NCBI GenBank assembly: GCA_013368315.1
Contig: JAACJM010000025.1
Coordinates: 496,001-560,000 of the forward strand
Direction of reading: 5' to 3'
Length of the DNA: 64,000 bases
DNA from: Tetrapyrgos nigripes
Lineage: Eukaryota > Basidiomycota > Agaricomycetes > Agaricales > Campanellaceae
This document shows, piece after piece, positions 1-64,000 of the stretch (its first letter is position 1; each line of letters begins with the position of its first letter). The notes below the pieces were generated by a model. It was not told the origin of the DNA. It saw nothing but the letters and a program-made list of their open reading frames with translations, and ran no database searches. Both the position numbers and the translations under genes were made by a program.

Positions 1-221
1 ACTTCCCTGTCGCTATGATTCACTTTCTCTTTACATATTCCGTTGTTGTAATATATCAAACATAGACTCGTGTATAATGTACTTAATCACTGGCATTTAC
101 AATCTCAAAAGAATTGGTGGGTACAGAAACGCAAAAATGAAAAATGCTTGATGCGCATGCGTGACGAGTGTGACAAATATTTTTGAAGCCTTTCCCTCTT
201 TTCCTTTGGTACTCGTCCTCA
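1..221. other. upstream region of the enp2/NOL10 gene
   Basis: AT-rich sequence before the first gene. It presumably holds the promoter and 5' UTR of the gene that starts at 222. I see no clear TATA box, repeat or RNA gene. Confidence 0.4.
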
Positions 222-2838
222 ATGATTGCTGAATCAAGCAATGTCAAAGTCTACACCGTAAACGGAGCCACTGCAGGGTCTTCCTCGTCTTTACCCGACT
301 GGCTTACCCGGAAACGGGCTTCTAGAAAAGGAAAGCGAGCAGCAAAGGAGCATGTAGAAAGCACACTCGAGCTCATCCAAGGTTTCGAGTTCCCTGAAGC
401 AAGCAACAAAGTCAAAACGACCCACGATGGGACGCATGTCGTTGCTACAGGGACATATAAACCCCAAATTAGAGTCTGGGATCTGAACCAGTTGTCTCTC
501 AAGTTTGAAAGACATACCGATGCTGAAAATGTGGATTTTGTTGTGCGTAAGTTGTTTTGTTTATTGGGAAAGACTTGGTCTCACTCATGTATCCTTACCT
601 TCTTGTTTATCTTCCTCGACATGGTCGTGACTGCAATGTAGATGCTTTCGGATGACTGGACAAAATCAATACACCTACAAAATGACCGAAGTATCGAGTT
701 ACACACCCAAGGAGGATTTCATTACAAGACGCGCATACCTCGATTTGGTCGTTCCCTTGCGTATCACTATCCTTCCTGCGACGCTCTTTTTTCAGCTTCG
801 GGAAACGAGATATATCGACTCAACCTGGATCAAGGGAGATTCATGGCACCTTTAGTGTTGGAAGACGACGAAGATATTCTCGGTGTCAACGTCGTGGACA
901 TAAATCCTGTGCATCAACTCTTTGCTTTCGGAGTCGAAGGGAATGGGACAGTACAGTTCTGGGACCCTCGGTCGAGGAATTGTGTAGACGTGTTACGACT
1001 TCCTGCGCATAAACTCATGTCGTCGAGTTTTGATGGTTCGTCAGAGGATAGCTTAAGCGTGACTGCTTTGGCTTCCAGACATGATGGGCTGTCGTATGCG
1101 GTTGGGACATCGACGGGTCATACGTTATTGTATGATATACGCTCTACGAAACCTTTTGCGTCAAAGGATCAAGGGTATGGGTTACCTGTGAAAAATGTGG
1201 TCTGGATAGCAGGAGGGAGTCGGATGGCTGGTGATGGGTTGGTGTTGAGTGCGGACAAGAAGGTTATCAAGATTTGGGATAGGGACTCGGTGAGTTCTTT
1301 TTGTCCTTTTCTGAGGCAGACTCGTTCTGAAGAGTTGATGTCTTTTTTAGCTGTCAACCAACTTTTGTTCAATCACTCCGACTTCTGATCTCAATCATGT
1401 ACACCATCTACCTGGTAGTGGATTGCTAATGACGGCCAACGAGGGTATACAAATGGGAACATACTACATTCCACAGTTGGGTCCAGCACCAAGATGGGCG
1501 TCCTTCCTTGAAAACATTACAGAGGAGATGGAAGACCAGACTACAAGGACACTGTACGAAGACTACAAGTTTGTCGAGCGCAAGGAACTCAACAAGTACG
1601 TCATCCTTTACTTTCTCTCAAAAACGGCTATGCTAATTAGATGTCAGACTGGGACTTGATCATCTCATTGGAACACCTGCTCTCAAACCCTACATGCACG
1701 GTTACTTCATCTCACTCAAATTATACGATACTGCACGGGTTATAGCTAATCCTTTCGAGTATGCTGAACATCGTGAGCGTATGATTAGGGAGAAGATGGA
1801 TAAGATGGCAGAGACGAGGATACGGGCGAAGAAGAGTAATGCTGCTGGGACTAAAGTGAATAAAGCTCTGGCCGAGAAGATTCTCAAGGAAGAAGAGAAA
1901 GAGAGGAAGAGGGACGAGAGGAAGAAGCGGAAGAAGGCTCAAGAGAAAGAGGGTGAAGATGCAGCTGAGCGGGAGCAAGAGGAAGGCGGTGACGCTATGG
2001 ATGTTGACGGAAACGATGGAGCTACACCGAAGAATAGTCTTCTCTCAGATCCTCGATTCGCCAAAGTGTTTGAAGATCCTGAGTTTGAGGTGGATGTGAA
2101 CAGTAGAGAGTATGCTCTACTGAACCCCTCATCAGTTGCTCAAGGTCGGCATTTGCACAATCGTGGGAGGACGGCTGTGGAAGATGACGATGACGAAAGT
2201 GACAAGTTCTCTTCTGATGGGCTTGGAGAGCGTGATAGCGAGAGTGAGAGTGAGTCCGGGGATAGTAGTGACGAGGGTGGTGCGTTTCTTTCTTACTCTT
2301 CTTTGGTTGCAGCAGGCAAACTAATCAGAACCCTCGTGCAGAACTCACGAAGTTTGATCCTCGAAGTCGTCCGGGCCAGAAGAATCTTCGTGCAGAAGAA
2401 GCTTACGCCCGAACAAAACAACAAAATCGCAAGGCAGCCAACGTCAAGATGGTCCCTGTCCGTGCACAGTCTAATGCGAATGGTAATAACAACAGAGACG
2501 CTACCTTTGGGCAGAGGATAGCTTCAAGAAAGTCTGGCGGTCAAAAACAAAAATCGTCCTCGTTCTCTTCAAAGAATGGACCAGCATTGGCAGAAGATGG
2601 TGGTATGGAGATGAGTTGGGTGCCGTCTTCGTCCAGCGCAAGTAATAAAGACGCGGATGGTGGCGAAAGGAAGAATAGTAAAGCTAAGAGGAAAGGTGTC
2701 GAGACGTTTGGAGCTGGCTTGGAGAGAGGTGGGGAAGAGACGTTCCAGAAGGAGCTTTCGGAGAGCGAGAGGAAAGGAAGGACACATAGGCGGACAGGTG
2801 TAAGGAGTGGTAGTAAAAATGTGTTTAGAAGGTTGTAG
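222..2838 (+). CDS. enp2: Enp2/NOL10-type WD40 ribosome-biogenesis protein
   Basis: Nucleolar WD40 protein of the Enp2/NOL10 family, which in yeast and animals works in 40S subunit maturation with the small-subunit processome. Exons read as 222-542, 642-1289, 1351-1595, 1648-2279 and 2342-2838, all in phase, giving 780 aa; known members are about 690-710 aa. Family-typical stretches are the N-terminal KVYTVNG, ILSDDW-like MLSDDWTKS at the start of exon 2, GTVQFWDPRSR, IKIWDRDS, YYIPQLGPAPRW and HLIGTP. The C-terminal half is highly charged: lysine/glutamate-rich around residues 440-500, then acidic and serine-rich. It ends in a basic tail, as expected for a nucleolar protein. The ATG at 222 is chosen because the longer frame upstream (183) begins with TTG. 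The gene appears intact. The neighbouring SR-rich gene starts only about 170 bp downstream on the same strand. Confidence 0.93.
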
Positions 2839-3009
2839 ATTACAGTCTGTCTCTTGCCGTACGCTTTTGTTCACTTTCTCCACTACGAGTAGTTATGTAG
2901 GTTTTGTGCACACCAGACTCTACAGATTTGGAAGGTCGTTGACAGACCAAACAACTTCCCACGTTCTCCCATCGACTTCATTCTGCTTTACTACACTTCG
3001 GCAACAGCC

Positions 3010-4186
3010 ATGGGACGTGAAGACCGTGAAGAACGACACGCACGTAGCTCAAGACGCTCGAGGTCGCGTTCACGTTCAATGAGTCCAAGGCGTCACAAGG
3101 ACAGGGACAGCGCAAGAGACAGAGACAAACGCACAACGAGAAGATCACGCTCACGGTCAATATCACCCGTAAGGGATAGGGAGAGTCGCAGAGACAGGGA
3201 AAGAGAACGGAAACGAAGTAGGAGCAGAAGCAGAAGCCGGAGTAGAAGTCCTGTGAATAGCGGAAAGCGGAGGAGATATGATTCTAGGTCTAGGTCGAGG
3301 TCGCATTCTAGGGACAGACACAGGGATAGGTATAGGGAAAGAGATAGATCTAGTGATGAAGACTCTGAAGACGAGAAGAGGAGTAGGAAGAAGGGCAAAG
3401 ATAGAGAGAAGGATAGAGATCGGGAGAAGAGGAAGAGAGAGAAGAGAGAGAAGAAGGAGAAGAAAAGAGAGAAGAAGGACAAGGTAGGCTTTTTTGCCTG
3501 TCGTCAGACAATGACTTACTAGATTCACAGAAGAAGAAAGGAAGTCAAACTTCACAATGGGGGAAATATGGGATTATCTCTGAGGTCGAGTAAGTGCCTC
3601 AACCAACCTTCTCGGGTTTGCGTCTAATGTTTTCATAGTATCTACGCCAAAGGAAATGAATTTCACACATGGCTCGTCGAAGAGCGAAAAATTAATCCAG
3701 AGACCATTTCAAAAGATCAGAGCAAGAAGGAGTTTGCAACTTTCGTAGAAGATTACAACACAGGTTCGTTCTGGCCTCGTTTTACTTTGAGGTCAGTGTC
3801 TGACTTTTTCCCGTCCAATTCAGCTACCCTTCCTCACGAAAAGTACTACAACATGGAAGCCTACGAAAGGAGAATGTCTGCACTACGCTCAGGAGAGTTT
3901 GTCCCTCCACCAGACGACGGGTATGATCCAGAAGCGGACATGAAGGCAATAAGCGGTGCACACAAGAAGAAGAAGGCGGATGATACAACGCACCTAAACA
4001 GGGAACAACTCATGGAGCTGAGGCGGGTACAGAATGAGAGAGTCGAGGTCTGTCTCCTTCCTTCATTCCTGTCCTTAGTACTAACTGTGTTGATTTTTGG
4101 ATCAGGCTGGTAAAATGAAGCTGCTTGGAATGGATATTAAGCAGAATATGGGAGTGAGGATGGACGGGACAATGTTTGATGACTGA
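3010..4186 (+). CDS. SR-rich protein with SCI1-like C-terminal domain
   Basis: Exons read as 3010-3483, 3531-3589, 3639-3763, 3824-4047 and 4106-4186, giving 320 aa. The first 158 residues are arginine/serine repeats followed by a lysine/arginine/glutamate run, as in splicing-related SR proteins. After the first intron comes a conserved block, QWGKYGIISEVD, then EFHTWLVEERK, FVEDYNTATLPHEKYYN and ending MFDD. This block resembles the C-terminus of plant style cell-cycle inhibitor 1 (SCI1) and its uncharacterised eukaryotic relatives. A nuclear, RNA-processing role is an inference from the RS tract; no RRM is present. All five exons join in phase, so the gene looks intact. Strand-opposite reading frames over the RS tract are shadows of the skewed composition. 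Confidence 0.85.
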
Positions 4187-4560
4187 TTAGGCTTTCTGCT
4201 GTTGTCGTGGACAATATTTTATTTTATTTGAACCAAGAAGTCTGACACGGTAATGGCTGTGCCCGGTGCCGTTTTCTAAGGATCTTCCAGCTCTTTCCGA
4301 AGTAGGTGAGTCAATGCCTTTGAGATTACCTTCTTTTCATACTTCGCTTTGTCTTTCATGCAGTCTCCCCCGTTCGTTGTTAATCTGGCTTTGAAGACTC
4401 CTTGGGACTGCATAAGATTGCTCGTCTGAACTCGCTCATCGTAGTCAACAGACTATCAAGACTCAGTGTTATTTCCGACGGAAATTTTGTCGATACAGAA
4501 AATATCTATTATTTTTCTAAAACTCTAGGAGTGACACAGTGTAAAATCCTGATGAAACCC
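4187..4560. other. intergenic space between convergent genes
   Basis: Probably the 3' UTRs of the SR-rich gene (+) and the cupin gene (-). It includes ATTTTATTTTATTT at about 4214-4229. No other feature was seen. Confidence 0.4.
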
Positions 4561-5319
4561 TTATTCTGGACGAATGCGTTTCTTCAGGCTCTCGACAATC
4601 TCTGCACCTTCTTCCATGTCCTTAAAGAGCGCCTCCAGATCCTGCATTTTCATGTACTTGTGGTCCTCAAACTCAAAACCCGGGACAACTACTTCCGTAA
4701 TCAAACTGAAGCACTTGTTCCTTTTGTCTTGGGGCTCTTCACTGGCTGATTTGATATCCTCGGGTAATAGCCTCGAACTTTTCCAAACATTTGTTGGGAC
4801 TAGAAGCAGTCTTGATTCTCCGGCTGATATATTTTCACCCATGACTTTGACCTCCACTCTAGGGGGACTTCCTGGTGTTATGAGGGTGTACTCTACCCGA
4901 CCTTGATGGAGGACATGGTAAGTCTGTTCGATATGGGTAAGCAACCTTTACTAAGACTCCGAGAAGTGCTTACCATGGATTTGTTCATATGGATGTATCC
5001 CTCTGGGTCATCATAGGTCTGCAAATAATAGATAGACGTGGCCAATGCTCTGGAAGGAGTACCTTCTACAAAAAAGTCGAAAATAGGAAGATAAATTCAC
5101 AAGCCTCGACAACCAGAGCGGAAAAAACTCACCGACGAAGGGGGTAGGAACTTTGTAGGGCTGTCGGTCTGTCTCTGCGTAATATCCTGTAAGCTCGATA
5201 TTAACCAACTTTGTGTTAGGTGTGTCAAGAAACGTGCAATACAACACACCACATTCGGGATGATGTTTGAGATTGAGCTCAGCAATGAGTTCCTGGTAGG
5301 TGTTTGCTGTGTGGTGCAT
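4561..5319 (-). CDS. DUF985 / cupin_5 family protein
   Basis: Exons on the minus strand are 5319-5133, 5065-4974 and 4923-4561, giving 213 aa in phase. The start is MHHTANTYQELIAELNLKHHPECG, close to the 'LGLxPHPEGG' opening of DUF985 cupins. It is followed by TSIYYLQ and, after intron 2, the metal-site-like segment TYHVLHQGRVEYTLI; then VEVKVMGENISAGE and VVVPGFEFEDHKYM. These proteins fold as a small beta-barrel cupin; most members have no proven reaction. The canonical substrate-side WH motif is only partly recognisable, so metal binding is uncertain. Its 5' end faces the saccharopine-dehydrogenase-like gene across about 1 kb. Confidence 0.8.
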
Positions 5320-6304
5320 TACAGAGAGAGGGGGATGGTTGTCGAGGAGGGAGGAGCCCGGACTATTTGAAGGCGGCTATCGCAATCGAGAGTGAGTTGG
5401 ATTGTTTCGGAGGCCGTTAGTAGGCCGTTGGCTTCCTTGCCGCCATATACAGTAGGGGCTATATGAGTATGAATCTGTCCCTTGGGCCGTTGTTGGCTAG
5501 TGTTTCACAAACCAATATTCCTCCGTGGCCCGAAGTTAGTTAGGAAATATCAAATCTCTGGTGCTTCGGAAACGGATTCGAAAACTCTAAATTCCCAAAG
5601 CACGAAGACCTTTTTGAACTTTTGGCCACGGAATATTGGTAGCTGCTGGGTGTGTCTATCACCAGCCTATCACTTCAACGTGTTCTTGGTTTAAACTTCA
5701 AATTGGCCTGGATCACCATAATAGCTCTATCGCCTACCGTTTGATATAGGTTCCAGACCAATTGCTTTCTATCCTGAATCTGAATATGAACTGATAGCTA
5801 ATCATCTGAATTTTCTAGACTTGACACGTTTTTGTACGTGTTGCAACTTGCCAGTTGCATGTTTGCCCGTTTTTATGCTTTTCTTTGCTCCGTTGACAAA
5901 ATACTCTATGTGACTCGCTGTGCCGTTGGGTATACGCGTACTACGATGTCGCTATCTTATACCTGATCGTCATCTACGTATCGCTATTTGCTACATAATT
6001 GCACACTTCATCGATATTACCAATGGCCAACATTGTATCCGATCTTCGGTGCTTGCAGATCCTTCTTATAATTAGTAAGATATGTACCTCGCCAGACTTT
6101 GAGGTGCGCTCCTGTATATATGCCGTCGCAGTCGGTATTTTTCTCTTTCCCCGTTCCTACTTCCTTCTTACTAAGGTATTCGCCCAACGTGAAGATTGAC
6201 GGTTTCGGGCTTTCAGCAGCATGATGCCGGAGTCGGGTTTTCCCTCGTGTTTCTACACCGACTAGTACATAAAGCACAAGCAGATCTTCGTTCCATGTCA
6301 ATAA
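5320..6304. other. divergent intergenic region with one inverted repeat
   Basis: Region between the start of the cupin gene (-) and the start of the first saccharopine-dehydrogenase-like gene (+). It contains a 130-bp inverted repeat (listed separately). The small open frames here lack family resemblance and I do not regard them as genes. Confidence 0.4.
5511..5640. repeat. 130-bp inverted repeat, MITE-like
   Basis: The left arm begins ACCAATATTCCTCCGTGGCC (5511-5530) and the right arm ends GGCCACGGAATATTGGT (5624-5640). They are inverted copies apart from a 2-base gap, and similarity continues a few bases inward (AAGTT / AACTT). It could be a tiny foldback element or a hairpin. No target-site duplication was clear. 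Confidence 0.5.
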
Positions 6305-8078
6305 ATGTCTTCCAAGGTCGACTTGCTTGTACTTGGCGCTACAGGTGAGTGCTGGCGAGTCCCTAGGACACTATCAAGGAGTATAACCCATTCAAAAAAT
6401 TTACCAGGTGTCAGTGGTCGTCAAACGACGCGTTATTTAGCCCAACCCCACGGGTCTTCCTTCACACTGGCTATTGCTGCAAGGTCTCGAAAGAAGCTTG
6501 ATGATCTTGTTAAAGAGTACTCTTTACCTAGCACTATCCAAACTTGGGTCGTGGATGTGACTGACTCTCAACAAGTCGAGCAAGCAGTCAAGAACGCGAA
6601 AGTGGTGTTAAATACCGTTGGGCCGTTTTATAGATGGGGGACGCCTGTTGTCCGGTGAGTCTGTATTGCTGAGAGAGCGGAGTGGAAAACTTATTACTCA
6701 AAATGTTTCTTCACGTAGTGCATGCGCAGAAAACGGTGTACATTACGTTGACCTCACTGGTGAGCCCTATTGGGTGAAAGAGATCATAGACGAGTGGGTT
6801 TTCTGTCTTCTTTTCCTACCTTTACTTCTCTCTTACACATGCTTTCCCTTCATCAAACAGATACGACCAAATTGCAACCAAAACAGGAGCAATCATCGTC
6901 CCAGCTTGCGGAATGGACTCTCTCCCTTCTGACATATCTGTATATGTAGCCAACAAAGCACTCAAGGCAGCTTCTGCTTTATCAGCTAGTCCTCTCCAAA
7001 TCGAGTCTTCCATTACGTCCTGGCATTTCGATGGTTTAGTCTCCTATGGTTCGTTTTCTACGATGATGACTGCCTTGGAATTGGTGCCAAAATCTATGAT
7101 GAATGAGTCGCGTAGACCTTACTATTTGAGTCCTGGTATGTGTTCCTTTCATTCCCAAGTGTTCATTAATGTTCATTCTGTTTCTTCGTGTTTTTCAACC
7201 TAGTATCCGGCAGACTCCCACCTGGCCCTCGTCTCCTATACAAGCTCTCCATTCCCAACACCCTCGATACCCATATAGGTGGCATCTTCGTCATGAAAAA
7301 CGCCAATCAAGCCATCGTCGAGCGGTCGTGGGGTATTTTTGAACACAATGCTTCCACTGCGAATGTGGACAACACTCAAGCATATTCAGAAGCGAAAAGA
7401 CTACAATACGGTAGTAGAATGGTTTACGACGAATTTGCAACGAAGAAGAGCGCATTCGCGGCAATATTGGCTTCATTGGGAATGCTGTCTATGGCATTGT
7501 TAGCGTTTCGACCGGTTAGTATCAGGGGCACTTGAAAAGGCTTTTTACTGACAGTCTGTATTTGAGACAGATTCGTTGGCTCGCGAAGAGGGCTGGGCCT
7601 CAAGAGGGGACGGGCTTTAGTAACGGGTAGGTCCGCCTTGATTGTCTTCCACCTTCCACCTTGCTTATCCTCTTCACCTTTATGCTCACAGAACTCTTGA
7701 AAAAGGCAAACTCAAAATTGTCAATGTGACCAAAGCTGAAGGTCCAGATATCCAAGCTGTGGTTACTCTAGAGGGTAAAGGAGACCCAGGGTATTTGCTC
7801 TCTCCGAGTGAGTTACGACTGATTTTCACCTTGCATGCTAATACTAATAATAATAACTCACTCCAGTCATGATGGCCGACTGTGCACTCACCCTTCTATT
7901 CGACGCCTCTTCTCTCTCTATGATTGCTCGTCGAGGAGGCATACTCACTCCTGCCACTGCCTTTGGAAACGTCATCGTTGAGCGAATGCAAAAGAACCCC
8001 AGGTTCAATTGGACATGCGAAGTAGTTAGAGATGGAAAAGTGAACGGGACGGTGGTCGAAGGGAGGAAGGACGTGTAA
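6305..8078 (+). CDS. saccharopine dehydrogenase-like oxidoreductase, copy 1
   Basis: Eight exons: 6305-6344, 6408-6654, 6719-6793, 6861-7135, 7204-7514, 7571-7626, 7692-7807 and 7867-8078, giving 443 aa. The N-terminus carries a Rossmann dinucleotide-binding start, LLVLGATGVSGR, interrupted by intron 1 after GAT. Then come VLNTVGPFYRWG, CAENGVHYVDLTGE and PACGMDSLPSD, which mark the SCCPDH / trans-acting enoyl reductase type rather than true lysine-pathway saccharopine dehydrogenase. A hydrophobic segment at about residues 295-315 (AAILASLGMLSMALLAF) suggests membrane or lipid-droplet association, as reported for animal SCCPDH. The substrate is unknown. It is followed 158 bp downstream by a close paralogue with the same exon pattern. 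Confidence 0.88.
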
Positions 8079-8236
8079 TCTACTCTCCATGATTTAGCAT
8101 GCTCGAGAGGATCTCACTAATACATAAAATGAAGATGAAACACCTGTTGGTTGTATACGAATGTAAACGTCATAGACTCGTAAACAGACGCGCAAATAAT
8201 TATTCTTCCTTCCTTCCTTCACCTCCTTTATTCTTT

Positions 8237-10053
8237 ATGTCCTCTAAAGTTGATTTACTGGTCCTTGGCGCTACAGGTGAGTGCTGGCGAGTTCTCTGGT
8301 ATAGCATCAAGGAGTATAACCCAAAAAAATTTAGGTGTTACCGGCCGTCAAGCGACGCGCTACTTGGCGAACCATCCCGAACACTCTTCCTTTACTCTCG
8401 CCATTGCAGCGAGGTCGAAACACAAGCTTGATGCACTTGTTCAAGAGTATTCACTTCCCAATTCTATCCAAATCTTCACCGTAGATGTGACCAACGATCA
8501 ACAAGTCGAAGAAGTGGTCAGGAACGCGAAGGTGGTGTTAAATACTGTTGGACCGTATTATAGATGGGGAACGCCTGTTGTTAGGTGAGTCGGTTTGGTT
8601 TGGGCGGTCTCTAGAGATGGCTAATGGCGTCATACTTTGGGTGCAGGGCGTGTGCACGAAATGGGGTACATTACGTCGACCTCACCGGCGAGCCTTTTTG
8701 GGTCAGAGAAATTGTAGACACGTCAGTTCTATCCTTTCCTCTTAGCTCGCTCTTACGAACCTTTCTCTTAGATATGACTATTCCGCAACAAAAACCGGCT
8801 CTATCATCGTCCCAGCATGTGGAGTTGATTCCCTCCCTTCTGACATATCCATATATGTTGCCAACAAAGCACTCAAGGAAGCTTCCGCCTCATCAACAAG
8901 TCCTCTACAGGTCGAATCTTCTACTACCTCTTGGAATGTCAGGGGAGTGATGTCATACGGGACGTTCCACACATTGATTACCTCTTTGGAGCTGGTACCG
9001 AGGAAGAAGTTGAGAGAGTCGACTACGCCCTACTATCTGAGTCCTGGTACGTTGTACTTTACATGTCCTGAAGTCAGTCATCCCAATCCTTGTTTTTCAT
9101 CCACAGCAATTGGCCGACCTTCACCGCGCCCTCGTCTGCTTTACAAACTCTTCGATCCCAGTACACTCCAAACTCACATAGGTGGTCTTTGGTTTATGAA
9201 ATTCTCTAATCAAGCCATTGTCGAAAGGTCATGGGGTATCCTTGAACGCAATGCCGCTTCCAGCGCCGAACCCAAACAGACAGCAGAAGCCCAAAAGCTA
9301 AGATATGGAAACAAGATGGTTTATGACGAGTTTATGAGGACGCCCAGTTCGTTTGCGGCAGGAGTGGTGTCTTTGGGAATCATGTTTACGATGATGATGT
9401 TGCAAATTGGACCGGTCAGTGTTACAAATTTGAAATCTGTTCTGCGTGAAGAAGCTCAAGAGTGTCTGGCAATTGTGACAGATTCGCTGGATTGCGAAGA
9501 AGATTGGTCCTCAAGAAGGATCTGGTTTTAGTGATGAGTGAGTTCCCTTGATTGTCCTTGAGGCGCACACCTGAATTATTTTATTCGCCATGCTGCGCGT
9601 ACACAGAGCCCTCGAGAAAGGTCACTTCACTACTGTGAATGTGACGACAGCAGAAGCCTCCAATACTCAAGCTGTGGTGACTCTGCAGGGTAAAGGAGAT
9701 CCTGGGTATTTGCTCTCTCCGAGTGAGTTCAAATTGTTCTTTTGACGATTCTCCTGGCTAACGACTTGCTTTCCCAACCTTATCTGTTCCTTTTTCGTTC
9801 TTTCTCGACTACCCGCTAACCTACTCCTCTACGTGTTCTAGTCATGATGGCTGACGGCGCCCTCGCCCTCCTCTTCAATAAGTCCTCCATCCCTACTTTT
9901 GCTCGTCAAGGAGGTGTTTTAACTCCCGCTACTGCCTTTGGAGATGCAATCGTCGAGAGGTTGCAGAAAAACCCCAGGTTCAGTCTCAAATGCGAGGTCG
10001 TTAAGGATGGGATGATTGATGGGAAGAAGGTCGAGAGGAGGAAGGATATTTGA
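8237..10053 (+). CDS. saccharopine dehydrogenase-like oxidoreductase, copy 2
   Basis: Tandem paralogue of the preceding gene. Exons 8237-8276, 8335-8584, 8647-8721, 8772-9046, 9107-9414, 9482-9537, 9607-9722 and 9842-10053 give 443 aa, exactly the length of copy 1. Six of the eight exons are identical in length to copy 1; exon 2 is one codon longer and exon 5 one codon shorter. It keeps LLVLGATGVTGR, VLNTVGPYYRWG, CARNGVHYVDLTGE, PACGVDSLPSD and the hydrophobic segment after FAAGVVSLG. Both copies appear intact, so function is retained. The last intron (9723-9841, 119 nt) is about twice as long as the other introns. Role and substrate are unknown. Confidence 0.88.
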
Positions 10054-10947
10054 GTAATGTCAAGAGTGTGGATCTCGCTCTCACTACATACACGTATATG
10101 TCGGATGTGATGAACACTAGATGATCGCTGCTGGACCTTGCACTTCGTTCACTCCTTTTCTTACTGTCTCGCAACGGTCTGGACTACTTATGATAATTAC
10201 CGTTAGTACTTCAGCATCGCATACTGTACACTCTTTATTTCTTTCTGTCTTCCCTAATTTATGTTGTAATGGTGACGGGGCAGAACCGTCGTCTCATTCC
10301 CAACTGATTCGTCGACTCCGAGCTGCCCCGTCAAAATTTCCATTTCGAGAGAGGACATAAATGTCACGCTTCTTGCCAACGTTTTTACAAGCAGCTCACT
10401 AGAACAGCTTCACACTTATCTAGCTCTCTCGTGTCTTAGAGGCGAGGCTTTGACCTCACTGGTGTGCGAATAAATGACGTCGTCGCCGTTTACCCAGAAA
10501 GCGGAAGAAGGATGCAGTACCCAAGCAGTACCACACCTAACGTTTGTCATGAAGTTGTGAGATCTCTTTCTTCTCATCTACGCAGAAGTTGTAGACTAAA
10601 CAAAAGGTGTGTCAATTCTAGGCTGCTATGTACATTCCTCGAGAGACCAGGGTCGACGTGCCAACTCTGCTGATCTCAGTGATTTGCAAATCCATGACAT
10701 CGTCGGTGGTCATCAATATACCAATCTCCGGAGCATTCTGGAGCCTTTCGATTGCCCGAACGTTGGAGTGCATGAAAGTTGACCATTCTATATATACGCT
10801 GAACCGTCATATCATGACTCCGAATCTAGGCGGGTAGTTGTATCATCGTTTCATCATAGCCCACTTCAAGGCTTCGTGTCTGGCTATAAAATCTCTGTGC
10901 TATAGGATTGGTGGTTTCATTATACAATCACTACCACCACCAGCACT
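10054..10947. other. intergenic region upstream of aldo-keto reductase 1
   Basis: No gene supported. It ends in the promoter of the aldo-keto reductase at 10948, with a TATA box at 10885. A motif ATCATCGTTTCATCAT near 10842 resembles one in front of the second aldo-keto reductase (near 12617), so the promoters look duplicated along with the genes. Confidence 0.4.
10885..10891 (+). promoter_or_regulatory. TATA box of aldo-keto reductase 1
   Basis: TATAAAA lies 57 bases before the ATG at 10948, in a context GGCTATAAAATC. The second aldo-keto reductase has TATAAAG at a matching distance. Confidence 0.6.
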
Positions 10948-12231
10948 ATGTCTTTCGGAAAATCCATAACTCTCAAAGACGGCAACAAGATCCCCCAGAT
11001 TGGTCTTGGGACATGGCTCGCTGAGCCTGGTGAAGTCGAGAAAGCCGTGAGTTGTTGGTTCTGCCTGCCTGTTCCCCTTAATGAACTGGCGTTTTTGACG
11101 CGTATTCATACCTCTCTCTTTCTGACTTACAGGTCGAAATTGCTGTCCGCCATGGCTACCGCCATCTTGATCTCGCCATGTGCTATGAGAACCAAGAAGA
11201 AGTCGGAAAAGCTCTCAAGAAAGTCGTTCCCTCCGTTGTCAAGCGCGAAGACCTCTGGCTCACTTCCAAATTATGGAATACATGTCACCGACCCGATCTA
11301 GTAGAGAAGGAGTTGGATTTGACATTGAAGCAGTTGGGTGTTGAATATCTTGATTTGTATCGTGAGTGATCCTGGTGACATGCGTGTGGGCCGTTTTGTA
11401 GGGAGTAGTAACGTTGACTGACGCTGCACTACAGTCATGCACTGGCCCGTCGCCTTCCAACCCCAGACTCCAGGACAGAACTTGATGCCTGAGGATCCCA
11501 ACAACAAAAGTTATGTTGCACTCGACATGGACACTTCTATCGTTGAGACTTGGAAAGCGATGATTGCCCTTCCCAAGTCTAAAGTCAAATCCGTCGGCGT
11601 GTCCAACTTTACCATCGACCATATCGAGGCCGTCATCAAGGCTACTGGTGCTGTTCCTGTAAGCATATCGTTACTTTTCGTTTTGGTTTGGTGGACTGTT
11701 AACTGACATGATACTCCAGGCTTTCAACCAAGTTGAAACTCACCCTCTTCTCCCTCAAGACGATCTAGTCAAGTACTGCAAGGAGAAGGGGATTCAGATC
11801 ACTGCTTACAGTCCCTTGGGTAACAACAGTATGTTCGATTCCGTGACATCTCTCTACGCGTTTTTACTGACAAGTACTCTCTTGCACTTCGCGCAGTGGT
11901 CGGCAAACCCAAACTCACCGAAAACTCTCATATGGAGTCCGTTGCCAAGAAACTCAACGCCACTCCTGCTCAGGTGGCCATCGCCTGGGGTACCTACCGA
12001 GGATACGCTGTCATTCCTAAATCCGTGAACGAAGAAAGGATCAAGCAAAACTTCCAGCAGATTGAGTTGTCGAAGGAGGATTATGAGGAGATTTCAAAGG
12101 TTATAGGAGATGGAAAGGCTAGAACGAGGTTTAACATTCCGTATGCCTACTATCAGCCCAAGTGGGATATTAACATTTATGGAGAGGAGGAGGAGAAGGG
12201 GGCGAAGCATACGATTAACCTTGGGGTTTGA
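10948..12231 (+). CDS. aldo-keto reductase, copy 1
   Basis: NAD(P)H-dependent carbonyl reductase of the AKR superfamily, closest in style to fungal glycerol/xylose-reductase-type enzymes; the exact substrate cannot be told. Exons 10948-11046, 11133-11361, 11435-11658, 11720-11828 and 11897-12231 give 331 aa. The catalytic tetrad is visible: Asp46 (HLDLA), Tyr51 (CYENQ), Lys79 (TSKLW) and His112 (LMHWP). [17 protein letters not shown] and the cofactor loop [14 protein letters not shown] are present. It lacks one intron that its tandem paralogue has in the middle of exon 3 (before VKSVG). A TATA box sits 57 bases upstream. The gene appears intact. Confidence 0.92.
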
Positions 12232-12703
12232 GGATCTAGATTGCAGACTGTATAACTCGTAAACTACCTTGTAGCGATTAGAGAATTCTGTAGAAGTATG
12301 TACCATTAATCCTGGTCTCTCACCCATACGTTGGAGCTTCGGGAGCTGCAGACTGTACACGTCGCTCAAAAATCGGGAACGACGTCATTTCCGGGATCCT
12401 CATTTTCGAAGGAATTGATTCACCCCCTATTTATGTACTGCATGTGCATACCTTTTTTGCCAGAAGAACTTGCGTCAAGAATTTCAAAGGTTCTCTACGA
12501 AACTTCTACACAGGCCATCTGTCCACGTAATATGCTGGGGGCAAGGGCTGGCAAGGGCAACAATCGGGGTGCCAAAAAGTCACAAATTAAATTTGATAAT
12601 ATTACACCGAGTGGTTGCATCATCTTTCATCATCGACGTTCCTCGCTCCGGGGTATAAAGACCCTGGCTTTATCGATGGCGGGTTGAGAACCCAACCACC
12701 ACC
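12232..12703. other. spacer between tandem aldo-keto reductases
   Basis: Holds the terminator region of copy 1 and the promoter of copy 2, including GCATCATCTTTCATCATCG near 12617 and the TATA box at 12654. No gene seen. Confidence 0.4.
12654..12660 (+). promoter_or_regulatory. TATA box of aldo-keto reductase 2
   Basis: TATAAAG lies 44 bases before the last base preceding the ATG region at 12704 (about -50), matching the arrangement in front of copy 1. Confidence 0.6.
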
Positions 12704-13994
12704 ATGTCTTTTGCAAAATCCCTCACTCTCAATAACGGTCAATCCCTCCACCAGATCGGTCTCGGAACATGGCTTTCCGAGCCTCATGAAGTCGAGAACG
12801 CTGTGAGTACATCTTCCTCGACGCGTCGTTCACCCACTGACCCTTCTCAAACGCGTCTGTAGGTCGAAATCGCCGTCAGGAACGGTTACCGCCACCTCGA
12901 TCTCGCCATGGTCTACCAAAACCAGGACGAAGTCGGACGCGCACTCAAAAAAGTCATCCCCTCCGTTGTCAAGCGTGAAGAGCTCTGGATCACCTCCAAG
13001 CTCTGGAACTCATCTCATCAACCTGATCAAGTTGAGAAGGAGTTGGACGAGACCCTCAAGCAGTTGGAGCTGGAGTACCTTGATTTGTACCGTACGTCCT
13101 GACTGGGTATATGCACGTCGATTGACTGACCTCTTATCTTACAGTCATTCACTGGCCCGTCTCCTTCAAGCCTGGAACTCCCGGAAAGGACCTCTTCCCT
13201 CCAGACTCCCAGGAGGGCTACGTTGCTCTCGATTCGCAGACTTCTATCGCTGACACTTGGAAGGCAGTGAATGCTCTGCCCAAGTCTAAGGTAAGACCTT
13301 GAACCGTTCGTATCCCCTGTTCCTATTGATTGACGCGTCGTCTTGAACAGGTAAAATCCGTCGGTGTCTCCAACTTCACCATCGAACAGCTCGAGGCTAT
13401 CATCAAGGCCACTGGCGTCGTTCCCGTGAGTATATGCACGTTTCTTGAAATGATATTTGTACTAAGGTCAATTCCTCTAGGCCGTCAACCAGATTGAAGC
13501 CCACCCTCTTCTCCCTCAAGACGATCTCGTCAAATATTGCAAGGAGAAGGGTATCCACATCACTGCTTACAGTCCTTTGGGCAACAACTGTACGTCCAGT
13601 TGTTTTGCAACTTCTTTCTTCGTGCATATCAGCTAACAACATCGTTGTTCCTTCCACAGTGGTCGGCAGACCCAAACTCACCGACTACCCTCAAATCCAA
13701 TCTGTCGCCAAGAGACTCAAGGCCACTCCCGCTCAAGTCCTCATCGCATGGGGCGTCTACCGCGGCTACTCCGTCATCCCCAAATCCGTCCAAGAAGAAC
13801 GTATCAAATCCAACTTCCAACAAGTCGAGTTATCGAAAGAGGATTATGAAGAGGTGTCCAAGGTTATTGGAGATGGTGCCAAGGATAGGACGAGGTTTAA
13901 CATTCCTTACAACTATAATCCCAAGTGGGATATCGATATCTTTGGGGAGCCGGAGGAGAAGGGCGCAAAGAACAAGGTCAATCTTGGTGTTTGA
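12704..13994 (+). CDS. aldo-keto reductase, copy 2
   Basis: Tandem paralogue of the preceding gene, 330 aa. Exons 12704-12802, 12863-13091, 13145-13290, 13351-13425, 13481-13589 and 13660-13994 are all in phase. The catalytic tetrad is Asp46 (HLDLA), Tyr51 (VYQNQ), Lys79 (TSKLW) and His112 (LIHWP); the cofactor loop is [14 protein letters not shown]. It carries an extra phase-0 intron (13291-13350) that splits the region matching exon 3 of copy 1. First and last exons have the same lengths as in copy 1. A fragment of a third related gene lies at 59.65-59.88 kb on the minus strand. Confidence 0.92.
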
Positions 13995-14833
13995 AGCTCC
14001 AAGTCTTGGGTAGTCGTAAACGGTGTACGTTGAGAATAAGTAGGCAAAGCAGTAAAAAGAATGTAACCATATATATAATGCGTACGCGTTTTTTCTTGTC
14101 TCTACTTGTGTCTTTTGCACTTCCAAACAGCACCGTTTTTCGACGTGGAATCTCAGTTACAAATTTTCACCATCGCAGAGTAAATTCCTAAGTAGACAGT
14201 CTCTGAGATCTGAGATATCAAATAAAAGCATGTATTGCAAAATATGGAGTCCGTCGATAATTTATTGAGGGAGCTACACGATGAAAATCGACGTTTAGTT
14301 CACTTCAAAAATAGTCGTCAGAATAATGTACTGACCAACCCTCGGATTTGCCGTCCGCAACGACTCCAGCGCATCGTGGTTCTTCGTGTTTTGTTCCGGA
14401 TACATTTCTTTGGATGACATTTGATTTTCAGGCCTGTAGGGACCCAACTTGACCGGGTTATAGGCGGAGTGGACGCGTCCATTCCGTCGACGTAATTCGG
14501 TAGGGCCCTTTCCACGATCAGGTGATTGCATTCCGTCTGTCCATGATATTGATACTATGATAGCAACTTGAGTTCTTCCACGATTAGTACCACTATTTCC
14601 CTGTGACCTAATTTGGTGCATAAAACTCCTCCTGTTCAACTCTAATTAATTTGCCTCACTCTTTTTCTTGTACTGGACTGTTATTGCGGCCCTTCCAGTC
14701 TGTGGATTTCGGAATCTGCGGTTTCAAGAATGATTTCTTGTGAGTGTCTTCGTTCTCTTTTTACTCGACGTATTGACTGCAAACCCTTTTAAGTTTTCTC
14801 ACTGCTGAGCTGGCTACTACCTTGCAGCATCAG
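13995..14833. other. intergenic region, no supported gene
   Basis: A 114-codon minus-strand open frame (14295-14639) exists but begins at a non-ATG codon and shows no family feature I recognise. A 23-bp motif at 14074 recurs at 17779. The upstream exon of the APH-like gene should lie near 14730-14833 but I could not fix it in phase. Confidence 0.3.
14074..14096. repeat. 23-bp repeated motif, copy 1
   Basis: Begins TATAATGCGTACGCGTTTTT with a GCGTACGC palindrome. An identical 23-bp copy lies at 17779-17801, and both are followed by similar TC/GT-rich sequence. Confidence 0.6.
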
Positions 14834-15611
14834 ACTTCGACTGTATCGTCTACTCTCCTTCCCGAAGCCACGCCCGGGTTACGGAGATCTCGATCCTAAA
14901 TTGCGTATCTTTCGGTTTGGAATCCCTCTCGTTTTGAAAGAGTCCGAGCGAACAGTCAGTACTGAAGCGGATGCTCTCCTCTTCCTGAACGAAGCTGTAC
15001 CCCAACTCCCCATTCCCAAACTCGTAGACTCTTTTCAGCTCGCTGAACGCACCTATACCCTCATGTCCAAACTTCCCGGTCGCCAACTAGAGGAATTGCC
15101 CGAGCTTAGTCCAGGTGAAATGAAGGAAGTTGCAGACGATATTATCTCTATAGTCAACGACCTTTGGAGCATCCAGCAGCCTTCTTCAATCCAAGGGCAG
15201 GTCATGGTCAGCGCGAGTGGACATGGGCTCCCGCACCCCGGCCTCTTTCTTGAACGGCTCGGTGAACCACAGGGATCAATTTCCCAGTGCTATAAGCAAG
15301 TATCCCTGTACTGGGACAGCCATCCTGACGTATTGAAGAAACCCGTCCTGAAAGATTCCGTTGTGTGGACACATACAGACCTGGCAATGCGGAACGTCAT
15401 GGTTCAGAATGGGCGGGTGACGGGAATTGTTGACTGGGAAGACGCTGGATGGTATCCCCGTCACTGGCTCCTTCACGGCCTGCGCACGCCTAGGATGAGC
15501 TGTATGGGGATATGGGTCAGGTACTGGATCAACGAGTACCGGTTCGATGACCCAGTGGAGGAGGCTTATAAGGCGTCGTTATCATTGCTCACATGTCGCC
15601 TCGCTTACTAA
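14834..15611 (+). CDS. APH/choline-kinase-like phosphotransferase (5' end unresolved)
   Basis: Continuous reading frame from an acceptor-like CAG at 14831-14833 to the stop at 15609-15611. The start codon must lie in an upstream exon not resolved here. The protein shows the phosphotransferase catalytic core of the fungal APH (PF01636) family: TEADALLFL near the N-terminus, then VVWTHTDLAMRNVMVQNG with the catalytic Asp and metal-binding Asn (HxDxxxxN), followed by TGIVDWEDAGWYPRHW with the second metal-binding Asp. These genes are numerous in Agaricomycetes and their substrates are mostly unknown. The last 30 residues after the PRHW motif look irregular, so the 3' end may use a further splice. 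No lesion seen in the core. Confidence 0.75.
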
Positions 15612-15834
15612 ACTGATGTAGGCGAATCTCTGCTGACTATCATTGGCTCGTTTTTTCCTGTAGGAATGCTCATATACAGATCAAAATAGCGTAGCTAAAC
15701 AATCAGAACCCCAGTTTGACGCTATGGAACAGACAATCGGAAAGCATGTGCATGTACAACGAGTCGGCTACTAGGGTTATCAACTATTCAGGCCTTCAGG
15801 CTTCATAAACAACATTACTCACTGTTTACATGGC

Positions 15835-16413
15835 TTACGCGTCCTCTACTACACAGGTGAAGCTTCTTCCCCAGAGATGACACATTGCCAGCTCATTGCT
15901 CTGCTCCGTGCTACGCTTCTTCACCCGCCACTCGATCTCCTGAGCTCGCTCTTGCGAAATTAGCTCAGTCATTATATGCGCAATCCAAGTCCTGCATGTG
16001 ATTCCATGGGCACGGTTCAACTCGGCCCTGCTGTATGATTCTGGGAAGATCTTCTCGCAAACCTTGCGGAAGCCAGCAACAGCTGGTGGAACGAAGCTGG
16101 CCACTCTGAAGTAACCAAGAATATAGCTGCCCTTGGTGAACGCGCGCGCGCCTTGTGGCAGGTAATTGCTCACGTAATCCTCGCGACCGTTGTAATCAGG
16201 GGTGATAGCCGCCCAGTGGTGGCGAGTACAACCTCCAGCCGAGTCAACGTACACCAAGGACCAGTGAAATTTATTGCCGACTAGAGGGACTGTGGCAACA
16301 TATAAGGAGTTCGGTTGAAGCTGCATCAGCGGAGCATAGTTTTGCGCCATCTGAGCGATCGGCAATGTTGAGAAGAAGCCTTCAAAAGTGTAACAGGACT
16401 GATATCCACTCAC
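15835..16413 (-). CDS. uncharacterised fungal protein
   Basis: Open frame of up to 192 codons ending at 15835. The frame begins at GTG (16413); the first ATG in frame is at 16350 (MAQNYAPLMQL), so the true start is either that ATG or an upstream exon joined near 16390. The middle reads LVGNKFHWSLVYVDSAGG, then YILGYFRVASF and HGITCRTWIAHIM. The HW core followed by a CxTW-type block resembles a group of uncharacterised Agaricomycete proteins that I cannot name with confidence. No signal peptide or membrane segment is evident. No function is proposed. Confidence 0.5.
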   Translation of the reverse strand: MSGYQSCYTFEGFFSTLPIAQMAQNYAPLMQLQPNSLYVATVPLVGNKFHWSLVYVDSAGGCTRHHWAAITPDYNGREDYVSNYLPQGARAFTKGSYILGYFRVASFVPPAVAGFRKVCEKIFPESYSRAELNRAHGITCRTWIAHIMTELISQERAQEIEWRVKKRSTEQSNELAMCHLWGRSFTCVVEDA

Positions 16414-18157
16414 CGCAGTTGCTTGAAGGAGAACTTCGTTTCAAGAGGAATCACTTATGTGAGGAAGCTGCTGAGGCTCATGATGGGTTTTATGTAGGCC
16501 ACTCAGGTAGGGATCGCTGAAACAAGATGATAGAAATAACCAAAAGGGCAGTGGTTGTAGGTGCCACAACATATGTGATATCTCTGTATCTTTTGTTCTC
16601 TACTCATATGCACTCACTTTGACTCGTTTCCAAGGTGCCTACGAAGATCAAAAAAGATTCTTGGGACTACAAGAAAGTATACGAGCACGAGGTTGGTACG
16701 TATCTCAGATCTGTGGACACACAGATTCCTCGCCTTTGAACTGAGCCAGGCCAAAAGGGTACTAACTACTGTTCAGATTGACGCCAATGTGACCGATCCA
16801 GCGAATATTATTCCCCACGGATTATGCGCCTTGCTTCATTTGGCATAGTCCACCTAGGTACAAGTACTACCCACTCCGCGTCACTGTTATTTTCTTGACT
16901 CAGCGGGGAAACAAATGCTTCTCCAGCAGCTCTACTAGTCTTGGAGCGAGAGAATCCAATAGGATCTGTTATTTGCGGATGATATCTGAAGTTGAGGTCC
17001 AAAGTTGATGCGGCTTCATGGTCGTAGTAAAATAAGAGTGTATTTCGTCGCCTACACTCATGAAAATTCTAATTTACGCTGTGTACACGTTCGCACACCT
17101 GAAATTTGTCGTCTTCGTGTATGTGCTCAAATCTAAGGCTGGACTTGCTATTACTGGTTCAGAAAAGAGCAAAGATTCCTGTTCTTGTTCTCTTTGAAGA
17201 GGCATCACAAGACCGCGCCAACCCCTGAAGCCTGCAATCAAGCAACGAGTTCAAGGAGATATCTATCTATAGATTCGACGCAAGTTGGTCCCTCTACATA
17301 TTATCTGATCGCCATCTGACAGAACTCGTACTCTCAGCAGCAAATCTACGAATACATTTTTTCGTCCGAGTCATTGACAAGTCTCGTTCAGTTGCACTGC
17401 ACTAAGATTGCCAATTGTAAATTACACCGCTCCGGAAAAGGGTTCCGCGCAAGCGCAGGTACTGTCCGTGGTGCCGTTGAGGCACAGCGGGTACTCGGTA
17501 GCATCAGTGGGGGTGAGGTCCAGGGACAATCCACGTTCCCTGGGTAGACCGTCCACCTAGAGGCTAGCATACCGGAAGACGTTAAGCTACACTACTAAAT
17601 CAATGTCCTCAACCTCCTTCCGACTGCTCATCCAAATCCCTAATCCTTCCATAAACCAAACACTTCATGAATAAACCTAGTTGTGTCTGGAACCAATTAT
17701 CCCAATTGAAAATCTATGACTTCAGGAGCTCGAATGCATAGTTGTTTGAGCGAGTAATGTAAGGGTCAAGGTTCAACTTATAATGCGTACGCGTTTTTTC
17801 TCGTGTCTGTTCGAGTCTTTGAGCTCACCCTCAGCTCCTACCGTGACTCGTAGTCAACAGGACGCTCGCCTGGCATTAAATTCAATCCTCGATTCCTGCT
17901 GGGGTCATGCAGTTGGGACATGATAAAGATTCTTCTTTCTCATTCTCACGAAAAGCAGGAATAGGGGCTCTAGGGCGGAAGCTGTTCCCGTAAGATCATG
18001 ATCGGTAGTGATTTCAAATTGGCGACTCAATGATCGATGATCGACGATCATGGGGATTTGCAATTTAATTGTTGATCTCCTCAGCCCCCCTGTCTTCCCT
18101 CCTTCCTTCTGTTCTAGACAAGGTGTAATGACTGTAACAGTGAAGTTCACCTACGAG
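16414..18157. other. gene-free region before tRNA-Ser
   Basis: About 1.7 kb with only short open frames and no conserved family. It holds the second copy of the 23-bp motif (17779-17801). Nothing else recognised. Confidence 0.35.
17779..17801. repeat. 23-bp repeated motif, copy 2
   Basis: Identical to the motif at 14074-14096 (TATAATGCGTACGCGTTTTT and three more bases). Confidence 0.6.
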
Positions 18158-18239
18158 GGCGCTATAGCCAAGTGGTTACGGCGACAGATTAGAAATCTGT
18201 TCCTCTTTGAGGGCGCAGGTTCGAATCCTGCTGGCGTCG
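18158..18239 (+). tRNA. tRNA-Ser(AGA), copy 1
   Basis: 82 nt with a long variable arm as in class II tRNA-Ser. The acceptor stem GGCGCTA pairs with TGGCGTC, with G as discriminator base. The anticodon loop TTAGAAA sits between ACAGA and TCTGT, with anticodon AGA at 18191-18193. The B box is GGTTCGAATCC. No intron. The sequence is identical to the gene at 49133-49214, while the flanks differ. Confidence 0.95.
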
Positions 18240-19033
18240 TCACCGGGTAATTTTCGTTTTGTAATTTCTGTTTGCACGGCTAGATTTTGGCCCTGACCTC
18301 GCACCCATGTACATGAAGTACACTGAAGCTGAAGCGGCGCCACTTCACAGTCTGCAATTCCTTTTCTCTACTCTACTTGAATTTTGAGTTGCCTTCCTCT
18401 ATTCTTCTTAGGTTCTAAATGACCAGGATTGTGACCGTCGTCGACAGGTCTCTCCACCACTTCTGACGTCGTTCGGCTATCTCACCGCCGCGTACGTTTA
18501 GCTGCAGACTGGCTTCATCATGGCGAAGAATAGCTGCGTTTTGTCTTCAAACACCTATATGGTCCCCTCCGCTGAGCATGAGGAGGAGGAGGATTATTCA
18601 CCGCACCACAAAAGCTATGTAAGTGTAACGAAATGTAGCTCTACGTGGACCCATTTGCTAGATGCTGGATGTACTCTAGTCTAAGTACTCTAGTATCATG
18701 TCAAATTATCAAGCTCGCATGCACACCCTGGGTATTTGATATTCGGAAGACCTTACACGGGGATGAGTGGACATTTCTCGAGCTGGCGTAAATCCTGAAT
18801 ATTTCCATAGGGTTTTTGTCAAGTCGACTTACTCCATGTAGGACCATTTTGAGGTCGAGCTTCTATGTGCAGTTATAGTAGGTGCACTCCGAACAAAAAT
18901 TCAAGATTTATGCTCACTCGTCCTAGCATTTCTCTTCAGCGTACTTTCCTATTTTGGCAACCTGACACAGCCCCGTGAGCCGTACACAATCAAAATTGTT
19001 AGTACCAGTACCCCTCTCGCACATAACTACATT
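18240..19033. other. spacer between tRNA-Ser and U6
   Basis: No protein gene recognised. It contains a diverged copy of a CCATATGG-type dispersed repeat (18829-18880) and the upstream region of U6. Confidence 0.35.
18829..18880 (+). repeat. dispersed repeat, diverged copy (18.8 kb)
   Basis: TTACTCCATGTAGGACC followed by TTTGAGGTCGAGC matches the better-preserved copy at 49474-49525 and the inverted copy at 45361-45408. In this copy the closing CCATATGG half is eroded. Confidence 0.45.
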
Positions 19034-19057
19034 GTCCCCTTCGGGGTGACATACGAA

Positions 19058-19088
<31 letters not shown>

Positions 19089-19153
19089 GGCCCCTGCACA
19101 AGGATGACACGCTTTCCCGGAGTGGTAGACCTACGGGTCTCAATATTTATTTT
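19034..19153 (+). ncRNA. U6 spliceosomal snRNA
   Basis: Catalytic core RNA of the spliceosome. It has a 5' stem-loop GTCCCCTTCGGGG, then AAATTGGAACGATACAGAGA with the invariant ACAGAGA box, AGATTAGCATGG with the AGC triad, and CCCCTGCACAAGGATGACAC for the internal stem-loop. The 3' end is taken near TATTTATTTTT (T run at 19150-19154), a Pol III terminator. No intron is present. Both ends are approximate to a few bases. A truncated relative lies at 56713-56790. Confidence 0.95.
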
Positions 19154-19359
19154 ATTCCTCGCGCCTTTTTAGATTGCCCGTGTTTTACAGGTGAATGAAG
19201 GGCAAAACTGTTCGTTAGTACATGCGCTACACTAGAAGGGCTCGAAGCCATCTCGTTATACACACAATCTCGTTTCTCTCTGCAACTGGCTTTATTCGAA
19301 TCCTCCGCTCATCGGTCACGGTACTTGACACTGCCGTTATTATTACTCATTAGCTGCCT

Positions 19360-20209
19360 ACATGGTTCACTGTTCCTTAGGTGCCTCCACTTTCTCAATA
19401 CTTATTACTCCGCAGAAAACAGTCATACCACTCCATGGCAAATGGCGCATAGTGAGTGGACGTCTGCTGTAATTCTGAATCAGCACTCGTTCACTAACAT
19501 ACGGTCCACAACACACTAGTCGGCGGGCTCGTTTCTCGTGGATTCGGCTTGACCTTCATAGAAGATACCGCCGTCACACCCGGCGTAATACACCGCAAGA
19601 CTTGGGCCTTTGGCAAGACTCCCAAATCGAACCTATCAAGTTGCTATCAAGCAACTCGTCGATTTCGCCCGTTCTCAAGGTCAGAGAATCGGAATTCAAG
19701 TAAGCAAAAGGGGATCCAGTTGTTTGGAATAGCTCACCTCTGATGCGTTCCTCCAAAGCTCGGCCATGCCGGTCGTAGAATTTCTGCTTCCGACTGCTTG
19801 GAAGATTTTGACGAGCCCAGCTGGGAAGAACGAAGATACGATTCGTCTCGTTTCCATCTTGGCCGACCACGGCGTCGACTTTCTGGACGTCTCATCAGCT
19901 GGCAACTCGATAAAACAGACGGTGAAGATCCTCGGAGCGCAACAGCTGTATTCTGCTGAGGTCAAGAGAGCTGTTGGCAATAAGATCCTTGTTGGAACTG
20001 TGGGAGACATAAAGTCTGGACTTCAGGCAGAGAAGTATCTTCAAGAAAACGTCGCAGATGCCGTTTTTGGGGTAAGATATGCTCAGAAGGAACCAGACGT
20101 TGTGTGGAAATTTGCAGAGGAACTGGGAATTAGTAGGATTCACGTTGCTCATCAAATTGGGTGGGGGTTAGCTCGAAGCAGTCGGCCAAGGTTGACGCTT
20201 GAAATTTGA
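19360..20209 (+). pseudogene. decayed Old Yellow Enzyme (NADH:flavin oxidoreductase) relic
   Basis: Remains of an OYE-family flavin oxidoreductase, recognised by side-by-side comparison with the second copy at 57130-59566. It lacks the first exon. It reads GTGCCTCCACTTTCTCAATAC, matching VPSLAQY, but an insertion shifts the frame before the ENGH segment. The next exon (from about 19520) keeps GLVSRGFGLTFIEDTAVTP, then loses frame. The whole TIM-barrel middle, including the substrate-binding His-Asn pair, is deleted: about 19700-19770 jumps to the ISASDCLE segment, where an extra G (AGCTGGGAAG) shifts the frame again. The last 110 codons (LADHGVDFLDVSSAGNS to the end) remain open. It lies directly downstream of U6, as copy 2 lies downstream of the U6 fragment. 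Confidence 0.85.
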
Positions 20210-20338
20210 AAGCAGGTTCGAGAGCATATTAAATTATAGACAGAGATACTAGAACATAGAATAGCAATTCCTGCCAAGAAGTCAGTGTCAAGGTACCGCA
20301 TGGCATCAAGAAATCCGACACAAGTAGGTTTGATTTCG

Positions 20339-23300
20339 TCAGAAATCTGACGGCGTCAGAGTGCGCGATGCCCCTTGTCTCTGCGTAATATCAATGGCAT
20401 TACCAGCGTATCTGACTCGGGCAAAAGTGCCAGACGTGCTGGTAAGCGTCGCAGATACTAACACACCATCCGACCAAGTCATGTCCACGGTAAATCCTCT
20501 TGCTCTGAACCCTTTGATACTCCCTTGCGTCCACGATGAAGGAATAGCAGGAAGAAGATGAATCTCGCCATTATGGCTTTGAAGAATCATTTCTGCGACA
20601 GCACTGGCACCACCTGAGAAATATAATGAGCACATCACCTTGCAAAAGATTCCGGAAAAGAGAGGAAAAACTCACCAAAGTTCCCGTCAATCTGGTAAAT
20701 ATCATTGATAGACCAGAGATTATCATAGGAATAAAGCTGAAGCAGCCTCTGCATGTAATAGTATGCTTTTTCTCCGTCCAACAAGCGAGAAAAGAAGTCG
20801 GCTCTCCAGGCAGTCGGCTCTCCATTAGAAGAGTCACCTCTTTGTTTAAGCGTGACCTTTGCGGCATCAGTCAGAATGGTATTGAATCGTGGATCGATTT
20901 GGGCGCTGGGGAACAGAGGATACAGTTGGCTGACGTGGTTGAATCCCCTATATGATTGCAAGGACAGATGAGTTGGTTGACTTAGAGAAAGCAGAAAGAG
21001 ACGAAAGAGAGAGACGACGATACACACTCGTTTGCATCATAATCCCGCGCGTATTCTTGAATTTGACCCAGTGAGCCGATACGGAATGGCATTAAGCGGG
21101 CCATGGTGGATGTCAGATTACTAGCAAAGTCGGAGTCGACACCGAGCATGTTGGCAAATTCCGCTGTGTGGTTGAAGAGGTCTCTCAAGAGCCTGAAGCG
21201 TAGGTCTATGTCAGGAAGAGATGGCCAAGGTGCACTGACGAATTGTCAATGGTAGAACCTGGCAAAATAATTTAACAAAAGTTAAGTCAAAAACGGGGAC
21301 CCATAACGTAGCCTCACTCACCATAAGTCAACGCCAACGAATTTCTGATCGTATGCTCAGGACTCATACTGGGGTTGGTCACGATGTACTGTTCGGGCTC
21401 TACATCCGCCGGGGCAACAACCAAGAAGTCCAAGTAAAATTCGCAGAGGCCCTTCATCAATGGATATGCTACGTCGCTGACCCAAGACGTCAAGCTCGGA
21501 TCGAAAGCGAAATGCTCCCACATATGCAGCAGCAGCCACGCAGGAGCCAAAGGCCACATTCCGTATCCTGCACCGTCAATCGGGGCCGAGTCCCGCTAGA
21601 TACCGATGTTGTGATGAGCGACCCAACCGCGGTGGATGTTGTATTCTTCGGCAGCCGTGGTCGCTCCTCGTTCAGCCATATCTTTCAGTAGATTCCAAAG
21701 AGGATCAAGGGTTTCAGCGATGTTGAGGGGTTCGCAGAGCCAAGAGTTCATCTGAAAAAACGATGTTTTTAGGTTTTCTGATGAGACAAAAGGCAGAATG
21801 ATGTACCTGCTGATTGATGTTGACAGTATGTTTGCTGACGAGGAAGCTCAATCAACGATGAACATTTTCTATGCAAAGAAGACCTGCTCACCTGCCCCAG
21901 CCAGGATTCGTAGCAGCGTTCCAGATACCTTGCAGATTTGAAGCTTCCGTGTTCCTTGAAGGGCAATTCCCAGATACCTTCCAAACTGAGTGTACAGAGA
22001 GAACACGTCCTGGTCGACATCGGCCCCACCAGGAAGATTCTTTCTCAAATCGGTAGGTAGGAAACTGTTTGATGAGGGGGTACCTGAAGGAGGAACATTA
22101 GCCAAAACATTGTACAATTCCAGCCACTCTTGTGCTCACCCAAAGATATAGAAACCCTGCTAAACAATGGTTGATAGTCGCTCAGATGTGTTTTCAATAT
22201 CTCATCGAAAGATTTTCCTCTGACAGCAGACAGAGTCGAATCGACCTTGCTTTGAGGGTCTCCCGTGATATCGTCATATCGGATGTAGTTTGTGTCAATG
22301 GCAATGACCATCAAAGCTTCGTCTGCACCAGACACTTCAAGTGTTTGGTCACCACTAAGAATAGTAGCATTGCTTCCAGAGACAGTCACTTCAACCTCGA
22401 CAACAAAGTTGATGTAACCCACAAGACCGGAAACAGTCTGTCCCATGGCAGTCAATTTGAGAATGTTGCTTGACGTAGAAACGGTCTGTGAAGCAAATAT
22501 ATGAGAAAGAGAGTCAATGGAAAAGAGACAGGACTCACTGGGTCCGTCATTGGTGTAACAAATCCCGCTGTAAAAGCAACATGCGCGCTTTCATTTGCAG
22601 AAAACCTCATGACGATGTCATTGTCGGGATTGGTGGCAAATGCTTCACGCGTGAATTGCACCCCGTTAGCCGTGTAGATGGTGGTCGCAAGAGCAGTAGT
22701 GAGATCGAGACTGTGATTAAAGTTGGAAATTGAAGCAGAAGGGAAGGTTAGTATGAGGTTGCCAGCAGCTAGAAAAAAGTACACGGGTGAGAACGTCGAG
22801 AGCATGTGCAAAAAGACATACTCTGAAACATTTGTTGACCAAGTGGTGTTGCCATACAATTGTCAGTCACCATATCTTGAGCGCTTTGAAGGTCGTCTTG
22901 CCTAGAGAAATACACAGTAAGGTCATGGTCACTTCCAAGACGTGTTTGAGCTGAGACTGACCAAATAAATTCCTGTATTTGGGGTAGAGCGCCGGGGCAG
23001 TTCTTGTTATTTGAGTCGTTCACAGAGCCAGACCAGATGCGATCCTAGTACACGCATGCGTATCAGCTTTGCGTTTCCAAGCCAAAGATAGACAAAGAAC
23101 TATGCTTACTTCGTTCAGAGGTATCACTTCGTCGGGAAACTGGCCAAGAAGCATGGCACCAAGTCGTCCATTTCCGATGGGTATGACTCCAGGTAAACTT
23201 GAACTTCAAGGCGCACAAGCAGCAAAAATTTCGCCTACTTTCTGAACGGTTGAACCACATCGTCGTTGACTGCGATCGACATAATGAGTGTGAATGCATG

Positions 23301-23401
23301 TCAAGAGTACAAGACGAAATTTGACTAACCGGTGAAGTCAACACTGACTTCATATGAGCGACTACCCCCCAAAACGTCAAGGCAGAGAGTTTCAGGAGCA
23401 T
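20339..23401 (-). pseudogene. GH95 alpha-L-fucosidase-like gene with frameshift and nonsense codon
   Basis: Secreted glycoside hydrolase family 95 gene with many short introns. Family blocks in order: IPIGNGRLGAMLLG, LNEDRIWSGSVNDSNN, QSAQDMVTDNCMATPLGQQM, PAGNL-like AAGNLILTFPS, NLQGIWNAATNPGWG, HTVNINQQMNSWL, RGWVAHHNIGI, APIDGAGYGMWPLAPAW, QIDGNFG, EIHLLPAIPSSW. Two lesions are visible. First, near 21962-21968 one base is missing, so FGRYLGIA continues in the wrong frame and NLQGIWN is reached only by a shift. Second, TAG at 21596-21598 replaces the Trp expected in NIGIWRDSAP. Both are inside otherwise well-conserved exons. A hydrophobic start (MLLKLSALTFWGVV at 23401) may be the signal peptide, but its join to the next exon is out of phase in my reading, so the N-terminus is unresolved. 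The gene is either recently dead or carries sequence errors. Confidence 0.85.
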
Positions 23402-23782
23402 TGTTGCGAGTCCACGAGCTAGCTGGCACTCGTCATTGCACGACGTCACTTATACGAGTCTGCAGAAACTCCGCTGACGTTCCAGAGCGTTTGGTAACGA
23501 TATCACCTGCGACAGTCACAGGTACTGCTCGTCTCCACCGCCCACATCGAAGACGCCCTGCACTGGATCAACTGAGCGCACAGCGGAGACTTCGGCTCAG
23601 AGGGTGCTGGTTCTGTTCTGATGCACACAGAGTCATATTTTACAACAGAGACTTCCAGTTTAGGTTCACAATGGAGGAATGAAAGCCATTGGATTCCTGA
23701 GAGCTTTTGAGGTCTTGAGATGATGATGATGACATTGATGATTGCGGAAGAGAAATAGATTGGATGGCGGTGCCCGCTTGAA
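23402..23782. other. divergent spacer between GH95 and mid1
   Basis: 381 bases holding the presumed 5' regions of the two divergent genes. An ATG-repeat run (GATGATGATGATGAC) lies near 23719. No further feature. Confidence 0.35.
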
Positions 23783-25340
23783 ATGCTACCAGAAACACTG
23801 ATATGGCTTCTTAACGCTGCTCTCGTCCTTGCTCAGTCAAGGCAGCAGGTCGCTCTAAATTCTTTTCTTTCTCTAAATACTCAGTCGCTCTCCAGTTCTT
23901 CCTTTCTGCTTCCAAGTGCAAGCAATCTCTCGATTTCGGTAGCTCTTTGTTCTGGAAATTTGGGCTCAGCAACTACGCGCTTTTTTGTCACGAATGCATC
24001 GACTACGGTGGATCCAGGACCTCAGGGAGGGACCGATGTTTTTGAGATAGACGTCGGCAATGGATTAGGGATATTTTCTGGAACATTTCCGAATGGAGGG
24101 ATTTTGGCGGTGGATAAGGGTGATGAATCGCTGTCCTTCCAGATTGGTGCTTCAGACAACGGTGAGCAGTTATCTCAATCAGTTTATTTTTTGAACCAAC
24201 ACGTTGTACAGGACCTCTACTCGAGACTCTAGAAACATTGCCGTTGTTTGGAGACTCGACTGCAAATCAAGTGCTACTCTTCTCGCCGCCTTTTGATCCT
24301 CCTTCTATCTCAGACCCAAGCTTTCCTAACTATACCCTTCCCATTCCTGGCTTAGATGCACCTTCACCGCCCTCATCTTCGCCCAATTTTACCCTTGTCA
24401 TCGCCCCCACGTCTGCGTCTACACCTCTTACATCCCTACAACAAACAGCTTGTATGATTTCATCGCAAACTTCCTCAGGACGAATTGCGAATCAGAGCTT
24501 ATGGCTCAGAGACTCGGATGGATGGCGGACGCAATGGATTTTGGAAGGCCTCAATCCCCAGACGAATTACACGGCCTATGTCGTTCAAGATAGCACCAAG
24601 CTCAGTGGACCTATATACTTTACCACCAAGACACGTATGTCCTATTTACCTTCTGAGGTATCGCATATCTGACGGAAACTACCTTTCCAGCCGCTTTCGA
24701 CTGCCCGCTCGTCGCCTCTCTACCCTACTGTCCAAAAATCTCATATGCCATCCCTCTCGCAACACCCCAGACAGACCTCTCAGTCTACGACTCGAGAAGC
24801 ATCCCGTCCTCCATCTCAGACCCTCTCATCGGCTACCTGCGCAACTTTACCAAATCCTTATCCACTTTCGCTTGTGGACGCGACTACTACTCTCCACTCC
24901 AAACATGCGCGGATTGCCAGAGAGAATACCAGACCTGGCTCTGTACAATCAGTTTTCCTAGATGTGGAGAAGCCTCACCGTCAGCTTCTGCCTCGAGCCG
25001 TTCACTTCAACGACGGAATGGCGATCAGGCAGTTCTCGCCGTCCCTGCACTGGCTTCCCAATCCAAAGGAGACCCTTCCCGAAATTCCAACTTCCCGGCC
25101 TTCGGCTCATCGTATCAATTACTGCTCCCTTGCATCGAAACATGCTTTGCAGCCGACAGAGCATGCCCCTCGTTTCTGGGATTCGGTTGTCCAGATGTGA
25201 ATTATAATGCGAATGTCAGTTATGCGGTTGGGTTTATTGATAAGATCAAGACTACGAAGGAGAGGTCTGGATTGACGGGTGCAGCGCAGGATAGATATGG
25301 AAACGTGTGGTGTAATTCTGGCGGAGGAGATCCTTTGTAA
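23783..25340 (+). CDS. mid1: Mid1-like stretch-activated calcium channel subunit
   Basis: Regulatory subunit that works with the Cch1 channel for calcium uptake at the plasma membrane and ER. Exons 23783-24161, 24212-24634 and 24691-25340 give 483 aa; exon 3 contains no ATG but is open throughout. There is an N-terminal signal peptide (MLPETLIWLLNAALVLAQS), then a beta-rich, glycosylation-prone region (NLS, NAS, NYT, NFT, NQS, NVS sites). The C-terminal part carries the cysteine-rich Mid1 signature: FDCPLVASLPYCPKISYAIP, TFACGRDYYSPLQTCADCQ, REYQTWLCTISFPRC, LLLPCIETCFAADRACP and FLGFGCPD. Yeast Mid1 is about 550 aa. The gene appears intact. Confidence 0.9.
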
Positions 25341-26438
25341 GATTGGTGTGGGCCGAGTACCACGCTGAGGACGCTCTATATACTAGATACCCGGTTGTAA
25401 GTTACGATATATTATGCTCATGAGTTCTGCAGATCTAAATAAACTACTGCGAAACCTACGTGTGGTATGAGGAAAACAGTCAACACCTTCACCTCTTGCA
25501 CAAGTCAGGACTCTGTGCTTTAGTAGGCCAATCCCGGGCAGAGAATAGGAGAATCAGGCAACGCTGCATCAAATTTATACGCCGAGGTGGTCGGTTGAAC
25601 GGAATAGGACCAGCAGTGATGGCCACCAGCCTTGAAAGCGAGAAACAGGAGACCAAGAGCAAGTAGCTACTTACTACCGACAGGGATTCACTATCTCGGT
25701 ACGGGGCTAATAAAATGGTCACCGTCAGTATCAGAGAACATGACAAGTAGGATAAGTCGACCTACATGGGCGGACGTTCTCTTATACGTTCTCGAGTTAA
25801 TCCTGTCGCCAGCAGCTAAGGACCAGGATCCGCATTTGTGACGATTTCTGGATGCACTCTAGAAAGGCATTGCTGTTTGACTGTGTATTTGATCCTTTAT
25901 GAGCTCTTGAAAGAATCATTGTGAAATCTGCAGGGAGTGCTAGACTGGTGGAGCAGTGGAACTTGAAGGAACGATCACGCGGTGTCGACGTTTCTCAATC
26001 ACACCGTGCACGAACCGCGATGACCTCCACCTTGCCTCAACATCAACGCATGTATCAAAATTGCAACTACTCTGTCGCAGAAATCTTTCTAGCATGCACT
26101 ACAAGCCTCTGTTTTGTCGCTGAAGAATTTGCGGTCGTTCGATGCCAACTTCTTCCATCACGATGACCTCGTCCACTATCACCACAATCCTTCTTTCTCG
26201 ACGCTCTGGCGAGCTCTTAAAGCTTTCTGTTCTCTTCCCAGACCACTGAATCAACCTAGAACGGGAACTCTGCCAGAGGTTCAGAGACACGCTCCTTGCA
26301 ACGCAGTGCCTCCAGGAGCGCTCCTATCCCAGAGATTTTGGAAGATAAAAGCAGGTCCATCCTCGCCGAGATGGATCAGACATAGGATTATTCCTTACTT
26401 CCATCCACTCAGCACCTCTCACAACTACTCTGCCCACA
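25341..26438. other. intergenic region, no gene supported
   Basis: About 1.1 kb between Mid1 and the HAD gene. A possible TATA-like AGATAAAAGC lies near 26343, about 95 bases before the HAD start. Nothing else recognised. Confidence 0.35.
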
Positions 26439-27497
26439 ATGAAGCATACTCCTACCACTCACTTCAAATTCTACTCTACGGCTGCTATCTTTGACCTGGT
26501 GAGTCAAATCCTTTCTCTTCGTCCTCCACGGTCACTCATCGTATCATTAGGACGGCACTTTGACCGACACCATTCCAGATGTCCCCGCTGCCTCCTCTTC
26601 ATACAACTCAGGTACCTGTACACCTGCATTCACACCTGACGATTCACCATCCAGTTCTCGTCGTTCCTCCATTTCATCCATTGCCTCCATTGCCTCCACG
26701 AAACCTCGGCATTCCTCGTTTGGCACCGAGCTTCAGAAGAGCTTGTCTCGACTATCCAATAAACAATACAACGAGAGCTTCACTGCTCGCAAAGTCGACT
26801 CTACCCCTGTCCGCCGTCGGCCTGGCGCGAAGGCTCTACTCCAGTCTCTTCCTGAAGGAAAGTTTGGTGTCGTGAGCTTTGGTTCATTGGATTATGGTGA
26901 ATACCTCCTCTCGTCTTGCCATCGTGCACGATTTGCTGACGCTATCTATCCTCTTTTTCAGTGCATGATTGCATGTCTCGTGCCGGACTCCCTCATCCCA
27001 AGGTCACTGTCACCGCTGAAGACAGTGAAGGACAAGACAGTGCCCAAATTCAAGCCATTTCGCTCGCTGCTATCCGTATGGATGGTGCCAGTCTTTGTTT
27101 ACCAGCGCAATGCGCCGTTTTCGTAAACTCACCTGAGGGAATCCGAGAAGCTATTGCTGACGGTGCTGGTACAATCATCGCTGTTTGCGGTACCTACAAC
27201 CGTGAACAACTCGAGGACGCACGACCTCACTATGTTGTCGACAGTTTAGAGGCAGTCCAGTGCGACGTATTGGAGTCGGGTGAGCTGGAGGTCCATGTTT
27301 GGGTTCCAGAGGTTCCAGAAAACAGTCAAATGGAAAGGAACATGCTACCCAAGCTTCGGACGCGGGATGTTTGGGAGGGTTTGCTACGTTCTAAGACACT
27401 GTCTCCTCTTTCTCCTTCCCCTCTTCGACGCAGATCCATCTTCGTTGAAACCTTACCTGCTTGGTTACGGGATGCTGACGTATGGGACGAAGAATAG
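26439..27497 (+). CDS. HAD-superfamily phosphatase (sugar/glycerol-phosphatase type)
   Basis: Exons 26439-26498, 26551-26896 and 26962-27497 give 313 aa. Motif I of the HAD fold is IFDLDGTLTDT, with Asp19 as nucleophile and Asp21; intron 1 falls exactly inside it, between DL and DG. Motif II is probably FGVVSFGS and a later VFVNSPEGIREAIADGAGTIIAVCG block corresponds to motif IV and the C-terminal strand. Compared with fungal glycerol-3-phosphatase or 2-deoxyglucose-6-phosphatase types (about 250 aa), this one carries a serine-rich insert after motif I (residues about 28-65) and a C-terminal extension of about 60 residues. The motif IV acidic pair is not convincing (NSPEG), so activity may differ from the standard. 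No lesion in the frame. Confidence 0.75.
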
Positions 27498-27711
27498 GAG
27501 GAACACGAAATCTATACTGGGAGTAGTAGTTCAGTTCTGTATTATGCTTTCTCGAGCAAAACATGGAAATCACACAGATCTTTGATCAAGTTGACCGGAT
27601 AAGTCTTTGTCGAAGTGACAATAGTTTGTGAGGCGACGTAAGAAAAGAAGACATCGATTGTAAAGCTTGACTCGTACAAGTGATTGTAATTGATACATGA
27701 TGCATGTTCTC
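27498..27711. other. short spacer between convergent genes
   Basis: 3' regions of the HAD gene and the carboxylesterase gene. No feature seen. Confidence 0.35.
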
Positions 27712-29945
27712 TTATGTTTGCATCTCCCCGTTAATGCTATGCCAAAATGCGCAATGCTCGTTTAATTCTTGGGATATCTGCTCCATACCAATTGCTGCGG
27801 GACGGAATAGGATTCTTGGATTTCCGTCATTTGAGGTATCTGTTACGGCCTGTGCAACGAATAGAAAACGAAGTGGGTACAGTTCATGATAACGAAACAA
27901 CAATCAAAAGTAGTTTGAGCACTCACATTCCAGGTAACACCTGAAGAACTCGAAGTTGGCTTTCCAGTGGTGACAAACGAAGTAAAGAATTCTCTCATTG
28001 CCTTGAACAATGCCTGGTCATTGGCATCTGCATTGGCAGGTGTGTCTGCTGGGAAGAATGCTGCCAGATCGTTTCCGTGGTTGGATCCCAGATGGGGATT
28101 GTCGTAGCTGGTAGAGGCATCGGTCAGTGAAAGCTCTGTAGCCAGAAGCGAAGAAACCCACTGGTATTGATACGCTGCCAACCGAGCACTCGTCGCACTG
28201 GCCGTGATCAACCCGGCCGTACATATATATCTCGCCTCTCCGTACATTTGTTGACCTTGTCGATCAAACGAACCACCAAAGTCGCTCAACGGGTACAGAT
28301 TCAGGCCCTTGTTGAATGAACCTTGTGTAAACGTGTTCCACTGCCCTTGAATGAAGTTGAAAACTGTCGACTCGTTAGCGTTGGGTGAAGCAGTGTTGGC
28401 GGCGGGATTTGGAAGACCCGAAGACCAGCCTGCGCCTTCGTTTGTGTTGGAGCTGATTACAGAATGGGATAGACAGTGAGGAGGATAGTTACGCGCGTAA
28501 TTTGATCACACATACCCAAACAATACAGGAACCTTTGCAAATTCCCCACTCGTGAACCCTTCCACTGGTCTTGTAGCAATAAAGTCGCCGTCGAACAACG
28601 GAGAAAAGTTGAATAGAGTCGAAGTACGGTTTGCGACCAGTGCATTCCACCCATTCGTCAAGGCACTCAAGGAGGCGGAACGAAGACAAGCCAGGGTGTT
28701 GGCGTTGGCACCACATCCTCTGCATGAAGGATTTACGTCATTAAAAACGCGGCAGATATTTCACAAGAGGATACTCACGCATTGGACGAAAATAGGTTGA
28801 ATATGCCTTCGATGTAATCACTGTCAAAAGAAGGTGTAAAGCTGAGAGAAGGGCTGTCGCCCATGGCTGCATGGAAAAGTCCTTCTGGGTTACCACCATT
28901 CGCTAGGAGATGGAACATTGTGCTTCCAGCTCCTGCAGATTCTCCCCAAATGGTGACTAGCGATAGGAGTGAAGTAAGCATTTTGTGATGGTCAGAGTCA
29001 GTTAAAAATCCACCTTTGGAAGGGTCACCCCCAAACTTAGATGCATAACGTTGGAGCCATCTTAGAGCAACTCTCTGTACTCTCGTTCCGTGAATAGATG
29101 TAATCGCAAATAAGAAGACCTCTTACCTGATCTTGGAGCCCAGCATTAACTTGGCCATTCGCCTTCAGTTTAGCCCCGCCTGTGAAATCCGGTTAACGAC
29201 TATCTGTCCTATATTTACGAGAGCTTTCATACCCAAAAAGCCCAAGGGACCCAGTCGATACGCGAATGAAACAAACATAATTGGGTTTGCTGAAGACTGT
29301 ATGAGCAGCCTTGGGTCAAAATCACGTGTACCTCCGCTTTGGAAGCCACCACCTGCAAAAATAGTAACGTAAATTTGAAATTCTTGAAACGAAGAACAAA
29401 TCATACCATGAAACCAGACCATGATCGGAAGCTTTGCGTTACTCGGCGTTCCAGAAGGAACAAAAATCTATGACGGTCTCTGCATGAGCCGACCGAGAAG
29501 TTTTGAGGATAAGACACGAACATTTCCGAAAAGGCAATCCTCAGATGTACCACTTCCAGTCTGGCCTATCGAAGCGCATATGGGTGCAAACTGCGAGAGG
29601 TGATTAGAGACAAGTTCTCATGAAGATGACACGCTACCCACTGCTGTTGCATTAACTGTACCCAGGTTCGTTGAGGGAGGAGACACTGCAGCTCGCCATC
29701 GAAGATTTCCGGTTGGAGGATCAGAGAAACGAATTCCCAGAAAAGATTTTACTCCCGTCGATGGGCTGTCAGTTCCTCTGAATGTGCCGTCTAAGAGATG
29801 GTCAAGAAACATTCTCATGCAGGAAGTAGATGCGACACATACAATCTAGAGTGACCGATGGCTGTTGAGCATATGCCACGAGACAGGGGAGTGCTAGGGC
29901 TGAGAGTATCAGTTTTGCTGGCGACGGTAAGGGGAATGTCATCAT
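27712..29945 (-). CDS. secreted type-B carboxylesterase/lipase
   Basis: Multi-exon alpha/beta-hydrolase of about 540 aa. It starts at the ATG at 29945 (first exon to 29843) with a signal peptide MMTFPLPSPAKLILSALALP. Exon 2 (29790-29642) has GVKSFLGIRFSDPPTGNLRW. Then GTSEDCLFGN and, after an intron with donor GTTCGT, FVPSGTPSNAKLPIMVWFHG (the oxyanion region), YRLGPLGFLG, LRWLQRYASKFGGDPSKVT and the nucleophile elbow TIWGESAGAGS. The acidic catalytic residue fits NTNEGAGW, and the His fits SNHGNDLAAF. The last exon encodes LFRPAAIGMEQISQ and ends at 27712. All exons can be joined without a lesion, so the enzyme is probably active. It is a secreted esterase acting on unknown esters, possibly plant-derived. 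Confidence 0.88.
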
Positions 29946-30954
29946 TGTCAGGACGAGAAATAACTCTGCATTATTTATGCGCGCCCTAAATGCTTCGATG
30001 CGGCAGTCAGTCATTTCCGTCGTTCCGTGAATGAGAGTTTTTTAATATGCGACGCATAAGCTGAGGTCGGCTGATCGCAATGACGACTGAGGGAAACAGA
30101 AATAGAAATCGATGAGGGAACGAGCTGGTCAATAATCATGGCGTAGGATAGTGGTAGAACAAAATAGGAAGCAGTCTACCTCAGTGCCTGACCAGGAATA
30201 TCGCGAGGGAAAAGGTCAGAAGGTCATTGAACCATGTTGGCCTTTTCTGAGGTTCCTGGGCTCGTCATTCAAAGGCCAGAATTCAGCTGCAGGCTGGGAA
30301 CAACTCTAGTGCAACGGCATCATTGTGCACGACAATGGTGGCCGCCATGCGGTCAACTATACCGGAACGTTTGTGCCTAGTTTTCCACCCGTAGAAATGA
30401 AAGCAAGGAGACTCGGGTAGTCCCAAAAGTTCGAGTGCTTAAGCGCTCAAGGTGGAGACAAGAATACGTGGACGTGGATGATGATGGTCGGCGCGAGGTG
30501 CGATGAGTCACGGCCTGAAATTTGAATTTGAAAGCCGATGCACTGTGTCTTTTTTTACACCCTCTTGGTACTCTCCTGGCACCCGCTATCATCGCTATAA
30601 ACCTCCTCTGAGGTTCCCCATCTGTCGGAAGATATAGGCGCTGGATTCAAATGAACACCTTATCTCCCGAGACGGGCTGAGGGGACCGTCTGAATCAAGT
30701 CACAGACATCCTAGCTGGTCGGAGTAGCCATATCAACTTGATGGTAATGGCAGCTGAGGACTATGGTAACCAAGGCGAGTAAAGCGGTCTCATCGACAGA
30801 AATGGTCATGAAGGCCTCTTTTAGCCGCTAGATGCACGAGTTGTACTACTGGTATAATAAAAGAGTACATTTCAAACCCTCAAACCTGTTTCTCCATCCT
30901 GTCGCGTTCCGGTATCCTTGCAGCCAGCCCCTTTCATCCTAACTGGTGGAAAGA
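29946..30954. other. divergent intergenic region
   Basis: Upstream of the carboxylesterase (-) and F-box (+) genes. TATAATAAAAG at about 30851-30861 may serve as the TATA region of the F-box gene. No gene seen. Confidence 0.35.
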
Positions 30955-32855
30955 ATGTCCATGCCAGATGTACCAGAGGATATATGGCGTTCTATTGCCA
31001 ACTTGGTTCCAAAGCACATACTGCGTAATATGTATGAGGTGAACGGCACTTTTTATGACCTGGCGATGAACGAGCGCTATCGAGAAGTCAACTGCGATCG
31101 GCTTGACAGTACAATGCGGAGACTCTTGGAAGAATCGAGGTAAGTACTTACGTCCAGCGCTCCTCTGTGTTTTGCTAACGCATTTTCTTCACAGTTCTAC
31201 AATAACTCAGCCAATCCGGCCAGTCGCTTCCCGTGTCCGTGTTTTCAGAATGAGACTCTACTTCATCCAGAAGCTCATCCATCTCCAAACGCATCACCTG
31301 CTTCATCCAAACGACGTCTTCACCTCACCCACCTTTGTGTCGCTCTTTTCACTCTTACAGAGTTTTCCGAGACTTAACGAATACCACATTGACTGGCACA
31401 ACCTACCTACGATTTCCGACCCTTTGCTACAACTGCTCGTCCGTCCTTTCATATATCCCAACCAACTTCGGAAAGTTTCTCTCGATATTGGAATGGAAAA
31501 ATTTCACGCTTTCGCTTCTTTTCTCTCTCAACATGCACCTTTGATTGCACTTGAAGAACTCTCCCTGATTCTCCGACACGAGGGACAAGTCTTCAACGGG
31601 CCGACCCATGCAAACGCATTTCATAGTTTGCTTACGAGTAACACCATTCCTTCATTCATCACGCAATCCCAAAACCCCAACACCCTACGCTCCCTTACTC
31701 TTGAATTCACTCATGCCGAAGATTTCTCCTCTGTATTCTGGTCCCTCGCCCAATGTGAGTCTGTTGGTCAACCAGCCTTACGCCAGCTCCAATCTCTCAC
31801 CCTCTCCATCCCAACTCCATCTCCACGACTCGGCGATCCCGCAGCCTTAGCTGCTTTCATCTCAGCCCACTCTGCAACGCTCACTGACCTGACTCTCCGT
31901 GGTCAATGGGAACATAACTTCGAACTAGGTCTCTCTGGACTCCCGAGTCCCTCATTCTCTGCATACATCGAGAGATGTTTCTCTCAAATCTCTCTCCCAA
32001 ATCTTACTTCTCTTTCGATCGCTACAACGTCTTATCCCATTCCGACGGCTATTGCTGTGGTAGCCAACTTCGTTGGGTCGTTGACAGAGCTGGATCTGAC
32101 GGGAAGTTACATGAGTTTCGTTGATGTTGAAGAGCTTGTTGGGGTCTTTAGAGTGTCTCTCTTGTTGGGCCAGCGTGCAGGGCAATCTTCGTCTCCGCCG
32201 TTGAAGGTCTTGCAGATCGGTCCTCTATCACTAAGCCCACAGCTCGTGGATCTATTGGCTGAGGAACTCCCCGGATTGAGAGAGCTCAACATAAGGGTCA
32301 GGGACGCGGTACCTCACAAGGACGACCAGCCTGTTTATCACGGACTCGGGCGATTTGTGGCAGGGAGAAAGCTTAGAAAGCAGATGCCGGAACAAATCGT
32401 ATGTTTTTCACCTACCTTCATTGCTGGATCTCGTCAAGTAATATTCCTTTTTCACGTCTTCTTCCTCTACACAGCATGCATTCTTCCATGAAATGAAAAC
32501 TCGTCTTTACGCCGACTGGCAACTCGAGGAGATTGGTGTTTGGAAGTTTGACACTAGATTGCAATTTCAGCGTCAATACGCCAAGCTGTTTGCGAGATGT
32601 GTGCCAAGTATCAGATTCCCCGAATCAGTGCGCAAGGAAGCTATGATCTCATCTGAGGAGCTTCCAATGCTGTCGTCGCCATCTGCTTGTGCGGTTGAAG
32701 CGTCGGTTTTATCTGCGTCTGTATCTCAGCATACCCTTGCACTTGCTCCTTTGACGGATGACGTCCCAACGGTCTGCGGATGGTGTGCACTCTCTGATGC
32801 AGGATTGAGTACTACTACTAATGGTTCTGGATGTCGATGCAACGTCATCCGTTAG
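30955..32855 (+). CDS. F-box / leucine-rich protein
   Basis: Exons 30955-31139, 31195-32398 and 32475-32855 give 589 aa. The N-terminus has the F-box pattern of basidiomycete proteins: DVPEDIWRSIANLVPKHIL, then YEVNGTFYDLAMNERYREV. The middle 350 residues hold irregular leucine-rich units (for example LRSLTLEFT, LQSLTLSIP, LTDLTLRGQW, LTSLSIATTS, LTELDLTGSY, LKVLQIGPLSL, LRELNIRV). Such proteins serve as substrate adaptors of SCF ubiquitin ligases; the target is unknown. The ATG at 30955 is chosen because the frame starting at 30946 opens with GTG. The last 40 residues are serine- and cysteine-containing and less conserved, so the exact C-terminus is less sure. The family is large in Agaricomycetes. 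Confidence 0.82.
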
Positions 32856-33715
32856 ACGTACCAGACTTTGACCTGTTACCGGTATCTGACCGAGCACCGT
32901 TGGTTGATGCTGGGAGGCGGCCCGAAACGAATGGACAGTCTTTTTCGCTGCCAACTTGGATATTGTAGATGATTTGATCAAGAACCTTCCTTTTTCTCTC
33001 TCGCTTTCTTTGCCGTAGATATGGACTATGGACTTGTTGTGCTCAAGGACACTATCGGACACATATGGACTCGTGCTCAAAGACACTCCTTCCTACGTAG
33101 ACAGTTATCTCAGATGCTTCGCTTTCGATGTCGTTACCTGGGCTCATGGACGTTTTTTGGACAAATTGTATTTATAGCATTATTTCTCTCTCTTTCTTTT
33201 TGTACTTACATACGGACTTGTACTCTCGGATACTGTTGGACATGCTTTCGGGCTCGCGCTCAGAGACACTTTTTGATGTATAGTATTACGCTCGTGGACA
33301 TTTTCTAGTGCGAAGTCGGTTACATACTTAGGTAGAACCATTGAGATCTGGATGGCTCTGCATTGAAGCTGGTCAAGATGGGTTGAAGGGACATTTCGTT
33401 TTTGGGACTTCACAGAAGTAGATAATTCTGACACTTAACAATGTATAAAGTAGAGCAGCGCCTCGCTACCGTTGATAGTAACCGTACACAAAACACGATG
33501 AGTTGAAGGAAATGAAGATGGAAGGAGGCTGACGTCTGAGATATGAGACTGACGAGAATGGATCATAAGTAGATATCATTGAAAAGATGATGAGAGGAAG
33601 AATTGGAAGCAGTCATTGTGGCCATTGAACACATTGGGCTGAAAACGCGCTTTCAGCCTTGAAAACCTCCTGGTTCCTGAGCATACGAGACTCGTCCTCT
33701 TTGCTACTTTATAAG
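32856..33715. other. gene-free region with a degenerate tandem duplication
   Basis: Two diverged copies of about 100 bases are visible. One lies around 32985-33090 (CTCTCTCGCTTTC, then GGACTTGTTGTGCTC, ending GTGCTCAAAGACAC). The other lies around 33175-33275 (CTCTCTCTTTCTTTT, then GGACTTGTACTC, ending CGCTCAGAGACAC). No gene supported. Confidence 0.4.
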
Positions 33716-34139
33716 TTAGAGGGCCTTGCCTTGCCTAATATCAATAGCCATAGCCCCGCCCTCCTTTTCCCGCTTCTCGCTTGTATTGAGATAGGATAGG
33801 ATAGGATATGCCGGCACTACGGATCCGTGAGGATACGGCCTACAACGCCCCTTTCCAACAGGATAGCAACGTTCTTGTAAGTCTGCCTCTCGAGCAGCGA
33901 CATCGACCAATCCCGAGTTTTCCTGTACGGCGAGATCATTCTCAGTAAGTGAAAGAGAGTGAGTCTTAACACGGATACATACCTCTCACTTGACTGTCCC
34001 CTAACGAAAGGGACAAGACAAGGTAAGGACAGCTCGGGTACGAGGGAAGGAGACAAAGACTCACCACGGGAATGGGCGACGCCGCAATAGAGACGAGGAC
34101 AGAAAACAAGACAGTAGCGAGGAACGCAGATACGCGCAT
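33716..34139 (-). CDS. small secreted protein sharing a signal-peptide exon with the 37.6-kb gene
   Basis: Two exons: 34139-34065 (25 codons) and 33940-33716, giving 99 aa. Exon 1 is a clean signal peptide beginning MRVSAFLATVLFSVLVS. It is the same length as, and matches at 13 of 25 positions, the first exon of the proline-rich secreted gene at 37579; in both, the intron follows codon 25 in phase 0. The mature part reads NDLAVQENSGLVDVAAREAD, then ERCYPVGKGRCRPYP with two cysteines, and one KR pair near the C-terminus. The intron is 124 nt, longer than usual here, and its acceptor (CTGAG) is weak, so exon 2 is the less certain part. No domain recognised; an effector-like or peptide-precursor role is only a guess. 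Confidence 0.5.
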
Positions 34140-37100
34140 CTTCGATTTCGACGGTGCGTGTGTATCCAGCTGAAGTGGGTTGTGAACTGGGCAATCGGTG
34201 GGATGCTAGCGTCCTATATCTAGAGTAGATTTGCCAGGAGTCCCCGCAAGACACTACAGGAAACCCCTACTACGTGGGCTCACCTTAATCCAAAGTCCGG
34301 GACGGGAATCGAAAACCAGAACAGGGAGCAGCCGCTTTGATACGGTTACCGATAGATTGAGCCAGGGAGATAGTTTGAAGGTATTGCAACTTGCGTTAGT
34401 CTTGATTCTTTCTTGGGACATATTTACTTGAAGTTTTTCACAGTGTAGATTTGGTGTAGATATGCAACTACCCGAATGGAAAAACGGATGATATGAGCTG
34501 CATCTCCTGAAACAAAGCCTGTAAATGATAGCCTCGCACAGTGGACAAACGAGACCAGTGAAGGTAGAGTGACGCATTGCATCGTTGATCGCATCGATCT
34601 AAGGAATCAAAGACTACTAGCATAGACGCGAACCTAGCTGCATTGAACCCAGTATCAAAAGAAGTATTGTCGTCCTTATGCAAGGTGGCAGTGGATGGTC
34701 TTCAACGTTGGCAGTGGTTCGAGTCGGATTCAGGATATTGCACAGCCACACTTTTGTTCGTTGTTCTTTTAGCCGAGATGTCAGCTCACTGTCGCAGGGA
34801 CAGGCACTCATCGCAAACTCATCGATGCATCCTCCTCTCCATGCAATCCACCGGTATTACCAGACCAATGACCTCGCAATCTATCGGACAGCCACGTATT
34901 AGCTACTCAAGATACTGGACACGATTAATTCCCTATTACTGCTGCTAGCATGCCAGAACCAGTCGCATGCGTACCTAGATCCCCGTGCTTGAAATACCAG
35001 CCAGAGCTTGTTGAGAAGCCGAAGACACTCGTGGAACAACTGTTGAAGACCGACCAGCGTTCATTTCTCAGCAGTTCAGCAACCGGTTCAAGTCATCCAG
35101 GCGGAAGGACAGGTGTTCACACTGCCGAGGAGTCGAAGGAGGAGCTACGGCAGGTGGCACGGATACTTATCTTGTTCGTTAGGCTTGATCATTCACATCA
35201 CTGACCGGAGAATCATGCTGCTGCTCTGTGCTCTGAGTTTCCCATTGGATAGTCCTTCCGACCATTTTCTATGTACGCCTCTCTACACGCTCCTCTTATA
35301 GCCCGCTAATCCATGCCACCAGCCAGTGACTCCTGAGGAAGAGGACTTTCTGTGATGGACAAATAGCTTTCTGCCCAGGCGAAGGCAGCTCATCGACCAG
35401 CTCGGAATGGATAATAAGCAGTGGGATAAAGAGGAGGTAGTCAACAGGCTCAAAGCTAAGTAGAATTTTGCAAGTAAGCAATCTTTCCTCTCTTTGAGAC
35501 TCTCGCAGTGATTGTGATACTTGAGAATCTTTTTATATCAACGACAAAAGTCTCTCCGGGAAGCTGTTGACTCGGAGGTTCTGGTTCCCCATCCTGATAG
35601 AATTATTGCCCAAGGAGCGCATTTTCTGCACTACATATGTCGAAACGGACCTTGCGAGCTTCAGGAGAGGTTTTATCTCCGAGCGACAGGCTGGAACAAG
35701 GAACGACATTGGGAGTCTTATTCGATTATTGACACCGACAACGACATAGGCTCAAAGCTGAACCCGAATCTACCCGTCTCAGCCTTTGTCCCCATGACCA
35801 TGGTAATTCCAACCCAAAGTACAGAATTGTCGCGTACACGAAGACCAGGTATATCTTCTAGCGATGATAGTCAACCTTGAACCTTCACTTCAAACTTGAC
35901 GCATATCAACCCGACTCTCCAAACCCTAGATTCACGCATCAATATTAATGATGATGGATGGGATATTCTATTATCCAGCCCAGTCTTTCTATTTATCCCA
36001 AATTTCGAGCGGATTCCTGAACCAAAGCCAGATGCGAATGGCTAGGTGGTACACTTTCTGTAGAAACACTTCTTTCTGTAAACAATTTGTCCAGTTGCAC
36101 TCCTTACCGAATTTGTACAATGACACCCTCCTTCTCAGAATCCATCAACCAGAGGGCTGCAACGGACTGAGAGTGGACGTCGTTCCAAACGTCGTCGCAT
36201 GTGGCTGTGTGATTTCCTTATTCAAACGACTGAGGCGCGTTCGATCTCGCAACTACCAAATCATTTAACCGCCGTTGTTCGGAAGACCTTTTTTCTCTAA
36301 TTTCTACACCTCAAATAATTGCGCAGGTCTTGAACTACGAAGACTACGTATGGCTGCGCCGGCTACATGGGTGTAAGCGAGGCACATTGTTCATCTTCTC
36401 CCAAAAACCAATTCTCCAAGTTTCACGCACTGGACGGACATGTACTGTTGGAATTTGACGCACAACCTCGAAAGTCGTGTGTTCCAGTCAATTTGAATGC
36501 TGTTGTTTCTGGTGATGCTACAGCTGAGTAGCTAGAGGTATCTAGGTGTGTGGACTGATCCTATGAAATCGATGGAAGGTACATACTAATCCCATTCCAA
36601 GCGCGACAACTCGCAGTTGTGACCTGCTCCCTAGCTCTTACCCCAAGCGTCAATCTCAAACTCTGCCTCAAATGTTATTCATGCAAACGGTGGCCGGTGA
36701 CTATCCGCCGAGCTCCATTAGCAGGACAAGAACCTCAGAACTTCAACAACTCGTTCACCCGTTCACATAATGTGCATGTCGTGTACAGACAGCAGCTCCT
36801 CATTCTCAGTCGCAAACTCGGACATCTTTGGCTCGTGCTGAAGCTCTGTTAGGCGGTTATTTCCTCAGTAGGACTTTCTACCAACTTTCTACGCAAACAC
36901 GGCATCTGTCAGAATGGCAGGTCACCTTCTCGCGTTTCGAAGACAATGCTTTGTTCCATCTGCTCCGACTTATCGTCTTACGTCGTTGTTTGAAATAGCT
37001 CTAAATAATTGCTCACTTCCTCTTGTTCCTTGTATCATTTCTTCGGTGCCACTTTCTAACTCGCATTCTATTTTCGTCAGAGCTCGTGCTTGGCCGCATG

Positions 37101-37578
37101 AAAAATGGCGTAAGTAACTGCTCTTGACTCGTAAGATTCAGAAACTCAGTTGCGAGTTTACTACTCTAGATTTTGCGACGGGTCGGATGGGGAGCACCAC
37201 AGACATTGGTTCAAAACCATCGAGAAGACTACGGTGCGCAGCAACCCAAAATTAGACGAGTCGCCTCCTCATAATTTGAAGGCTTTTCTGCTTCAATATT
37301 CAACTGCTATGGACCTATGGCGTATACCACTTGCGAACCCACGCACCGATTGGCAAAATAGTCAACTTCCGGCGTTGTTTTGTCATTCTGCGAAGAATTT
37401 CTCGCTCCACTGCCTCTGCTGCGCTTACCAGAGTTCTAGTACCTCATAACTTCACCAGGTACTAGCGATGGCGTTTAAAAGGTTCGAGAATTATCGCACT
37501 TCTCTCCAGTTCCAACGAACACTCCTCTCATACACACTCATCTCACAGTAATCCATCTGCCTTTCGCTTCTTTTCAAC
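34140..37578. other. 3.4-kb region without a supported gene
   Basis: Contains only short open frames, for example at 34950-35204, 35521-35880 and 35948-36268 on the plus strand. None shows a recognised domain, repeat structure or convincing exon chain. There are no transposon ends or RNA genes that I can see. The last 100 bases are the promoter of the secreted repeat gene: a TATA-like TTTAAAAGG lies near 37473. Confidence 0.3.
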
Positions 37579-38792
37579 ATGAAAACCTCTGCCTTCTTCG
37601 CTACTGTTTTGCTTTCTATCGTCGTGGCCACGACTGCGATGCCTCTTCCTATGGTGAGGATCCGTTTGTGGCTTTCTTCCTGTCATTTACTGATATAATA
37701 CCTTCCTAGCCCGATGGAGGGTCTCTCCAGGTAGTCAAAGGTGGGGAGCGCCAGCCGCCTTCGGTTTCTGGGCTACTCCCGCCTGGTGACGCGCCACACC
37801 GGCCTGCACCTACCAAGCGTGCTGACGAGGACAAACCAGCTCATGCTGACGAGGACGGACCTGCCCCACCACCACCTTCGGGTTCTGCACCTCACCAGCC
37901 TCCTCCTTCCAAGCGTGCTGACGGGGACAAACCAGCTCATGCTGGCCCTCCCCCACCACCACCTTCGGGTTCTGTCCCACACCAGTCTCCTCCTTCCAAG
38001 CGTGCTGACAAGGACAAACCAGAGGACAGACCTGCCCCACCACTACCTTCGGGTTCTGCGTCTCACCAGCTTCCTCCTTCCAAACGTGCTGACGGGGACA
38101 AATTAGTTCATGCTGGCCCTCCCCCACCGGATTCTGCGCACCACCAGCCTCCTCCTTCCAAGCGTGCTGGCGGGGATAAACCAGCTCATGCTGGCCCTCC
38201 CCCACCACCACCTTCGGGTTCTGTGTCCCACCAACCTCCTTCCAAGCGTGCTGACAAGGACAAACCAGCTCATGCTGGCGAGGACAGACCTGCCCCACCA
38301 CTACCTTCAGGTTCTGCTCCCCACCAGCTTCCTCCTTCCAGGCGTGCCGACGAGGACAAACCAGCTCATGCTGGCCCTCCCCCACCACCACCTTCGGGTT
38401 CTGTGCCCCACCAGTCTCCTCCTTCCAAGCGTGCTGACAAAGACAAACCAGCTCATGCTGGTCCTCCCCTACCACCACCTTCGGGTTCTGTGCCCCACCA
38501 ACCTCCTTCCAAGCGTGCTGACAAGGACAAACCAGCTCATGCTGGCGAGGACAGACCTGCCCCACCACTACCTTCGGGATCTGCGCCCCACCAACCTCCT
38601 TCCAAGCGTGCTGACGAGGACAAACCAGCTCATGCTGGCCCTCCCCCACCACCACCTTCGGGTTCTGTGCCCCACCAGTCTCCTCCTTCCAAGCGTGCTG
38701 ACGAAGACGGACCTACCCACATCGGAAGTGTTCGTCCACCACCCCCACCAGCTGGCAAGCCCTCTGGCGGTGATGCTAAGGATGCTCAGTAG
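37579..38792 (+). CDS. secreted proline-rich repeat precursor with dibasic (kexin-type) sites
   Basis: Two exons, 37579-37653 and 37710-38792, giving 385 aa. Exon 1 encodes a 25-residue signal peptide (MKTSAFFATVLLSIVV...). Exon 2 encodes about ten repeat units. A unit begins right after a basic pair with ADxDKPAHAG, continues with PPPPPPSGSVPHQ, and ends PPSKR before the next unit. Eleven dibasic sites are present, ten KR and one RR, each preceded by Ser or Thr and followed by Ala. This is the layout of fungal Kex2-processed repeat proteins, whose repeats are released as peptides in the Golgi; some are RiPP precursors. Units vary: some replace the GPPPPPP stretch with EDRPAPPLP. The C-terminus (RPPPPPAGKPSGGDAKDAQ) is not repeated. 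No tailoring-enzyme gene such as a UstYa-like protein is visible nearby. A structural proline-rich wall protein is the main alternative. Confidence 0.72.
37810..38720 (+). repeat. coding minisatellite of the secreted repeat gene
   Basis: Direct repeats of roughly 70-110 bases marked by CCTTCCAAGCGTGCTGAC and CCAGCTCATGCTGGC. They are nearly identical in DNA as well as protein, so the array expands or is homogenised at DNA level. Unit lengths alternate because some units carry an extra GAGGACAGACCTGCC segment. Confidence 0.85.
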
Positions 38793-39333
38793 GCTGTTGG
38801 CTAGCAACTCCGGAAGGTAAAGAGGTATAGCCTCAAATCATACATAGGTGTAGTAGCATGATATGGACATGGACTCACTCTTTCGACAATATTAATGGAC
38901 AATTTATTTTCTGATTTCACCCTTCTTTCTTTCTCTCTTAGCTTCAATTTCACGGTTCGCCGTTTTCCCTTTTTTGATAGAAATAAAATACATAGATCGG
39001 ACTACATCGGACTTCATTTAGTACTCCTTACTAGCTACGTTCTTTTCTGAACTTTACCTTCTTTAGAACCCTCCTACGTATACTTCAATCTTTGGCGAAT
39101 TCAAGGACTGTTCACCATAAAGTGATATATCATGAGGCCTTCTTTTCTTACGACGCTCCGTTCTAGATAACATACTCGCCGGACAATGAATGATAGGCGA
39201 TGTCAACAGGCTGGTACTGGACTTTTGAAGCTTGCAGCTTCAGTCATTAAAAGGGTATTAAGTGCTATTCGATATAGGGTACGAAACCGTATGTATATAA
39301 CGCAGAACAAGTCACTAGCGACGGAATAGTATA
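38793..39333. other. intergenic region between convergent genes
   Basis: 3' regions of the secreted repeat gene (+) and the N2227 gene (-). A T/C-rich tract lies at about 38920-38940. No gene. Confidence 0.35.
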
Positions 39334-40669
39334 TCACATCTTCCTCGCAACAAAAAACTCTGCTTCGTACACCCACCTCATCATCGCGCTCTTATCCGCT
39401 GTGTACTCGCAAGGTATCGTCCGTGGTCTGAAGCATTCCGGTATCCTATCCAGATCCTCTTCAACGTCCCCGCTCCCAATTTTCCTCCCATCTTCCCCGT
39501 ACCCAACCACATCCAACCCAACCATCTTCGCAACCCTTACAATTTCATTCAAACTGAGTTCTAAATTCGACCCTCCAGCTCCGGGATACGATGCAGAACT
39601 GGTGTAGAGTAATGGACCGAGGTTGATCCAAAGTCCTCCTGGACGTAAAAGGTGATGAATATGATTAAGGGTGGAAAGGATGTTTGGGGAAGTGTCAATG
39701 AAGAAGAGGGTTACGAGGAGGTCGTAGCCGGGAGTGGGTTTTGAAAGGGAGAGGAAGTCACCCTCGACGAGGGTTAGAGAGCCTCCGTTTCTTTGAGGGT
39801 CTGTTAGACGGGGTACGGTGTCGGGAAATTTGATTCCCCTGAATGAGGTTAATGAGTTTCGGTCTCCTCCTTCACCGTCTTCTCCTTCACCCCTCCACGA
39901 ATGCCTCTGATGACTAAACCAATGCGCATATGGATGCACTTCATGCTGGCCAACTGCATTCGTCGTCGTTTCGTCTAGGAGAAACTGAAAAGCCAGATTC
40001 ATATACATCGACAACTCGCATGCTGTCGTGTCGTATCCGAGTAAAGAAGCTTCGTATGCGAGTCGGGAAAGGCCTGAGCCGGGGATGAGGAGGGACTTGT
40101 ATGGACCAGAGGTATATGGTATAGAAAGACTCGTAGATTTAGAGAGGTACCGAAGTACATCAAGAATCGGTGTAAAGATAACTTTTCGTTCTGCGTCGCC
40201 TGCAGTGGACCAGTCCCTTATAAAATGCTTCAGTGCTTCTCGGACACGAACAAGCGAAGCAGTCGTAGCATAGCTGTTCCTCGTCCTCGGTGGTAACAAC
40301 CACCCAAACACGGATTGAGAGGTTAACTCGCTTTTCGCTGACGCGATTTCTTGAGGAAACTGCAGTTCTGCCGATGCAGCAATTGCTCGTGTCACTTTCG
40401 CGTTTTTTTTGGTATATTTCTGCCAGACGGTTGAGTTTGCCTGGGTAGCCTATAGCGTATCCGAGCTTTTTGTGTGGATGAGGAATGGACGCGTAGGATG
40501 TACGCATGCGTGCTAGCTCGGTGTTGGACATTTGTAGGTAGGAAGAGTAGGATGTGTATGCGGCGGGAAGTGAGAAGATTCCATGGGGTTTTTTGGGAGG
40601 CGTTGTGGAAAGAGCGAAGTAGGCAATGAACGAGAGGGATAGGAGGAGTGCAACGACTGCAAAAAACAT
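39334..40669 (-). CDS. N2227-like (carnosine N-methyltransferase family) protein, frame broken at an A8 run
   Basis: SAM-dependent methyltransferase of the N2227/CARNMT1 family. The N-terminus (ATG at 40669) has a hydrophobic anchor, FFAVVALLLSLSFIAYFAL, then LGYAIGYPGKLNRLAEIYQK. The downstream frame opens in TRAIAASAELQFPQEIA and contains VREALKHFIRDWS, ERKVIFTPILDVL, the SAM site LLIPGSGLSRLAYEASLLGYD, CELSMYMNLAFQFLL, YAHWFSHQRH, LVEGDFLSLS, DLLVTLFFIDTSPNIL and LRPGGLWINLGPLLY. The two parts lie in different frames. The switch falls in CCAAAAAAAACG (A8 on the coding strand, plus-strand T8 at 40403-40410): seven As would join them seamlessly. This is a homopolymer sequencing error or a real one-base insertion. 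Apart from that the gene is complete, about 440 aa. Confidence 0.8.
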
Positions 40670-41004
40670 ACGCGAATTACGTCACTCAAAGTCTTCGCTT
40701 TTGACCGTCATCGTCTATACCCTCGATAATCTCGTTTTTCATGTCCAAAATGATTGCATCGATATCAAGAATGCCAGGCCTGGTAGGGCTTGAGATGCCA
40801 GCGCAATTCAAAAAAACTTGGAAGCGTCACTAGTTTGGCGCCAGTCGCCTTAGACGCCAACTGCTGTTGAACTGCTGTATCGTCGTCTTTCTACCTCAAC
40901 TTCATCGCAACTCCCCGCTGCTCGTCGTGGTGCAGCTCTTGCTCAATCTGTCCTGGTCTTAAAAGCCCTTCCCGAGCTCTCTAATTCGGTAGGTCTCATT
41001 GTGT
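40670..41004. other. divergent spacer
   Basis: Between the N2227 gene (-) and a hypothetical gene (+). It may contain a 5' UTR exon of the latter ending near 40989 (CTAATTCG|GTAGGT). Nothing else. Confidence 0.3.
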
Positions 41005-41651
41005 ATGCATCCTGTTTCTCAAAATCTTGACTGGACGCCCAGCCCATCTCTTTCCAACGCAATGCCTTCTCCAGCTCCTTCCTTACCAGCTGCGCCTATA
41101 GAGACTTCATCTTCACCTTCTAGTGCTCGTCGTCGTCAAGGAAGAGCAGGTATGTCTTGGTTTAGAAATGAGCACCTCTGCAGCATTTACTCACCCAATG
41201 GTGTTCAGGACCTGCTAATGCCAATGTGACGCCCGTCGATACTGCTCCAGCTAATCAGGCTGCCTTCGATACTGTCAGTGCCGTGAATACTATCGAGACA
41301 GTAACGCGCACGACTCAAACGTCCATCCAGATGTTCAATCAGTCACGTCACCCAGAATTCCATAGCTCCTCACTGAGTAGCGTTGGTGGTGATGACAGAC
41401 GTAGCAATGTCACCTACAACTACAACTGCAGCATCGGCAGCATCTCACTTTCAAACATCACCCTTGCTGCCAACACCGAAGTAACCATTCATTTTGGTCA
41501 AGATGGAAATATTCAGCAGCATCCTCGTCATGCTAGACTGGAGACGGGAAATGTAGGCTCCCAGCCCGCTGTGCGAGTTGTGTCGAGAGGGCGAGATGAT
41601 GAAGCCCCTTCCCAAGCACGTTCTGGTGAGTTCGTTCTAATTGGTTGTTAA
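41005..41651 (+). CDS. hypothetical protein
   Basis: Exons 41005-41149 and 41209-41651 join in phase, giving 195 aa. The N-terminal 48 residues are serine/proline/alanine-rich and end in basic ARRRQGRAG. The second exon starts PANANVTPVDTAPANQAAFD and contains a short beta-strand-like block, NVTYNYNCSIGSISLSNITL, then NTEVTIHFGQDGN. A possible donor (GTGAGTTC at 41624) could replace the last eight codons and extend the gene past 41731. No family recognised. The ATG at 41005 is the first in frame, but a 5' exon is possible. Confidence 0.5.
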
Positions 41652-43539
41652 GAATAGAAATCTCAATTGGAATGTTCAATTCAGTCGTAGATCTCGATGT
41701 ATTCAATATTGGTACCTTATTTTTTTTTTAAAAACAGTACATAACTACATGGCAGCCCTTATGGCAGAAAGACGTGATCGATGATCATTGAATTAGAACG
41801 GTCTGTGGCTGTTCTAATAGAGACTAGTGCCTTGCAGATAATCTTTCTCAATCCCTCTACTGGTGCGCTTGAAAACTTCACCTTTTTTTAGCAGATCGTC
41901 ATATTGTCTGTCTAGGAGAGGCAACCTTTTGTTACCTAGCGCATCTTCACCGTTCCCTTGATTACTTGTTCTTGACACGTAGGCATACTCAATTATAGTA
42001 TAACCGTGCATCTATCTTTCTACACGGTTCAATAATCTACAGTATCAGAAGTCGAGGGAGCTCATGAACTCAGCGCTCATCAGGACTACGTGTCACTCTA
42101 TCTCACCGTGTCCCCGTTGATGAAAAAAAAAAGAAACCCAAAAAAGCCAAGTAAGGATGTGAGTGCAGATCGAAGAACCCTACATATATTAGAGAGTTTG
42201 CGATTTCGGACCGGTCCGAAATTTATGTTGCGGGTTTCTAATTTTTACTGATACTGCCACGTCTGCCCTCTTCACTGTTTCCTCGTCCGTCGTCCTAGAT
42301 GCTCAAGACACGCGGTCAGCGTGCAAGAGCTGACCCAAATGATGAAGCTGCTCAACGGGATTTTCGGACACGGTCGAAATCGCAACGCGGATTTTCACGT
42401 GACCGTAATCGCAAATAAGCTAGGTTTTCCGCTAGAAAGGAGAAATGAGTACTCAGTGTAGAGTACTTGAGGAGCCAACAACCGGTTATATACTAGTTGG
42501 GGTTTGCCTGAGGGCTTGGCCCGAGAGGTTCGGCGCAAGCGGCAAAGCACGTGATTTGAAACGTGATTGCTTGCGAGGCGCGTCGCGATCGGGACAAGGA
42601 CGCGAAAGGGTTTCCAGAAAGGAAACCCAAAGAAAGAACCTCTTGGGACCAGACCTGAGCTTCCAGGGTCCAGACGACGAAATCTTAAGCCATCTGGAAC
42701 ACCCAGAAACTAAAGGGATGCGGTGGGTGGGAGCAAAAAGGAGAGAACGAGGAGAGAGCGTGTGTGGACGAGGCGAAGATGAGAGGGACACGTCGTCAAA
42801 GCGCGTCCCAGTATGGCTCATCCTTTCACACGCTCTTTCTAGCTTATCCTTAGATAAGCCCTCGTTCCTCTGGCTTATCGCGGAACTCTCTATTATATAA
42901 GTTACGTATGTATTTACTTTTGAGCCCCACTCATCAGCCCGTTCCTTAGACCCTGCACACCATCGACGTCCACAACACTTCTCAACCGGAAGATCAGCAC
43001 TCGACCGTCCGAGGCCAACATCATCCTGTCTTTGTGGAGTTATACCAGTGACGAGGCCTACCTTGCAGCCGCTTGTTTTTCCTCATAGAAAGGCACGAAG
43101 ATGCCGGGGTGTGCAGACGAGGAAGTGAAGCCGACATACTTGGCGTGTACTGTCTGGTTAAAGGTGCCTTCCTAATCAAATCACCATTGTGCCAAGACAC
43201 CCTCTCCTACGTCCATCCCAGCTGCCTCAATGACTACGGCTAGCTTTTTCGTCCCAGATTCAACAGGAAAAGTCCCCGCATAACTCAACCGCACTCCATA
43301 TTCACCTTCTCCGATGTTTAAGTATCCCTTTTGATTTAGACTGCCATACTCAGAGTAGACATGATTCTGAGCACGTCGAATGTAGTAGAATTCATACTCG
43401 TATTATACAGTGAGGACTGTTTATGTAGTTGGATACACAAGGTCTTGTACAAAATATAAGATACCTATAACGTTACATGTTGGATGTACGAGCTTTCATT
43501 TTCAGTCCCTCTTTCAAAAGCCAAGCAAGAGTCTATCCA
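41652..43539. other. intergenic region with one doubtful small basic ORF
   Basis: Mostly featureless. A 39-codon basic frame at 42299-42418 (begins MLKTRGQRARADPNDEAAQR) is noted but not proposed as a gene. The 151-codon frame at 42445-42900 has no recognisable content. A T9 run is at 41721-41729. Confidence 0.3.
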
Positions 43540-45091
43540 TCACCAATGCGCAACATCCGCCTCAGCCTCCCCAAACACACTGGTCTTCTTGATCTCGAAA
43601 TCCCCAGCATCTGCCCCTTCCAAAGCACCTCCAGCCCCATCACCTTCATACAACTCTGGAAATTCCCTCTTCAAAAACCTCATCACATGCCCATTAATCT
43701 GCTCAAACTCCAACAAAAACCCATCATGTCCATCCGGAGACTGTACAGTCACTAATTCACTCTGAGGGATATGCGAAGCGATTTCTCTCTGTTCGGTCGG
43801 GGTGAAGAGGCCATCTGTCGATATACTGATGACGAGCGCGCGAGGTGGGAGGGTAGAAAGTACTCGGGGAAGAGCAGAAGTTTCTGGTTCTTCGTTCCCG
43901 TCAGCGTCGATTTGATGTCTATCTCGCGAAATATCGTGCGTGTCGAGTTTACGAGTGATGTGGATATAACAGTTTGCGTCGAATCTGGCTGTGAATTTGT
44001 CTCCTTGGTAGCGAAGGTATGATTGCGCTGAGAAGATGCTGGGTTGAGAGGAAAACTCTGCGGCTGCTGTTGTTGGAGGTTCAGGAGAGGTAACTCTGCT
44101 AGATTGAGAGTTTCTATGCCCATCGTTATGCGCAAACCGCGCATCGTCTTTTGCGAGGATTTTCGGTGAGCCAGGAGGGGTGGGTATACCCTTCCGTCCG
44201 GTGCCGGCTCCCGTTCCCGTTCCCATCCCATTCGTGTCCTCTTTCTTAATCTGCGCCTTCCTCCCAAACCTCTTCTCAAAAGAATCCCTACTTCGATACG
44301 TCAACAGAGCAGCCATTCTAGCAGCAGCCAGTCCAGTCGCAGGTTGAGATTCATAATAGCCACCTTGGTAACCTGGATCTGCGTAGATGGACTGCCGTTG
44401 GGCTTCACCCCATGATATACACCAAGCAGAGTGTTTGGCAGAGGTGGCAAGAGGAACGATGTGTTTGACGTAGCCTGGGGGTGAACATAATGGCCATTCG
44501 AGGACTGCCATGCCACCCATGGAACCGCCGATGACGACGCCGATGGAGGAGACGCCGAGGTGGTCGAGGACGTGTTTGTGCAACCTTAAATGGAAAGAAG
44601 TGAAGATTGGAGAGAGAGAACCTTGACATTAGAACAAGAAGTAGAAAAGAAAAAAAATAACGCACCTAACGTCATCACGAATACTGGTAGGAGGAAAATC
44701 TGGCCCATACTTAACACCAGTGTCTGGATTGACTGTGATTGGAGAGGCAGTTCCATAGGGTGATCCAAGTACGTTTCCGCAAAAGATAAACCACCTTCTG
44801 GGATCGAAAGCTTTTCCAGGACCCATCAGAGGTCCCCACCTACAAATCGCATACCGGACAGTAAGCTCAGAGTTTTCAAACTAGGATTGGAATATGAAGA
44901 ACGCACCAGTCAGGAACATCCGCACTCCCGGTAAATGCATGACAGATAACCATCACATTGTCTCTAGTTTCGTTCAGAGTCCCCCATGTCTTGTATGCGA
45001 CCGGTACATCGCGCAGTTCGGCACCACATTCAAGAGTAAAAGTTGGCACATGAAGATATTCTTGTTCAATCAGGTCGTTTAGGTTGGACAT
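43540..45091 (-). CDS. met2: homoserine O-acetyltransferase
   Basis: Transfers acetyl from acetyl-CoA to L-homoserine in methionine/cysteine synthesis. Exons 45091-44907, 44839-44666 and 44584-43540 give 467 aa in phase. It is an alpha/beta-hydrolase-fold enzyme: FTLECGAELRDVPVAYKTWG at the start, NVMVICHAFTGSADV, then WWGPLMGPGKAFD, NVLGSPYGTASP and the nucleophile motif GGSMGGMAVLEW with Ser near residue 141. The acid and His fit ISTDGLFTPTEQ and SPDGHDGFLLE. A low-complexity insert (GMGTGTGAGTG, residues about 220-260, then serine/proline-rich) lies before the lid region SYLRYQGDKFTARFDANCYI, as is common in fungal Met2. The C-terminus carries an acidic, alanine/glycine-rich tail of about 40 residues. 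No lesion. Confidence 0.95.
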
Positions 45092-45605
45092 GGCCTCTGG
45101 ATACTTTCGGGATAACAGGGTGCTGGAGTTTGGGAAGATGATAGCGGTTGTGGACAGACGAGGGTATTAGTGATTAAGATAAAGCCGTGAAACCAAGTCG
45201 TTTTGATCGGTTGTGATGCCAAGCAAGGTATTTAGAGGTATATAGAGGACAGGACCACTTGTTAAGTATCTGGTGGTATGAAGGAAACACGGCAGAGATG
45301 AGTGCGTATTTGAACGAAAATTTTGAATGAGAGTAAATCTCGGGATTTTCCCGGGGACGGAGCTACACCATTTAGAAGTTCGGCATAAAAAGGTCCCATA
45401 TGGAGTAGTCCGGCTTCTGTCAGTTCAAAAATGCACTCATCCCCGCGGTGAAAGGAATTCTGGTGAAAGTCGTGTCGAGTCACTTCAGAAAAAGTCATCA
45501 CTTTCTATAACATCCACAGTTATAGGGTCTGTAGCTTAGTAGATTGTTCTGTACACTATACTCTAACTAAATTTGAAGACATCCATGGACGACGACACAA
45601 CCTCT
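45092..45605. other. spacer between met2 and the NRPS-like remnant
   Basis: Presumed met2 promoter region. It contains an inverted copy of the CCATATGG-type dispersed repeat at 45361-45408. Confidence 0.4.
45361..45408 (-). repeat. dispersed repeat, inverted copy (45.4 kb)
   Basis: On the minus strand it reads CTACTCCATATGGGACC, then ATGCCGAACTTC and GGTGTAGCT, collinear with 49474-49525. Confidence 0.5.
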
Positions 45606-46264
45606 TTAGTTATCCAAAAATCCAATCCGACGCCAATACCCAATCCACTTTTCTACATCTTCATAACCCAGCTGACGCTTCGTCAACTCCTTCAGAGTCT
45701 GGCTGTTTTCCACCGCTCGAGTTGTAATCAACGATGGAATCCCCATGAATTCACCTTCCCCTTTATCAGCAGTCGCTACCTGAGCTTGGAAAAATTCCAT
45801 AAGCTTCAAGGCGGCGGGGTTACGAGCTGGGTCGTTGGTGGAAGTCTGGGACTGGGACTTGATCAATTCGTCTATCCATTGAGCATATGGGACTACCCCG
45901 GCCTCGATGGAGGGTGCGACGAGGTCAAGAATGAGCGAAGCCTTTGTAGGAGGGTGTACCAAGTTGGCAGCAAGGTCGATAGAAGACGACTCTACGCACC
46001 AACATTGGCAAGAATGGCTACCACTGGGTTAGTCTCTCCATCTCCAGAGGCATATCCTCTAACAAGACCGGCTGCTCGTCGTATCGCAACAGCCGGGTCT
46101 TTCCACACGACTGTCTGGAGCTCTCCATCTTCGTCGTAGCGAAAGAGCGGGTGCTCAGGACTGTTGGCACCGTGATAGTCAAAGAGTTGAGCGAGAGGTA
46201 GAGATTGGTCCTTAGGAGGCCTGGTGAAGGTAGCCCTGCCTTTGAACACGTCGTAATTCTTCAT
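45606..46264 (-). pseudogene. internally deleted NRPS-like adenylate-forming reductase
   Basis: Two ends of one large enzyme with nothing between. The first 89 codons (ATG at 46264; MKNYDVFKGRATFTRP, LAQLFDYHGANSPEHPLFRY, VVAILANVG) match the start of the adenylation domain of fungal NRPS-like reductases. The second part (about 45990-45606; NLVHPPTKASLILDL, GVVPYAQWIDEL, NPAALKLMEFF, ending VEKWIGYWRRIGFLDN) matches the extreme C-terminus of their terminal reductase domain. The AMP-binding core, carrier domain and Rossmann part, normally about 900 residues, are missing. The junction falls at a GTGCGT donor after NVG, so the deletion seems to run from the first intron to a late exon. No adenylating or reducing activity is possible. 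Confidence 0.75.
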
Positions 46265-47122
46265 GTTGAAATTAGAGTAGGGAGTACTGTGACAAGTATC
46301 GGTTGTAGGGGAGAAGGGATTTGTGAAGACATAGACGACTACTGGTGGTCCTTTTAAAGGGGATCTTTAGTACACTGGAAATGACATCGTCCGATACGGA
46401 AGAGTGTAGAACCTATCGCTGGGAAAAGCATAAGCACAAAGCGTATTGCGGTTTAATTTACCTCCCGGATTCGGGCACCACACTTGCAGCCTGTTATCCT
46501 TGGGACCGACCGATTCGTTCTGTTGACAGTTGGCCTATCGAGTAATGGATTCATCAGCAATTGCACTACTGCGAAGGTGTCGTAGAAATCGCAGTTTGAG
46601 AGGTTGATGAGCCTCGGGGACCAGTGAGGGCGACCAGTGGATGAGTGGACGACTCCGATGTTTGAGAGGTTGATGAGCCTGGGCCTCGGGGACTAGTTCG
46701 GGCGACCAGTGGACAAGTTTATCGAAGTCGTCAAACGAACAATGATATAATCATATAGGAGATGTTATCTGCCTGCCTGTCTATGAGACGTGGTGGTAAA
46801 GAACAAACGGAAGCAAATTCTAGCGTAGTCAACATTCGGGGTAACATCAGTGACGTGATGTTTGCCGCAATAATTTGCTTCCGCTCAACTTTCAAGTTGC
46901 TTTCAACTTCAAGAGCTCTCAAGGTCTCAAGGCACGCTGGAGGAGCTTGGAGGAGCAGCTGAAATTTGAAAGTATGGTCGTGGTTGACGTCGAAAGTATA
47001 ATCATGGCAAATCCTTTAACATTAGTACAAACTGAGTAGGATAAATTACAAGAGTGTCTACATAGCTGAAGCAGCACGTCCTTTCATGAATCATAGGAAG
47101 AAAAGAAAAAGACAGAAAAACC
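46265..47122. other. intergenic region with a 66-bp tandem duplication
   Basis: Upstream of the NRPS-like remnant and downstream of the next minus-strand gene. Apart from the tandem repeat at 46594-46720 no feature was recognised. Confidence 0.35.
46594..46720. repeat. tandem duplication of about 66 bp
   Basis: Both units start GTTTGAGAGGTTGATGAGCC (46594 and 46660) and continue CTCGGGGAC and GGGCGACCAGTGGA. The second unit has a 6-base GGGCCT-type insertion and a few substitutions. Confidence 0.75.
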
Positions 47123-48603
47123 CTAGTCTCTGAACTGAGACTGGAACGCAATAGCTCTAACCAAAACATCCTTATAAATATCCAATTCATTCCACAGGGA
47201 ACTCTCAAAGTACCCAACGAAATCCAAATTATCCCTCAACGCATTCAAAGACATCTGAATACCCACAAGGTCAATACTCTCCCTATTCGTATCAGCGATA
47301 GCAGCTCTGTTGGCGGAATACGCTATATCCCTGGCTACGGCGTCAAGAGTACGCGTAGCTTGAGGCGATCCAACCGTGTTCAGATCAATGAGTGAGTTCA
47401 ACGTGCCAAAGGACCCGGACACGGAACCACGGAGAGAAGAAGCTGACACTGAAGAAGCTGATGAACGGGCAGAGACAGACCCCGAAGCAGAATTGGAATT
47501 GGAGGACCTTCCCAATAATACACTGAACCAGTTCTTGCTCCTGTTGGTGGAACTAGCACTGTCATCGCTCGCAATGGACGAAATGGATCTACGAGGTGTT
47601 GGTTTGGCCCATGAGCCGGTGGTCTGGCTCTGACTTTCAGAACCGGTTGTGTATCCAATACCCGAAGTATTCAAGGGATGAACCATATCCCTAACCCATT
47701 CTGGGACAATCCTTCGGAGTAATTCTGCTTGGTTGTAGGTGTGGAGGAATACGACGAGTTCAGGGAAGGTCGCGAGGTTTGGCACACATATGCCTACACG
47801 AGGGAGCTCATCCGTCAGACGACGAGGAAGAGGTGAGCACTGCGTCGTCGCATGTCCAATTCTCTCGTTGAGATTGGGGCAGCCGAGGATGAAGAGGAGA
47901 TCGTTGATGGGCAACTCGAGACAGGAAGGATAGGTGACGGTGCAACCGCCACGGTCACGCTGTTTTGCACCATCCTGCGAGGCGTTGACGACGACAAGGA
48001 CGTGAGTTGGACCTAAAGGCCGGGGGGAGAACATTTTGGACGTCGTTGTCAAGCGTGGAGGTGGGATACCCTCAGACTCGAGTTTGTTCCCCACGTTGGT
48101 GAAAAGCCTGTTCTCGATACTGGTCATGCCGTCGAGAGGATTGAAAGAAGAACCAGAGGACAACCTTCTAGAATGTGTGTGTCCGGCGAGACTGAGGCTT
48201 CCTCTGTTGTTTTTTTCGTTCATCCCCCTTTCAGCTTCCTCTCTTTGTTCTCTCCTTTGTTCTCGAGCATCGCGGAAGAAGGCTGAAGTGCGTATGGTGG
48301 TCTTGCGAATCCTGACTTCTTGGTGGAGTTTGTGGAGGTTGAGCCACTCCCTGTGTGTTTACAGTCACTTTAGTACGCCAAAGACAAGAAAGACTTTATG
48401 TAGACGCACCCATTAACAAGAATGTTGTTGATCTTGAGGACATGCCTCAGCTCTTGAATGGACAGTCTACTCTCAAACAAATCTGAGCGGTCTGGTGAAA
48501 TTTCGCCGAGCCTTTTGCGGTCAATATCGCGTTCGACAGGCCGAGTACCCCCAAAAGACGTGTTGGGGGAGAAAGTCAAAAAGAGCATGTCATTGAAAGA
48601 CAT
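47123..48603 (-). CDS. basidiomycete protein, possibly Clp1-like (clampless family)
   Basis: Exons 48603-48410 and 48350-47123 join in phase, giving 473 aa. The order is MSFNDMLFLTFSPNTSFGG, LSIQELRHVLKINNILVN, a coiled, charged segment (REQRREQREEAER), then the best conserved-looking block: THVLVVVNASQDG, YPSCLELPINDLLFILGCPN, VGICVPNLATFPELVVFLHTY and PEWVRDMVHPL. It ends with a serine-rich region and a helical tail. The VPNLxTFPxLVxxL and PEWVRD blocks remind me of Clp1-like proteins, which control clamp-cell formation in Coprinopsis, but I cannot confirm the assignment. A further upstream exon is possible: an open stretch near 48880-48740 (MSRNERTMGSLRRVRI) lies just before, but I could not join it in phase. 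Confidence 0.55.
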
Positions 48604-49132
48604 TCTGGTGAGACTTCGAGGGATCAAGCAAGGATAAGGTCGCGCAGCGATCTACTGGGATGAGATGAGATGAGATACTTGTTGCTGGTGGCAGGCAGTG
48701 CGAATGGGATAAAAAGAAGAAAGACTGACCAAAGAGGCTCGAAGCTTCTTGTATGTACCCTGCAAGCAAAGAATTCACCGACACGTGAGGGTGGTCGCAC
48801 AATGGAGCCTTTGTGAACCATTGCTGGTAAATTCGGACGCGACGTAAAGAGCCCATTGTTCGTTCATTACGAGACATTGCTGTACAAGTGCAAAAGAGTA
48901 TGATGACCGGATGATGGAAGAATTTCCGGATCCGGAGTATTCTCACGACCGCGTCGTTGGCGTGAAACTGAACAACGCGTCAGCACGGGCTAGCCACTGG
49001 CAGATTTCATACTGTCTGCAACATTAGCTATAGTATGGTGATAGTGGGCCTGTAGCAAGACGAGCTGGTGACGGCGTTGAGTTTTTTCATTTCCAGTGGA
49101 TATGATAGCATTCGTTCAGCAAACTGTCCATC
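48604..49132. other. upstream region of the Clp1-like gene and tRNA flank
   Basis: May contain an additional 5' exon of the preceding gene (about 48740-48880, minus strand). No other feature before the tRNA at 49133. Confidence 0.3.
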
Positions 49133-49214
49133 GGCGCTATAGCCAAGTGGTTACGGCGACAGATTAGAAATCTGTTCCTCTTTGAGGGCGCAGGTTCGAA
49201 TCCTGCTGGCGTCG
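49133..49214 (+). tRNA. tRNA-Ser(AGA), copy 2
   Basis: Same 82-nt sequence as 18158-18239, with anticodon AGA at 49166-49168 and a T-rich Pol III terminator (T8) near 49233. The flanks differ completely from copy 1. Confidence 0.95.
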
Positions 49215-49473
49215 CTAGTATTGTGTAGTCTATCTTTTTTTTCTTCTGGCTACCCACAAACCCGGGGACGTGAAGAAACCAGGAATGCCTGCCTGCCTGA
49301 GTATCGGCACGCCTGGACTTTCCTTCCGTGAATTTCAATTTTCGTCGTTCTCATGACCAATGACGTCGACTCGTTCTCCTTCCGAAACACCTTGGGCGGC
49401 GTTGCATATTTCCAAAGATCTCTGTGCAAACTTAAATTTCGGATTTTTCAGTGCCATTTTTGCTCACCCGGAT

Positions 49474-49525
49474 CTACTCCATATGGGACCGATTTGAGGC
49501 CGAACAGCCATATGGAGTAGCTCTG
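49474..49525 (+). repeat. dispersed repeat with inverted CCATATGG ends (49.5 kb)
   Basis: CTACTCCATATGGGACC, then GAGGCCGAAC, then CCATATGGAGTAG. The two ends are inverted copies of CTACTCCATATGG. Related copies are at 18829-18880 and 45361-45408 (inverted). Confidence 0.6.
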
Positions 49526-49628
49526 GCGCCGAGCATAAATTCGTCATTTATGTTTGCCCAAAAGATCTTTCCAAATATGCATTGCCGCCCAAGGTGAAAC
49601 CAAAAACAATGCCCATCCACCTATACCA

Positions 49629-49633
49629 GTCTG
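49629..49633. repeat. target-site duplication, left (GTCTG)
   Basis: GTCTG immediately before the left LTR. The same five bases follow the right LTR at 56638-56642. Confidence 0.9.
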
Positions 49634-50001
49634 TGTTAAGCAGGCATGGTACGGTCCTGTACACTACTAAACGCAGTGGCAACTACGCAACTTACCTGTG
49701 GATAGAGAGTAGCTTGTAAGGCTTGTTAGAGGCTTGTAGAGCGATGAGAGTTAAGTATAAAACTTGTTATTTGGAGGACTATCTACGAGTCCTTATATAC
49801 CTTTGAGGAGGTACAAATACATGTAAACTAATACTAGAGTAACAATAAGATTCTATTGTACTTGATAGTACAATGCTGGTTTCGTACACTATTGTCGTAC
49901 TACATTTATTGTCTATATAATCTTATTGTTCTATTTATAACTACTACTATTGTTCTACATAGATGACGTTGATGGCTGCAACTAAATGCGCCAATTCAAC
50001 A
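49634..50001 (-). repeat. 3' LTR of the copia element
   Basis: 368 bp, TGTTAAG...TTCAACA, identical to the other LTR apart from two C/T differences (about 49680 and 49713). Confidence 0.95.
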
Positions 50002-50010
50002 CTCCCCCTT
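50002..50010 (-). other. polypurine tract of the copia element
   Basis: On the minus strand AAGGGGGAG lies directly against the 3' LTR, where plus-strand DNA synthesis is primed. Confidence 0.8.
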
Positions 50011-50117
50011 GCTAAGCAGCACGGTAGTGCGTGTAAGCATAGGTAGGTGCTGTAAGCAGCCATGGAAGGAAGGGATCCAGTGCCTTGATATTTTCGATGC
50101 GATTTATAGGACTTTCT

Positions 50118-51008
50118 TCAATTATAAAACTGAAGTCCTAATTGTTTCCTGAACTTCTCAAACTTTACTCGATCTAGAGCTTTAGTGAGTAGATCTGCAG
50201 GGTTATTGCTTCCTTCAATGAAGAATAACTTGACTGTCTCGTCGATGATTTTTTCTCGAACAAAATGATATCGAATATCAATGTGCTTGGTTCACTTATC
50301 CGTGACAGGGTTTGATGCAATAAAAATTGATCCCTGATTGTCACCGTAAATTGGAATAGCGTGAAGAGGATATTCAATTTCACTGAGAAGAGTCTTGAAC
50401 CAGCATACTTGTCAACTGCAGTCACTAAGTGCCATGTATTCAGCTTCAGTCGAAGATAGGGCAACGGTTTTTTGTTGTCTAGACGTCCAGCTAAATGGTG
50501 CTTGGGCTAATTGTAGAAAGAAGCCAGTTTGAGATTTGCGAGATCCAGGATCTGATCCCCAATCGGAGTCTGTATAGGCTGATAAGCCTTCTCCCCCTCG
50601 ACCGTTGTATACAAGAGCATATTTTCTAGTGCCAACGAGGTAACGGCAAATGTCTTTCGCCTTATTGTAGTGTTCTTGTGAGGGGTTTGCAGCAAATTGC
50701 GCAAGTTTTGTGACAGCAAAGGAAATATCAGGATGTGTTCCTAACATTAAGTAGAGTAAGGATCCGATTATCTCCTGATAACTTTGACGAAGAGTATAGT
50801 TGACAGGAGCATCTTCTGGAAGAGGAAGAGGGTGATAATTAGCGGGTAATGGGGTAGCAGAAACTTTTGCGTTTTGCATTCCATATGTTTCTAGGATTTT
50901 ATCCAGATAAGCGCACTGGTCTAAAGAGACCTTGCTGCCTTTCCTGGTAATTCTCATCCTAAGGAATTCTTTGGCATCACCTAGATCCCTACATTCCCAT
51001 CTCTTCAT
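50118..51008 (-). pseudogene. copia RNase H region, two in-frame TGA codons
   Basis: End of the RT and RNase H: WECRDLGDAKEFLRMRI, DKILETYGM, EIIGSLLYLMLGTHPDISFAV, LSAYTDSDWGSDPGSRKSQTG with the RNase H Asp residues, then SSTEAEYMALSDCS. TGA at 50412-50414 interrupts SDCS*QVCWFK and TGA at 50292-50294 interrupts VTDK*TKHIDIRYHF. In relatives Arg commonly occupies these places (CGA to TGA). The frame ends LGLQFYN at 50118. Confidence 0.9.
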
Positions 51009-51023
51009 AAAGTTTCCTTTGAG

Positions 51024-51824
51024 TCATAAGACTAAGGTTTTGTTAGCTCCACAGAATAGAGCATCATCCACATAGACTACAGCAATAACAATAGAATTTT
51101 CAATAAGGTTATTGTTGGTGTCATAGCGTTTGTGAATAAAGATTCTGGCGTCGGAAATGATTTGTTTAAAACCAAGTTCCGCCATGGACTTATCAAGACT
51201 TTTCCACCACACAAGTCCTGCTTGTTTGAGTCCGTAAAGAGCACGAAGAAGCCGGACGACTTTATGCTCTTGTCCTTTTACTTTAAAGGCTTCCGGTTGT
51301 TCCATATAGATTTCTTCATCAAGTAAGCCATATAAGTAGGCTGATCGGACGTCGACACCGGACACGTGCCAGCCCTTAAGTGCAGCTAAAGCGAAGATTA
51401 AGCGCACAGTCTCGAATCGAACAACGGGCGAATATATTTGATCAAAGTCTATGCCTTCGATCTGTGAAAAACCTTTTGCAACGAGTCTTGCCTTTTTACA
51501 ACCATCAGACTTGATGTCGAAGACCCATCGGTTTTTGATGACTTTCCTATCTGTAGGTCTTTCAACCAATTCATAGGTGTCGCGCTTGTGAAGAGCCTCT
51601 AGTTCTTCGCGGCAAGCGACTTTCCATTCCTCCTGCACATCTTTAGGTAAGAGTGCAATATCTTTGAATGTCCATTCGCAAATATTACGAACATTCGGTT
51701 GATTCCCATCATTCTTCGAAGTAACTTTCTGAATAAGCAAGTGGGAATCGATTTCTCCAGGAGCAACTGCCTGCATAAGCAAGAAGTTTATAGATACTCC
51801 CCCTTCCCGGCATGGTTCTGCCAT
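51024..51824 (-). pseudogene. copia reverse transcriptase
   Basis: RVT_2-type RT: WKVACREELEALHKRDTYEL, NRWVFDIKSDGCKKARLVAKG, DFDQIYSPVVRFETVRLI, VDVRSAYLYGLLDEEIYMEQP, RLLRALYGLKQAGLVW and the catalytic VVYVDDALFCG. The frame stops at TGA 51024-51026 directly before the thumb segment KGNFMKRWECRDLG, which continues in the same frame. The hydrophilic linker between integrase and RT (51825-52394) is open and rich in Pro/Ser/Arg. Confidence 0.92.
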
Positions 51825-52394
51825 ATGTTCTGATTCAGGGTGTGCAGAGTCATCACTCTCGGCTTGCTGCTCCCCCTGGGGTGTGCTTCCGGGTGCAGAA
51901 CTAGGTCCGGGAACCTGTTGCTCTGCAGCTTGTTGACGTCGATGTTCTCTCCGAGCGTCTCTCTCTGCTTTAGCTTTTGCTTCTGCTCTTTTATCAGCTG
52001 CGATTTGAGGTTCAAGATCGCATGTAACTTGTACGGGGTGTTTATCTCCGTACCGTTTGTTTGGTTCACTAACACGCTCGCTTCGACGTGTTGGTTCTCC
52101 GTAATCCCGTCTTGGTCTAGTGACTTTTCGAGGTGCCGCAGGAGGTGGTGTCTCCCTTGGAGGTAGCGTTATAGGCCTCCTTGATTCTAAGTCACTATCC
52201 GGGGACGAAGGTGGTGGATTCTGTTCAGGTTCGTCGTCACGAAGCTGATCAGGTCTCCTTATGGAAGGGATGCGAGGAGGACGATGATCAAAATCTTCAT
52301 CATCATCATCAGGGATTGGTTGTGGTAGAGGAGTGTCATCGCTTTGCGACGACTCAATAGGAAGTTGTTTTGAACCACGAGATTGAGTTTTACA

Positions 52395-53423
52395 TCAAGG
52401 AAAGAAGTCTTCCTCAAACACGGCTTGCGGGGATGTAAATTCCGCATTGTTTGTATGCATGAAAAGATTTCCACGTTCTCCCGGTGCTACACCAAGATAC
52501 GTCATGAGCTCTGACTTGGAAGCGAGTTTGTTCTTTCGAGTTTCCTCGGGTTTAAAGACATAAGCTCCACAGCCAAAAACTCGCAAATGATCGATACGCG
52601 GTTTTTCCTTTTCAAGCATTTCAAATGGAGTTATCCATTTGTGTCGTCGTAAGGGAGTACGTCGATAGACATACAATCCATGACAGACAGCATATTCCCA
52701 CCAAGATTCAGGTAGACACGCTAGCTTCATCATTGCCAGTGCCTTATCCATTAGGGTGCGTATAAAGCGCTCCGCTCGACCATTCTGTTGATGAATGTAT
52801 GGTGCACTTTTAAGGATTCTAATACCCTTCTCGAGTAACATGTCTCGGTAGGTACCATTGATGAATTCACCACCCATATCAGACATCCACTGTTCGACTT
52901 TCGTCTTATATTGAGTTTCTACCATCGCAAGGAACTGGCGAGTGGCAGTTAGTGGTTGTTTCTTGTCTTTAAGAAGTCGTATCCAAGCATCTGAAGTGTA
53001 ATCATCAAAGAAGACGATTATATACTTGTACTTATGGTAGGATATCGTGGGGAATTCCTTCAAATCCGTATGGATAATTTGGAAAGGACGAGTAGCACGT
53101 TGTTCGTTAGGAGGGTAAGCCTGTTTGGGAGTTTTGCCTTCAAGACAACCTTTGCACAAAGGAAGCTCCTTTGGAATGATGAATTCAGGAGTGCCAAGGG
53201 TGTGTTGTCGGACATGTTTTAGAACATCACGAGAGGGATGCCCTATACGACGATGTAAGATCTCGTAGTTGATAAGATAAATCAAAAGATTGGCTTTAGA
53301 AGCGACAATTTTCGATTTGTGTGGAAGATAGTATAGCGTTTCTTCCGGTATACGCTTTGAGAAAGTCAAGAATGTTGTATTTCTCGAAATGGTGATATGA
53401 TCGGAGTTACCGCGCATAAGCAT
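52395..53423 (-). pseudogene. copia integrase
   Basis: GAG-pre-integrase zinc region HRRIGHPSRDVLKH...CKGCLEGK, then the DDE core: IIHTDLKEFP (first Asp), WMSDMGGEFING (second Asp) and QQNGRAERFIRTLMDKA (Glu). It ends in HLRVFGCGAYVF and YLGVAPGERG, the copia-specific C-terminal block. TGA at 52395-52397 interrupts EEDFFP before the linker. A further TGA at 53457-53459 lies upstream, between YYIPDLNQ and LLSVGQFL. Confidence 0.92.
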
Positions 53424-53491
53424 GTTGTCATTTAAGAATTGACCGACAGATAAGAGTCATTGATTTAGATCGGGAATGTAATAGACCGGAT

Positions 53492-54157
53492 CTATTTCAT
53501 AACTCTTTTACGTTGAGAGATCAGGACTGTTCCAGATGCACGAATATTTGTGAATCCATTGGCAGTTTTCACTGGAATTGGTTTTATATAACTCAATTCA
53601 ACAAAGTCATTAATGTTGAACGTAAAATGTGCTGATGCTCCAGAGTCAAGTAACCATTCATCACCGAAGTGGATTTTGACAGTATTAGATCTCTTCTTCT
53701 TACACTTCTGGCATAATGAAAACAAAGTGCCACAGGCACATAAATATTTATTGTTGCCGCCAGGGCTAGTGTACAGTTTATTATAAATAAAAGGGGTTGT
53801 TGAACCCAGAGGAGTGGTATGTAATAAATATATACATGAAGAACCTGCTTCCATATTACAAGCTGCTGGAAAAAGCGCATCAGTACTTTTATTCATAAGA
53901 TCTGAAGTGAGATCTGACCTGAGATAACCGTTGTCCATGCCAGACACCTCAGAGTCTAGGGACCATCCATAATTATTTGCGGCATTGATGGTAACCATGG
54001 CGGGTGTAGAAGGTCGTGGACTTGGAATTCCGTCTGACCAGGTTGCCTCTCCAGGATCTGTAGGGTGGCTCATCCTGCTGAGCGATCGCGGAGTCGACAT
54101 ATACTCGAGGTCGCTGGTGTCTGATAGGCTCGGAGACATGCTCCGGAGTTCTGGCAT
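53492..54157 (-). pseudogene. copia protease region
   Basis: The retroviral-type aspartic protease signature is EWLLDSGASAHFTFNINDF. Upstream, CACGTLFSLCQKCKKKR has closely spaced cysteines that could be a displaced zinc finger. The frame overlaps the end of the gag frame over about 185 bases (54157-53973) and ends at TAG; the integrase follows only after a one-base shift within ATGAAATAGATCC near 53492-53500. Confidence 0.85.
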
Positions 54158-55952
54158 TGAACTCGGAGTCGGGACCCTGGATGGTAATTCCTCCTAGTCC
54201 GACTGTTGCGTCTCTCTGCCAATCGAGCAGCTCGTCGTACCTTCCATCCTCGTTTTCGAGATGAGGAGTTAGCCATTCCCATCCTGTTGAAGTCGTTCCA
54301 GGTGTTGGGCTTGCAACACGGCTGGAGGGTAAGGATTGAGTGGTCATGCCACTGGGATGTGCAGGCAGTGAGCCATTTTGCATCTCACTGCGGGCTGCAG
54401 CAAGGCGTTGGACCAGAGAAAGAGTGCCCGTTGATGCACCGGTATTCACTACTGCTCGGAATGGAGTTGCTCCCTCCCCATAGATGTGAAGAGGGTCCTC
54501 GGGATTCTGGAATCTCTCCCCAAGGTGAATTCCGCACTCCATTATCTCGGCAGCAGGATCCGAGGCAAGACGGTCGATAAGTGGAACAGGGGTCCTTGTG
54601 TCCTGCGATACCTTTACACCTGACTCTGTCGTTGTGGAGCCAAACACACTTCCGAGTTCCGAAGTGTTCACCAGAGTGTCCTCGTTCCAATTGGCATCTT
54701 CTTCCTGAGCGCATCCCATATCGGCATCTGAACCGGTCTGAGTTCCGACCGAACGAGTGAATGCATCATTCCAGTTGTCATTACATCCCCAACCATCAGA
54801 AGATGATTGAAGATTATTCCAATAGATGCGTTCCGTGAGAGTGCGTTTGGGACGAGGAGCAGGGGTAAGGGGAGTGAAAGAGGAAAGATCAGGGTGAGAC
54901 ATGACGACATCCTCAAGAGCAGCAACAGTCTCACCAGATGGTCTCACGCCAATATCGCGTGCAAGATTGATAGCTCTTTTGGTACCTGTGAAAAAGGCGT
55001 CAAAAGGCTTTTCCGTTTCCATGAAGAATGGCTTACGGGAATCAACTGCAGCGGGCGTGTCGACGAAGGTGACTGTATGCATCATGGGAGACATATCCCC
55101 ATGAACGGGGTGTGCCTGGCCCTGTCTCTTGGCCTGTTCGTTCTTGCCAGCTCGACCTCCTCGAAGGAAATGAGCTTTGCCCTTTCCCTTTCCTTTGCTT
55201 TTTCCTTTATTATCTCTGTTAGCGCCGCTGCTGCTGCCACTAGGGCACTGCTGCTGCTGCTGCTGTTGGAAACTAGGATTACCGTCCTTTCGCTTGACAG
55301 CTGAAAGACGATTGGCATGTGCTTTCCCCTTAAAAGCCCCTTGGCGAGATTCCCAGATATTGACAATCTCGCTTTGCAGTTCATCAAGATTTTGATTGTC
55401 GATCTGCGAGATAGAACATTGAGTATATTGATTGATGAGATACTCATATCTGGGAGGGAGTTTCGATATGATGAACATGACTATGAGGAAATTGGCAATT
55501 TTCGTAATGGAAACGTTTGTGGAGCCGGTAGTATCAGTAGAGATACCAGCGGCACTAACCCTATCGAAGTGCATGTGAATAAGCTCGACCGCAGCACTAG
55601 GATTAGCGTCGTTAGGAATGATGATGGAAGTAGCACGTTTAAAGTCGGTGTAGACTGCGGAAACACCAGGTTTCCCGTAGGTTTTCTTGAGAGTAGTCCA
55701 AATTTCTTTGGCACTAGTCATCCCGAGTACCTTCTGACGAATGGCGGGAGAAAGACGAAGCTTGATAGACCCAATGGCCTTATCGTTCTTCTCATCCCAG
55801 TTGGCCTGTTTGGTGGCGTCGCTAGGGCGATCAGAGCCAAGGACTGAACTAAGTCCAGTGGCCTGGAGCCAGGAGAGAAGAATGTCGGCCCAGATGTTGA
55901 AATCAACACCGGCGAAGACGGGGACAGTGGTCATCAAAACGTTGGAAGACAT
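53973..55952 (-). CDS. copia Gag with long C-terminal extension
   Basis: 659-codon open frame from ATG 55952. The N-terminal 220 residues are a copia-type capsid (UBN2/gag-like): FAGVDFNIWADILLSWLQA, then NDKAIGSIKLRLSP, AKEIWTTLKKTYG and ISKLPPRYEYLI. Then come a glutamine run (Q7) and a basic glycine/lysine tract (NKGKSKGKGKGKAHFLRGGR), which may replace the usual CCHC zinc knuckle, not seen here. About 350 further residues without recognised domain follow (…SFTPLTPAPRPKRTLTERIYW to the end). The frame is free of stops. Confidence 0.85.
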   Translation of the reverse strand: MSSNVLMTTVPVFAGVDFNIWADILLSWLQATGLSSVLGSDRPSDATKQANWDEKNDKAIGSIKLRLSPAIRQKVLGMTSAKEIWTTLKKTYGKPGVSAVYTDFKRATSIIIPNDANPSAAVELIHMHFDRVSAAGISTDTTGSTNVSITKIANFLIVMFIISKLPPRYEYLINQYTQCSISQIDNQNLDELQSEIVNIWESRQGAFKGKAHANRLSAVKRKDGNPSFQQQQQQQCPSGSSSGANRDNKGKSKGKGKGKAHFLRGGRAGKNEQAKRQGQAHPVHGDMSPMMHTVTFVDTPAAVDSRKPFFMETEKPFDAFFTGTKRAINLARDIGVRPSGETVAALEDVVMSHPDLSSFTPLTPAPRPKRTLTERIYWNNLQSSSDGWGCNDNWNDAFTRSVGTQTGSDADMGCAQEEDANWNEDTLVNTSELGSVFGSTTTESGVKVSQDTRTPVPLIDRLASDPAAEIMECGIHLGERFQNPEDPLHIYGEGATPFRAVVNTGASTGTLSLVQRLAAARSEMQNGSLPAHPSGMTTQSLPSSRVASPTPGTTSTGWEWLTPHLENEDGRYDELLDWQRDATVGLGGITIQGPDSEFNARTPEHVSEPIRHQRPRVYVDSAIAQQDEPPYRSWRGNLVRRNSKSTTFYTRHGYHQCRK

Positions 55953-56253
55953 CTTTGATAAGTTCTGGGAAGGTCAACTGTCAGCATTTATCCATATGCA
56001 GCATAAGAAGGCAGCAATAAATGCGCCATGCGAAAGTGAAGAGAGGCAGCGATGAACGTGCCATGACAGTGACTACTCCCCTAGATCGTCAACAACTGCA
56101 GCTGGACGTAAGTCCTGTGCTGTTGGACGTATCGTCAAGCCATTAAAGGCGACGCAGGCTGCCACAAAGGGCGCCACAGGCTGCCATGAAGGCGCCATCC
56201 AGGTAGTATGCGAAGTCTATGGTTTGCAGCCATTGAAGGCACTCCCAAGGGCC

Positions 56254-56269
56254 TTTGGGGCCCATAACC
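56254..56269 (-). other. primer-binding site, initiator tRNA-Met anticodon-arm type
   Basis: On the minus strand GGTTATGGGCCCC follows the 5' LTR directly. Its complement, GGGCCCATAACC on the plus strand, equals the anticodon arm of eukaryotic initiator tRNA-Met (anticodon CAT). Drosophila copia primes with such a 5' half-tRNA. Confidence 0.75.
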
Positions 56270-56637
56270 TGTTAAGCAGGCATGGTACGGTCCTGTACAC
56301 TACTAAACGCAGTGGCAACTATGCAACTTACCTGTGGATAGAGAGTAGCTCGTAAGGCTTGTTAGAGGCTTGTAGAGCGATGAGAGTTAAGTATAAAACT
56401 TGTTATTTGGAGGACTATCTACGAGTCCTTATATACCTTTGAGGAGGTACAAATACATGTAAACTAATACTAGAGTAACAATAAGATTCTATTGTACTTG
56501 ATAGTACAATGCTGGTTTCGTACACTATTGTCGTACTACATTTATTGTCTATATAATCTTATTGTTCTATTTATAACTACTACTATTGTTCTACATAGAT
56601 GACGTTGATGGCTGCAACTAAATGCGCCAATTCAACA
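56270..56637 (-). repeat. 5' LTR of the copia element
   Basis: 368 bp, same ends as the other LTR. Two C/T differences distinguish the pair. Confidence 0.95.
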
Positions 56638-56642
56638 GTCTG
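56638..56642. repeat. target-site duplication, right (GTCTG)
   Basis: Matches 49629-49633 exactly. Confidence 0.9.
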
Positions 56643-56712
56643 GTCCAGCGAAATATTTAACTGGTTGGACCACGCACTACTCCCAAGATTACTGCGCCTT
56701 ATATAACGTTTC

Positions 56713-56790
56713 TGGCCCCTGCACAAGGATGATACGCTTTCCCAGAGTGGTACCTACGGGCCACAACCTCAACTACTAATTTATTTTCTT
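56713..56790 (+). pseudogene. truncated U6 snRNA fragment
   Basis: TGGCCCCTGCACAAGGATGA, then TACGCTTTCCCAGAGTGGTA and CCTACGGG match the 3' half of the U6 gene at 19034-19153. The 5' stem-loop, ACAGAGA box and AGC triad are absent. There are point changes (GACAC to GATAC, CCCGGA to CCCAGA) and a two-base loss. It cannot work as U6. Confidence 0.85.
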
Positions 56791-57129
56791 GCTAATTTTT
56801 TCCTCTTCTCAAAGTCTCACTGAGTCCTTTGCTTTCTAGATCTGTCCCAGTAGAGTTTCATCACGCTCTCCTGCTCATGATTGTACGGCTTGTGACGTTT
56901 TTTTGCTCTTGGCAGCAAGTATTTTGTGCAACAACTACACGAATTACTTACTGCTCGGATGCCGTCAAGAACAGTAGGATTGATCACTAATGGTTCTTGG
57001 ATCAGTAAGCAGAGGTTTTTTGGATCAGTCAGTGAAGGTCCCGTTGCTTAAATACTGGCAGGATGTACTAGTCTGACCATCGTCAATAACTCCCTTGCTA
57101 CCCGGGCCCCTCCGAGTACTCAACTCGAA

Positions 57130-59566
<2,437 letters not shown>

Positions 59567-59649
59567 AATTTGAAGCCTGAGGATTCGAGGATAGTTTAGA
59601 AATAGATAGATTTGGCAGAGTATAGCACAAACAGCAATGAACATCTCAG

Positions 59650-59880
59650 GATACGCATAGTTATTTCCAAGAGGAATGTAATCAGTGATATGAATGCCCT
59701 TCTCTTTGCAGTAGGCGACAAGGTAGTCTTGAGGGAGAAGAGGGTGTGCTTCGATTTGGTTGGCAGCCTGAAAAGAGTGTAGGTCAAGTGCAGTCAGACT
59801 TACGAGAACAACGCTAGTTGCTTTGCCAATGATACCTTCAAGATGCTCAAGAGTGAAGTTGGGCTCGGACGGTTGATTTG
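59650..59880 (-). pseudogene. aldo-keto reductase fragment
   Basis: On the minus strand, [19 protein letters not shown], an intron with GTAAGT donor and TTTTCAG acceptor, then [14 protein letters not shown] and [18 protein letters not shown]. These match the two consecutive exons before the last exon of the aldo-keto reductases at 10948 and 12704, including the intron position. The catalytic exons and the cofactor loop are missing, and TAYSP has become TDYIP. A short remnant of a third copy. Confidence 0.85.
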
Positions 59881-59885
59881 ACTAT

Positions 59886-60641
59886 TGTACAGAGACAGTG
59901 TCTTTGACGATTTCAAAAGGATAAATTGTACAAAGGAGTGACATTAGTATGCAGTAAAGGATGTACAGCGAGAGACATCGGTTTTATCCGTATCCGAGGT
60001 GTTGCAACTTTGGTGGAAACCATGTACAAGATATCAAAAGAGATAAAGAGAGGAGAGGTAGGTAGTAGGTACACAGACAGAATAATGAGTGGTATAGATA
60101 TATGTATGTGGACACTGAATATGGATAATGGGGTCGGAGATGCAAATGACTGGGGATGATGATGTACAATACTAGCATGACAAGTATGGGTGGAGAAAGT
60201 AGGAGCAAGTCCAAAGGAGCGCAAGAGGTCAGTTTACTAGAAAGTCACAACAAGAAGAATTGAAAGAGATGACACGGGAGATGGTAAAATGTAAGGAGAG
60301 TGTACAGTACAACAACTGTGTAGATCTAAAACATGCAAACATACAAAAAAAAAGCACATTTTGGAGACAGAGAGATGAGAAAAGGGCAATGGCAACGAAA
60401 GGAGTGGATATCATATATATCTAAGAGCAAGCATTCAGGCATCCGAGGAAAGCAGAGCCAAAACACAGAGAGAAAAACGGAACAATGCAGATACGACCGT
60501 ACTGGGTCTGACAAAACACAGATCCGGAAAAGCGAAAAGCAAAAAAAAAAAAAAAAAAAGAGGAAACGGAACCAAATCAGCTTCGGGCACAAAACGAATT
60601 TAAAAAAGAGACAGAGATACACACACTCAAAGTACTCAAAC
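59886..60641. other. intergenic / 3' UTR region with A19 run
   Basis: Presumed 3' flank of the BAR/SH3 gene (-). A run of 19 A lies near 60541-60559. Small open frames here show no family. Confidence 0.35.
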
Positions 60642-63600
60642 TCAATCATCCACAGGCTGCAAGAAACTCGCCAAAGCCCACCCTACAACCCCTCTCTGGT
60701 CCTTACAAAGCAACAGACAATCCTCTCCGTCATCCACATACAAAGGCAATTTGGGATGTACACTCGGATGTCCTGCTTCTTGCAACACTTGATAATAGTC
60801 TCCAACGACTAGACTGAAGAATGGAAAACTGAAATACGAGACAGCTTGAGGGGGTTTACAGGGGTGAACGACGATACAGGTGTATTTGGGGCGTGTACTG
60901 GACCAGGAGTCTCGGCGGGGTTTTGTTGGGATGAAGGGCGCAGACGCGGACATGGAAGTTGAAGAGGAGGGATAGGACGATGAGGTGTGAGATGAAGACG
61001 AGGCAGAGTTGGAGTTTGAAGTGGACGTGGACCCGAAATTCGCAGAACGACTACTCATCGTCCTGGTCGCGGGACTCGGTCCTTCCATACCATCCATTAG
61101 ACTAGGATTAGGCTCAGACATCCTTGACCGATTCGTCGACGAGGGGGATAAGAGTTTCTCCCTAGCCATAGCAGCACCTCTGGACGAAGACGGTCTCTTC
61201 TCTCTTTCTTTCTCTTTCTCTTTCGGCCTTTCACCTTCCCCATCCTTCTCAGCCCTCGTCACAGACTTTGAGCGCAACGTATCGCTGATCTTCCGTCTAA
61301 AACTTGGCTTTCGAGTGGTGGAGTCTCTTCCCCTCGTCGTTACCAGATCCGCACCAAGTCCCCCTTCAGAAGGATTAGCTTTTGGTGTCGGCGTGAGGTC
61401 TTCTTCCTTCACCGTCAACATTGCACCATTTTCTGTCTGCTCTAAATTTTCACCAACACCGTACTCCTCTGCATCTCCAGACCCAGATCCAAAACTATAA
61501 GGCGGAGGCGCACCCAACCCCAACGACGTCGATATCGAACCCGACAACGAAGACCCACTCGTAGCCGTCTTCAACGACGACGGCGGTTTCAATTTCGTCC
61601 TTGCGTTGGCATCGATTCCAGGCATACTCTTCACTTTCGACAACCCATGTCCTCGAGGTTCTTTATCCTTATCCTTATCCTTATCCTTCCCACTTCCATT
61701 TCTTGGAATAGACATGCCCCCCATCCCACCAGTAAACCCAATCACACCCCCAACGACACCAAGACCAGCTCCAAGCCCATATTGTTGTTGTAAAAGCATA
61801 AACTCTTCCCATTCCTCTACCGTCGCGTCTGGTCCTGGGTATTTGACCTTCATGTCCCTTTCCCTTTCCCTTTCCTTTTCCCGTTCCCTGTGCTTGGAGG
61901 TTGACCTCATTTTGATATTGGAAGTGGGGCTACTGCCGAGATGGTCTCTCTCTCTCGATGCCCTTCCCCCAAATCCAAACATCGACTTGGATTCATTTGA
62001 CCCATGCGAAGAAGGTGACATCGAAATCGGTGAAATGGGCGACATCTCTCTCTGGGAACCATGCATACTATATTGTGTGTATATCGGTGTTGCTTGAGCC
62101 TATGTGTGTTGTGTCCAGGTGTCAGAAATCGAGTACACAAATGAGCATATAAAGGTTTTTTTCAACGAGAAAAAAAGTCATGTCCATACCTGACTCTGCG
62201 TATGTTTCGCAACAGGATCCAATGAAGCCAACATATTCGTCACGTTTGATGCGATGGGGGAACGTTGTTTTCCGTTGGGGCTTCCGTACCCATTGGTTTT
62301 AGTGTCGACTTTGGTACTGCTTTTGTTGTCTTTGTTCTTCTTCCCCAGAGTTACTTTTTCTCGCTCTCGTTCTTGTTCTCGTTCTCTTTCTTTATCTCTC
62401 TTCCCCGCCCACGAACCTGGACCCGAACTCGGCGCAACTCCAAAAGCAACCGACGCAGCCTCCCTCCTCTCCCTTTCCCTCTCTCGTTCTCGTTCTCGCT
62501 CTCGTTCACGTTCACGTTCCCCCCGCTCCCTCTGCACCCTTTCCATCTCCATAATCTGCATAACCTGCATCCTTCGTTCGATTTCTTCGTTGTAGATCAG
62601 TTCCCTGCTTGGGTTGGCATTGGCGGGCCCCGGTGCTGGTGCTGGTACTGCTTCACCCCATCCATACCCTCTTTCTTGCCCAATCCCAATCCCATATGTG
62701 TTCCCATAATACGCATACTCATCTTCCCCACCATACCCATACCCATACCCATACCCCGACGCACCAGACACCCCAGACGAATCCAAAGGAACTCTCATAA
62801 CCTCCACACCCCCAACCCCATTTCCACCTCCACTTCCACTTCCAGCAGATCTACGCAAACCCTTCAACTGAGATTTATAATCCCGACATATCCCCAAACC
62901 TCCAAGTACCTCGTCTACATCCGACCATCTGGATCTCCATACTCTTATTGTCTCGATCTCTTCTTCGGTTATTAAATCTGACTGTGGTTGTGGTTGTGGT
63001 TGTGGTTGTGGTTGTGGTTGTGATGATCCAAGTTGTTCCCCATTCGTCTTCGCCATTGGCGTATCTGCATCTTGTCCTTGTCCTTGCCCTTGTCTTTGTC
63101 CTTGCCCTTGTCCCTGTCCTTGTACCTGATCCCGAACCTCAGACGGGACTCCCCAACCCCCACCCCCACCACCACCACCCAACTCCTCCCCCTCAACCCT
63201 CAAACACTCCCACAACTCCCCCCACCTCTCTTTACACCCCCACCAAAACCTTTCCTGCGCCTTACTCAACCTCAACACAATCCCCACCATCGCTTTATCC
63301 CACAACGCCAAGTATATAGGCAACTCCCTCGACAACTGTGTGCGAAGAGCGAGGTAATGAGATGACGCGGATATAAGTGAGGGGTGGATGTGTGGTTTAT
63401 TCGACCCTGAACTTGAACCTAAACCTAAACCTGAACCTGTGCCAGTAGCACTGCTACCCCCAGGCAAAACCGAAAACCCAGACATCCCAGGACTAACTCC
63501 AACTCCTCCCACCCCTGCCCCAACCCCCCCATGCCCATGCCCATCCAAATCAATCCCAAACCCAAACCCAAGCCCAAACCCTCCTGCCTTATTCTTACCC

Positions 63601-64000
63601 CCACCCCCATAATTCATATTAACCAAATACTCATGCCACGGTTCCATTTCTTCCATGCTTTTGACAAGTTTAAGAGGAGCTTTGAGGGTTGAGTTTAATA
63701 GGGATAGGTCTGTTAGTGTAGAAGAGATGGTTTGAGTGAGGATGTGAGAGAGGGTGAGGAGGGAGGGGGGTTCGGATCCTTGTGAGTGTGAGTTTGGTTG
63801 AGTGGTGTGAGTGTTGGAAGGGTCTGGTAGATTCGAATTCGAGTTTGACATCGACATCGACATCGACATCGAACTCAAACTCGGATTCGGGTCTGAATAC
63901 CGCATCTCTTGGGCGTTGGTGTTGGTGTTGGTGTTGTTGTTATTGTTATCATGACATTGTAAATGCGTATATGAACGCGAAGCCTGTGCTTGTGGTTGTG
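60642..64000 (-). CDS. BAR- and SH3-domain protein (probable RhoGEF type), N-terminus outside window
   Basis: Exons seen: window edge (64000) to 62190, and 62099-60642; the frame is open at the right edge, so at least 1,090 residues are represented and the N-terminus is missing. The first visible part holds a BAR-like helical region: LTDLSLLNSTLKAPLKLVKSM, EPWHEYLVNMNYG, YLALRTQLSRELPIYLALW and VLRLSKAQERFWWGCKERW, interrupted by a glycine-rich loop. A long disordered region follows (QPQPQ, GQGQ, RERERE, KDKDKD, serine runs). The C-terminus is a conserved SH3 domain: YTCIVVHPCKPPQAVSYFSFPFF, LVVGDYYQVLQEAGHP, LPLYVDDGEDCLLLCKDQRGVVGWALASFL. This BAR-linker-SH3 tail is typical of basidiomycete RhoGEF proteins of the Tuba kind; the GEF domain would lie beyond the edge, so that part is inference. 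Role: probably membrane-linked Rho/Cdc42 signalling in polarity or septation. Confidence 0.8.
62980..63021 (+). repeat. GGTTGT microsatellite (codes for Gln-Pro repeat)
   Basis: Seven copies of TGTGGT-type hexamers. On the coding strand they give a PQPQPQ run in the linker of the BAR/SH3 protein. Confidence 0.85.

Follow-up and report, generated by a model that had tools for sequence, protein, structure and literature searches.

A candidate KEX2-processed repeat protein of Tetrapyrgos nigripes with ten proline-rich units and an adjoining CARME gene

The KEX2-processed repeat proteins (KEPs) described in Agaricomycetes share a signal-like start, repeats bounded by KR or RR, and linear peptides as products, according to the available text of the surveys (PMC9769878, PMC6339444, PMC7329392). 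One survey, in its available sections, counts 7878 KEPs, of which 2560 have no homologues, spread over 1345 of 1461 strains, with about 5.3 per basidiomycete strain, and finds a DUF3328 gene near 103 of the 1680 KEP genes of Basidiomycota (PMC7329392). According to the accessible part of another, Coprinopsis cinerea has 31 putative KEPs across three studies, KEP peptides were seen by mass spectrometry in four Agaricomycetes, the knockout of six kep genes gave no phenotype, and KEPs are placed by the authors in interactions with the biotic environment (PMC9769878). Precursors with Kex2 sites are also described from Ustilago maydis in the portion of PMC4617103 at hand: Rep1 has amphipathic repeats of 34-55 aa that form amyloid-like fibrils, and Rsp1 is a 260-residue protein of hydrophilic imperfect tandem repeats of 18 or 21 aa with putative Kex2 motifs between them.

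Here we analyse a window of 64,000 nucleotides from Tetrapyrgos nigripes (positions 496,001 to 560,000 of contig JAACJM010000025.1, C25 below) that carries a gene of this layout. The layout is of a known fungal kind, and the peptide sequence itself is new. By description the gene resembles Rsp1 in its hydrophilic imperfect repeats with intervening Kex2 motifs, but its units, at 24-30 aa, differ in length from those of Rsp1; with the dikaritins (ustiloxin and phomopsin precursors) it shares a signal-like start and KR-flanked repeats.

Gene anatomy, dibasic sites and predicted peptides

A sequence-only reading of the window had placed a secreted precursor of about ten repeats at 37579..38792, and our gene model has exactly these limits (Table 1), with ten units lying between 11 dibasic sites, ten KR and one RR; KK and RK do not occur in the precursor. 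Pro-Ser or Pro-Thr stands before every site and, as had been read, Ala-Asp (10 sites) or Ala-Gly (1 site) comes after it. The boundary proposed as Ser-Lys-Arg throughout holds at most sites; the first is Thr-Lys-Arg and one is Ser-Arg-Arg. When the mature residues were shuffled 20000 times, a mean of 2.08 sites and a maximum of 8 were obtained, and 11 or more in 0 of 20000 shuffles. The proposed unit consensus, ADxDKPAHAG followed by SGSVPHQ, describes the array in part: AD.DKPAHAG is exact in 6 of 10 units, SGSVPHQ occurs in 4 and SGSAPHQ in 3, and the window peptide type reads ADxDKPAHAG-polyproline-SGS[V/A]PHQxPPS. The signal-like precursor start has a best 17-residue hydropathy mean of 2.15, and the 267-bp period of the array corresponds to three units. 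A Pfam search of exon 2 gave no match at E 1, and RNA folding 3' of the gene gave nothing notable (z 1.39).

Table 1. Features of the KEP locus, its duplicate and related loci (window positions unless a contig is named)
Feature	Position	Strand	Remarks
Two-exon candidate KEP gene	37579-38792	+	ATG at 37579, stop ends at 38792; 385 residues
Exon 1: start codon and signal-like N-terminus (MKTSAFFATVLLSIVVATTA), last residues MPLPM	37579..37653	+	71/75 bases same in paralogue
Predicted intron, 56 nt, GT..AG, phase 0	37654..37709	+	Paralogue intron of equal length and borders, 51/56 bases same
Exon 2: leader, ten peptide units, C-terminal tail, TAG stop	37710..38792	+	TRF periods 87 (9.8 copies) and 267 (3.5 copies)
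Leader segment, through first dibasic site TKR inclusive	37710..37820	+	
Ten repeat units, 26-32 aa each with pair; KR ends 9, RR ends 1	37821..38696	+	
C-terminal tail ADEDGPTHIG...DAKDAQ and stop; full tail ADEDGPTHIGSVRPPPPPAGKPSGGDAKDAQ	38697..38792	+	Hydrophilic, without GPI-type hydrophobic end
CARME gene (PF07942, carnosine N-methyltransferase-like), N-terminal hydrophobic anchor	39334..40676	-	E 1.4e-51; convergent, ends 541 bp from KEP
Inverted duplicate segment	34379..43949 vs C25:407804-415736		Piecewise, gapped; main pieces 89-95% identical; holds KEP and CARME
KEP-CARME-UstYa clusters	C93:107501-127300, C68:83001-92900, C31:548601-578300		KEP/CARME divergent; at least 2 UstYa matches each

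The ten predicted trimmed peptides are 24-30 residues long and hydrophilic (GRAVY -1.03 to -1.50), with 27-37% proline, a net charge (K+R minus D+E) of 0 to -5 in 10/10 units, one to three histidines each, and Tyr, Trp or Cys in 0/10. One of them, ADEDKPAHAGPPPPPPSGSVPHQSPPS, has a predicted monoisotopic mass of 2652.257, and for another trimmed unit the value is 2926.432. Of the mature protein's 23 single basic residues, 15 stand directly before a proline (KP 10, RP 5). Over both gene copies, the residues after the site are AD, AG or TD in 17/17 cases, with Ala first in 16/17. The STE13 dipeptides XA or XP follow the Kex2 site in 0/17 cases in both copies, and an alpha-pheromone-like KEP was rejected on this signature. 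Proline-rich antimicrobial peptides are cationic and Arg/Pro-rich, and the honeybee apidaecins are cationic, proline-rich units in a multi-peptide precursor. The window gene is like apidaecin precursors in its proline-rich units and multi-peptide layout, but its peptides are neutral to acidic and the organism is unrelated; a cationic proline-rich antimicrobial was rejected on the net charges.

The sequence-only reading had assigned the layout to Kex2-processed repeat proteins, and the assignment is borne out for both copies by the repeat definitions of three surveys, as judged by the identity measure of the present analysis. Where the available text of PMC7329392 asks for at least 3 tandem repeats of at least 8 aa between KR, KK, RK or RR, none longer than 100 aa, the window gene has 10 units of 24-30 aa and the paralogue 5 of 26-30. 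PMC6339444 asks for at least 4 KR/RR fragments, at least 3 of them alike, with repeats making up at least 15% of length; the minimum-motif share is 0.62 in the window gene and 0.53 in the paralogue, and 9/10 window fragments have at least 4 others at 70% identity (unit 4 has none). The accessible part of PMC9769878 sets an upper limit of 800 aa and asks that one fragment resemble 2 or more others; the precursor has 385 aa, with qualifying fragments 9/10 in the window and 5/5 in the paralogue (70% identity). The survey size class of 25-50 aa holds most window units, which, at 24-30 aa, are longer than the mushroom KEP peptides of up to 19 residues confirmed in the available sections of PMC9769878.

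Compared with known Agaricomycete KEPs, the window gene has no sequence relative that we could find and carries two histidines per unit that are invariant where present. The search for homologues of the repeat in related species, proposed along with the first reading, found none in the protein database: the full-length precursor gave 0/7990 scored candidates at E 0.01 against 5.8 billion proteins in a word-based search whose candidates may have been crowded by polyproline words, and precursor residues 1-76 gave 0/104 at E 10. The neighbouring gene had 324 relatives in the identical protein database. Our literature search on proline-rich Kex2 repeats in mushrooms likewise found none. The earlier label of an undescribed peptide system therefore suits the sequence, which appears undescribed, and not the KEP system, which is already described in Agaricomycetes (PMC9769878, PMC6339444, PMC7329392).

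A crude repeat-plus-dibasic scan of the window flagged two more ORFs, one on each strand. That on the plus strand (2893-3519, 209 aa) has 14 fragments between basic pairs, overlaps a simple repeat and is probably of low complexity. Elsewhere in the window we found a gene for a Mid1-type stretch-activated calcium channel component (24166-25337), a U6 snRNA gene (19034-19150), a pair of tRNA-Ser(AGA) genes that score equally in Rfam and lie 31 kb from each other (18158-18239 and 49133-49215), remains of a Copia-type retrotransposon with gag, integrase and reverse transcriptase ORFs (50415-55973, minus strand), and grouped hexamer and 18-mer tandem repeats (61663-63872).

An inverted paralogue and the history of the array

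A protein search of the genome (98.46 Mb in 587 contigs) found one further copy of the gene at a distance of about 120 kb, running from C25:413169 down to 412382 on the opposite strand. It encodes 243 residues with the exon structure of the window gene, six sites and five units (26-30 aa; 28-32 with the pair), and the copy-number change suspected earlier is thus seen as ten units against five. The copy lies in an inverted duplicate segment (Table 1), found with window positions 28001-47900 as the sole query, the main match covering about 9.6 kb of the window. On sequence comparison the inverted pair resembles a segmental duplication of local extent; an alternative is a haplotype palindrome created by mis-joining. 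Window pieces to the right of the duplicate also match C25:625-630 kb and C111.

Unit DNA identity inside the window array ranges from 0.84 to 0.99. Mean unit identity is 0.90 within the window array, 0.87 within the paralogue and 0.89 between the two; with within-array means about equal to the between-array mean, array-wide homogenisation has not taken place since the two split. Homogenisation, which had been read from the DNA, is visible in single unit pairs at 99% (A7/A10 and A9/B3). In exon 2 the copies differ in length in seven cases (3, 12, 9, 3, 3, 3 and 447), each divisible by three, in part because of the unit length; of the length differences in the 500 bp downstream 4/9 are so divisible, and of those in the 1 kb upstream 4/5.

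Identity between the copies is 95.6% over the 1 kb upstream, versus 91.1% in the intron and 91.2% over the 500 bp downstream. In the upstream interval (36579-37578) the window copy has TTTAAAA and the paralogue TATAAAA. For leader and tail together, a small sample with 10.5 and 3.5 changes, dN is 0.053 and dS 0.048, and purifying selection between the copies was not seen there; the neighbouring methyltransferase has a dS of 0.139 and a dN of 0.016.

Units (15 over both copies) were delimited by their sites, so that a lost site would appear as a double-length unit. Neither copy has such a unit, which means that every site inside the arrays has been kept. Across its 30 codons the basic pair has changed twice, once synonymously and once from K to R, and is still dibasic; in the codons ahead of it 57 amino-acid differences were counted over 397 cells, not including the invariant Ser that adjoins the pair. 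The two unit histidines are unchanged where present (14/14 and 15/15 units over both copies), and Gln follows the second histidine in 15/15 units, with four synonymous changes and varying positions around it.

The CARME neighbour and clusters elsewhere in the genome

The sequence-only reading saw no UstYa-like or other tailoring gene near the precursor. For UstYa this holds: the genome has 33 PF11807 matches, on 13 other contigs and none on C25, and the plain peptide release suggested earlier is probable. Since only 103 of 1680 KEP genes lie near DUF3328, such an absence is the rule in Basidiomycota, as far as the available text of PMC7329392 goes. The absence of UstYa from C25 and the Tyr-free units together make an ustiloxin-type cyclisation unlikely, and a dikaritin-type system was rejected.

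The other half of the statement does not hold in the strict sense, as a CARME methyltransferase gene is the next gene downstream (Table 1), although its lineage makes any tailoring role hypothetical. Carnosine N-methyltransferases methylate the histidine of a dipeptide, and the CARME of the paralogue matches carnosine N-methyltransferase 5yf0 (E 1.9e-33). The window CARME frame is broken in a homopolymer near 40400 (ORFs 39334-40449 and 40395-40676), which may be a sequencing error or a recent loss; the paralogue CARME is open. By a simple hydropathy rule, an N-terminal hydrophobic stretch is present in both C25 copies and in 105/120 relatives among the matches listed. Of the best 120 of 324 relatives listed, 105 carry an organism name, all Agaricomycetes as far as recognised; the closest among the matches listed are a JGI record (78%) and Dendrothele bispora (62%), and three species appear twice.

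We built a tree from 24 of the 120 listed homologues and the six loci of this genome, with domain pieces cut by hand; 8/24 lack the motif used for cutting and were taken at full length, the last exon is missing from the C93 piece and the C20 piece is incomplete. In this tree the C25 pair groups with P0001 and Dendrothele (support 1.0) within the sampled Agaricomycete proteins, and the CARMEs of three clusters at C31, C68 and C93 make up a clade of their own (support 1.0), separate from the C25 pair. The C25 CARME is probably an old general gene. With its lineage widespread in Agaricomycetes, its adjacency to the KEP gene may be chance; by a rough post hoc estimate, a given gene has a KEP next to it with a probability below about 0.3% (5-31 KEPs, assumed 25,000 genes).

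Six loci in the genome match CARME, namely the two C25 copies, C93, C68, C31 and C20, and five of the six (C25 pair, C31, C68 and C93) have a KEP no more than about 2 kb away. The CARMEs at C93, C68 and C31, which sit in clusters with UstYa matches (Table 1), also have the N-terminal hydrophobic stretch. The gene models of these clusters are rough, with a signal-like KEP start in C31 only. Their KEP cores are VPHDYGLAKEEVVD (C93), VPHEYGPDAVEAL (C68) and [A/N]PHVYALSEDEAVS (C31), with a few deviating units, and read X-Pro-His-x-Tyr in nearly all units; the His would become N-terminal if Xaa-Pro were removed. Among the best candidates scored in searches with the C68 and C31 precursors, KEPs of this type occur at two places on C68, on C93, at the start of C87, and on C31 both as the precursor itself and in a second region. 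The C87 start (C87:1-2550) is 99% identical to the C68 KEP over 195 residues and cut by the contig end, and may be a haplotig, an overlap or a duplicate. In the window units [A/V]PH occurs 8 times, against a mean of 0.91 and a maximum of 5 in 5000 shuffles; we gave this likeness to the cluster cores zero weight because repeat copies are non-independent.

The three clusters are possibly a new fungal RiPP cluster type, as judged from their gene content. That fungal CARME-family enzymes, anchored in the secretory pathway, would methylate histidines of Kex2-processed peptides in general is an idea we hold to be unlikely. Literature searches for carnosine N-methyltransferase together with UstYa, and for N2227 with fungal methyltransferases, found no paper on such a cluster, and the available text of PMC6245584 names DUF3328 and N2227 once each, amid general GO terms and domains.

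Proposed processing and alternative readings

We consider it likely that the window gene is a KEX2-processed repeat protein that releases peptides by Kex2 cutting. This reading is supported by the gene anatomy, the site pattern, a paralogue of the same layout, a frame kept open through copy-number change, and a kexin-type domain in the genome (one P-domain match, C3:528174). The N-terminal signal would direct the precursor into the secretory pathway, where a Golgi kexin would cleave after each P-(S/T)-(K/R)-R, ahead of Ala-Asp (once Ala-Gly), and a Kex1-type carboxypeptidase would remove the basic pair. The expected output is ten linear peptides of 24-30 residues with a leader piece and a tail. 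The most likely role of the peptides is extracellular, as signals specific to the lineage or in interactions with other organisms, and not that of a structural coat. We infer secretion, cleavage, trimming and function of the precursor, and draw the extracellular role solely from the KEP class.

The same precursor could instead be a secreted proline-rich protein of the cell wall or matrix that works uncut, its basic pairs incidental. The proline content of the units does recall extended wall proteins, and as the units are duplicates, the conserved KR could in part reflect shared descent; yet no site was lost in either array while other codons changed, and Ala stands after 16/17 sites over both copies. 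Moreover, the units are without cysteine and the tail lacks a GPI-type end (a GPI-wall protein was rejected on its hydrophilic tail), and we regard an uncut protein as improbable. A decaying repeat gene without present function would fit the similar dN and dS of leader and tail, the failure of protein searches to find relatives and the broken frame of the adjoining CARME. Against such decay, which we find very doubtful, stand the frame that is open in both copies through seven length changes with every site kept, and the closer identity between copies upstream than downstream. Least probable are the repellent-type surface peptides to which the locus had been likened: a precursor layout with Kex2 sites is common to it and Ustilago maydis Rep1, but the window peptides are shorter than the amphipathic Rep1 repeats (PMC4617103, available portion) and hydrophilic, and their high proline content disfavours amyloid.

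A modification of the released peptides must also be weighed. The adjoining CARME might methylate their histidines in the secretory pathway, either before Kex2 cuts or afterwards, which would make them small RiPPs. CARME is the next gene in both C25 copies, its solved relatives are carnosine N-methyltransferases, it has the N-terminal hydrophobic stretch, the two unit histidines are unchanged where present, and three other CARME genes of the genome sit between KEP and UstYa matches. Both copies, however, stem from one duplication and count once, and histidines of repeated units are non-independent evidence. The window CARME is broken in frame and belongs to a lineage found across Agaricomycetes, the cluster CARMEs being a separate clade, and its orientation to the KEP gene is convergent whereas that in the three clusters is divergent. 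We consider methylation of the window peptides quite improbable.

Read as a KEX2-processed repeat protein, the window gene adds a sequence-orphan, well-delimited member to a class of largely unexplained functions; its 10- and 5-unit copies form a natural comparison pair, and exact peptide masses are predicted. If fungal CARME-family enzymes did methylate histidines of Kex2-processed peptides, the window gene would represent a linear branch, free of UstYa, within a class of fungal RiPPs with methylated histidines. The clusters are a more interesting lead than the window gene and, if they are real, a class of histidine-modified fungal peptides becomes testable.
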